Below are positions 1 through 64,000 of a stretch of 64,000 bases of DNA, one piece after another. Each line of letters opens with the position of its first letter. Within the stretch, counting starts at the first letter, position 1. Both the position numbers and the translations under genes were made by a program. The stretch is from assembly GCA_028583405.1 (NCBI GenBank), contig CM053261.1, positions 16,670,783 to 16,734,782 on the forward strand, written 5' to 3'. The stretch is from Pogonophryne albipinna. Its lineage: Eukaryota; Chordata; Actinopteri; Perciformes; Artedidraconidae. The notes beneath the pieces are model-generated. The model was not told the DNA's origin. It saw only the letters and a program-made list of their open reading frames with translations, and ran no database searches.

Positions 1-412
1 GTTTCCTTGGTCATTGTCTGCTTGTCACCTGGATTGTTGTTATTGTACGTGGGCTTTTATTCATTTTACACAATTTGTCAGGTTTTATTTTCTCACCTGC
101 TCACATCTTCAGCTTTCATCTCTAGTTCCTATTTTTGTTCTTCTTAAATATCTTCTCAACGTAATATCACACTTTAACATTTTAACCTCTAGCTTATAAG
201 AATGTATAGTCATATCTTTGATTTAGAGGTAGCCTGACTCCAGACCATCCGCTCTGTGGGGATAGCCAGGAAATGTGTAGGCTTTGTTTCTAAATGTAAT
301 CCTTTAACAATTGTTGCGAGAACCTGCAGGAAATAACATGAACTATGTCCTATGCCTGCTGGTGATATTTAGTGTGCAAACAAGTCTGTCTTGCTTGTAA
401 AAATTCTCTTGA

Positions 413-415
<3 letters not shown>
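1..415. other. Non-coding sequence, nothing recognised
   Basis: AT-rich sequence with no credible exon. The T-rich first 190 bases resemble the decayed tail of a retroelement, but I cannot name a family. The short open frame over bases 14-199 has no domain signal and is treated as chance. Confidence 0.4.
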
Positions 416-498
<83 letters not shown>

Positions 499-557
499 TT
501 CTTGCTCTGCGACCCCTCCTTCCTCTCCTTTAGACAACACACTGCTATGCACACGCA

Positions 558-603
<46 letters not shown>

Positions 604-662
604 TTCTTGCTCTGCGACCCCTCCTTCCTCTCCTTTAGACAACACACTGCTATGCACACGCA

Positions 663-751
<89 letters not shown>
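416..751. repeat. Compound (CA)n microsatellite with a duplicated 105-bp unit
   Basis: Three (CA)n arrays, at about 416-494, 570-600 and 674-751, are separated by two nearly identical spacers. The spacer begins CTATTCTTGCTCTGCG at 496 and again at 601, a period of 105 bp, and ends in a short (CT)n run that differs by one repeat between the copies. The structure is a tandem duplication of unique sequence plus CA array. Open frames across it are repeat translations, not genes. Confidence 0.95.
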
Positions 752-753
<2 letters not shown>

Positions 754-754
754 G

Positions 755-1938
755 TACTGAAGAGGTGTGAAAAGGCAGTTTCTCTCTGCTGCTGTTTAGA
801 GTTTCAGCAACATTGCATTCTGCAAAAATATTTGATTGATTTTAAACACAGTAATTCACACCTTCTATAATTATAGTATTAAAGAGATGGGGTTTTGTGT
901 TGAGGATGTCCCTGAACATGACTTCATTTTCATTAGATCACAAAACATCAGGAAACATTTATGTAAATGACATCAAAGTCAACCTTATGTTTCAGAGGGA
1001 GACACTGGGTGCTTCACTGCAGTGAGAGTTGCCAAATACATTTCGACAATAATATATATTTTATTCTATTCACCTCAAATATAAAGTTATGGGTGGCAAA
1101 AAGTCAGTATCTTCATATTATATTCGAATATAGGAATTACAAGTATTCTATTTTGTGGCTTTTTATTTATAAAGCCAAAGATTTATGCTATTCATTTTCA
1201 CAGAAGACAACAACATTCCTCTTTGCTAACTTGTGACTTTCTAATTCAATTTTACTTTATTTAAATTCAGTAAAATTACCCTTTTCAGCATGATATGACA
1301 GAGAAGTACAAACACTCTGTATCTGCTCTTTCTCTCAACCTCTTTGTCCATAATGATGAAAATATCCAAATTCTATGTTTTTCTTTTTAGCTGTTTGGCC
1401 ATTACATCAAGCAGAGGTATGCAAGTTACTATTTCTAATTATTGTTTCTAATATATCGTCCAAAACTCAATATGCAAATTCTAATTAATATCTGCACTTT
1501 GGTTGTCTTGGGAAACTAGAAGTGAAAATACAGTTGAACTAAGTATAGCTATGCATTTTAAGTTTACAAGAGGACATTTCTGTATTAAGAGGTAACAACA
1601 AAACTATTATTAAGTGACATCAGTGTGTTAAATCACACTCATTCACACTGTTGATACATTTGCACTACCTTTTCTACTGCGAGCAGGCCGTGATCGGGCC
1701 TGAGATTTCAATGTTATTATAGGATATCATTTAATGGAGGAATACATTTATTTTTTTCCAGTTTCATTCATAATTTTCTTTTCTTATATAAGCCAGGCGT
1801 TACGTTTTTCAAAAGGCTATTTCAAGTCTATGAGAGATTTTTATATCTGATAGCCAACCATTTTTTTAAAAACATTTCTTTCTGCCCTTTTAATTGTTTT
1901 TTCCAAGAAAAATAACAATGAGCAATCGAAAACTTCAT
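755..1938. other. Non-coding AT-rich spacer
   Basis: No exon, miRNA-like hairpin or transposon ends recognised. The only local structure noticed is a small inverted repeat, CAGGCC with GGCCTG, at about 1684-1702. Confidence 0.4.
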
Positions 1939-1954
1939 TTTATTCATCTTTATT
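1939..1954 (-). terminator. Paired AATAAA poly(A) signals, candidate end of the miRNA host transcript
   Basis: On the minus strand AATAAA occurs at 1949-1954 and again at 1939-1944, followed by T-rich sequence as expected downstream of a cleavage site. It lies about 1.6 kb downstream of the miR-301c hairpin in the direction of transcription. Single AATAAA motifs are common in AT-rich DNA, so this is only a candidate. Confidence 0.3.
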
Positions 1955-3557
1955 CAACAAAGAAAAATAACAGACATTTCTTACATCAGATAAATCTGTT
2001 AGAAAACCACAAGTATTAAAAACATATAACTTTATTTTTTATTAGCTACACAATTTTGATCAGTTTATTACTTTCCAACACATTTTCTAAAGGTAATTTC
2101 ATATATGCTAAACAACAAGCTTTATTAGCTACAGTGAAATGAATCCACACCCACTTGTGAACCGCAGGCCTGACACATTTTGAAGGAAAAGACACACAAA
2201 CATTTGTTTCATGCGTAGCAGTCGGAGCATGTTGTGTTTTATGGACCTAATGAAATGCAGATGTCACTATCTCATAAGCTTTTATTCTATGTCGTTTTGT
2301 CTGCACATGAAAAGGCTGCCTAAAAAAATCTCCCCTGACATGTTGGGTTTCACTGCAGGATACTTGCTGCTCCATGCAGTCAGATAACTGCAGAAGCACC
2401 ACCGTCCCCCATTCCACACATTCCAGGATTTCCCAGCAAGCATTGCAAGCAAGCCTAAACAAGTCACGTTCTTTACTCAGGGAGAATTTCACAGAGTCAA
2501 GTGACTGAGGTCTCTTTTTGACTTCCCTTCAGTGTGCAATCACATAAATGCATGTCTTATAAAATGTAAAGTAGGCCTACTTTTAAAAAGCCACACGATA
2601 ACACCACAATCTGTCCTTCACTTGAAATGTTTATCTGCATTAGTGCAGAATAGACGTTTTATTTTTCTGTTTTTTCGAATTACTCGTCGTGTCCTTCTGC
2701 TGAACAGCTAACTGGACTGGTTGAACATTTCCACCCGGAGGTCTGCTGACAGTCATCAAAACAAACAAACAAACAAACCTGTTTACTCTCTTACTCTGTG
2801 GTTCAAACACGAGGCACACACAGGAGCAGTGACACCTAATCTCAACACGGAGAGAAAGAAAGACAGAGAAGAGAAGGCCAAACGCGAAGGGGAAGAGAAG
2901 GCCTTGCTCCCTACATTCCTCCCAAACCTCCCCTCCCCCCATCGACCTGCTACCACCAAAGATGCTCAAAAACACACATCAACCTCTCCCGCCCACTGTT
3001 TTTTCTCCCCCATCTGCTTATTTTACCATTAGCAAACAGATACTCAGTGTTTGGTGTGATGACAAAACAATACACAGGTAAAGAAACTCCCCCCTCCCCT
3101 CCAAAAAACTATGGATTTAATTTACCATTTAAACCGTTCAATTCAGATACCATCAAAGTTGTAGGTGTTAAAATGAATTAGAAATATGTTTTATTACATT
3201 TTCTGGTTTCATTTAAATGTCCCCTCACCTATTGATTCTGAAATTCACTTTAAATAATTAGCTACATTTTTCATGAGCTGCTGTGCAAATTAAAAAGGGT
3301 GCTTTACTTTAATCAATACACCATCAAACAAGATGGACTGAATCAATATTATAATTTAGGTAAACTCATTTGATCTTGTCCTTTTCAAATGCACAATTAG
3401 AGGTCTAGTGTTAGCCTACTAGAAGTAAACTCTTCTGTAAATACTGAGGTGTGTAAACAGTTTAGGAGGCTCGCTGTGCACCACCTGCTCTCAGTCACCA
3501 GCTCCACTTCTACACAAACTCGTTTGAAATGAGCCTTTTAGCACCAGTTTAGTGTGA

Positions 3558-3644
3558 GCTGAGGCCAAATGCTATGACAATACTATTGCACTGCTAGAAT
3601 GGATGGTACAGTAGTGCAACATTGTCAAAGCAGCTGACCTCAGC
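3558..3644 (-). ncRNA. mir301c: miR-301c precursor hairpin
   Basis: On the minus strand two complementary arms fold into a classical pre-miRNA. The 3p arm at 3593-3572 carries the miR-130/301 family seed AGTGCAAT followed by AGTATTGTCATAG, which matches zebrafish miR-301c as I remember it. miR-301a differs near the 3' end (TCAAAGC). The 5p arm at 3631-3610 begins GCTTTGACAATG and ends TTGCACTACT, typical of miR-301-5p. The loop between the arms is about 16 nt, and pairing extends outward to GCTGAGG (558-564 of the third kilobase block) with CCTCAGC. The family silences targets with the seed match TTGCACT. It shares strand with the miR-130c hairpin 470 bp upstream. Confidence 0.92.
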
Positions 3645-4023
3645 ATGTGTCAGCACGTGGACAGCCATTCTTCACTGCCAAACTCCAATTACATTTACAT
3701 ATGAAACAATGCCCGGATTTATGTTACATAAAGAGATACAAAAAGGCAAGAGAGACTTGCTTGAAATTCCAATTAAGCTTATTTATTTAGTCTTTAGGTA
3801 AAAATGGCTGTTGAGTGTGGGCTTGAAGGGAAATATATGACAAAAAATGACATGTATTATCTTTATTCCTACAGAATAAAGCACACAGAGGTTTGTTTTT
3901 TTAACCTTATGAAGGTAGTTAGAAGTTGCTCAAACACACACCCAAATGTACATTTAAGGACGTCCTCATAGCCCCATGTGCAGGTAAGAGCAGTAGAGGA
4001 AGGTGTGTGTCTCTGTTTCATCA

Positions 4024-4091
4024 GCCAATGCCCTTTTAATATTGCACTGCTCACCTCAATGTCCAGTAGTGCAACAGAAAAAGGGCAGTGG
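4024..4091 (-). ncRNA. mir130c: miR-130c precursor hairpin
   Basis: On the minus strand the 3p arm at 4049-4028 reads CAGTGCAATATTAAAAGGG followed by CAT, matching zebrafish miR-130c as I remember it; other miR-130 members differ in the middle bases. The 5p arm at 4086-4065 begins GCCCTTTTTCTG and ends TTGCACTACT, the usual miR-130-5p form. The arms are separated by a 15-nt loop, and the stem continues to CCAATGCCC pairing with GGGCAGTGG. It shares the seed AGTGCAAT with the downstream miR-301c, so the two should repress overlapping target sets. It is the 5' member of the pair in transcription order. In the human 22q11.2 cluster miR-301b comes first, from memory. Confidence 0.92.
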
Positions 4092-5771
4092 ACAACAACA
4101 TGGACACCATCAGACTCCACTGCACACACTGACTCTACTATCCGCCCTGTTCTACTAAAAATAATCATGAGGTCACTAACTATAAACGTGTACTTTTATT
4201 TTTGAAAGAATCTATTCGAAAATAGTTAAATCACAGACATACAAATATCATGGACTAATTCAAACTGGATGTTTAAGTTTGCAAACGTTTGTTATTTTAC
4301 TGCAAACAAATCAGCAAATAAAGGTGAAATTATGGAAGTATTAATTCGTGTGAGACAGATCGGATTTAAGAGTCTAACAATGTAACTTTACAGAGGTGGA
4401 GTCGAACTTCCTAAATTAAGCAGCATTGGTTACTCTCTCACTGGGAGAATGGGTATTTCCCAGCATGTGGGCCCATACTATTCTCTCCAGTGAATGACAT
4501 GCATCCTAATTTTGGGGGAGAAATGGGAGGTTGGAGACAAGGAGGGGGGACGACACACTCCCAAAGCTTCAAAAACTACCCGCTGCCACCGTAAATACCT
4601 AAACTATAAAATACATTTTCATCATTTCAGTATTATTTCTTCTAAATGATTTCTAAAACTAAAAAACACAAGAAGGCTGCGACGAATCAAAGTAATTTCT
4701 TCAAAAATAGATACAAATAACTTTGTAAAAGTTGCATTTGTCTTCGGGGTGAAATAACGTAACAATTAACTGAAACAACGTCGAAAATAAAAGCAGTAGG
4801 TCCTACAAGTTTGCACAATCACCGCGTTGTTACACAACATACAGAATATATACCATGAAAGGAAAAAGACGCTGGAAATCTCGAGACCACCATGCAGCTT
4901 ACTCGTCTTTGGTCCATCTGCTTATTCCTGTAAAACACATCAATGTGCTGTTTTTTTATATTACCTGTTCTGGAAATCTTTACGTTTTGGCCGCCATACA
5001 TCTGTGAGCGGCCTATACGCCTCCTTCACGTTGGAGATCTGCTCTGCCAGCTCACAGCCCGCGGCACATTACTGGCTACTTGTTAGATTGCACAACCGCC
5101 TATAGGCTGCACACACACGCAGCACCGTGGAAATGTCCCCCTTAGAGACCCATTACACTACGATAACAGCCCAATAAGGCGCAGGACGCGTCTATCTGTC
5201 CACAAGGCGTTTAAATCGTGTCTTGGTCAAGTTTTGGAGCGAGCTTTCCAGATGCGCAGCGCGGGATTGACTCTTAACTCCTGCCGCTGTTTCCCCCTCC
5301 CTTAAATCGCATGAATAAACACCCAATCTTCAAATCTCGACCTTTGCAACTTCCAAGTTTGCACTGAGCTTCTGAGCATTTACGTAAAAATCGCCTACAA
5401 CTCACAGTGGACACCCTCCCCCCTCCTCCCCCTCCCATCCTCTCTTTGCACAACCACCTCCTCCTCTGAAATCATGAATAGTATCTAGCCAAGGGAGGGA
5501 CAATCCGTTATAGGGAGTAAAAGTTGTCCATAAAACAAAGAAAAGCAACCCTCTCCACAAACCACTCTTCTCGGTCTTCTGCTTTGCGGATTCACGCCGT
5601 CGTCCCCACGCGGCTGCGGGCGAGGTGGAGATCGAATGTGCGGAGCTGGAAGAGTGAGAAAAAATCTCTTCCATGCACAAGCACACGGCCTCGCAGATCC
5701 GGACTCCATCTTTGACTACTTGACATTCAGAGCCTGCTGGAGCAAATTCCTCGTTTGCATGCCTCCCACTG

Positions 5772-5861
5772 ATTGGCCTCTTCTTGCGCTAGTCTTTGCT
5801 ATAAGATGTGCCATTGGTTTGCTTTCGGCGTGTTCAACATTTCCAGCTCGCACGTGATTGG
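5772..5861 (-). promoter_or_regulatory. CCAAT-rich promoter block, candidate miR-130c/301c promoter
   Basis: Three CCAAT boxes, all in minus orientation, lie at 5857-5861, 5813-5817 and 5772-5776. The spacing of 44 and 41 bp is typical of NF-Y promoters. A CACGTG E-box at 5851-5856 touches the upstream CCAAT. The surrounding 5.2-5.9 kb is richer in G+C and CpG than its neighbours. Orientation points transcription toward the two miRNA hairpins. The start site itself cannot be read; somewhere around 5.6-5.75 kb is likely. Confidence 0.55.
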
Positions 5862-6289
5862 CTGCGCGTCGGGGAAGCGTCACACCGTACAACGAATACC
5901 TGATTAACTGTGTCCCATTCACAAATTTCTCATCGTTGCTCCCACCCACCAAACTGTATCTGGATCACTAATTATTTTATTTACTTTTTGGCGCATAACG
6001 CTTTTGTGCGGGTACAAAGGGGATTATTATTAGCCTTTAATTGGCCTCCGGAGGGAGAGTAATGCTGTTCATTAGTTCAAATATGGACTAAACCCGGCTT
6101 ATCTGCTCACATAGGCAGCGAGGATCAGGCCTGAGATATTGATCCTTTAAATACAATATGAATATAGACATAGAAAGAGATTTGACGCGTAATTCCGTTC
6201 CATATTTCTCTAATTGTGCATTTAAATAAAGATAAATACAAAAACGGAATGGTGGTAAAAGTTGCACAACGAGCACGCAGAAAGAGCAC

Positions 6290-6500
6290 GTATGATGTGG
6301 TTGGTTGGGGGGGGGGGGGGGATCAATGGTCGGATCGGATCACACGGGGCTGGGGGCGGACCCAGTGGGCGCCTTTGATTGACGCACAGAGAGGAGTAGC
6401 GGGCTGTGAAATTTGGCATTCCTGACCAGAGGAGCTGAAATAATGGCATTATCCAGTGGGAGAGGGCCCACTTTTTACTCCCCTCACACCCACCCGACCC
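6290..6500. promoter_or_regulatory. Candidate regulatory block upstream of the miRNA promoter
   Basis: A higher-complexity, GC-richer segment after a poly-G run at 6307-6320. It contains CCTTTGATTGAC (a TCF/LEF-like CTTTGAT) and GGCATTCC (a TEAD-like core). It has no coding signal. Called only because its composition stands out from the AT-rich surroundings; conservation was not tested. Confidence 0.22.
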
Positions 6501-6683
6501 GACCCCAGCCCACTCAGAAGGGATCTGATTGTGCAGCCAGTCGGCAAAAAAATGTTTGATGTAAGGCGGGGCGTGATGGATCCGGTGAGGGTTTGGAGCA
6601 GGGATGCCTCCAACTCGCGTCAGGAGTCAAAGTGTCGCGTCGAAGTGTTAGACACTGAAATCAAGTTTACCCCTGATGTTTAA

Positions 6684-8362
6684 TTGTTCATCCAATTATA
6701 TCCTTTTAAAATATATTTATAGCCCACATAGTTCCTTTGCTAATTCATAAACTAATACAAATAGTAGATCCCTGCGTAAATGTATGGATATACAAGCTGT
6801 TGAATTAATCTGAAATACAGGAACATTTAAAGATTATTATTATTTATCGACAGAGGCAAAGCAGGTTGAGGGGTTCCAACTGTATAAATGACTGAATCCA
6901 CATGATGGAAAAATAAAATGTTGTTGATAATTTGAACGTTATATGAGTAGTAATTCCAAAGCTATAAACAAATCTAAAATTAGGTAAATACATTATTGTT
7001 AAGTATTTGCTTGTAGATTAAAACTCTGCTTCAATAGAACAAACCAATACTCTTCTAGAACATAAATGACAATTTCCTCACAATCCTTTAAATTGTTGAA
7101 GAAGTCATTTAAAGGTGTTTTCTTTTAATTACAGGACTTTTATTACTTCAGTTGATTTTCCCCTTCACCAACACTTGTTTGTTGAAATCATTTCACATTG
7201 CAAGAGGAAACGCAGGACACGCAACTAATGCAAAGATAAATTGATTTGTGTAAATTACAGAATACTACAAATAATATGTGTGTGTCTTAATGCTGAATAA
7301 ACTCTTTAAAGGTTCACATCTTGCCTTTTCTACTCTGCTAAAGTACCATGAAGCTGTTTAGAGGTGTTTTAAGAATTTTAACAAGATTTGTGATTTTTAA
7401 AATGTTGAATGTTGTGTTTAAACTTTTAAATAGAAACGACATTTGATTAGAAGAGATAAAAAGGTCATTAGCTATTTTTCTTTATCTAATTTCCAAATAT
7501 CTTCAAATAATTTGTATCCAGAGGTTTATATCTGTTCAAAGATATGATACAACCTAAATGTTCAACTGTACTTAATTTGTCATTGTTTTTCATGCTTTAA
7601 ATTACGATAATCACAGTGGCGATAAATAACAAGAAATTAGCAAAACATTAAAAACGAAGGAAAGTAATTTTCAATTGTGGTTTAAGTCACAAGAATCTAT
7701 TAAAACAATCTCATATCTTCATTTTAAACACGTTTTTTCCTCATTTAAATGCCATATTTAGCTTATTTTCACGACATTTCCTTAATTAAAAAACAGTAAA
7801 CAACTGTAAGATTAGAAAATCAAACAATTAAATAATAGAGTAATTGCAGTTAATAGGAGAAATTGTGTTTAAAATACCATTTCTAGTGAAAACAGGCCTA
7901 TCTCAGCATTAATAGCTGGAAAATAAAGGCATTTATTAGCATCCTTTATATATTCTTTTAACATAAAGAGTTATCAGTTAATTTCCTTAGATGTGTTTCA
8001 AATAATTGTAACCACATGTGAAGAAATTAAACGGTTATGTTTTATTTTATATTTTGGTGAGAGTTTTCCTGATTCGTTGCCTTTTTATAACGTTTTTAGA
8101 AAGGGATTTCGTATTTACAGAACAAAGGCGCCAGCTGCTCAGACACGTTCAATCAGGGTTTATCTTTACAGGGAAATGTAAAGGGAATTAAAGGGGGAAC
8201 ACTTGGAGTATTTGGCAATGTACCTTGTTGGAAGTAGGCGAGAAACAGAGACAAGAGACAGAAAAATTTCATGTTTGGAGAATGTTTCAGTGAAAATGAG
8301 CCTGAGGGGAAAGAGCCACAAAGCACCACTCCCTGAACTGCCTGACTTTAAACTGCTGCCTG
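6684..8362. other. AT-rich non-coding stretch
   Basis: Long AT-rich sequence with no exon, hairpin or transposon terminus recognised. Open frames are short and without domain signal. Confidence 0.4.
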
Positions 8363-8373
8363 TGTGAGGTGTC

Positions 8374-8391
8374 GGGGGGGGGGGGGGGGGG
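8374..8391. repeat. Poly-G run of 18
   Basis: Uninterrupted G homopolymer. It sits at the start of a 215-codon open frame (8364-9011) whose translation is low-complexity and matches no family I know. Confidence 0.9.
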
Positions 8392-9904
8392 CTCAGAAAA
8401 GCCTTTTAAACATGGGAGTTATTGTTCCCTCTGTTTTTTCCAAACCTCCCATCCTCCAAAAATGTACCTCCTTTCTTCCTCTGCCCTTTAACCTCTCCCA
8501 ACCCCCATCCCTCCATCTCACGTCTCTGTTCACATTTCCCCTCCTTCCTCTCATCGGCCAAAGACCAAACAACCGTGATGGATCGTCATTGATAATTTCC
8601 CACCACGAGAAAAAAAAAAAGCTTAATGGAGAAGTTTTTTTTGGGGGGTGGGAAGTGCTTTTGCTTCATCTTTTTCATGAAGTAGTAGTAGACCCCACCT
8701 CGAGCTCAGAGCCCCTGTGCACCCTGCCTCCTCCAAAGAGTGCCTCCCTCCCCCTCCTCCCCCCCTGCCTCCCTCTTGAAACAGACTCTATGGACTGCAT
8801 GCATGACATTCCAGCTGTGTGGGTGGCACAGCGTTTTTTACATGCGTCTCCAACAGTACACAGGGCTCCTAAAGCACAAGAACCTCCACCCATGATCCAC
8901 CCTCCGTCACTCAGGAGCTCTGTTCTACAGCATCCTTACCTGGGACAGTCCTTGAGAAACATGAATAAGTTGTCATCTAAAGGTAGAGAAGTTCATAGCA
9001 GGATGTGTTAAACAATAAGTCATTAAACACATATCTCTTTCCTTATTTTTCTTAAATCCAGAGACCTGCAGGTCATCTTTAATAGCTCAGAACACATTTG
9101 TAGGATTATCAGCTTGATGCTTCATGACTTTACGATACACATTTTGGGCTGATGATGATTTAGACGTATGGTTAAATAAGCCTGATTACATTTCGTTAGC
9201 TGTGTTGGTGTGATTACTGTAGCACCCCTTAAACATCTCAAATAAGTCTTTTTGGTTTTCTGAAATTGGTGTTTAAATATTTGTTTGTAAAAAGACTAAA
9301 AGTTAAACCTCACTATGTAAGATAACATGCTGCAGATTGTTATGGTCGGTAACTTTTAAATATGTACTGTTCATGCAAAGCTTAAATAACATGTAAAACA
9401 ATTAAAAGGATAACTGTATGTCCATTCATGGGAAGGGTTACCACATCAATGCTTTTGTATTTGGTTTCATAGAGGTTTAAAAGACAAGAAAGAATATTTT
9501 AAGCCAAACGAAAATAGGTTGAATTTACAGTTTTTGTTATTGTTCATGTTCTTACACATTTAAAACAGAAGTGTTGGACTCCAAACACTGAGGAAGTTAA
9601 GCAAATTCCGACAAAACATAATTGATAAAATGTGTTTTATGTTACTGCTTTTAATCTTCTTTATACTTCTCAAATACAAAAAAAAAATGCCACTCTATCC
9701 ATTAGGTGATTATACAATAACTTTAGTAAGTAAGTAAGTCAGTTAATTTCAAATATAAGAGTAGTTTCCGAAAAAGCAACTTGTGTATGTTTCTACAAGA
9801 ACGTTTATCCAGTGGTTAAAAAAGTATTTGTTTAATTTTGACTTTACTAAAAACCAAAGTAAATCTTCTGCACATAGAAACTTCTGTTTTCTTACTTGTT
9901 AATG

Positions 9905-10030
9905 TGTCAATTGTATTTATGTGCACCAATTTAATGTTTTCCTCAAGGAGCTTTACAATCTGTAGTTTATGACTCCCTGTAGACCCTCTACTCAGACAAT
10001 GAAAAGCTTCCCAAGAAACGCTTTGACTTT
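9905..10030 (+). repeat. Decayed teleost interspersed repeat (GCTTTACAATCTGTA type)
   Basis: Shares the core CTTTACAATCTGTA and, in the same order, a later GACCCTCT and a CCCAAGAAACGCTTT-like block with the repeat in sppl3 intron 10 (16910-17011 plus 18552-18597). This repeat is frequent in percomorph genomes; I do not assign a class. Confidence 0.55.
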
Positions 10031-10139
10031 ATATGCAACAGTGATAATGTCATTAATATTATAGCCACCATACCCCCCCCAACAGAGTTGTAGGATTAGC
10101 AAACAGACAAACTCCACTTCCTCAAACCCACACACTTCC

Positions 10140-10620
10140 CCTTAACAATATCCTCCATTAAATCAATTAGTCATGATCCCAGAGGATTATCACTCAAGTT
10201 TTATTGAGGCTCCAAGTCCACTGGTGGGAGACATCGATTCTTAACCGCTGCCGATAAACAACAAACCTCATCCATAACTCACAGCCGCCCGACCGGTGTA
10301 CATGGAGCTTGTTTTTCCCCTTTTTCCACAGGGTGAGTGCATAAGCAGAGTCCAAAGGCGGAAAAAACTCCATTAACTGAACTTCAGAGGAATTCCTCAC
10401 TTTACATACGGAATGCACTTTAGGTCAAAGGGCAAAGGGCCAGAGGGGAATCCACCCGCGCCCAGGCAGGCAGGCCTTATTTAAACAAGCCAGGAATGCC
10501 TGGTTGGACGAGAGGAGAAGAAGAAGAAGGGGAAGGAACCTCTCTGCCATTAACATGAGCAGGGGCCACCGCCAATAAATACCAGCACTTTTTAAATTAC
10601 CTGCACTGGCTGATTTCATG
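10140..10620. promoter_or_regulatory. Candidate enhancer with a DR1 nuclear-receptor site
   Basis: A non-repetitive, compositionally balanced block with no coding signal. At 10422-10434 it has AGGTCAAAGGGCA, a direct repeat of AGGTCA-like half-sites spaced by one base, the form bound by HNF4, COUP-TF or RXR dimers. A fork-head-like GATAAACAACA (about 10253) and a near-palindrome CCAGGAATGCCTGG (about 10489-10502) lie in the same block. Conservation was not tested; the target gene is unknown. Confidence 0.3.
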
Positions 10621-11189
10621 TGCTTCTGCCTCTGACATTTATAGGGAGCTTTTCCTGGTAATATATTTACCAGTTAGACCTGGGATAGATGTTTGCCGCT
10701 GTGATAAAAAAGGGTAAAAGAAAAACACATATGTGTTTAATGTGTTGTGCAGGTAAAGGATCCTGGAAGTGCAGTCAAACCCCTGAAACATACACTTCCT
10801 ATTTGTCCTTTATGTAGCTTTAATCCTCTTATTCGTTTCTTCCTGACAGAATCAAATATATTCTGTATCCTGCTGTTTTTTTTATGGCTATGCCACTACA
10901 TCAAATTAAAGTATCTGCAACTTTTAATACTTTCCCCAAATGTTTGCCATGTTTTTGCCATCCCACAGACACATGTGGTACATTTAGCAACTTTGGGATC
11001 TCCTCTCACATTTCATTTTAAGGTTTAAATGAATAAAAACCTTTAATGTACTGCAATATAATTAATGATCCTTGTAATGTTTATTTTATGAGCTGTTTTA
11101 ATGACTTATCATTAGAAACAATTCTAATTCCGTCAATTTGCCAATCAAAGAAAAATAAGGTGTTTCTATCGCTCTAAATAAAACCTCTC

Positions 11190-11460
11190 CCTCTGATTCC
11201 TGCAGTACTCGGTTAATTGTAGCTGCCCTATTACCTGCCCGTTTGTAATTTAAGGATCAAATGGTAGAGGACCCTACAAGCGCCTCTGGATACAAAACCC
11301 TGCATTCCGAGCGTGGGCTAACCTCTCAATTTTTAGGACCATCTCGCCAAATTTCCTACAAATGACATGCTACAATCCCCATGGCCGTGGTGGAATTCTG
11401 TCCCCTAGGGCTTCAAAGCTGCGCAGGACTCATGTCCCATCTGGCCAATAGGTGAAGAGG
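11190..11460. promoter_or_regulatory. Candidate conserved non-coding block
   Basis: Complex sequence without open frame or repeat hallmarks, including TTAATTGTAG, GCATTCC and GCTTCAAAG motifs, lying between AT-rich DNA and a MITE. Flagged by composition and motif density only. Confidence 0.22.
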
Positions 11461-11713
11461 GGTGGATCTTGCCTGCCTTGACCTCACCGACCTTCCCCAA
11501 CCCCCCACCAACCACCCACCCAGAGTCCTGTTCCTCATCCCCCCACCATCCATCCATCCGGTTGCAGCAGCCTGTCAGTCAGTGGCTGTCTGTTTGTCTG
11601 AATGTCTGTCAGTGACAAAGAACACTCTCAATGACTGTAATCACATTTTCCAGAACAGTGCCATTACTGATGCTCTTCCTCATTCTGGACCCCATTCATA
11701 CATGAGCAATGAA

Positions 11714-12252
11714 CAATGGTGGAAGAAGTAATTAGATCCTTTACTTAAGTAAAAGTGGAAATGCTTTGGTCTGAAAATACTGCATTACAAGTGAATGTCC
11801 TGAATACCAAATGTTACTGAAGTTAACGTATTGCCAGATAAAGATTCTTAAAGTGTTGAAAGTAAAAGTAGGCTACCCGTTTTGCACCATGGCTGTTTTT
11901 AAAGCATTATATTACTACTACTATTAAGTACTTACTACTTTTAATTGCTTATAAATACATGTAAGATAATTTAAATGTGTTAGTTTTAAAATATTAAGAC
12001 CATTTTAGTTAAATATATTGGTAGTAACGTGGGCCTACTACATTAGATCATATCAAAATGTAACATGTTTTTATATGTAAACAGCAGCTGGTAACTACTC
12101 ATTTGAAATAAATTAAGTGGAGTAAAAAGTACAACAAAGGAGTAGAAGTATAAAGTAGCATTAATTGGAAATACTCAAGTATGAAAAAAATAGGCTACTT
12201 AAGTTCAGTAGGCTGCTTGAAAGTAAATGTACTTAGTTACTTTCCACCACTG
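11714..12252. mobile_element. hAT-like MITE (CAGTGGTGGAA ends)
   Basis: The left end starts CAATGGTGGAAGAAGTAATT and the right end, read inward on the other strand, starts CAGTGGTGGAAAGTAACT. These are matching terminal inverted repeats of a very common teleost non-autonomous element. The interior is AT-rich and non-coding. I could not find a clean 8-bp target duplication, so the copy is probably old. Confidence 0.75.
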
Positions 12253-12439
12253 AGCTTTTACGTGTCATCTGATAGTCTTACAGACCTGTCAATGAATAAA
12301 ACAGACAAAAGGTTTTACATCCGCCACATACGAACCCAGAGAGGAGATTTCAGTATTTATGGATGTGGATTGATTCATTCTGCAGCAGCCTTCCTGCAAA
12401 CTCTTGACTCAGCGCCTTTGGTGTGTCATTGAGGCAGCC

Positions 12440-12620
12440 ATTTTCCCATGAAGGCTCACGAGATGTGTCCCGGCCGCTGCCCTGCAGGAACCAATTACCT
12501 TTCTTTTATGAGTGCAGGCCTTTCATTTAAATTAGCTGCCTGATCTAAGAGGGATTTATTTCCTTCTATTGTTTTTAATGATCTGCTGTTTCTCACGTCT
12601 CATTGGAGTCTCGCTGAGGA
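12440..12620. promoter_or_regulatory. Candidate conserved non-coding block
   Basis: Segment of mixed composition containing CAATTACC, AAATTAGCTG and CTCATTGG, with no coding signal and no transposon ends. Its position between repeats and its unlike composition are the only grounds; conservation was not tested. Confidence 0.2.
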
Positions 12621-12904
12621 AACATGAACTTTACACTGCTGAGTGTGTAGCATGTTGCTACATATAAAGAGAATGCAGCCCAAAGATGGCTATTCTGGAT
12701 GATGAGCTTATATGCTTAATGTTGGTTGACATTTTCAAATATAACAAAAAACATTGAGAATTGTGTGTTTGAGAACAGAAACTGTATCAGGACTTTCGTC
12801 ATTCTGACTTCTGTTTTCAGATATTTGTGCTGTGTCGCCATCTGCTGGACGACATTGAATCAGCACGGATTGATGCATCTGCCGGTTATTATTATATCCC
12901 TTTT

Positions 12905-13345
12905 TGTTCAACAGACTATACTATGACCTTTTTCAACCTACTATAATATGACTCCTTTCACATATTTTCTACGAACATAGCATTACATTTTTCTTGATAT
13001 TTTAGACATAGCCTACTCAATTACTTTTTTCGACATAGCCTACGACTTTTCAAATAATCATAACAAAATAAGACCTTTTCCTTGATATTTTCAAAACACT
13101 ACACAGTGATTTTTTTCACGATATCTTGAATTTATTTTCTTCATATTATTCCAAATCTTGTTTCATATTTCGAAATACTAACCATTACATTTTGTCTGAA
13201 CGTTTTCAACATGCTATGACCTTTTTCGACAAACTATATTAGGACTTTTTTTTCATATTTTGTGACGTATTAACAATATCCTTTTTTCAGATACTATGAC
13301 TTTATTTTAGACATACTATACTATAACTTTTCAATTTACTTCAAC
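12905..13345 (+). repeat. Degenerate tandem repeat (CATACTATGACTTTTTTC type)
   Basis: Phrases such as ACTATGACCTTTTTC, GACATAGCCTACGACTTTT and GACATACTATACTATAACTTTT recur at irregular intervals over about 440 bp. They form a decayed minisatellite of a kind seen in many fish genomes. Unit boundaries are too eroded to count copies. Confidence 0.7.
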
Positions 13346-13536
13346 ATTTTCCCTTAGTTGGGTTGACTATTATTTATGGGAGATGTTTTCAAACACTGGT
13401 TTGAGTGGTATTTTATAAGCTTATCACACATTTTGTAGACGTTTGATTTGAAAAGCAACTTTAAAGTTAATGTAGTGGGGAAAATACAAGCGAGGTGACC
13501 CAAAGAAAAGGACACGGTGTTACAGTTAGAGTCATG

Positions 13537-13542
13537 TTTATT
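13537..13542 (-). terminator. AATAAA poly(A) signal, likely sppl3 end
   Basis: Minus-strand AATAAA followed within 10-30 nt by CATGACTC and then ACACCGTGTCC, an arrangement compatible with cleavage and a GT-containing downstream element. It is the most distal of the candidate signals below the sppl3 stop codon. Confidence 0.45.
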
Positions 13543-13870
13543 TACAGCAGAATCCTGAACAAGGGGAAAAGGGTCAGAGGGAGCGGGTTAAAAGGAGACA
13601 AAGTGTTTTAGATGAAGCGCTTCAGGATTCATGTTTCACTACACAGTTCTTAATTTATTTATTCACCATTTTTCTATACAGAATCCATTCAGCTGTAATA
13701 TCAATGCACCAACAGAGCTGGGGTACTCTGATGGGGGGAGGAGAGGTGGAAATAAAAAATAAAAATAAAGCACTAAAGAAAAAAAAATACAAACAAGGTG
13801 GGTAAAAATAAATTCAATTTCTATAAAAAAAAAACATTTGTTGTTATCACCATGATCGTCATCAGTTATT

Positions 13871-13925
13871 TATGCATGTACATATACACACATATATATG
13901 TATATATATGTATATAAATCTATAT
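13871..13925. repeat. AT/ATAC microsatellite
   Basis: Short run built of TATATG, TATATA and CACATA units within the inferred sppl3 3' UTR. Confidence 0.7.
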
Positions 13926-16352
13926 ATTTCCTTGCCATGTCCATGAAGGGGGCTTGTGGTTCCAAGATGTCCGAGTTTAGACGTCCCAACCTGACAGCGT
14001 TCAGGTCATAATACTCAGCTTATTGAACCAGTCAGAGCTGACCCTGGCAGTCTTTCTGACCTGCAGCTTTAGTCCCGCCCACTGACGCTGCCCTGTAGGC
14101 GAGCTCATAGGTCCAGTGCCTTGGTGTGGGCCAGCAGAGACTCAAAACTGCAGTAGACCAGTCGATGCAGTCTGAGAAATGATACACTGTACACATAACA
14201 TGCACGGCCAGATAGCATAAAAAAGTAAAAAAAGAAAAGAAAAAGCAAGCAAACTGCGTCGTCCATAGGCTTCTTCGACTTCCTGCCGTGTGATCGCTCA
14301 CACTTTTTCCAGTATACATTAGATATTAACTGACAAGCACCACAAAAAAGTGGAAGGACAATACAAAAGATTGTAAGACTGTCAGGGACCAAAGAGTGAC
14401 AGAAAAACATCCTACGAGTTATTTTCTTATTTCCATTTTGGATCTGAGGGGCATGACTGATTTTCTCCCCTCCCTAAATCCAAACGGACGTTATTATGTG
14501 ATGATGACACACTCAAACACACTTAACCCTCATCTCCAGGCTTTGAGTCCAAACATTCACAATAGTCAGGTCTTCATCGACTGAGGTGAAGTTCAGGTAA
14601 GATGTGCTGTTGTGCTGTTCCACTTGTTAAAACGTATAAAAAGTGATCTTATATAATCATGCTCGGACATTATACATGTCTAAAATAAGATGCTTTTAGT
14701 GTTAACATGGCCTTAAATACATGTAGATTGAGGTTGTGCACAAACAAAATCAGTAGAAAACCCAGCATGATGTATGGTGTGGTTCCAAGATAAAAAGTAA
14801 CATAAAATACCTTAAAGTTAATTCAACATTCATTTATTTGAAAAAAAAAAAACACGGTATACATTTCCATCTGTCCGCAGAAGGACCGTTAAAAAGAAAG
14901 TGACCCCTGTGGAGTTTTTCTGTCAATTTGTACATTAGACACAAACCATTAGTCATGTGTTCATGACAACGTTTGATCCAACACGCCCAGCTCAATGGAA
15001 ACCTGACTATTGTCATTATTTTTTTAACATTATCATGATTCAAATTAAAAGCGAGTAAAAACAATCATTCACTCAGTTTTGTTCTCCCACACACACACAC
15101 ACACACAAATGCAAACACACTCTAACATGAGAGCAGGAAACTAACTTTTTCATCAACCAGCCACCGAGGCAGATGTTTTTTTTCATACCAAAGATCCATC
15201 AGCTACGTTTCTATCACACAAGCCAACAAACTTTAGAAAACAACCTCTAAATGATGGATGCTCACCAGTCGACTCGAAACAACTGGCAGACAAAATTCAC
15301 CAAAATTCGGCTGTTGGCTGATGTCAGTTTCCCACCCTGTTCAACATGCTCCCGAACACAAATACAAACTCAAGATACCGCAAATACACATATATACAAA
15401 TAGAAGCAGCCCCTCAAACGCTGGGGGCAGCTTAACAATTTATAATGCATCATTTCTTTATATGCCAAGAATAAAACTTTTCTAAATAAAATACATAGTT
15501 ATCTGTGTGGGGGGGGGGAGGGGGGGGGGGGAATGGGGACAGCAGATGGACAGAGAGGAGGAGGGCGAGGCTCGCAGGAGTGTCAGAGGGAGCGCTGGGG
15601 AGAAGCCATTGTGGTGGGATGATGGGACAGATGAGAAAAGCAGGGGGAGGGAAGGGGGGGGAGACGGATGGAGGGGGAAGACTCTTCTCCTTCGCTGTGT
15701 CGCTGCTCCCGAGCAACGTCCTGTGCCACTGCAACACTACGCCTCTTCTCCGTTTGTTTAAATCGTTCCATAATAATAAGAATATTAATAATAAGAATGA
15801 CCACGACAATGCTAAAAAATATATATATATAAACCCCAGCCATGTCTCACAACCCTAAGTCCACAAAAAGGGGGAGGCCAGGCCCTCGAGTTCATCTGAG
15901 TCGGTGTAAAACAGAGATGCACAGAAAATTAAAGACGCAGAAAAAAGGAGGATACGCAGAGAGGGACAAGAGGCCTGACGAATGGAACGAGGCCTTTGGA
16001 GGGAAGTGGCAAAATGGGACTAACTATAGAGAAGAGAAAAGGGAAAAAAGAGAGGAAGGGGGCAGAACAAACACAGCGTAGGCAGGATGTGCTATAATGA
16101 AGAGGAAATAAACAGAAAAGAGGAAGCGGAGATGAAACAGGGGAGGATGTAGGAACCAAAGATGAGTCGTGTCGGGGCGTTGTGATCCACACACTGGTGT
16201 CCTTCTGAGGGTTTTCACAGAAGATTGGCGGAAAGCATGAACAAGTGATGACAACATGGCCTCACTGTGAGTGTGCCCTCTCTCCTTCCCTCTAATAAAA
16301 AGGTAAAGGATCCGCAGTCCTCCCCGCACTGGTCGGTATTTCCCAGGGTGCA

Positions 16353-16424
16353 TCATACCTCCAGGAAGCGGGAGCTGCTGGTCTTGGTGTGGAAGGGCTC
16401 GGACCACATGCGCCGCAGATCCCC
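16353..16424 (-). CDS. sppl3: sppl3 exon 11 (codons 355-377 and stop)
   Basis: Acceptor CTCCTCAG precedes GGGGATCTGCGG. The exon encodes [20 protein letters not shown] then LEV and TGA, the family's conserved cytosolic C-terminal tail. Codon phase is clean (phase 0) with exon 10. Confidence 0.96.
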
Positions 16425-19400
16425 CTGAGGAGCAGACAGGAGGCACACAATTAATCAAATGTTCGCTGATTCTTATCCACAGGGTCAGCCAAGACAACTG
16501 CTTTAGACTCTTTATTGAGGTAAAGAAAAAACAAGTGTTGTATTTTCTTTTATTCTACAACTTAAACTTAGTTTTTAGCCTTTAAAATTCCCTGAGGTAA
16601 ATCCTCGATGTCTAGTGACTGCCTAATCCAACAAGGAAAAAGGTTGTGAGGAAATTATGAAACGCTTTTTTGTGGAGGCTTTCTGTTAAACTGATCTGTT
16701 GGGTTTTCAATGTAACAGTTTACAATCCATTTCCAATGTTTCACTACATTTCAACAGATTAGAAATTAATCCAATCTGCTACAGCCACATTTTTGGGGTA
16801 TTTGTATATTATATGTGAAAATTACATAATTTCAGTTATAATTCAAATTATATTAAAGTAAAGAAAGAAGAACATTGCTGAATTCTGTGAAACTGCTACA
16901 GCTAAACTAAATCAATTTGATTTATATAGCCCAAATCACACATTTGCCTTGGGGGGCTTTACAATCTGTACAAAATACAGCACACTGTCCTTTTCAACCC
17001 TTGCTCTAGATCAGTGCATCTCAAAGTGTGGTCCGCGGACCACTGATGGTCCGTGAGCGCCCCCTAGTGGTCCGTGAGTATATTGGTACAATTTCACATT
17101 TTAAATAAATTAATAAATTAAAATTTTACGCACTCTCGCGGGAATATCTCTACGCAATGGAGCGAGCTTAAGTTTCACTTTCGATTGTATGTATTTCGAT
17201 TGTACCTTCATCACACATGTTGCCACTTGTTTGTACCATTTTCAGGCGATTTGTATTCTGTTCTAGAAAAACGATGTGATTTTGGATATTTGTGGAGTTA
17301 GGTGGTCCGCGAGTGTTTTTTTATTGGTTAAGTGGTCCTTGGTATGAAAAAGTTTGAGAAACACTGCTCTAGATCAGTGGTTCTCAAATGGGGGTACGCG
17401 GACCCCTAGGGGTACGTTGGAGTACTACAGGGGGTACGTGAGATTTATTTTATGTTAATGAAAAAAAAAAAAAAAAGTTATGCATTTAAGCAAACTACTA
17501 TTAGAAGATTAATTACTTTATTCAAAGGTTTACAGTAATTCTGGATAATAAAATGGGAAAAATAAACGGGGTGCTCTCTTTTGCTCTCCCTCTCCTGACA
17601 GCTCGTCAGTCTCGTGCAGCTCGCTGAACCTGTAATAAGTGACCCGACAGTAAAGAATAAATATATTTATAACTAGTTTAGCTAGTTCCAGAGTAGATAA
17701 ACTAGCCAAGTGTGTTAGGTCTAACTCTTAGTGTATTTAATTTTGCTCCACTCAACGGTCCGTCACAGCGGCGGAGCTGTGATCATGCAGAGCTGCGTGT
17801 TCTCCGTCAGCAGCAGCTCATCTGATCCCTCTCTCGCGTCCAGTTAGACTTCACTCGCGTTTATGTCCAAATCTATCAGATCTAGCTAGTTCCAGTTAAT
17901 TATATGACCGCCTGCTTATCAAAGGACACCTAAACAACAAGCGTTGCTTGGCAACGGCGTGTGGTCGCAAAGTATAGCGCAGCATTATGCATATAGGAGG
18001 GGTCAAAATCCCATGCTCATAAAATGCTCATATATTTTTCTCTTCATTCCCCACACCCCAAAATAAATAAATAAATATACCAATTTTAGGAAAAGTAACG
18101 AAGTTTGAGCAGTGTGGGTTTTATATTAACAGAGTTACACATATTTCAAAACGCGAAGTGTAATAACTGCAGTGGCCTCCCTGTCACCGAGAATGACAAA
18201 GATCCTCAGTGAAGCACAAGCCCATGTTTCTCACTAAGTACAACTTATTAAAAAGATCAGTTCAATGCAACTAATGTCGTCTTAGTGTTATTGCATGATG
18301 TTAAAATTGGTTTGCCATGAATTTAGTGATGGATTGTAAACATTTTAAATGTAGCATTTAAGTGTTTCTCAGTTACAATGTTGTTGTTTTAATAAATCAG
18401 ACACTGATGGTGCAAGGCTGTACTGTACCTCTTTATAGGCATTTTTTCCCCCTAACAAATTGTGTTTGCGCTGATCAGGGGGTACTTGGCTGAATTTTTT
18501 TTCCAAAGGGGGTACATTATTGAAAAAAGTTTGAGAACCACTGCTCTAGATAACACAAAACTCCCAAAACAATGCCCTTTACTGGGGGACAAAAGACGTG
18601 GTGTGTGTTGCTGTCCTGTACCTTCAGGTAGGCCATAGTGAGCAGAGGCAGCAGGGTGAAGGGCACCAGGTAGAGCAGAGCGGGCTGAGCAGCACGGTGG
18701 ATCCTGGAGGCCACTGTGGCCGTCAGCAGACCTGGAGACAGATCATTGTTAATCACATGAGAACTGTACGTGTTCTTTATTTTAAAGTATACTCCAAAAA
18801 CCTGAAGGGAAAAATTGAGATTCGAAGAAAAACACTTTTTGGGAGACACATAACTAATGGGACCCGCTTACAGACAAGCTTCACACTGAAACAATGAGAC
18901 CCTGACCTTTCACATCCATCCTTCCATTGATTGCTTGCTTACCCACAAAGTATCCGACGAGAGTGCAGTGGAAATAGGAGACGCGCTGCATGCGTCCGGA
19001 GATTGGGACTTCCCCATTGGCCTGCTTCTTGTAGTTGTCATAGCGCAGGACGAAGCATAACAGCAGCCCCGGCATCACGATGTCTCCGATTCCCAGCATT
19101 GAGAAGTGACTTCCTGTGGAGCTGCATGGATTGGAACAAACACAGAAATAAGTTGGGAAGATCTAAAAACATGGTCAAGAATAAGAGCCCCAACGAGTCA
19201 TGGAAAATAAATACAAAGTACATATTGGTCCAAACCAGATGTCAAATCTGACTATTGATATGTTAGCCGCCTTGTGGAGCTGTAATGCTGAAATTGCAGC
19301 AGAAAATACAATTTCCATCACTCTTACCTGGGAAAGACCAGTTTTCCAGGTAAGGAGAGGCGGGGGACATCGCGGCCCATCCCAGGTCCCAAGTGGAGCT

Positions 19401-22400
19401 TCCTGGAGAGAACATCTATGGGATTTTCAGCCGGCTGGGTGGCAACTTTCACCATCACATTACTATTGAAGATGTAGGCTGAGAAGAACACCTGGAGGGA
19501 AAAAGCAGAGTTAGGCTGGTAATATTGACATATTCTCATCTCAATTTTAACAATAATTTGGTGACACTTGTGTTAGCATAGTTAGCTGAAGGTGGTCATT
19601 GCTTTTGCGATTTGTGCTCAATGAAGGAGCTGATTCAAAGTAAAGACAAGGCCAGATGTAGCTAATAAATCAAATTTCAATCTATAGGTACCAGGAAATC
19701 TCAGAGGAAATTGAGATGTTCATTTCAATGTTGTCTCAGTGAGACGGATCCTTTTAAATCTTGTTCATTTCTGTTCATTAGTGTTTCACACTGTGAATTT
19801 TGTGTTCAGCTATGATGGTGATTAATGCAGCAATGGTTACTACCCAGTTCCTCCAGAACACACTGCTACTGGAAAATAGGAAATGCATCACTTCCTAAGC
19901 AACACATCATCTGGCTGGCAAGGCGGTATTTGCTTGTGTATGATTAGAATGTAAGGGCGTCCTTAAGCTGTATCATTACTATGTTGTTAGATGTGGGATA
20001 AAGGGATAATTTATGTGGACATTTTGTTTAATGAGTTTGTCCTTGTAAACACGGTCTAGCTGCTGTATATCACAGCAGGGTCTCGTACGTCAGCTGTGAC
20101 GGGGGGCAGTTATGGATGGGAGCATGTCTTACCCAGAACACATCATAAATGAGCAGTCCTGACAGCAGCAGGCAGGAAACCTTCAGACTGGGGAGCCGCA
20201 CGAAGGCTATCATGGCGACACACAAGCCCATCGCTAGAGCTGAGGGGAGGGAAAACACAAGATATTAAAAACAGAGTTCTGCGTTTCAGCAGAAATACGC
20301 TGAAATTAAACATGAGAACTAATTCACGTACATTTATTTAAGAAACATTAATCACTGTGCACACAGCCTAATTAATTAGTCAGACTATTCTGATGAAATG
20401 TTGTGCTAATTCACTTTTGGGTGCACGAGGCAAGACCTGATAAGAAACAAGAGAGTGTTGGGACTGAACATGAGAGCATGATAGGCTTTTAATGCACAGA
20501 TGGTTTGAGTCAATAAAAGCACATGTTTAATATAATGGCTGCATTTCACATAATAAATGTTTGTGTGTATACTCGCCATTATCTCTAAAACAACCAGCAC
20601 TTAGGCCCTAAGCACAATACCTAACTGCTGCTAATGCAATACTTGTCAATGTTAAACTCATGTATGGTATTTCATTTTTTATAGATTTCCTTTTAAAATA
20701 TCATTAAGTATGCCGTTAAGTGGATTGTGAAAAACAAAAAAGGAAATTAGATTTCATTAGACCGGCTCAGAATAAATGCCAGAGGGGGACAACAGTATTT
20801 AACTTGTTCTCATGAAAGGGAGACACACAGTATGTCCAGCTTGTGTCGAGGTCCTCTAAGATTGTGCATATTTTATGAGTAATTTCCAATTCAAATGTTT
20901 CATATTGTGTATGTTTCTTTTGATTATGCGGCTTTTTATGAGGGCCGCATTGTTCACATTTCTGAAGAAGTGATGTAATGTTTGAAATGACGTCAACACG
21001 GTCAAATAATACAAGTGCACACACCCACGTAATTTCCTCTGCTCAGCACTAAGATTACAACTTTGACCAAGACCAGTTAAATGCCTGTTATATAGCAGCT
21101 GACTAACTTTAGTGTGTTCTTGCTGTATTGGCATGCATCACCCTGAAGAGCCTGAAAATAGTGTTGCTAAGATCTGCATATCGCATGAGTCACAATGTCA
21201 AGCTCCTTCTACCAAAAGAGATGATGGAAATTGATCTTTTGTCTAGAAGATTTAAAAAGGTACATATTTTTTATTCCCAGAATCACAGTTAGCAGCTATG
21301 CTAAGAAAACTCCCCACACAGTTAAATACATCTTCTAATGGGCAATGTTTCACAGAATACAACCTGCTGCAGAGCTATTCTCTGGAAATATGGAAAAGAA
21401 ACGGAATTATTGTGAATGGAAACACTGAGACGACAGTCCTGAGAGGGAGAGACGCACCGTCCATGAGGAGCCAGTGTCCAGTCAGTACCCAGATGAGCAC
21501 CAGGAGAACGGAGAGGGAGAAGGACAGGAGCTCAGCCAGGGTGAAACGCCCACAGCAGCCAAAGGAAATCCTGCAATAAGAAAAATAATTGACACTCTTA
21601 TCTAGATCGCACAGAACTAAGCTTAGTAAACATAAGAGATGTAGGGAGAGACAGAACATCCGTGGGATTTCTCAGCATCAGCAAATGTGAAACATGCTGG
21701 CTAAACAGGCTAATACATTTGAGTGGTATTTCAATACTTGACAAAGAACAAGTAGGACGAGAGAGCATTGACTGGTACGAGTGAGTGTAAACTAATCCAG
21801 TAGTTTATAGATAGTTTTGGCTAGCTAAAACTGGTTACACTGTTATTGTTGAAACATCTGAAGTGTTTTTTGTTGTCTACCTAACAGCTTCAAGTGCATT
21901 GCCACCTCCTTCTGGACTGGAGGGCTGCTGACCTTTATTTGCATATAGCTAGAGAACAAGTCTAAATGAATCCATCTTAAATCTCAACTGGATTTCATCT
22001 CAAAAGCCTGAGACGAATACATGTGCAATATATAGCCTATAGAGGTAGGAGACTGTGAATCTGTAACTAGGAGACGTTCATATTGGTTATCTATAGGTGT
22101 GTTTATTGTTGGTGGTTCCTTGTGCTTAAGATGTCCAGACACCTGAACCTAAAGGCTTTTGAATAGTTTGTTCATAGGGAGATAACATCAATGTTAAAGG
22201 GTGTACTAAGCGAATACAGTACATGAGCTTTTTAAATAGTTTTAAGACATACAAAACAGCATGGAGCAGTTTAAGCGACAACATACATACGGCACCTATA
22301 CACATGTGATTTCCTTACTTGTTCACTGGGGCGCATGGTTTGGTCACATACTGGCACATTGGCAACAAGAGGAATGCAAATGCAATTGTTGCAAGAACTG

Positions 22401-25400
22401 AGGAAGAGAACAAAGCACAGCGGTGAACAACAACAAAAAACCACACTGCTCGTTTTATGTCAGTTTAATGCGGCAGTTAATGTTCTTTACAGTTTTAACA
22501 ATAAACGCAGATAAGAGGCCTGTCTCAGTGTGTAATTACTGAGCCGAAACGTGTAATCCTACCGCTGTGGAGTTTTTGTGTTACGTTGAGGAGCGCTCAC
22601 CTGCAGTGCAGATGGTAAAGACCACCTGTACTGAGTCAAAGAAGAAGAACATGACTAGCAGAGACACTGAGGCTCCTATGGGCAGGAACAGGGCCTGTGT
22701 GGAGTCTATAGTCTGAATACCTGCAAAACAATACACACGAAGAAGTGAGGAGAACTTAAAGATACAACAAATGGTTATACTTTTATTTCCAAATAAATCT
22801 TGCGTAGTTTTTTTTTTTGTCCTTGCCTTGTATGTAACACTCACTGTTTGAGTTGCTGTTATTAAAAGACCCTGGCAAGGGGTTCCCATCTTTATCCTTC
22901 TCCTGGTTTTCACAATCCATGTTTAATGACCTGCAGGGGGAATGGGAGGAAGAGCAGGAGAACGTGTTAGACTCAGTAATCACAATCTCAGAAGCAAAAC
23001 GGTGTATATGAGGCTGTGTAGGAGACTTCTGTTCACTACAACAAAGCGCTAGCTGTTATTTATAGACAGATAATAGCTCTGTCAATGGAAGATGACTCAG
23101 TTGGTCTTTTCATAAGTTTGGGGGAAAAACAGCCTTTCCTTTATGTAGGGAATAACAGAGTGGACGTAGTCGAGAACATTCGTTCTCATTATAATTGACT
23201 TCAATCAGTTACAAATGAATGACGTGTGGTTAAAGTGTTGAAATGATGACTACATTTGGCAGACCTGCAGACACTTAAACCTGAAAAAAGTTCTTCACAT
23301 CGACTAACAAAATATTTTCATTTCCTTGCTGTGGTTCTTTCCTGTTCATCTCAGACAAAAGTGAAATAGTCTTAGAAAAAGTGTATTTTCCTCTTTATTG
23401 CGACATGTTTTTCCTCCCTACAGGTGAAGGCCTTCATCACAAGACAGTTTGACAAACATAGTTGCTTTGTCACATTAGGAAAATGCGAGAAACCTCTCGC
23501 ATTGCACGATAAATCTTTAACCTGTTGCGTTATGTAGCAAACAACAGAATTTCCAGAAAATCTACAAAGGAACCCCAGCTAAGTGTATAATACCTTTTTT
23601 TTTTTTCAATATCTAGCTTTTAAATGGATGGAAACTAAATGACTGTATATGATTTCATCTCCTGACAGCAGCAGCTGCAGACTGTAATGAGCTCAGCTTG
23701 ATCTGATCGGTTCAGCCTGAGGATTTAAGCCTGTCAAGCCATTTACTTGATCATAAGACTTATCTAAAAAATGTGTTTTGTCCTAATGTAACTAAAGCAA
23801 TCCAAAATCCATTAGGTGTTGGTTCTTTCAATGCAGCAAATGCACCAAAATCACATTATGTGTAATGTTCACCGGGTATCTTGCAGCGGGAAAGAGTCAG
23901 ACATGGATGCGACGAGTGGTCTTTTACTCACATTAACCAGAACATGTGCATTTTTACTAGATTGAACCCTCAGGAACTGGTTTATGTTCCAAAATGAGAC
24001 TATACACCATGACACTTAGAAGCAAAAGCTTTTGTAAACAAAAGGCCTTTTGTTGAGAGTGGCAGTCATAGCAAGAAGCCTGTGACTGAGTTTAAAGCAG
24101 GGGTGGGGAACCTCCGGCCCCCGGGCCGTATACGGCACGCGAGACCATTTGGTACGGCCCTCGAGGTAATTTATAAACACCGGAAAAAGGAAAAAAAATT
24201 AAGAAATCGAGACCGCAAACAAATTAAACAAGCGAGTGCCTGTTTTTCCTGGCCAAGGTCAGGGTCCTTGAACACAACACGAGCCTAACGTCTCATCACG
24301 TGGTCTATGTCTCGTCTGACAGTGGTGCAGTTCTGACGGAGAGCACCAGAACGTCACTCCGGCACTTCCAAAAATTGCAGTACCCATAAGTCCGTACACA
24401 TGCCGCAGTTTTTGCGTGTCTGTGTCTTTAGTTGAAAGCCCAGTGGCGATCTGTTCATCTGTCATACTGATCATACAGTCAATAACTTTGTTGTTATTAG
24501 CATCTGGTTAGCTAGCTATGCTAACGAATATAAGAAGCTTTTTCTCCAACCAGTGAGGTAAAGGCACATCTTTATATGATCATTATAGTTATAAAACAAC
24601 AAGAGAATAAAGTAAACAGGTATAAAATACTATATGACAGTAAAAAACAGTTGTTATTAATAAACAAGAATACAGTTTGAAATGAGAGTGATTTGTAAAA
24701 TATCCATAAAGAATACATTACAGTTCTGTTTCATATGGGTGTTGAGAGATGTATCCATAGATCTCCTAGTGTTGCTCTCAAAGTGCACCAGATTGATGCT
24801 TTTAACTTAAACATTTAAAAAACAAATCTTCCCGGGGGAGCATGCCCCCGGACCCCCCTAGAGGAGGTTAGGTCCCCCCCAACTTAAATCATGTTCACAT
24901 GGATAGGAAACTAAATACATGTGCACACATCTTGTGTCCATGTCTTTCTGTTTTGGTGGTCATGCCACACCGTGCACGTGCATGCATGTGAGAGTCATGG
25001 TGAGATATCTGGATTAAGAGGTTGCTTTTTCTTTGCACAGCATGAAAGAAAGGCGAAATGAATGGGCTGTGATTTTAGTTTTTTTAAGCAGAGGTCAATA
25101 ACTTGTACGGCCCTCGGAGGATGTTGACACATTTGAAATGGCCCTTGAGAGGAAAAAGGTTCCCCACCCTTGGTTTAAAGCATCAACTGTTATTTTAGAA
25201 ATCACAATAAACAATTATAAGATGTCTTCAGAGATTGTCATGTTAAATATGTGTCCATTCTGCAGTGATGCGAGAAGAAATTCAGACTTGATCTGACAGT
25301 TTTTTTATCGTATCATGAACTTCTGGAGGTTAGAGGTGTAATAATGCAAACAAGGTGTCTTCTGTAAGTCAGTATTTAGAGACACTCACCTGAAGCTGCC

Positions 25401-28400
25401 ATAAACGATGAGGAGGATGGAGATGAGGAAGGTGGACACCTGGCTGGAGTCAACTAGGGAGTACGCCCTGAAGAGGAGAGAGAGATACAAACAGGAACAT
25501 GAGTACACGCGTATATGTGGTGATACTGCAAATTACCTTTAGTGTAATACCAAACATAAAAGTACACAGTGTTTCTGCGTCTAAACATGGTCAGTTTCCA
25601 TAACAACGGCCGTCAAACTGATATTACATCGATTAACAGTAACAACTTGCATTGTTTACTTTTCTACTAAACACACATTGTCCCTTCCTTAAGTTTCACA
25701 TGAACAAAGTAAATGAGGCATTTTGAAAAGACTCCAAGATTACAAGTAGAGATGTCCCGATCCGATCATGTGATCGGGGATCGGAGCCGATCACGTGATT
25801 TTCGAAAGATCGGGATCGGGAGAGAAAAAATCGGGGATCGGGATTTTTTTTTTTTTTTATAATTTTTTTAAAATTTATTTAATGTTACAAAACTAAAATG
25901 ACCATGTTCATGTCTTAAAGTCATCCCGAGGCCTTAGTTTTGGTTTGAAATGACACAACATCATGTATGTGTTGCTTCTTTTGGGCTTGTTTTCAGACCT
26001 GGTTGCTTATTTCTCTCAAAGCTGGCAACAGAGTGGGCGCGCAGTGTCTAGCAGTAAGCTAACGAGAGGCTACGTTCAGCTGGTGACTCGGGACTCGGGA
26101 CAGAGAAAATGTCAGGAGTTTGGAAGTATTATAAAATTGAAAGCGAAGGCAGTGTAACAGCCAGATGCAATGTTTGCAAGGCGGAGGTTCCGCGTGGTGG
26201 AAAGAACAGAGCTACGTTCAACACGACCAATCTAATACGCCACCTGAGAAACAAACACCAACAACAACAGGACGAGTACACAGCGGCCACTCGGGTAACG
26301 GCACTGAAACAACCCACACTTTCAGAGACGTTTAAAAGGAAAGAGAAACTGCCCCAGAACAGTGAAAAGGCCAAACAAATAACAGCCAAGATAGCTGAAC
26401 TCATCGCGTTGGATGACCAGCCGTTATCTGTTACCTTTTTTTTCTCTTAATGCATTGCATAAAGATCGGATCGGGAAAAATCGGTATCGGCAGATTGTCA
26501 AAATCAAATGATCGGAATCGGATCGGGAGCAAAAAAATGTGATCGGGACATCCCTAATTACAAGCCCTTGTTAATGTGCTTCCTCCTTTTGTTGGTGCTG
26601 CCAGCAGACTGCGATTTGATAATGATGATTATTGTTGTGATTTTTGGAACTTGTCCCCGTTTAGTTTGTGAGCATATTACTGATACAAGCTGAGGTGAGG
26701 GAAAACACATGTGTTGTTGGTCTTCAATGCCCATCTGATGCACTCAGACTTCCTGTCATCCTCCAGATCAATTCAATGTTTCCCAACTTTGTTCTTTAAT
26801 GTTCAATAAGTCACTCTAATTATTTATTATTATTAAAGAGGAAAATCTGTCCCTCTGCCATTTCACCCTGCATGAAGCTTCTCCAAGAGAGAGAGAGAGC
26901 GAGAGAGAGAGAGAGAGTTGGCTAAAGGACACACTTTTGGTTAAATATCACAAAAGACTGTTTCATGAATATCTGGCTATACATCTTTTATTTCAAACAA
27001 TGCACATAAATGTATTCTATATCACACACCACCAAGCAGACTTTGAAATACAAAACAAATATGTCAGGTTATTAGCTGTTGAGGCTAATATCCCAATAGA
27101 GACAGTGAGTCATGAGAATGGATTGGCTGGTTTTTGCCACAACTTAAAGTCATATTATGAGAGAAAACAATAGCATGAACACCTGCGTAATAAGTTCTAG
27201 CCTCGGTTTAACTGTGCAGGTATCCCTTTCTCTTTTCTACCTACTTCATATTCAACTCCAACATACACAATATCAGCTCAAAACCATCGTGTCACAGTTG
27301 CATGCTGTAGAAAATAAGAAAAAAGGAGTTTGCCAACGGTAATTTCAGTCAATCATTTCAGATGCTGCAATTTGACAATCCCACATCGGTCGGGGACATT
27401 TTATCACCACTACTTTGAATCTCTGCAGGCACAGGGGACACATTTCCCCCTCCAGCCAAACATACTCCCACAACCAAAATTGATGTGTGTGGATATAATG
27501 TATACATATAAAAATGGAACTGGACCGACTGTTATCAGTGTAGTCAAATAATAAGACAAGAAGAATTTACAATGCTTTTGCATGAATGCCTCAAATGATA
27601 TCCAATACAATGTGAATCCCCGCACAACACAAATGCTGCTGTTAGGACATACATGTTTTCCCAGAGAACGGTGGGTGCCACAATTACACCAAAACAATTC
27701 AATGATAAAAACTGCAAAAAAACTGTTGAAAAACCAACAGTCATACAGTTAGAGAAGGGGTTTATTATCACAACTGAGGCTGGTCCACACCCAAACATCA
27801 ACACTTCCTGGTTGTTGCTGCACCCCTCTCTAATTTCTATGGATTAAAGAACACAAAGTTCTCCATAGATCTAGCCTCTTAATTTTGATATCAAAGATGT
27901 TTGCCACAGTCAAACAGCTCTAGTCTGGGTTTATTTTATCTGCAGACATTCATTAATTGACTCAGTCAAAATTTAATTCTGCAAACATCTTCAATCCTCT
28001 TGCAATCTGTACATGTTATTGTGTTTTGTGAGACTGACTTGAAATACTGAAGAGGAGCTGACATAAGCATATGCTCAGCTAGGCTTATGTTAAAAAGAGT
28101 ATTAATACACTTTAGATTGAAGATTAGGCATCTTAGTTCGGGTTTGTCAAGACATGTATGATCAGGCTTCTAGTTTGCAGACTGGTGTTGTGTCAACGCA
28201 GCAAATTGTTCCCATATAAATGATCTGGGGGCTTGACGTAGCGTAGACATTCAACCTTATAATGCAGGCCTTTTTCTGCGGCAAAGACAAGGCTGCCATT
28301 GTGAAGGCTGCCTGCAGTTTGGATGTGCAGGTTTGACCCCGACCCTGACCTGTCTGTCTCCGTCTCTGGGTGAGGTATGCATGTTGAAGTTAAAAAACAC

Positions 28401-31400
28401 AATAAGACTAGTGAACCCCAATACAATCATCATCATCTCAGTCTGCACTAATGCATCATACACAGGAATCTATAAGCCATCAGCTGATCCATTTGTCTGA
28501 CTAATCAGCTCTATTCAACCCAGTGAGGAGGCTGATATCGTTTTAAATTGGTATGAACACTATCATGGGCTGTGTTGGAAACTTTCCAAATCTAGCTACT
28601 TCATGCACTATATTTCACACTGCCATTTTAGTTGAGTTTCTGAATTCAATATAATGCACTAAGAAATGTCCCTAAATGAAAATAAAAACCCTATTGTGCG
28701 TTTCAATACCCATGCTACCATACTATTTAGTATGCAAGACAAATATTGTTGAAATACATAGAATTACATGTGCAGTATGCCAAACATACCAAGATGTCCT
28801 ACTGCATTAAGGTGCAATTTGTAGTATGAGCACCAGCATCATTTTCTTGCTATTCTGAACCACAATCCATAGCAAGCACAGCGGATATATGAGTGAGAGG
28901 GTCAAAGTTTGAGGCTCAATGTTATGAAGAAATATCCCAATTGTATGCATAGTAAGTGCAACAGTATATTCTTTGTAAGTGCAGCTGCAGTACATACTTA
29001 AAGGAAAGAGAAAGTATACAACTGGGTACGCAGACATAGGGTACAAGATCTGTACAACATGTTTGCTTACAATCCCATAATGCAATCTGTCACATTTTAG
29101 TTACACAAAACTGCACTTGTCTTGCATATATGTAGGACATTATGTTACTGCAGTACATTAATGCCAAAGATATGTTTGAGGTAGTTAATACAAAGTCCCA
29201 CGATCACATAGTTTGTCCTCCACAGTTTATTATTCAAGTGTATATGTCACACTGTATAAAGGGTAAGGTATACTTAGCAGATATTTTGAACTCTTATAAC
29301 CGTAGTGGCCTCAAAAAGTCAGCATTGTGTGGTGTGGGCTATATTAACCACTTTCATTATTCTCAAATGATTGAGAGTAATAAATGAGACAAAGTGGGCA
29401 GAAAGCCTTACAAGTCATGATGACAGATGCTCCATACAGGAAAACCACATTAGCAAAAAGGAAGAAATAAATTGACCCCCGGCAACACTGTCATAACGAC
29501 ACATAACAGGATCTTTGTTTCACTACAAGTTACTGTTCTTCAAAAATAACCAGAGTTGAACCAGCATCTGTAACGGTTTCTTTTATTTTTCCAACTACTA
29601 CACTTTCCTTTGTATCAGAGTTTGATTTAGTGAGCTCTGGGTCATCTTTTTTTTAAAGCAAAAAAATTCGCCCAGTCTAAAATGATAGCAAGCACCTTAA
29701 TCCTTACTTGGTGAAACAACAAACTGTGAATATAAATGGAATACCTGCAACAATCAAATAACAGACCCGAGCTATGAAACTTTAACATAGAGGATAAACA
29801 ATTCAATGCTCTAAAATGTAGCTCATGAGTTAGCGGTTTGCTCAGAAAAGGTCATTCCATTTGGATAATATTGGCTAGCAATGTAAGTTCTAAATTCTAA
29901 TAAGTATACATAGCATTCCCCTAGGTTTACAGAGAGAGGAGCTGTGGATTATTGTTATTGATTAATGTTTAATTTAATGTTTCAGTGTTTCTTATAGTCT
30001 TAACCTCACAACTTAAAATGAAAGTATTTAGTTTATTTAATAAAAGAGCACATGTTCAATGTGAAAAGTGACAGTAGTTATAGATTATTTGCAATTTGGT
30101 GCTATATATATATATTAAAAAAAATAATAATAATAAACACCTTGAATTTCAGGGGGGGGCGCGGGGCTCCGTTGGCAGGGCGCACCAAGACAATGGTAGG
30201 GGAAACACTGCATAGTATATACTAGGGCCTGCAACTAAACGGAGCCCTTTCCTGCTGCTGGCATGGATTGAAAACCATTTCAGTTTTTTGAGTATCGCCG
30301 GGCTGTATTACTAGCTTTCTTCCAAGAGACAAAAGCCCTTGCATAAAAAAATTCTGTGCGGCAAATCATTTCTCATTCTGCTGGCATGTGACGCAGGAAT
30401 TCGCTGTTTCTTTGTGATGCTGATGGGAGGAAATAAGGCACAATCTCCTGTCTTTTTCATTCATTGAGTAGAACAGAAATAACGACAGGGTTTCTAAAGT
30501 GGGAGGAGGGGACTTGTAGTTTACTGTGGAAACAGAACACTGGGACAATACTGCATCATGTAGCTTTGTCCAATACAGACTTCTAGTTCATGACTCAAAA
30601 CACACTTGGGAATCTTTACAGATTTGTCCAAATACAAACAGGCCAGTATACTTGGCCCCGAATGTAGGTCACAACAAATGCGACACAAAATGACTTTTTC
30701 TATTTTTGGCTTTTAAACCAAACAGGTTAAATGTCTTGCCAACAGTTTGGGCTCAAGCATTAAGAAAGTGATTAAGAAACTGACCTTGTTTTTCTACACG
30801 CAAACACAAATGATGTCACTGCCTCACTGTCAACACAGCGGGCAGATAGAAAGCTAGTTTAATCAACCACGGCCCTAATTCATATTCTAGTACCGAACTG
30901 GTTCGTCTGAAATCTGCGCACAGAAGCCTGTAGAACATGGGTGGGATAGATGAATGGAACATTTAAAAAAAAAAAATACAATCCCGGACTGTTGAGGGCT
31001 GGATGGCCGCCCAAAATGCCATAAGACGTCCTTGTTCACTGACAGACTAGGTTTTCAATAACACAATTCCAATACGGTCCTCCATCAAGCCCAGTTGCAT
31101 GCATGACTTGACCACTAAGGCCCAGGTCACCAGACCACAATGAAGACTTTTACAGATGCTGCCATGTGAGGTCTCAATATCTAAAATAATATCTAACTCA
31201 GGTCTCACCAGATTATACACATGGAGATAAATTACACAAACTGAAAAGATTGGGAGCCCCTGACATTAACAGTTACATTAACTTTACGCTCAATATCATT
31301 CACTTCAGCTTGCAGTAGCCACTGGCTGGATTTGTCACTGGACCTTGAATTGGGAATTAACATTTATCTGCCTCCACTTTCTCATTCAATTATGGATGTA

Positions 31401-34400
31401 GTGGGGACAACAATTGTATCTGTGATCAACGGTGACCTCTTTGCCTCCTGTGTAGCTTCTGTGTGTGTTTAAGGCCCTTCCCTGGTTTTATTTCCCTGTT
31501 TGAAAGAGAGTTGATAAGGAGTCAGCGTAGAAGTTGATTGAAAAGATTGACAAAGGGCATGTGAGGTTCTGGGTCTATCAGCAGCCCAGAGGCACAACGA
31601 TGCCTTGCAGAATTATGACTTTAGAAGAAACTAGGGAAAAGACACATCAATATTCGCTGCTGGTCAGATATCAAGACAGAATTCCAGATTTAATCATTTT
31701 GTTGTTCCTCAAAGCAAATTAACATAAGCAGTAAAGGTTCAGCCTCAAAGTTCAAGATGTATCAGGCTTTTGTATCTTGAAATGTAAACTATTAAGGCTT
31801 TGAAATTCTGAAGGCTAATCTTGAGTGAGGATTCGGTTCAAGGCATAAGACACAGATGCTTCAGTATTCTGTCAGATTTAAACAGATCAATGATGTCCTT
31901 TAAAGCATTAGTAGCGAGTTAATTCTTTACATGTAAAAAGGGATGTAAAAGCGAATATGTGAGGTTTCTTGCGGTCATTTGTCTTCTGTAGTGTAACACA
32001 GATGCTTAGGAAGGACATCACTAGATATTACTGTTAATGAGGTGAATCGACTTATTTTAAATGTGAAGTCAATTTCAATATCTCCTACTTTTTTTTAACT
32101 CTGAACGTCTACTTGATCGGTACATTTATAGAAAGGCCAAGTTTAAATTAGATTGCACGATGGATAGTCTTGATATTGGGATTAAGGAATTAGATCTTAG
32201 TAACCATCAAATGAATTAACAAAAAAGGAAAAGGAAATGTACATAATTTAGACCTGCAACCATTGCCATCCAAAGCAAGCCATAGTATGTGTGAAAACAC
32301 TACATTACACACAGTATAATATGTGTCTTTCAGTTTGATTGATGTGGTTGGTGGCTGCCCTGTTTATACTGAATATTATACCTGGCTGTGCGGGCAGAGT
32401 GGGTTGACTGACTAACAGCGAGAGCTCGGTCATGATAACAGAATGTTTTTGTTCACTCATGTGATAACATCACTAAGTCCTGTTATTCATATGCTTAACA
32501 ATGTGTTCAACTGAGACGCTAAACCAAGCAAATGCACACAATTGGGCAAAAATAGCTACTGCAAAATATAAGGATGCAATTTAAAAAGGGCAGAATTTTT
32601 ATTTACCAGCGATAGCAAATAATGGTAAAAGGTGGTGGTTTCTTACTAAATATTTTTTTTTTTATCGGACTAAAAGCTTTCACAAGATGGTACAAACAGG
32701 TTAATTGACTCATTGAGGTTTCTCAGATACAAAGAGAAATGTATATATAGACAATTAAATAGCATATGGGTATAAGGCCAACCAGGTTGGTCTGCTCTAA
32801 CCTAATGAGTGATTGTATATGATGTGTCTTTCAGGAAGCACTACTTTCACAATTTCACCTAAAATGGGATGGTTTTAAAGTTCTAACCTACACAGCATGC
32901 AATTGACAAGCTGCAAAACCTCAAAAAAAGGAAGTGAAGCTAAGAGGAAAAAAAACCTAATTACAAATAGATAACCCAGTGTTATGTAACAAAGCTATCT
33001 ATTGATTAGCATTGAACTGAAACTAGCGCCATGACAGTTAAAAGGGGCAACAAAACACTACTTGGCAGCTTTCAAACAAAACTGTACATTAGCCAGTTGA
33101 TCACCACAACGCTGAGCAGGGCTTGCCGTGGTTTACCTATAAAATGCTGCCAAGCCCAGCATCCAAACCACATGTCTGCACACAAAGTAATTAGCGGACT
33201 GTGTCGTCTAACATTTGCTTTGATCAAATACCACAAAAACAATTTATAACAATATTTAAGACTCTGATTGTTTGCATTGGTGCTTTCAGGGGTCATATGG
33301 CTAAAGATGTGAGGGCAGAATAACAAAAGCAGACAAAACTGTCGGATTAACATTTCAAAAGACTGGATGAGGTTTTAAAAGCACTATGTACATTTAAATA
33401 TAATAAATAAGTGATTTGATGTAGTCGTCACACAGTTAACTAAAAATGCATTAGCATTTCTCAACCACAATTACGCCAAATGAAGGGTTTTTAACTCCTG
33501 TATAAAGATGGATATGATGGCGATGTAATTTGTACATTTTTCATTCCGATTTACAGCCTCCAAAGTCTTAGATGTTCATACTCGTTTACAACCTAATGTC
33601 TGTGAAACCAATTAAAATGTAAGGACATAAATAAAAAAGCAATAGCTTGTGTCAGTGTTGTAATATTTTAGATGATGGTATGTTTATGTGCAGTGCAAAC
33701 AAATTGCTGATTCATTTTAAATCAGTGACTGTCTTAGTCTTTGCATAATGCAGTGGTAAAATGTGACTTATGATTTGTGGTTCTAAAGCCAAATTTGTTC
33801 AGCTTTAGTATAGTTGAAGCTTCAGCTGTGTTGCCACCTTTACTCAATTCATCTCTGAATAATCTTCACTGACATTTAGGCAAGTCTCACACTAAAGATT
33901 GACACTGTCCTAATAGTGTAGAAAAAGAGTAAACATTATACATGCGATTTCCTGTGCATTTCCTCTCATATATAAACATATTATAACATTCCCCAAAACC
34001 TCAGTGAATGTCTTGAGTATTGTTAAAGGTCCATCTTATCTTAGAATTTAGGTTAAATAAAATATAAAAGGCCGTCAATACTAACAGTTAAAACATGTAA
34101 AAATATCTGTGTTAATGACAAAACGTTGGCATATTATAACCTCAAAAGAGAAATGTTTTAGTGGTTGAGCACTTTGGATGTATGACAGGATGTGTATCAA
34201 AACTAATGACACAAAGCTCCTACACATTTGTCCAAATATAGTAGAAAAAAACCTTGGTTAAGCCGTCTCAAACCGATACTAATCAAGTCAAACAATGGAT
34301 GGGAAAAGAATAACAGGACTGAAATTCCAAAAATGATTCACAAAACAATGATATAAATGCGAGTTTTACAAAGCCAAGCATCCACACACAGCTTTTCTGT

Positions 34401-35395
34401 GGAGCTCTACCCATAAGCGAACGTAGGTCTGCTGTTGGAGAGTTTTTGGTTTTGACTTCATACATAAGAAGATGCTGCATTTAAAATAATCATGACACAT
34501 TCAACCCGTGTTGTCTGGATCAAACAAGCATAATTTGGCCTACATTAATTAGCTAGGCCTCAATAAAAAGTCAGGTCATATTCATTCAGGGGGGCAACGC
34601 ATTTCGATGATCATCTCTTTAATCTATTCTCCACAAATCACTACAATTCAACTGTAGCGATAACCTGGCTACAATTGTGTATATCTCACAATTCTGCAGA
34701 CATGTTTTGTTACAACCTATCGTACTCGGCAGTGTCAATATCAAACTGGCATTTTTGGACATGACTGCGATGCCAGTTAGCTAGCTTAGCTCTACGGCAG
34801 AACCTTTGTTATTGTGTGTGTGCAGCGGGTCGACGACGGCCAGCAAGCCATCTAATAAGCGAACAGTCATTTGGTGACACAGTTAACGTTTAATCATCAG
34901 CTTGACACTGTCATGGAACGTTCTGCTTATTGTGAAACATTACGATTTACAGAAAGCTAGCGCTGTATAATTGAGCGAACGAGCCATTCACCAACTGGCT
35001 AACCAATGAGCTTATCAAGCCGTTAGCCAGGCAGCTAGCTCGCTCACAATAGCACCATTGGAATAGAGCGATGCTGGGTTAGCATAGCGTCAGCTGGTCG
35101 AGCTGATTAGCCGCTGCTAGCTAACCAGCCTGTTCAGGTTAGCTGTTAGCAATATATAAGCTGCAAGAGAAAAAAATAGATGAGACATTTGCGCTCTAGA
35201 CGGTGATACATGCACTTGAATGCATCTATGTGAAGAGCCACGTACTTCCGTGAATTCTCAGAAATATAATTAATTGGTTTAGAGACCTATATGATTCGGG
35301 CTTAGCTGTAACATCTGCTAACGTAAGGTAGCCACTGCTAATCGGTAGCGCGATGCTGTGCGCACTCACCAGGATGTGTAGCCCTGCTCCGCCAT
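16353..35395 (-). CDS. sppl3: Signal peptide peptidase-like 3, complete 11-exon CDS
   Basis: Encodes a GxGD intramembrane aspartyl protease. In mammals SPPL3 acts in the Golgi, cleaving type II membrane glycosyltransferases such as MGAT5 and so tuning N-glycan structure. Eleven exons (listed separately) join into 377 codons plus TGA, with every intron GT-AG and every phase matching. The polytopic protein carries the YD motif (Y199-D200) at the end of exon 7, GIGD (268-271) in exon 9 and QPAL (333-336) in exon 10. D200 and D271 have the same numbers as the human catalytic residues. Human SPPL3 is 384 residues from memory; the fish protein lacks 7 residues in a loop just before ISGRMQ. The ATG is chosen for the conserved [16 protein letters not shown] start. 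Neighbours do not suggest co-regulation. Confidence 0.97.
16910..17011 (+). repeat. Left half of a teleost interspersed repeat split by hAT insertions
   Basis: Contains TTTGATTTATATAGCCCAAA and GCTTTACAATCTGTAC, hallmarks of a repeat common in percomorph fish. Its continuation (AAAACTCCCAAAACAATGCC) resumes at about 18552-18597, on the far side of two hAT elements. Confidence 0.7.
17012..17366. mobile_element. hAT-type MITE A in sppl3 intron 10
   Basis: A 355-bp element beginning CAGTGCATCTCAAAGTGTGG and ending TTTGAGAAACACTG, whose reverse complement is CAGTGTTTCTCAAA. It is flanked by CTCTAGAT at 17004-17011 and 17367-17374. It has no coding capacity. The TSD fits the nnnTAnnn pattern of Buster-group hAT elements. 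Confidence 0.88.
17375..18543. mobile_element. hAT-type element B in sppl3 intron 10
   Basis: A 1169-bp element with perfect ends CAGTGGTTCTCAAA and its inverted copy, flanked by CTCTAGAT at 17367-17374 and 18544-18551. The subterminal GGGGGTACGCGGACCCC and the right-side GGGGGTACATT mark it as a different family from element A. No transposase reading frame remains. Confidence 0.88.
18552..18597 (+). repeat. Right half of the interspersed repeat split by hAT insertions
   Basis: AACACAAAACTCCCAAAACA and following bases continue the repeat of 16910-17011. The homologous order is seen uninterrupted in the copy at 9905-10030. Confidence 0.6.
18622..18731 (-). CDS. sppl3: sppl3 exon 10 (codons 318-354)
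   Basis: Encodes the last membrane segments, including the QPAL motif that closes the active site, and ends MAYLK at donor GTACAG. The intron to exon 11 (16425-18621) is the transposon-rich one. Confidence 0.97.
18943..19121 (-). CDS. sppl3: sppl3 exon 9 with catalytic GxGD (codons 258-318)
   Basis: Acceptor CATGCAG, donor GTAAGC. Encodes [20 protein letters not shown] with D271, then [20 protein letters not shown]. The stretch between KKQA and ISGRMQ is 5 residues here and 12 in human (memory), which explains the shorter protein. Confidence 0.97.
19328..19491 (-). CDS. sppl3: sppl3 exon 8 (codons 204-258)
   Basis: Acceptor CCCTCCAG, donor GTAAGAG. Encodes [20 protein letters not shown] and the large loop through [11 protein letters not shown] and [13 protein letters not shown]. 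Confidence 0.97.
20133..20239 (-). CDS. sppl3: sppl3 exon 7 with catalytic YD (codons 168-203)
   Basis: Acceptor CCCCTCAG, donor GTAAGAC. Encodes [19 protein letters not shown] and ends LLIYDVFW; D200 is the first catalytic aspartate. Confidence 0.97.
21458..21570 (-). CDS. sppl3: sppl3 exon 6 (codons 130-168)
   Basis: Acceptor TTGCAG, donor GTGCGT. Encodes [20 protein letters not shown] and [17 protein letters not shown], one membrane span. Confidence 0.97.
22319..22397 (-). CDS. sppl3: sppl3 exon 5 (codons 104-130)
   Basis: A short 79-nt exon. Acceptor TTCCTCAG, donor GTAAGG. Encodes [16 protein letters not shown] followed by [10 protein letters not shown]. Confidence 0.95.
22601..22720 (-). 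CDS. sppl3: sppl3 exon 4 (codons 64-104)
   Basis: Acceptor TTTTGCAG, donor GTGAGC. Encodes [20 protein letters not shown] and [19 protein letters not shown], the second membrane span. Confidence 0.97.
22845..22930 (-). CDS. sppl3: sppl3 exon 3 (codons 35-64)
   Basis: Acceptor CCCTGCAG, donor GTGAGT. Encodes [20 protein letters not shown] and an N/S-rich run, the hydrophilic loop after the first span. The intron to exon 4 is only 124 bp. Confidence 0.95.
24098..25172. mobile_element. hAT-type element in sppl3 intron 2
   Basis: Starts CAGGGGTGGGGAACCTCCGG and ends AAAGGTTCCCCACCCTTG (inverted: CAAGGGTGGGGAACCTTT). It is flanked by perfect 8-bp duplications GTTTAAAG at 24090-24097 and 25173-25180. 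The TSD fits the Buster-type nnnTAnnn pattern. It is 1075 bp long with no transposase frame, so non-autonomous. Confidence 0.92.
25390..25467 (-). CDS. sppl3: sppl3 exon 2 (codons 9-35)
   Basis: Acceptor CCTCTTCAG, donor GTGAGTG. Encodes [20 protein letters not shown] and VYGSF, the first membrane span. Confidence 0.96.
25747..26556 (+). mobile_element. hAT (Ac-type) element in sppl3 intron 1, internally deleted
   Basis: Ends TAGAGATGTCCCGATCCGAT and GATCGGGACATCCCTA form inverted repeats, with further GATCGG motifs in the subterminal regions on both sides. Perfect 8-bp TSDs ATTACAAG lie at 25739-25746 and 26557-26564 and fit the Ac-type nTnnnnAn pattern. The 810-bp element retains only the start of a transposase (26109-26450) and so is a deletion derivative. 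It lies antisense to sppl3. Confidence 0.93.
26109..26450 (+). pseudogene. N-terminal fragment of a ZBED-type hAT transposase
   Basis: 113 codons beginning [24 protein letters not shown] zinc finger is intact: aromatic W5 and Y7-Y8, then C20-x2-C23 and H45-x4-H50. BED fingers bind transposon ends. A lysine-rich linker and the typical [11 protein letters not shown] region follow; the frame then runs into the element's right end and stops. The RNase-H-like catalytic core and dimerisation domain are missing, so it cannot transpose on its own. It could still encode a DNA-binding peptide if transcribed, for which there is no evidence. Confidence 0.85.
26887..26917. repeat. (GA)n microsatellite
   Basis: About 15 GA units with one GC interruption, in sppl3 intron 1. 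Confidence 0.9.
26920..35369 (-). other. Remainder of sppl3 intron 1
   Basis: AT-rich intronic DNA with no exon recognised on either strand. It includes a possible hAT remnant at 30146-30210. The several 60-95 codon frames (for example 28807-29085 and 33072-33353) show no family signal. Confidence 0.5.
30146..30210. mobile_element. hAT end remnant
   Basis: GGGCGCACCAAGACAATGG followed by TAGGGGAAACACTG is the characteristic inward-reading end of a fish hAT element whose TIR is CAGTGTTTCCCCTA. A partner-like CAGTGTTTCTTATAG begins at 29983, but no target duplication is visible, so the copy is decayed or truncated. Confidence 0.5.
35370..35395 (-). CDS. sppl3: sppl3 exon 1 coding part (codons 1-9)
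   Basis: Reads MAEQGYTS plus two bases of W9, then donor GTGAGTGCG. It is too short to appear as an open frame; it was found by matching the conserved N terminus and the required phase (2) to exon 2. Intron 1 is 9.9 kb. Confidence 0.93.
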
Positions 35396-35600
35396 ATCGC
35401 CGAAAACAGTGGGGTCCGCGACTGTGGCTAACACAGATTCAGGTCCCGGTGACAACCCGATGGGACCTCGGAGAGGTTTTCTGCTTATCCTTCACAATCC
35501 AACGTCCTAGCAGTTCCTTTTAGGTGACAACATAATGATACATCCCGGCGACAGCTAGTAGTCACTAGCTGAATATCTTGCAATTGAAATGGGAATGATG
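35396..35600 (-). promoter_or_regulatory. sppl3 5' UTR and promoter-proximal region
   Basis: GC- and CpG-richer sequence directly upstream of the sppl3 ATG on the minus strand, ending GCGAT before ATGG. No TATA box stands out, as expected for a widely expressed gene. The transcription start cannot be placed. Confidence 0.5.
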
Positions 35601-35889
35601 GTTTTCTATCGTTAGGTGGACAAGACAAAGCACCCCGAGAAAAAAAACACTGATGTTATTTTCGTCAGTCTCGCTTAATGTCCTGCCGTCACCCCAGCCG
35701 AGAAGGCTCGGTTTCCAACGATGCTACACCCACTATATCCATATTCAGCACGATGTATCCTGGTTAATTTCGGATATTCCTCAAGTCTGCACCCCTAGCT
35801 GCTGTTATGGAAGACGTTCAGCTTTGTTTTCTATGGCGAGGAGTCACGGGAACGCGCAAAATCGCCCTGCCGTAGAGCTTTACAAGTAG

Positions 35890-38399
35890 GACGTGCACTG
35901 AAACGCTTGCTATGGTTTACCTTCAGCTGGCAGCATTGCAGCCTATCATATGCACCTACAACTGGAGCGTTACGTCGATTTAAAATGTAATTTATGGTTA
36001 TACATATCTAATTCATTGCAGAATAATGTGACATAATTGCGAAAGATGATTTTTCATTACTGACAACATACTGAAGAACACACATCCCCGCGGTACTAGA
36101 CTCATTTGAATAACTATAAAGATGAAAAATGGGTTACAAACCAACATTTTGTGAACAAATTGCGAGTTAATACAAAGGGTTATACAAATAGCATCTGGGA
36201 TACATGTGCTTTAGGTCTTTTATATTAATTAGCAAAGAAAGGGTAGCCTAAATGGTTTACAGAATAATCGGGTACAGTTTATTTTAATCAGTTCAGCTCC
36301 AGAGTCTAAAAGGCCCCTGGTCAAAAGACACATTAGGATGTTATATAAACACAGTAAGACCATAAGAATACAAATACACATTATTAGGGAATTTGGTGTA
36401 TTACATTAGCAATTGCAATAACATATATTAAACATATTATGCTCTCCTACATTTCCTTTTCTGTTTTAATTGACAAATACATGTTGTGGCGCCCCCTTAG
36501 GTTGATCAACGTAAATACAAATGAATAGTCAAATGGTGGCTTTCATTCCCCTCTGTTTGCTAAAAATGAACTATGTTTCACTTAGGTTTTTGCAGATGAT
36601 TAATGGAAAGGCAAACAAGCACTGCAGTGCTGCCATTAGTCAGTGTAGAGCCCTCATTAGTCTAGAATTTGCAATTGGCAATGATTGCAGAAATTCCTAG
36701 AGCAGGACACAGTTTTCTGTTGGACTTTTGTTAGGTCAGACTGTTGAATGTTCATAATCAACTTACTTGGGTGTTTAACAATGACATTTTTGTTCTGATC
36801 CCTGTTGTTCAGTGACATTAACAAAACAATTATGGACTTTGTTTGGCTGTGAAACCATCCATGTGAACCCATGAGAGTACTTTAAATAATGTTCCTCTTA
36901 TTGAAAGTCAACAAGTAACACAGCTGCAGGCATAGCCTTGCGTAGTTTTTGATGTTCATGTACTCATTACGTTTAAATCACATAAAGGTGCAGGAAAACA
37001 TTATCTTCCTTCCAACTTCATGATCTGAGTCTTATACTCTGATTCAAGACCAGTGAAATTAAATCATCATTCTTGAAGATAGAAAACTTTTCTATAAAGG
37101 GCATAGCTCGAGACAGTGTCTTCCCTGTAGATAAATATGCCATCGGGGTTTGGAAAGGGGTCAACGGGATTCCCTTTATCCAAAGAGTATGGGGATTACC
37201 AATGTCTGCAAAGAGCTGCTTTCTTACAGATTATGTACAATCTGTTCTCAGCAACAGAATCCCATATTCACAAGACAAAGGAAGAGCATTAACCGACAGG
37301 CTTATACATTCAGGAGCAAATAAGGTCTCTACGCAGCATCCTGCAGACATTGTGACTCAAGACTCATGCTAACTGAATTGTATTTAGTACCCATTACTAC
37401 CCCAAACACCGGCTTAATGTTCAGGTTTAAATATGTTGTTCAATTGATACAAACTATATAACAGGACCACTAAATTACGTAATCTAGTGCCTACGGTCCT
37501 TTGTGATAATCCATGTAGATTGTCATAGAACAACTGGTCTCTGTTTAGTGTATATTATTCAAGTCTTTATTTTTCATTTTAAGGTAGTCACTCATTTAAC
37601 GTACAAAGAGAGGAATTTCAAAAAGGCAGGAAGGGAGTATTAGAAGCAGCCAAGCAGGACTATTAGCATACAGGCAGCTACACATTGGAAACTACTGATA
37701 GTCTGAACATCGGCTGATAGTCTCTAACAAATACTGAAGACTGGAGGTTTGCAGTTTGCTGTTTCTGGCTCCATCTGCACAAAGATAAATTAGGGCTAGT
37801 GTGACGGTTATAAATCAAGTCTTGATTGCTGTCAGGATGTTTCGATTATTAACTTCAAGTGGATGGCTTTCATTTTAAAAACTCAATTTCTCATGCACTG
37901 ATCTCATATTGATGTAAGGTGGTTACAGGTGCAAGTGTAAATAACAAATGCTGTAAAAATGTAGATAAGATTACACCAGCAGGCTCACTGTTGTGTGATA
38001 AGTACACTCAACAATAGCATGGAGGAGTAGCCCTCAATAAGTAAATATACAAGCTACCCATTGTTAGGGAAATAATTGTCCTAGACTCCTTGATATGATG
38101 TGCATGACCAACCCTGACGTCTGCTATCTCCTTTAAGGAGATAGGCTGCTTCAGCCATAATGTTGTTGTTCCCATTCTATGACCGGGCAACCCTAGGTCA
38201 CAGATGGTTTATTGTTGTGGGTACACTGGGACACTTCCTTCTCTGTGTTTGTGGACTCCAAGGTGCGAAATCTTCGAGGCCATAGGTGTCAGACGCAAGT
38301 AACTCAGTGTTCCCAACTGTTTAGGCTATCTTCTCAAATATGTTGATTACCAGTGAAACCAGTTAAATGGGCTAACGAGAGAGAGGCGCATCAGAATTG
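35890..38399. other. Intergenic sequence, nothing recognised
   Basis: No exon or element termini seen. A 99-codon frame at 37073-37372 matches no family that I know. Confidence 0.4.
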
Positions 38400-38806
38400 A
38401 CGTGGCAACTCTCCCGTGCAGTCAGACCGTGGCTGCTGTGACTTGTGATGTGAATTATCCGACCGAAGCTCCGAATAAACCATCAGTGTTTGACATCAAA
38501 GCTCCTGCTCTTCCCGTGTCTCTTTCCTGAGTCGGTGACTCCCACTGCATTGCTACACAGAAGTTTCCCTTACACCCATAACTGTTGTGTCTCGTCAAAT
38601 GTGTTAGTTATGTTTATGTATTGTTTGTCATTTTCATGTTTTTTCACGTCTGGTCATGTCTGTTTATTTAGGTTCTTCATCTCTAGTCAGTCTCTGTGTT
38701 TATTGTCATGTCTCGACTTTGTCTCAGGTTCGTGCATTTGGGTTCATCAGTTTGTAAAAAATAAAAAATAAAAATGCAATGTAATGTGTCGAGATCCTGA
38801 CAATAA
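38400..38806 (+). mobile_element. Possible retroelement tail
   Basis: T-rich sequence with CGTGCATTTGGGTT, then an A-rich run (AATAAAAAATAAAAATGCA) and GAGATCCTGACA, resembling the 3' ends of fish retroelements. AATAAA also occurs near 38474. No reverse transcriptase frame, second LTR or target duplication was found. Confidence 0.3.
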
Positions 38807-39635
38807 CTGCCTACTTACTAAAACTGGATACATTTGGCACAAATAACAGGGTCTTTCACATAACTTATAATGTATAGAAATCTTTATTTCCTCATTTAAC
38901 TTTGTTGTGCATTGAAAGAAAGGCATTGAATTATGAAATGTTCCCTCTTAGCAGTGCAGTAGTCTGGCCACTAGCTGTCAGCCTTTACTTTGAGAAAGGT
39001 GGATGGCGTACACAGGGGGGCAGACCAGAGTCAAGAATGTAAAGAGAGAGTCTACAAAAAAATTGATTTTGTATTCTTCCAACAGTTTTTCAGGTATTTC
39101 GGATTGCATACATTTTCTCTTCTTGCCCTATTTTGATTTTTATTTGAACCATTGTTTGGTGCCACAATCAGATGTCCATCACTTTGCACATTCTACTTTT
39201 TATAGACCAGGATTATGAACACAGATACAATGAAAACTAGTCAGTCTCAGTTAGGAAATAGAGCTCATTTGAGTAATCAAACCAGCCAAGCTGAATCTAC
39301 TTTATATCTCTAGCTGATTTAAAGTATCTGATTACAGATCTGAACTGATTTAATAAATGGGCTGAGTGTACTGTGAGATTTGTTAAAACATCTGCAGAGA
39401 ATTCAAACCTCCAGGTTATGTGATGTGAGAAATAAGAACCGTTAATGTACTATTGGTTCTACAAGGCCGTATACTCTTTGAATTAGTCTTTAACATGTTT
39501 CTAACAATAGGAAAACCTTTCAACTAACATCTGCACCATCTGTGTGATATGTGAATATTTGTTAATATATAATTGATATATCAGGTTATTCTGATATGTG
39601 TACTCTTGCAGTACTACTAACTCATATACCTTATG

Positions 39636-40538
39636 CAGTGGTTCTCAACTTTTGGGTCGCGGACCCATTTCAAGTGGGTCGCAGATGTGTGAGTGAAGAA
39701 AAAAAAATGTAGAAAAAAAATATTTCCTTTCTTTTTTTGGGGGGGGGAAAAAAGTCAAACTTTTATTTTGAAGGCCCGATTTTCTAGCGCTGTGCATGCA
39801 GTAGGCGTTGGACTGGAAGTACCGGAGACCATGAACGGTTTTGAAAACTTCTGTCACGTAGTGATCATCTTCTCAATAAAACATCTTTGCTGATGTGTTT
39901 CCGAGTCTTCTGGCCTTTGATCAGAATCAAGATTGTTGTCGGAAGTCCCCACGGAGAATAACTTTGCGGTAGAACTATTCTTTATACATCCATGGGTACA
40001 ACTTCAGATACAAATGAACACGTAATGAAATATGACCCCCAGTTTGATGATTGACAGGTCACAGAACAATGGGGGCTATCTACCCTTACCCACAGTTTAA
40101 AGTAATTCACACAGAGTGGAGCAACAAAGTGAAAAACAAACAATGGCACAAAAATATTATTAATATGTCGGGTAGCAATAGATTTATTTCTTTTCTTTTC
40201 AGAGTGTACCAGAATGGGTCATTTATATGTTAGTATTTCAAAAAATCTCCTGGGGGAGAATCCCCCCAGACCCCCCTTCTGGGGTTGGGGTTTCAGCATG
40301 TGGGCCACAGTTCAGCTTTGATTCCATAATCTCATTAAACCTTATTTAAAAGCAGACTTTAGTTCTGTGAAGGGATATATGCACTGTACTTCACTTTAAT
40401 TAATAATGTATGCTGAAAAGAGTATATTTTACTGCACGATTTTTTGTTGAATAGATTTGAGTGGTTCAAAATGTCGGGTCGCGATCTATTGACTAAGGAA
40501 AAAGTGGGTCCCAAGGCCTGACCAGTTGAGAACCACTG
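39636..40538. mobile_element. hAT-type element (CAGTGGTTCTCAACT ends)
   Basis: A 903-bp element with inverted ends CAGTGGTTCTCAACTTTTGG and CCAGTTGAGAACCACTG. The flanks share CCTTATG (39629-39635 and 40539-40545); the right copy continues with G, so an 8-bp duplication with one base lost on the left is likely. It has no transposase frame. Confidence 0.88.
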
Positions 40539-41499
40539 CCTTATGGCATCCATTCCAAGTCAGGGTCTGCATGATGCATGTAATATAGGTTTCCCCCTCT
40601 GAACCCTCACTGTGAAAGCAGCAGGTTTGTTAATGAAATGCAGTGACTATACCAGACATATCTCCAGGGTAGGATGTCTGGATTAAAATGTGGGGAAAAA
40701 AGCACACGCATTGCTTTGGCCCAATTTAGCTTGTGTCTAGGTTTTTTATTTGTGTATTTTTTTAGATGTTGTAAAAAACTGACCTTTAGTGCAAGCTACA
40801 TTTCCAGCATGCATTTATGCCACAATATTACCAAGTGTTGTGTGATATGCCTCCCACTCAGGCAGGTATCATCGCTGGCCGTGGATTACAATACCAAAAC
40901 CCCAGTGACACAGAATCAAGACTACTGTCAAGAACACCTCTGATAAAACCAGAAGTGACTTTCACATCGCTGTGCTGTACACTGTTCTCAACCTCAAATG
41001 GCGTTACACTGGCTGTTGATCTCTTTTCCCACAGCAAGTTTAGCTCATGCGGAAAAAAGCCTGCCCGAAAGCAGAGGTGCCTGCCATCAGAGACAAATGG
41101 TGATACATCGGGGTGTTTGCGAAATTAAAAAAGAGAGGCTGCTGACAGAGTCTGAAGCTGACAGTTGAGACAGGAACTCTGCAGCCTCTCGTTCCCCTTC
41201 CTCTCAAGCAGAGTCAGGTGGTGAACGCCTGTTTGAAGCTCTTCCCCCGGGCTCCAGGGTTCTGTGGGATCCGGGTGTGCTGACACTGTTAGCACGCCTG
41301 ATATGAGAGCCTGATCAAAGCTGGCTCATTCTGCCTGGCCGATTTCCACAGGATTAAGGATTAGGGAGACAGGAAACTGGGAGAGGCACAGAAACAATCT
41401 CTGAGAGACAAAAAAAGGATAGTTAGGGAGAGTGAAAGGGATGGACAAATGCAAGAGGAGACAGAGGGGGTCATATGGCACTGGTAGAGAACATCTTAA

Positions 41500-41882
41500 A
41501 GGTGGGGTAGGTAATTTTGGAGAAACCAGCTCGAGTGCGCTAGAATTTGAAATTACACAACCGAAACAAATCTGCCACTTCTTTAGTTTACAGAGCCCCT
41601 CCTCCAACACACACGAACGCGCACATGACCAATGAGGGCACGAGATACATTTGTGCACAGATGGAAGGCTGACAGGCAGGTAGGCCATCCAGTTATTTTA
41701 GCCGGGCCGGCTAAAATGATTGGTCGTGCTTTTTACAGTACTACGGCTTCCACAGATGACATCTTTTTATGGATTTATTGTCAAAGCACTTCAGATATTC
41801 ATTGCTATCGGGATGTTAAGAGCATTCCATGGAATATAACACAAAGTGTATCTCGAGCCGGTTTCTCAAACTTACCCCACCT
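41500..41882. mobile_element. TTAA-flanked MITE
   Basis: A 383-bp element whose ends AAAGGTGGGGTAGG and CTTACCCCACCTTT are inverted repeats continuing to GAGAAACC / GGTTTCTC. It is bounded by TTAA at 41496-41499 and 41883-41886. TTAA targets are used by piggyBac and Kolobok transposases; I cannot tell which moved this element. Confidence 0.85.
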
Positions 41883-42022
41883 TTAAGAAAAAGAAATCAG
41901 AGAATAAGTATGAAGGGATTTAACAAACACATAAATCATTCATCAATTCACCTTTAAGAAAAAGAAATCAGAGAATAAGTGTGAAGGGATTTAACAAACA
42001 CATAAATCATTCATCAATTCAT
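41881..42022 (+). repeat. 71-bp tandem duplication abutting the MITE
   Basis: CTTTAAGAAAAAGAAATCAG and the following bases occur at 41881 and again at 41952 with one A/G difference. Each copy is 71 bp. The first copy starts inside the MITE's terminal CCTTT and TTAA. Confidence 0.95.
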
Positions 42023-44850
42023 TAATAAGTAAAACAAAAAGTATATTCAGAGAGCATTATAAAAGAGGCTTTTCTGTAAAACCCACATTTGGAGTGATTT
42101 TTAAAAGACAATGCAGCTTTAGTTTATCACATTCAGTAAACAAACACGTTTTCCCAGAGGACCAGGCTGTGCTGCAGCCCAGGAAGTGTTAACTCTGATA
42201 TCTAGCCGGGAGATAAACCCTGCTGTGCTTTAATAGTGAAATCTTGAAATCAATTCTAACTAACAGGGCACCAGTGTAGAGCCGCTCAACGGGGGGAGAA
42301 ATGATCGTTTGTCCTTCTTTTGGAGGACTATGCAAACAGGAAAGGGAATCTGGCAGTCTAAATGTAATACATGTAGAAGATATGTGCCATGGTTTAGAGG
42401 TCAGCAAATAATAAACATTTAAATATTTTGGAAATTGCTTTTCAAATGACTGTGAGGTATCATTAAAGCAAATATCCTAATAAAGTCACATAAGTCATCT
42501 AGATTGTTCATGGTCCTGGATAGGTTAGAAGTCTTAACGGCAAGTTGAACATATTTTTGTCACATTAAGTAATTCTAGTAAAAAGTAAAGGCCTGTGATG
42601 GCTACAATCTTCAGTGTTCTTCAGTTGACAATAGCATATTTAAAGTAATAGTAGAGCAAAATGAAAGTCTATGACCTAGCTAGCAACTTGTAAGAGTGTT
42701 TTTTAAAAGTTTGTTTATCATCACCTTTGAACAGCATACAATTTTCTATTAGCCTAATAATCTCATTCATGACAAGATTTGATTCAAGAACATCAAAACA
42801 TGCATAGTGTTCCTTTCACACCTTGAGGTCGCTCTCCTGTGTGATGTGTTCCGGGTAATTGTGACAGGACATTTGTACTGATAACAACAGCTACTGAGCC
42901 TTGGCGGAAACTACCTAGTTTATCAGACCTTTGTACGTGACATCTCGGAACCTGCATGGTGTATGAAAAATCCTGTTTACTGGCAGGTGTGTTTAATAGT
43001 CGTTGTCATGGAACATCCCAGTATGTGAGTTTTGGGTGGTTTTGTGGCAGGCATCAGTTTCATGCACCTGACTAACATCATGTTATTGCACTGCTGTCTG
43101 TTGGTTTCTGTTACTCATTTTTCAGAAGTCCAGACCGTAGACTGTGCACAAGAGCCGAAACCGAGAGATGATGCATTTCTACATGGCCTCTAAAAGAGGA
43201 AGGGACTATACGTTGAGATTGAGCGTCTGTTACAGGTAATTACCGATCACACTCCGGATTAAAAGCGGTGGAAGAAAGGTCAGGGAGAGGCAAAGTTACA
43301 CACCCCCACCAGATGTGCGCCTGCTCTGGCCTATAGCCGATTCATTATCTCACAGTTCATGACATCAGGGATGGTGTCCAGGCAATTGCATTACACTACA
43401 CACACCCTGAGCAACCCGATCTGGGGATTTTTCCTGTTCTGTGTGTTTGTATGTGTGTGTAAGGAGGAAGGGAGGAGTCCTTTTACACACTGGTGGCATC
43501 CATAATGACAAAGCAATAATTCACATAGTGCTCCAGCGCTGTGATCATTATGTTCCCATGTCTTCATGCATGCATGTGTACTCTGCGGCTGCAGTGAAGC
43601 AAATCGCGTTCATTATTTTTTGGATTGTTCTTAAAGATAAACAAGAAGTGAAGGAAATAAATAAAGAAGCTGACCCATTCACACCCCGTGGCATGCTGCC
43701 TCATTTGCCCGAGCTTCTATCAATTGTTGGTTATAGCCAATAGCAATAAAGGAAGTAGTCCCACTGTCACAGAAACAGTTGGCACGGAAACAGCACATTA
43801 CACCATCGTCCAATCCCCCTCCCATTCCTTTGTCGTCATTTCTCATCTCCCCTCCCTCCCCTCTCCTCTTACCTCTCTCCCTATCTTGTATGTTTTTTTC
43901 AATCATCAATGAAATCACAACCAACCCTGCTGCTGGCCTGTCAGCAGGCATATAAAAAACCTCAAGAAACACATCCACTCTGTATCACCTCCATTCTAGC
44001 CGGCAGGGCTCAGATTCCTTAATGACCAATGTATATTTAATCATTATAGCATGAAAAAAACATGTTGTAGCTACCCCATCCAAGCCTGTTTTCTCTCTCT
44101 CTGTTACTCTCATGATTTAATCCTGACCATTTCCCCCTTCTCTCTCTATCCCTGCTGACTCCTCCCTCCATTTCTGTCCTCCACTCCCTCGCTCTGCCTC
44201 TCTGTCTCTGACACACTCAAACACACGCACACATATATACACGCCCTCCACCCCCATCGCTGCAGTGTCTCAACTGCCTTGGAGCAAACAAGAGAGGATA
44301 TAGAACGCAGCAGACGTTAATAAGACAGAAATAGAGGGGAGACAGAGAGAGATAGAGGAGAAATGTAAGTGAGTGTGTGTGAATATGAGGAAGATATGAA
44401 GATGAAACAGCAGGACTAAAGGAGGATTGCACAGAACCTTTCTCTCCCTGCAAGGGCTTGTCTGCAGTATCCTTTGTAAATGGATGCTGCCTTGTGAACA
44501 CGGTAAGCCTGACTACTCTCACACAGACACAAAGCTTTTTTGTAATCACTGGTTTGGACACAGAGGAGGAGCGAGACGCTTTATAATTACAGCTATTCTG
44601 TGGAGGGCGAGTGTGTTTTCCTGATAAAATGGGGAAGGTGATGTTCAGAGATGGCACCAAGGAAGGCTGTCCAGTCCCCTCCTCCACCCTGCTAGCTCTG
44701 TGCCAACGGACGCTGCTATCTTATGCTTGCAATTTGACTCATCATCTCCCCAGAGCATCCTTAATACTTATAGGATGCTTTTATCTCAACGCAGTGCTTA
44801 GTATGTGTAATTACTGTATGTAGGACAAGTGAAGGATGCATCAAAGATGA

Positions 44851-44854
<4 letters not shown>
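42023..44854. other. Intergenic sequence with possible untranslated exons
   Basis: No coding exon recognised. A plus-strand donor-like ACACG|GTAAGC at 44502/44503 and pyrimidine-rich tracts around 43.8-44.2 kb could mark an upstream non-coding exon of gnaz, but nothing proves it. Confidence 0.3.

Positions 44855-44902
<48 letters not shown>
44855..44902. repeat. (GT)24 microsatellite
   Basis: Uninterrupted GT dinucleotides. Confidence 0.95.
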
Positions 44903-44906
<4 letters not shown>

Positions 44907-46636
44907 ATGTACGTGTCTGTGCTCTGTCCAGGCCATGAGCTATGAAATGGAAAGAGGAGAAGTGAGAGAGTATACGCACACTATCAGGTGTTCAGTACTT
45001 ACAACTGGCTTTACGTGAATGTGCAGTGGGAGGTGTACAAATCCCACTGAGCTCGCGGGCACTGACATTTGACAGTGAAGATTTCTGTCTGCTGTTTTTT
45101 TGGGGGGAAATGTACATCGAATTTGGTTAATAACCTCGAGCTGAAATGTATTTGGTTTTTTGAGACGGTCTATGAATGTAAGTCTTAACGGTGAGAGGGA
45201 GGGAGCAGACCGTGTTCATTACTCAGCATGCAAAACAAGATGATTTGTGACATTTTCTGCTTCAACATCTTTCCCAATCTTTCCAATTTTTAAAGCCTTC
45301 CTGTGTTTGTTTTTTTCAATGGGGGCTTGGGCTCGGTTGTGCATCCTCAGAAGAGCATGTGTATTTGTGCGTACTGTATGTGTGTGCTTGTGAGGGCTCA
45401 TGCTTGAGAGAGAAAAAGAAAAGAGAGAACCAGTGCAGGGAGGGGTCGAGGGGCTGGGGGGTTTAAGAGTAGGGAGGCAGATGGGGCAGATGGGGCAGAG
45501 GGGCGGAGGTTGATGCAGCAGAGTGCAAGAGAGAGGGGAAAGAGAAGATTTGGAACAGATTGGATGAAAGAGCGGCCGTGATAATTTCACGGTGGTAGCG
45601 AGACAGCGCTTTTCTGAGCATGTGACACAGAAAGAATGCAGGATGCGTCTGTGATAGTTCCTCCGGCAGCAACTCACATCGAGGCCTCAAGACATCTTTG
45701 GATCACGGGCAAAGATGACGGATACATTCCACCATGCCTTTATCTCTTGAGCACTACTCACACAAAACATGGATCATGAAGCATTAAATTGATACTTCTG
45801 CTGAACTTGTGTAATGTTGCCTGATTGGGGTTTATGGGAAAAACTGGATAGTAATATTGATCGCTGTCACAGTGCAATGCTAACAGATTGAAATAAGCCT
45901 TATGGGCAGCTGAGAGTTACATTGAAATGTTTTCATCAAAAAAAAAATAGCTTTACATTTTGGAATTCAGCTAAGCAGTTTTTGGAGCATACAAACTACG
46001 TTTTTTCAGGATGTGTGTTGGCTAAAATGCATCTCAATCATGCTTTATTTCTTTTCCGATCTTATATTACTAGATAAATCAAATGCATCAACATCATGTG
46101 TTTTTGAAGTTTAAATGACTCAAAGCGCAGTAAACTGGTCAGTGCAGTATTGGTTTCATTAAAACGTCAAAGAGTTGGGATTTAGGATGGTTAACAATGT
46201 GCACATACTTAATTCTCCATGATGCCATCTCAAGAGAAGATGTCAGTGTGAAGGAAAAAAAAACAGTGGCCTGTAATATCACACCCAGAATCAGAACTGC
46301 GTGCACGGCATCAAATGTCTTGCATGCAAACAGTGTGTCGATAACGGTGTCTGGCACCCACAATTCATTATCTTTGATGATTTTTTGGCTATCTGTGATC
46401 TCTCAATATCAACTACTAAAGTCTCAGTTACTTGATGACCAGTGGAAGACGAACCAAGATGCCATCCACTATGTCCAAAGCTCTAATGAACCCTAATCAT
46501 TTCATTAAATGTTTTCCTCTGTGACCTGTTAAATAATGTCAGGTCAATGATGACCTTGGCTTCAAAATGATGGATGACCAGGTCCAGCACCACATTTAAA
46601 GGTTAATCACATGCTTACATAATGGGTCTTCACTAG

Positions 46637-51389
<4,753 letters not shown>

Positions 51390-51500
51390 TTTTTTATTAA
51401 ACCTTTATTTAACCAGGTGGTCCCATTGAGATCATCGGTCTCTTTTTCAAGGGAGACCTGTCCAACATGGCAGCAAATGTTAAATCTCTAGGTGGCCAAA
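51390..51500. repeat. Teleost interspersed repeat (TTTATTTAACCAGGT type)
   Basis: AAACCTTTATTTAACCAGGT followed by CCCATTGAGATC and AAGGGAGACCTGTCCAACAT is a phrase repeated across fish genomes. Element class is not assigned. Confidence 0.6.
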
Positions 51501-54249
51501 GTCGTTTTATACAAACTATAAACACTACATATTCCATCATGCCGACAGATTTCTTTTAAGTCCGACTCGCTGAAAGTCAGGCCTTAATTGAGTTTGAGGT
51601 TAAAATGCTTGATTTGAGTCATGTGCAACCCTCATGTCCAGTGTGAAATCAAATGTTTGTGAAGAATAGAAGTAAAATCCAGAATTTATTTTTTGAATGA
51701 AAGGCTTACTCTTTTAGGATATTTATAGTAATTAATTTCTTACTTTTGCTTGTAATTCCTGGCCCTGTCCGTGTCCTTTTTTTAAAAATGCTTATTGATC
51801 TCTTAAATTATACTAATTTAATTTATTCCGTTTATTTGATTAAGATCAATCAGTTCTTTCTTCAAACATTATTTTTGATTTTTCCGAAGGTGTCACTCTA
51901 AAATTAAACTAAATGCTGCTCTTTCAAAAGGTCTGCTGTGCTTTTGTTTACCGTTTTTTGCAGTTGCAGATGACATTTTGATAGTGTTTGTTTCAACTGT
52001 CAACAGAGTCGCTGCCAGAGTTTAAATTTCTCATCTCTTTAAATGGAAGGCTAAGGCCTTTGGATAGTTCAGTAAGCCTTCAGCAGACGTGCTAATGCAG
52101 CGCTGTAGCTCAATAACCCCAACACAGCCTAAAACAATCTACTCAAACTCGGAAATAGGGTCAGCTGACTTACTCATGCGCAAATTCAATTCAGAACATT
52201 TTAAAGATTTTACGATTGGTCTGCCCCAATATCCGTTTCCTGTATTTTCTTGTTTGCCTTAATACGTATTAATTTGCCTCTCAACTCAATCAGGAACATT
52301 TGGTCGAATTCTTGTCTATGACCTCTGTATACCTCTGTCAGCCTTCCAGCATTATCTTTGACCTTGTTGTGACCTATATAAGCTCTTGGAGGCGATAGTA
52401 GAGTATCTACTCAGATTTTCTCTAATGCAAAGCTTATTCACTGCCTAAGTTGCATCACATCAATTCATAATGTCCCTTCATCAGAGCCTCTTGTCTCTTT
52501 TAGAGAGCTTCTCTGCTCGGCTGGGCAACTTTTTGTTCCAGTAACACCACAAGGCTGTTATTCATTTTTTATCTGCTGATTTGTACCCCTAAATTACTTA
52601 TTTCCGGAAAAAAAGACAATGAAACAAGTTGTCAAGTTGCTCTTGACAGTCGTCACAGAGCCCATTAATACCCGACATGACCCAAAGGTTTGATCACAGT
52701 TTCACTCTAACTGCTTCATCTTGACACAATAGCAGGATTTAGTACAGATCTGGGGATTAGCTACTGTTTCACTCTGGGGTTTCAGATATTATTGTACGAA
52801 TCAGTCCTCTGCATTCCAGTAAAACTATGACACTGTATATGGACAATGATCAGACAGCCTTAAGTCTTTAACCTCTTTTTGTCAGGCAGCCAGGGGAAAG
52901 CTAGTCAGAAGCAGGGAGAACGCCACTAAAACAGCCGCCTCTGGGTGAGAAGCTGCTTGTGCAGCTGATTGTAAAGCATGTGAGCTGCTTTGTTTCCTGT
53001 GTGCATGTCCTGTATTTGAGTTTGCTACAGGGAGTCTAATGCTGGTTAGCATCTGTATGCAATGCCAACAACCATCAGTACGAAAGAGACAAGATCGCAC
53101 TTTAGATTATAATTTATATAACAACATGTTTACTACACAATGCAAGGCCTGTCATCAAATAGTCACATTTGCATAACCCCATACTGTTCTGAATAGTTCA
53201 GGTTAAACTGACCTACATGTGCCTTTCTGTATAATCTTAATCAGAATACTCTTGACCTCAGCAAAGCAGGGTCATCCCTACTAATGTAAAAGTCTCTGAC
53301 TGACACATGTGGTTTATGGAGTTTCACCATTGGTCAGTCAGGTAATGGACAATGAATGTGATGGAAATTCCCCATTGGCTCTTGCCCTATGATATAAAAA
53401 CTGTGCTTCAGCTGCATTTTGTTCCTGAAACTAACGTTGTTGGTCACGAACCATGAAGTGTCTGTGTAAACAGATACAAAGTTAAATCACGTTGCAGTGG
53501 AAAAAAACATAGCTGATCAAGTGATCATATTCTATGTAGAACCAGAAGCTAACAGGAGAAGAAGATCTGGAAATATTTTGACAAAGTACACCCTTAAAGT
53601 GAACATAGGCTGATGTCTAACTCAGAGCTGACCATCATGGTGGCAGGAATAATCTCTTTGTGCCCATGCACCATTAAAACCCTAACATTAAAGGAATAGG
53701 CTGACTCATATTGTGTTTAATGCAACAGACAATGATATATACTAGGATTCTTGTTTGATCACTCCCCAGGTTGCTTTTTCAAAAGTCCTTGGAATGCTTA
53801 GCTGTGATGAATAGGCTGTTGTCTTGCTTTAGTTTTGATGTAAATGGGTACCTGGTTTAATAAATGTGAAACATGTTTGCCGGTGCTGTTCCCCTGCTGA
53901 AGACTACAGTTATTTATGACTGGAAGATGTAGGGAAGAGCCGTATTCTCCCTGCTGCCTTCCACAGCGGGGTTATTCTCAGTGGAACACCTCATCCGATC
54001 CCTCTTGAAATGCAAGCCCTCCGAGCACAGCTCTGACACACACACCTGCACACATCATTCATAAAGCATTACAAGATGATTAAAAGCTCACCTGTGCCTT
54101 AAATTCTTGTTTTAACATTGCAAAAATGTGCTTTTAATAAAAATAATACCTTTGCTTTCCTTCATCTCCCCAAACGTGAGCAAATTAAGCAGTTGTGACA
54201 CATGATACCACTATGCCATGTTTTTTCCTTCTTCCTCCTAAATCATACA
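51501..54249. other. Intergenic sequence, nothing recognised
   Basis: AT-rich, with no supported exon or mobile element ends. Confidence 0.4.
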
Positions 54250-54425
54250 TTACATGTCATTTGTTAGACGCTTTTATCCAAAGCGACTTACTCAGTACTG
54301 TGGACCATCCCCACAAGGGCAAATTTGAGGTGAAGTGTCTTGCCAACGACATGCTGACTGCAGTGGGACTCAAACTTGCTATCCCCTGATTCAAAGTCCA
54401 GCTCACTACCCACTGAGCCACAGCC
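54250..54425 (+). repeat. Teleost interspersed repeat (TTTATCCAAAGCGACTTA type)
   Basis: Contains GACGCTTTTATCCAAAGCGA, then AAGTGTCTTGCCAACG and CCACTGAGCCACAG, in the order seen in a very abundant fish repeat. It is a fragment without visible target duplication. The open frame across it is not a gene. Confidence 0.7.
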
Positions 54426-56185
<1,760 letters not shown>

Positions 56186-57255
56186 AGTATAGTTTCGCCA
56201 ACAAAACTAGGCCACAGTATGACTTCACATTTGTTACTCGGCCAATAGCATGCAGCCTGTTTCAATGTGCATCTATTTATCACAGAATCCCAAAGAAATT
56301 CACGGCTCCAAATGGGCTTTTGCTTTACATTTATCCAATACTATCAGGCAGTATTTCGTTTTAATATTTGTCCCGAAGCTTATTGGAATTCGCTTTTGTT
56401 TATGTTAACGTAAAAGTGATGCCTGCTGAACACAAATATATTAAGCAGGGGTAGAGTGAAACCAGATACACTCCTTTTCCCGGATCACAATGCAGAATCC
56501 AGATGTCTGGGCAAGAAGAACAGGCTCCACAGCGGTATGAAAGCTTGAGAGGCACCTGCTGGCGTGAGTTATTTTCCACTGTAGGAGTAAACAATAATTT
56601 CACCTTTTTGCCTATCAGGTCTGAAAGTATTACAGTCAGAGGTGCTGTAGTGGAAATAGGATACGTTTCTTTTCACAAAGTTGAGTTTGCTTTTACCGGC
56701 CTGGTTCTATGCCAATGTTTGACCTTGGTTGTGTATATAATGATTCTGTGTGTGTGCACGGTTGTGTTAAATGGGTAGGTGCGGTCAGCGGAGGTCTGCT
56801 TCAGTTAAGGGTCCATGGTAACACGGGATTGCACAGGGACAGAGTTTGGGTGTGTGACTGTTGGGAGTAAAAATATCAAGTGGCAGTTTACACAGTATAC
56901 AAGTAGCATGGCAATGGTTGAATTTGAGGTGAGCAGGTCAGTATGCATGTGACTGTTCATGCTTTCTTTGCAGTCCATTGTTTGTGCGTTGTTATGAAAT
57001 TGCAATAAGTAGGCTGGTGTAAGTAATGGCAGTGTGTTAACTGTGGAACAAAAGCCAGGAGGCAAATAGCATAAAGACTGGAAGCAGGGGCAAACAGCAA
57101 GTTAAAGGGATCACCAAAGGTCACTACAAGTCAAATTGTATTTTGTTGAACTATTCTTGTAGCAAATATGTTAATTATGTGATGGAAAGTGATGAACCTG
57201 CTCTCATTTGTGTGCAACATGCTATTAATTTATCTCTTTTTATTATGTGTTGCAG

Positions 57256-57873
57256 ACTTGGACGCCTTCAGTTGCTGGGGAGATATCACACCACAGAACA
57301 AGCTGAAAATATTTTATCAGGAAGGTTAAGCAAAACCGACCTATATCTAACTGAGGGTGGATGCTGCAGAAGCCAAACGAGGGCAACGTACCACGAGAGC
57401 CATGTGGGAGGAGAGTAAGGCAGTTCTGCAATTCGCAAGCATCGAGCCCTAACAATCTGTCCAGTGCTATTCGCTCAACGTTCTCCAGCCCTGTTTCCTA
57501 GCTGTTCCTCAGGGGCAGCCCCTGCTATGCACCCCAGCTCTGTTGGCTTCAGCAGGCAGTCCGACCTCAGTGCCAGGCGCTGTGTGGGCATCCCAAAAGC
57601 CTGGGTTCTGACCACACTGGACTTACAGACAGCCCCTGAACAAAAATAATCAAATACTCCTGAGCCGCTCCTCTGTGTGGTGGCTTTCCTGTCTAGTGTT
57701 AAATTGGGCTGTTGTGAAGACTTGTCTGCCTCTTCACCAGCAAGTTCTCAGCATTAGTGAAAACCCTCTCCAACTCGTCCACCAGATCCTTTTAGGTCAC
57801 CACTTCGTTATAATTTGCTTTCCCATCAAGCAGCAGCACGACTTCCTTTGTGCTCACCACGTGGTGGAGGACC
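57256..57873 (+). other. gnaz: gnaz 5' untranslated part of the first coding exon (inferred)
   Basis: A good acceptor, pyrimidine-rich TCTCTTTTTATTATG then TTGCAG, ends at 57255. Other AGs after pyrimidine tracts (for example CTCTTCACCAG near 57740) are alternatives. Mammalian GNAZ has its start codon in an exon preceded by non-coding exon(s), so a spliced leader is expected here. Confidence 0.4.
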
Positions 57874-58596
57874 ATGGGATGCCGTCAGAGCTCGGAGGAG
57901 AAGGAAGCGGCGCGGCGCTCCCGGCGAATCGACCGCCACCTGCGCTCAGAGAGTCAGCGGCAGCGGCGTGAGATCAAGCTCCTGTTGCTGGGCACCAGCA
58001 ACTCGGGCAAGAGCACCATTGTCAAGCAGATGAAGATCATCCACAGTGGAGGCTTCAACCTGGATGCCTGCAAGGAGTACAAGCCCCTAATCTTGTACAA
58101 TGCCATCGACTCGCTCACACGCATCATCCGTGCCCTCACTACACTCAAGATCGACTTTAACAATGCTGATCGCGCCTACGACGCCGTGCAGCTCTTCGCC
58201 CTCACAGGACCGGCTGAGAGCAAAGGGGAGATCACTCTAGAGCTGCAGGGGGTCATGAAACGTCTGTGGGGGGACTCAGGGGTACAGGAGTGCTTTCAGC
58301 GATCCAATGAGTACCACTTAGAGGACAACACTGCCTACTACCTGAATGACCTGGACCGCATCTCTGCACTCGAGTTCATCCCAACCGTTGAGGACATCCT
58401 GCGGTCCCGTGACATGACCACCGGCATTGTGGAGAACAAGTTCACCTTCAAGGAGCTTACCTTCAAGATGGTGGATGTGGGTGGGCAACGTTCGGAGAGA
58501 AAGAAGTGGATCCACTGCTTCGAGGGCGTGACTGCAATCATTTTCTGTGTCGAGCTAAGTGGCTATGACCTCAAACTTTACGAGGACAACCAGACG
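57874..58596 (+). CDS. gnaz: Gz alpha subunit, first coding exon (codons 1-241, partial gene)
   Basis: Encodes the N-terminal two thirds of G alpha z, a pertussis-toxin-insensitive Gi-class subunit that inhibits adenylyl cyclase, mainly in neurons. MGC at 1-3 provides the myristoyl (G2) and palmitoyl (C3) sites. S16 and S27, the known PKC/PAK phosphorylation sites, are kept. The P-loop is GTSNSGKS (40-47), the Gz-specific form of the usual GxGESGKS and linked to its slow GTP turnover. Switch I has R179; switch II is DVGGQ with Q205, the same numbering as human. The exon ends DNQT at donor GTAAGA, the boundary I recall from human GNAZ. ATG is in a strong context (ACCATGG); an in-frame GTG 24 bases upstream is not needed. 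The last ~114 residues are not in the window. Confidence 0.97.
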
Positions 58597-61500
58597 GTAA
58601 GAAAAATCTGTTTTACAGGAGCCATATATGCACATGCACACATGTGCACTAAACATCCCTGTTAATATAGCAGTTTGAATAGATCATCCTAATAAGCAAG
58701 GAAGTATTCAATCTCCACTGACTAAGTTTTACTTTGTGAGAAGAGATCCAACCAGTATTTTAATCAGTGGGTTGAGGTCATTTAAGTGACAAGATCAAAT
58801 ATTTTTTAGTCAGAAAAGAAAGTACTTCTGACGCATTGCAATGATCTTAGATACCAATAATCTTGGTATCTATATTCGAAGTCCACGTAATTGCTTCAAA
58901 GCATGAACTGTCTGGTGCACAAATAGGTTAAATATATTCCTTCGCTAATTGTGAACAATCAAAGGCAAAATGTTTGGGGTTGTCAACACCTCCAAATATT
59001 ACATTTTTATATTAAATGTTTTAAATTTGGAAGCAAAGAGATCACAATTGAGTGTGTTATATTGGATGTAATCAAGTACATCAGGTCTGCCTTTTCCATC
59101 TAACACTCCTTGTTTACTTTAATGTAAATAAATGCACAATCATTAGTTCACTGTAAGATTATTAAACCATCAAACCAGTGAACAGCTTATCACTTAAAGC
59201 AGCTACTGTAAACAGACCTGAACAAAGAATGGGAGTTCATTCTAAGTACAACATTAAGTGTACCTTTAGTTCAGGTCTATAGCTAGAGGATACAGCTATG
59301 TAAAAGTTTCATTAAACTAAAGGATCAGAGGTTACATAAATGATATGTTCTGTTGGAGAGGAATTAGGAGATTCACCTCAGAAGCCCAAACAAATGTCTT
59401 ACTCTTTTTGGTACATTTTGATTTACATGGACTGGATTTACTGTATTAAAGTGCTGAAGAGCTTCTCTGTGAAAATGTAACAGGCACTTATCTGCAGAAG
59501 GTTGTTTTCCACTCTTTACCCTTTTCATCTTTTTATTATGCTCTAAATAACATTACCACTGACTGTAATAGCATTCAGTGCATTCAGTTTTGTTTAATAA
59601 ACCATTTGGAAGGCCTTATCCAAATGTTATGGTCCTTTCCAAAGTTATTTGGCTGGAGGCATGAATGGAGAAATAGGTGAAACACATCCCCTTTGCCTTA
59701 TTGTGGTAGTGCAGCTATTTCAAATCTGTCTGAATGAGAATGGCCGGTTGGTTATCTCCCCTTCATGGTTGTGGAATTTGAACGATTTGCCATCCATAGA
59801 ATATCTGCTTTGTTATCTGAGTGTTTTGGAATAGTTAGGTAGTTATTGCTTGTTTAACTGCCTTTTTGATAATGGAAGGTCAACAATAGATACTATTTTA
59901 CTTCTTGAGTCCAGACCAACTATGAGGGGTCAGCTATTTACTATTTCTTCAAAGCCATGATCACATATTGTTTCCTAAAGTGGCTCCAGTTCACTTTTTC
60001 ATACACTCAAAAATAGCTTGAGAGCAAAGTCATTCCTGTTACTGAGCTGGCCTGATAATTCATGGGTTGCCCAGATAAAACAGGGAGTGCACGGAGATGG
60101 GTTGGAACAAGAAATCAATTAGTTTTATAGGTTAAAAATAAAGTCTGAGAAGAAAATGCAGTATGGTGTTAATTGAGTTCACAGAATAAAGTGTGAGGCT
60201 GTACCTGTGAGAATTAACAGATTGTGAAGGCACCGAGTAGCAATGGGAGTTCACAGGTGCTAGAAAAAACAACTTATAATATTCTAAGATAGGAGCGGAA
60301 GAAGATGGCAATAGATCAGATTAACCAGAAAGAAAGACATCCTGAAATTAGAGCAGTCATCCTGCGGCAGATATAAAGACGTTTTCTGCAAATACTGACA
60401 ATTTCATGGTTAGGTTGTAGTTGAATTCATGACTGCTTTTAAAGTTGTATGTGTTTTAACACGTGAAATAAAGTAGCCTTTGAAGAAACCAACAGGGTTT
60501 CTTTTAGTTAAACGAGGGTTAACTAACTTGTGAAAGAAAATACCCATTAATGGTGGCTGTGATTTTCAGGGGCCAAACTGTGACATGTTGCCTTAACTGA
60601 CTCAATGAACCATTTCACAAACAGCTCTTCTTTGTGCGTTAACACAGAGACTCACTACACTACACCTCAGCTAAATAAGTCCATTATATTTAGATGTATT
60701 TTAAGTGTTTAAGAGTTTTACTCAACATGCATCAGCTAACCCTGAACTGAGGTGACACTGAAGAATTCATTGGGTCGCATCGACTAGTTGTACTTGTTAA
60801 CATTAGAGATGAGAACATGAGACTGAAAAAATGGTTTGGCCTTTCCGAAATGGTTTTATTGCATATAATTTTGAAGATGGGTTATATTGCTAAGTAATCA
60901 TGTTTATAATTTGAGGATCTACACAAGAGACAGCACGCATATAGTGGCAAACAGCCAACTCCATTTCCCTGTGCACGTTGCTTAAGGATACTAGTGGCTC
61001 AGTTGCCAAAACGGCACACTAATTATCTATTCCACGGTGAGCAACCAGTCTCTCTCCACTTTAACAGTTTTATTAGCGCAAATCTTTTGGTTTAAAGAAA
61101 TGTGTTTGAATGCCACATTAATGAGTGCAGATTCAATACCATATTGATGGTAAATAAACCAGATTCTAATATAAATGACTTTAACAAACATCTGCTGTAA
61201 AATGATCATCATATCAACCATATAGAACAAATTTACACTAACAAGCAAAAAGCATTTTAAATAGCAGGCTATACCTTATTATATAACTATGCAATTACAT
61301 TACTCATTAGGCGGTTTTATAACAGATGTGACGGTGTCTTAATGCCCCCAAGTATAATTATATTCATTTACAGTATATAATGGATGGGTAGATCATGCAG
61401 AAATGTACAGAAGTAAAGCAGAATGGTAGAACATTTTAAAGCATGACCTACAGAGAGGAGCTACTCGCATATTCATGTTTTAGTCACCAAATCAACTGAA

Positions 61501-64000
61501 TAGATGTGTAAAAGTATTAGTGAAAAACTACTCTTACATACTCATGACATGGCTGAGATTTTAAAATCCTCTGCTGTATTATGTGGCCTGAAGATTTATA
61601 AAAGAGCCAAATGCAGAGTTATGGAAGAAAGGCTGTTCTAGCATAGAAATCACATAATGGTGGCAATCAGGCCACACCCTCAGAAATCTACAGGACGATC
61701 AGGCAGACAGCATAATGCAACAGCACCTCTAAATGTCACATTCAGTGTACATCTTATCTAAACGTTTCTGGATTAAGTGCAGTTATGTTGCTGCACTTCC
61801 ATTTCCACAGAAGGCTCCTCTGTGAATTCCTGCATCTTGGAGCCCCCTGCTTCCATAACCGCTGTCAGCTGACAGCACTGCTGAACAGCTGTTACCTAAC
61901 ACTAAGTCTGGCCTCTACATGCTCAATGCATGTGCATAGACAGGCAAGAGTGTTTGTATATGTGCGTACTTTCTGGTTACACACTTGATACATCAGTTGA
62001 TGGGGTAAATAACCGCAGTGAAACCGGATTTGGTTTCTTGTAAAATGGGTGAGTAAGGATTGAGGTGAAGAAGGTACTTCATGGCATGAAGTTTGTAACC
62101 ATCCATGTGCTGGTAAATTAAGATGACCCAGATAAGGGTGCGAAGAGAGAATAGTACTCACAAGCTACGCTAATATAGGGAAATGAATACAGCTTATGCT
62201 ACACGACTTCACGACAAAATGATATTCCATAAAAATAAAACGAGTATACAATTCATACGGATTAAGTATTAGACCAACATTCAAGGACAGACAAGTCGAC
62301 ATTTTTCAATCTACCAAAACAAAAAGATACTGACAATTGACTATAGCAAAGATTATAATGAATAGCAGAATATTGAGATCAGACTGAAGGGAAAATATAT
62401 ACATATTTCTAAAGGAAATGTTTTCAATCTTGTACGGAAAGGAGAAAACTGTGCAGACTCATCAGATGCTTTGATAAATAACAAGAACATCACCAAATCT
62501 TTGCCTGAGCATTTTGCAGGATAATCTAGGTTTCTCTTAACATATAACCTAGCTTGAAATTCATCTTTCACAGGTTGTACACTACATAAACTAGATTTAA
62601 CCACAGAGATAATATAAGCAGGCTCCGTAAAAACGTTTCCTGTATGTCACGTTTATTGGATTAACATTCCCATGAGAACATGAGTAAATGCAGTAAAGCT
62701 TTTGTACAACATATGTATTGATTGCTAAATAGTGGCTCTATTACCATAATGTTATCAATGTGTTCAATTCCAAGTCCTGCAATACAAGAACGAGCTGTCA
62801 TTTTAATTAGTTTTAACTGCGTTAAAAATTGAGGTAATTTCCCCCCAGCATCAACGATATTTGACTTAATCAAATATCAGCAGTTTCATTAAGAGACCTT
62901 CATGTCCATGTTATCTTAAGCCTGACGTGGAGACTATAACTTAAATGTATTTTTTTTTTAATGTATAAGTCTATCAAAACAGTTATTATTGCTATAAATA
63001 CACCTTTGTGAGATCAAACTAAGTCACTGAGTTGTTGGGCTGAGGTGACTCATCTTATTTCAAGTGCAGTTCTGATTCTTATATTTCTTAGACCAGACCG
63101 AACAACAGTAGCAGAATGTATGAACAGACGCTCCATGAATTATGTCTTATGTAAAGAAAAACAACATAATAAGGATTACAGAAGTTAAATTGCATGCCAT
63201 AAGGAGGACTAAGCTCAGTGTTTGTTAAATATTTCAATTGGTTTTGTAACTGTAACTTAGGAGTTTAAGACATTATGTGCATTATGTATTGTGTGTATGG
63301 TTATCACTGAACAAAAACGCTGCTTTGAAAGTTCCTCCTTAGAGGAAAAGATCATAGATCATCTTAGTGATCTAAACCTTCAAAACTTCAATGTCACACG
63401 AGCAGAAAAAACAAACTTCGTCCGACCAGATTCAGTTTCAATGCAGCAGCTCACACACGAGAGAAAGTACACCATAATAATTACAGTGCAACATTTACCC
63501 ATCAACCCATTCCCTGATGCATTTTCCCTGTCCCATCCCTGTCTTCATAATGAATCAGTTGCCATGGTTACTGTTGCATGGTAACAGGCCAGTCAAATGC
63601 TCCTAATCCTGCCGCTGTTGACAGTGAGCTGTGACTAGGGAAGGGAGGATGAGAAGGAGAGAGGGGGGGGGGGAGAGCGTTTGTACAACAAACAGCAGCG
63701 CTAGAGAGAATAGATAGGAGGTGTGTACGTGCACACATGAATTGTGTTTCTGCGAGAGTGTTTGTGGGTGCATTATTATGAATGTGTAGTAGAGGTTTCT
63801 ATGCAATGGCTGAGGCTGAGCAACTGCAGTGGGTTGCGTGAGAGGTGAAAATGAAACGCCTCGATGAGAGGTTCGCGGGTATTTAAGCTTGTGTTAGCCA
63901 AACATAAAGGCAGACACTGCTCTATTTCCATTGTCGCAATCATTATTTTATAAAGCTGTCTAACAGGAATTAATTACCTGTCACATAAATGACGACTGGA
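58597..64000 (+). other. gnaz: gnaz intron, runs off the window
   Basis: Starts with donor GTAAGA. No segment encodes the expected C-terminal part (for example an NKKD motif or the KYIGLC end), so the intron exceeds 5.4 kb. It contains the tandem X-box-like site at 63558-63585 and a short G run at about 63664. I see no RSPH14-like exon on the opposite strand. Confidence 0.7.
63558..63585. promoter_or_regulatory. Tandem X-box-like (RFX) motifs
   Basis: GTTGCCATGGTTAC (63558-63571) and GTTGCATGGTAAC (63573-63585) are each one change away from the palindromic X-box GTTGCCATGGTAAC bound by RFX factors. They lie one base apart in an otherwise ordinary intron. Confidence 0.45.

Follow-up and report, generated by a model that had tools for sequence, protein, structure and literature searches.

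The closest described system is a zebrafish chromosome 10 polycistron, which Table 3 of PMC2427041 gives as 'miR-310c, miR-130c' and whose first name we read as a misprint of miR-301c. Among others, that source lists a further polycistron on chromosome 10, 'miR-130a-1, miR-301a-1, miR-454a-1', as well as 'miR-301b, miR-130c-2' and 'miR-130b, miR-454b-2' on chromosome 5, and groups zebrafish miR-130a/b/c, miR-301a/b/c and miR-454a/b under AGUGCA. In Senegalese sole at hatching, miR-130c was reported as the miRNA with the highest read number, and miR-301c reads were also numerous. We analysed a stretch of 64,000 nucleotides from contig CM053261.1 of Pogonophryne albipinna (hereafter the window) and found 130c and 301c hairpins adjacent to each other on the minus strand, as in the fish miR-130c~301c cluster. 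The locus is almost certainly the canonical miR-130c~miR-301c cluster of ray-finned fish. Its features and those of the neighbouring genes are collected in Table 1.

Table 1. Positions of the miRNA features, the candidate promoter and the neighbouring genes in the window.
Feature	Position	Strand	Basis
pre-miR-301c hairpin	3558..3642	-	Rfam RF02061 mir-301, 86.5 bits; fold MFE
pre-miR-130c hairpin	4019..4097	-	Rfam RF00258 mir-130, 43.5 bits; fold MFE
miR-130c-5p arm, predicted	4065..4086	-	5' end as snakehead miR-130c-5p, 1 mismatch in 22
miR-130c-3p arm, seed AGTGCAA	4028..4049	-	identical to published fish miR-130c
miR-301c-5p arm, putative	3610..3631	-	placed by analogy with 130c; pairs with 3p arm in fold
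miR-301c-3p arm, seed AGTGCAA	3572..3593	-	identical to snakehead miR-301c-3p
candidate promoter of primary miRNA transcript	4751..6000	-	CpG-rich; RRCCAAT at 5861, 5817, 5776
sppl3 coding exons, SQVSTFL exon (25445) to stop	16353..25500, high end approximate	-	motifs, Pfam, homology
gnaz first coding exon	57874..58620, end approximate	+	PDB match, Pfam G-alpha

Rfam cmscan over the whole 64 kb matched the 301c hairpin to mir-301 along the complete model (positions 1-84 of 84, E 4.7e-18) and the 130c hairpin to mir-130, again from end to end (positions 1-83 of 83, E 1.6e-5). The gathering cut-offs are 56 bits for RF02061 and 40.6 bits for RF00258; the 301c hairpin lies above the curated cut-off of its family and the 130c hairpin marginally above that of its own. 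On the mir-301 model the 130c hairpin scored 45.3 bits, which is under the cut-off of 56 bits and slightly more than its mir-130 score. No further gathering-level match was found in the 64 kb. Positions 1-12000 were also scanned at E up to 5, and none of the 13 matches listed there was an extra family member: eight fell on the two loci or on the strand opposite them (mir-301, mir-130 and one mir-19), and the other five were weak matches to mir-2060, mir-337, mir-483, STnc350 and Histone3, all below cut-off. Beyond 12000 the scan was at gathering level only. The two hairpins are separated by 376 bp and their 3p starts by 456 bp. The initial annotation had placed minus-strand miR-130c and miR-301c hairpins here, 470 bp apart; both are found at that place and on that strand by Rfam and by folding, and they are neighbours, while the distance holds only as an approximation.

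Both loci fold into stable hairpins on the minus strand. When cut tightly they beat all of their 200 shuffles, with an MFE of -43.8 kcal/mol (z -7.0) for 301c (3650-3550) and -34.4 kcal/mol (z -3.5) for 130c (4105-4010). With longer flanks the 301c hairpin was still distinct (3665-3540, z -4.1, none of 200 shuffles as good), whereas 130c was less so (4140-4010, z -2.7, one of 200 shuffles as good), the base of the hairpin having re-paired. We rejected hairpin energy as proof of a miRNA, because a scan of the window with 6,390 folds of 101 nt revealed three other places at -43.8 or lower, matching or exceeding the stability of 301c. On the same grid the two miRNA loci reached -39.4 and -36.4, the latter ranking 23rd of the 25 places listed. 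A coarser scan of 852 folds gave 12 that reached -34.4 and none that reached -43.8.

The 130c 3p sequence is the same as Senegalese sole miR-130c (PMC4097167) and as a sardine sequence in a row naming dre-miR-130c-3p as its homologue (PMC7320087, whose sardine miRNAs are computational according to the abstract). The 301c 3p sequence is the same as snakehead miR-301c-3p, and snakehead miR-130c-5p has the same start as the predicted 130c 5p arm, with one mismatch (PMC4783888). The marine medaka sequences differ only at the 3' end, where 130c has one extra base and 301c one base fewer; the medaka table marks the two sequences as common to zebrafish ('dre') (PMC4211694). The match to zebrafish miR-130c and miR-301c, which had been proposed initially, is supported by the sardine row and these medaka marks, and the names themselves are supported by the Rfam matches together with the 3p identities. 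Names within the miR-130/301 family are loose and not stable across papers; chicken gga-miR-130a carries the 130c 3p sequence (PMC2375912) and trout ssa-miR-301a-3p the 301c 3p sequence (PMC9266697). The 130c sequence is also listed as pig miR-130c, with a count of 1 (PMC2644714). A collection of viral sequences gave no exact match to the 20-base 130c core and three to the 18-base 301c core, which we take as chance, and phage records gave no match at 1e-5.

A canonical animal miRNA derives from a stable hairpin with at least 16 bases paired between the arms. In our folds, 19 of 22 bases of the 5p arm and 18 of 22 of the 3p arm are paired in 130c, and 20 of 22 and 17 of 22, respectively, in 301c, all exceeding the 16-pair threshold. 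Both 3p arms carry AGTGCAA at positions 2-8, which places them in the MIR-130 family. The shared seed originally described is supported, and the two arms pair with each other at each precursor. In the 64-kb window, each mature 3p sequence has a single minus-strand copy and none on the plus strand. AGTGCAAT has three minus-strand positions, 4048, 3592 and 43092, and one plus-strand occurrence. The third minus-strand CAGTGCAATA, at 43093, lies upstream of the sppl3 exons at a place with no gathering-level Rfam match. The signs of Drosha and Dicer processing include a UG and a CNNC motif, overhangs and the spacing between the arms. A UG is found at -14 in both hairpins, the arms are 15 and 16 nt apart at the two hairpins, and the CNNC motif is absent at +16 to +18 from both flanks. 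At the Dicer end, both hairpins show a 2-nt overhang. On the Drosha side the 2-nt overhang is present for 130c, where the first base of the 5p arm pairs so as to leave it on the 3p arm; for 301c, the published 22-nt 3p end and the assumed 5p start leave no such overhang, while the Dicer end fits.

The tile 5001-6000, which lies 0.9-1.9 kb upstream of the miRNAs, has the highest CpG count (53) among 1-kb tiles taken at steps of 250 across a window with an overall CpG o/e of 0.44. The RRCCAAT boxes in this region run along the miRNA strand and make up the sole 120-bp span with three boxes on one strand; across the whole window there are 22 minus-strand and 14 plus-strand boxes. Judged by composition, the CpG/CCAAT region is somewhat more probably than otherwise the cluster's own promoter. 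Human MIR130B is listed as located on a CpG-island shore (PMC5294724). A second CpG-rich stretch in the window, 34500-36000 (49 CpG in 35001-36000), may correspond to the promoter or the first exon of sppl3. We propose that a non-coding primary transcript probably starts in the CpG/CCAAT region ~1.7 kb upstream and runs along the minus strand. This single transcript would contain both miRNAs and would be expressed in P. albipinna, and Drosha and Dicer would free guide strands from both 3p arms. Because both guides carry AGTGCAA, they would be expected to repress the same set of mRNAs via TTGCACT sites.

Transcription from a promoter of the cluster's own has to be weighed against the possibility that the miRNAs are cut from sppl3 read-through or a very long sppl3 3' UTR. 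The sppl3 stop precedes the miRNAs by 12.3 kb on their own strand, and the two intervening ORFs scanned (6222-6626 and 8352-9011, among ORFs of at least 90 aa) match no Pfam family, as an untranslated extension would have it. However, this strand carries 13 putative AATAAA signals in the stretch that separates the miRNAs from the sppl3 stop, and the window's most CpG-rich kilobase, with its cluster of CCAAT boxes, is directly upstream of them; we regard an origin from sppl3 transcripts as unlikely. Nearly palindromic hairpins might also be transcribed antisense, making the plus strand the functional one. This is scarcely conceivable, given that only the minus strand has the 3p arms that match published fish miRNAs exactly and that the Rfam scores on the plus strand drop from 86.5 to 44.1 bits and from 43.5 to 31.4 bits, below cut-off, even though that strand folds nearly as well (-40.7 and -33.3). 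The several paralogous clusters listed for zebrafish (PMC2427041) leave room for decayed, non-expressed copies, and it is from the sequence that expression here is deduced, but neither hairpin has lost its mature 3p sequence or the pairing between its arms, and decay is very unlikely.

The gene upstream of the cluster is sppl3. Pfam gave Peptidase_A22B for each of the four sppl3 pieces examined, with one match falling short of the family cut-off. Among the best 120 of 780 matches to the joined exons, the top score was that of naked mole-rat SPPL3 (83% over 93%), and the named full-coverage SPPL3 proteins with the highest identity among the matches listed were from fishes, Liparis tanakae (90% over 100%) and Merluccius merluccius (89%). 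Together with the miRNA sequences, these identities point to a ray-finned fish. One sppl3 exon gave no match to PDB by sequence at E 0.01, and the first exon was not located within the span given in Table 1. We rejected feedback of the miRNAs on sppl3, there being no full TTGCACT site on the minus strand from the sppl3 stop to the 130c hairpin. Just upstream of the 25.4-kb sppl3 exon, an ORF on the plus strand (26058-26450) encodes a BED zinc finger (Pfam zf-BED, 39.3 bits); such fingers are presumably linked to hAT-type transposons, and the ORF is perhaps a fragment of one. Long (CA/GT)n runs at ~46600-46970, 55860-56200 and 400-760 appear as TH/VC repeats in ORFs.

On the other strand, ~54 kb from the miRNAs, lies the first coding exon of gnaz. 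Its best PDB match was G(z) alpha at 490.8 bits, compared to 323.7 bits for the best G(i) alpha, and it matched Pfam G-alpha at 285.5 bits. We take human SPPL3 to be on 12q24 and GNAZ on chr22q11, where 130b/301b presumably also lie; as the two human genes would sit on different chromosomes, the sppl3-gnaz linkage may be ancestral or fish-specific. A single GNAZ copy is reported to have remained after the teleost duplication, and in vertebrates the gene is reported to sit within an RSPH14 intron (PMC5896119). Among the top-ranked open-licence records of a literature search, none treated sppl3, mir-301 and mir-130 together, and passages of PMC3497579, PMC4159003 and PMC4236176 contain nothing on the order or neighbours of the miR-130c/301c cluster.

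The gene order had been called opposite to that of the human cluster, which we take to be 301b then 130b. That 130c comes first here stands. The comparison itself may join non-orthologous '130' genes, because human 130a and 130b bear different paralogue numbers. Under MirGeneDB names, human 130a is quoted as Mir-130-P1c and 130b as P4a (PMC10142546), and 301a as P2a (PMC8759566). The P numbers presumably mark tandem paralogues. With regard to orthology with human 301b/130b, the order is opposite if our reading of the human cluster is right, and of the neighbours here, sppl3 and gnaz, presumably only GNAZ is on chr22q11. A tentative idea is that an ancestral tandem 130/301/454-like array was reduced to different pairs in fish and in mammals, and that the order reflects reciprocal paralogue loss and not inversion. 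The 130-P1 and 301-P2 genes would have survived beside sppl3 and gnaz, with the fish pair having its own CpG/CCAAT promoter, while human chromosome 22 would have kept 301 and 130-P4. With 130c-301c as P1-P2 and human 301b-130b as P2-P4, the opposite order would be explained without an inversion, which is conceivable but not needed, and the 'reversed order' would be a record of reciprocal loss. Zebrafish 130a-1, 301a-1 and 454a-1 being listed together and the P1c and P4a names of 130a and 130b are consistent with this idea. The 130c precursor is also slightly closer to human 130a (53/79) than to human 130b (49/77), for the human precursor sequences as we assume them. In contrast, both zebrafish pairs with a 130c are tabulated with the 301 first (PMC2427041), which would be the reverse of the order here if the table follows the direction of transcription, and for this reason we regard differential paralogue retention as rather unlikely.

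These results locate a known developmental miRNA pair on a contig where a protein-only annotation would miss both genes, and add the cluster's neighbours, sppl3 and gnaz, and a candidate promoter. They also warn that like-named miRNAs such as 130b and 130c should not be taken as orthologues when gene orders are compared. The cluster is already known as a zebrafish pair; the annotation is correct but ordinary, and the interest first attached to it was set too high for a pair that an earlier table gives as one polycistron in that species. Compared to known systems, human miR-301b/miR-130b on chromosome 22 likewise brings one 301 and one 130 together, in what we take to be the reverse order. The 130c 3p sequence here is one base from miR-130a, as given for snakehead (PMC4783888), and three bases from 130b as we assume its sequence. 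The zebrafish miR-130a-1/301a-1/454a-1 polycistron also joins a 130 and a 301, with the 130 listed first, but has miR-454 as a third member, and the scan of 1-12000 at E up to 5 listed no mir-454 match; the part of the window downstream of the 301c hairpin measures 3,557 bases. The zebrafish miR-301c/miR-130c polycistron has the same two members as the cluster described here; its table, which is silent on transcription order, puts 301 first, whereas 130c comes first in P. albipinna.
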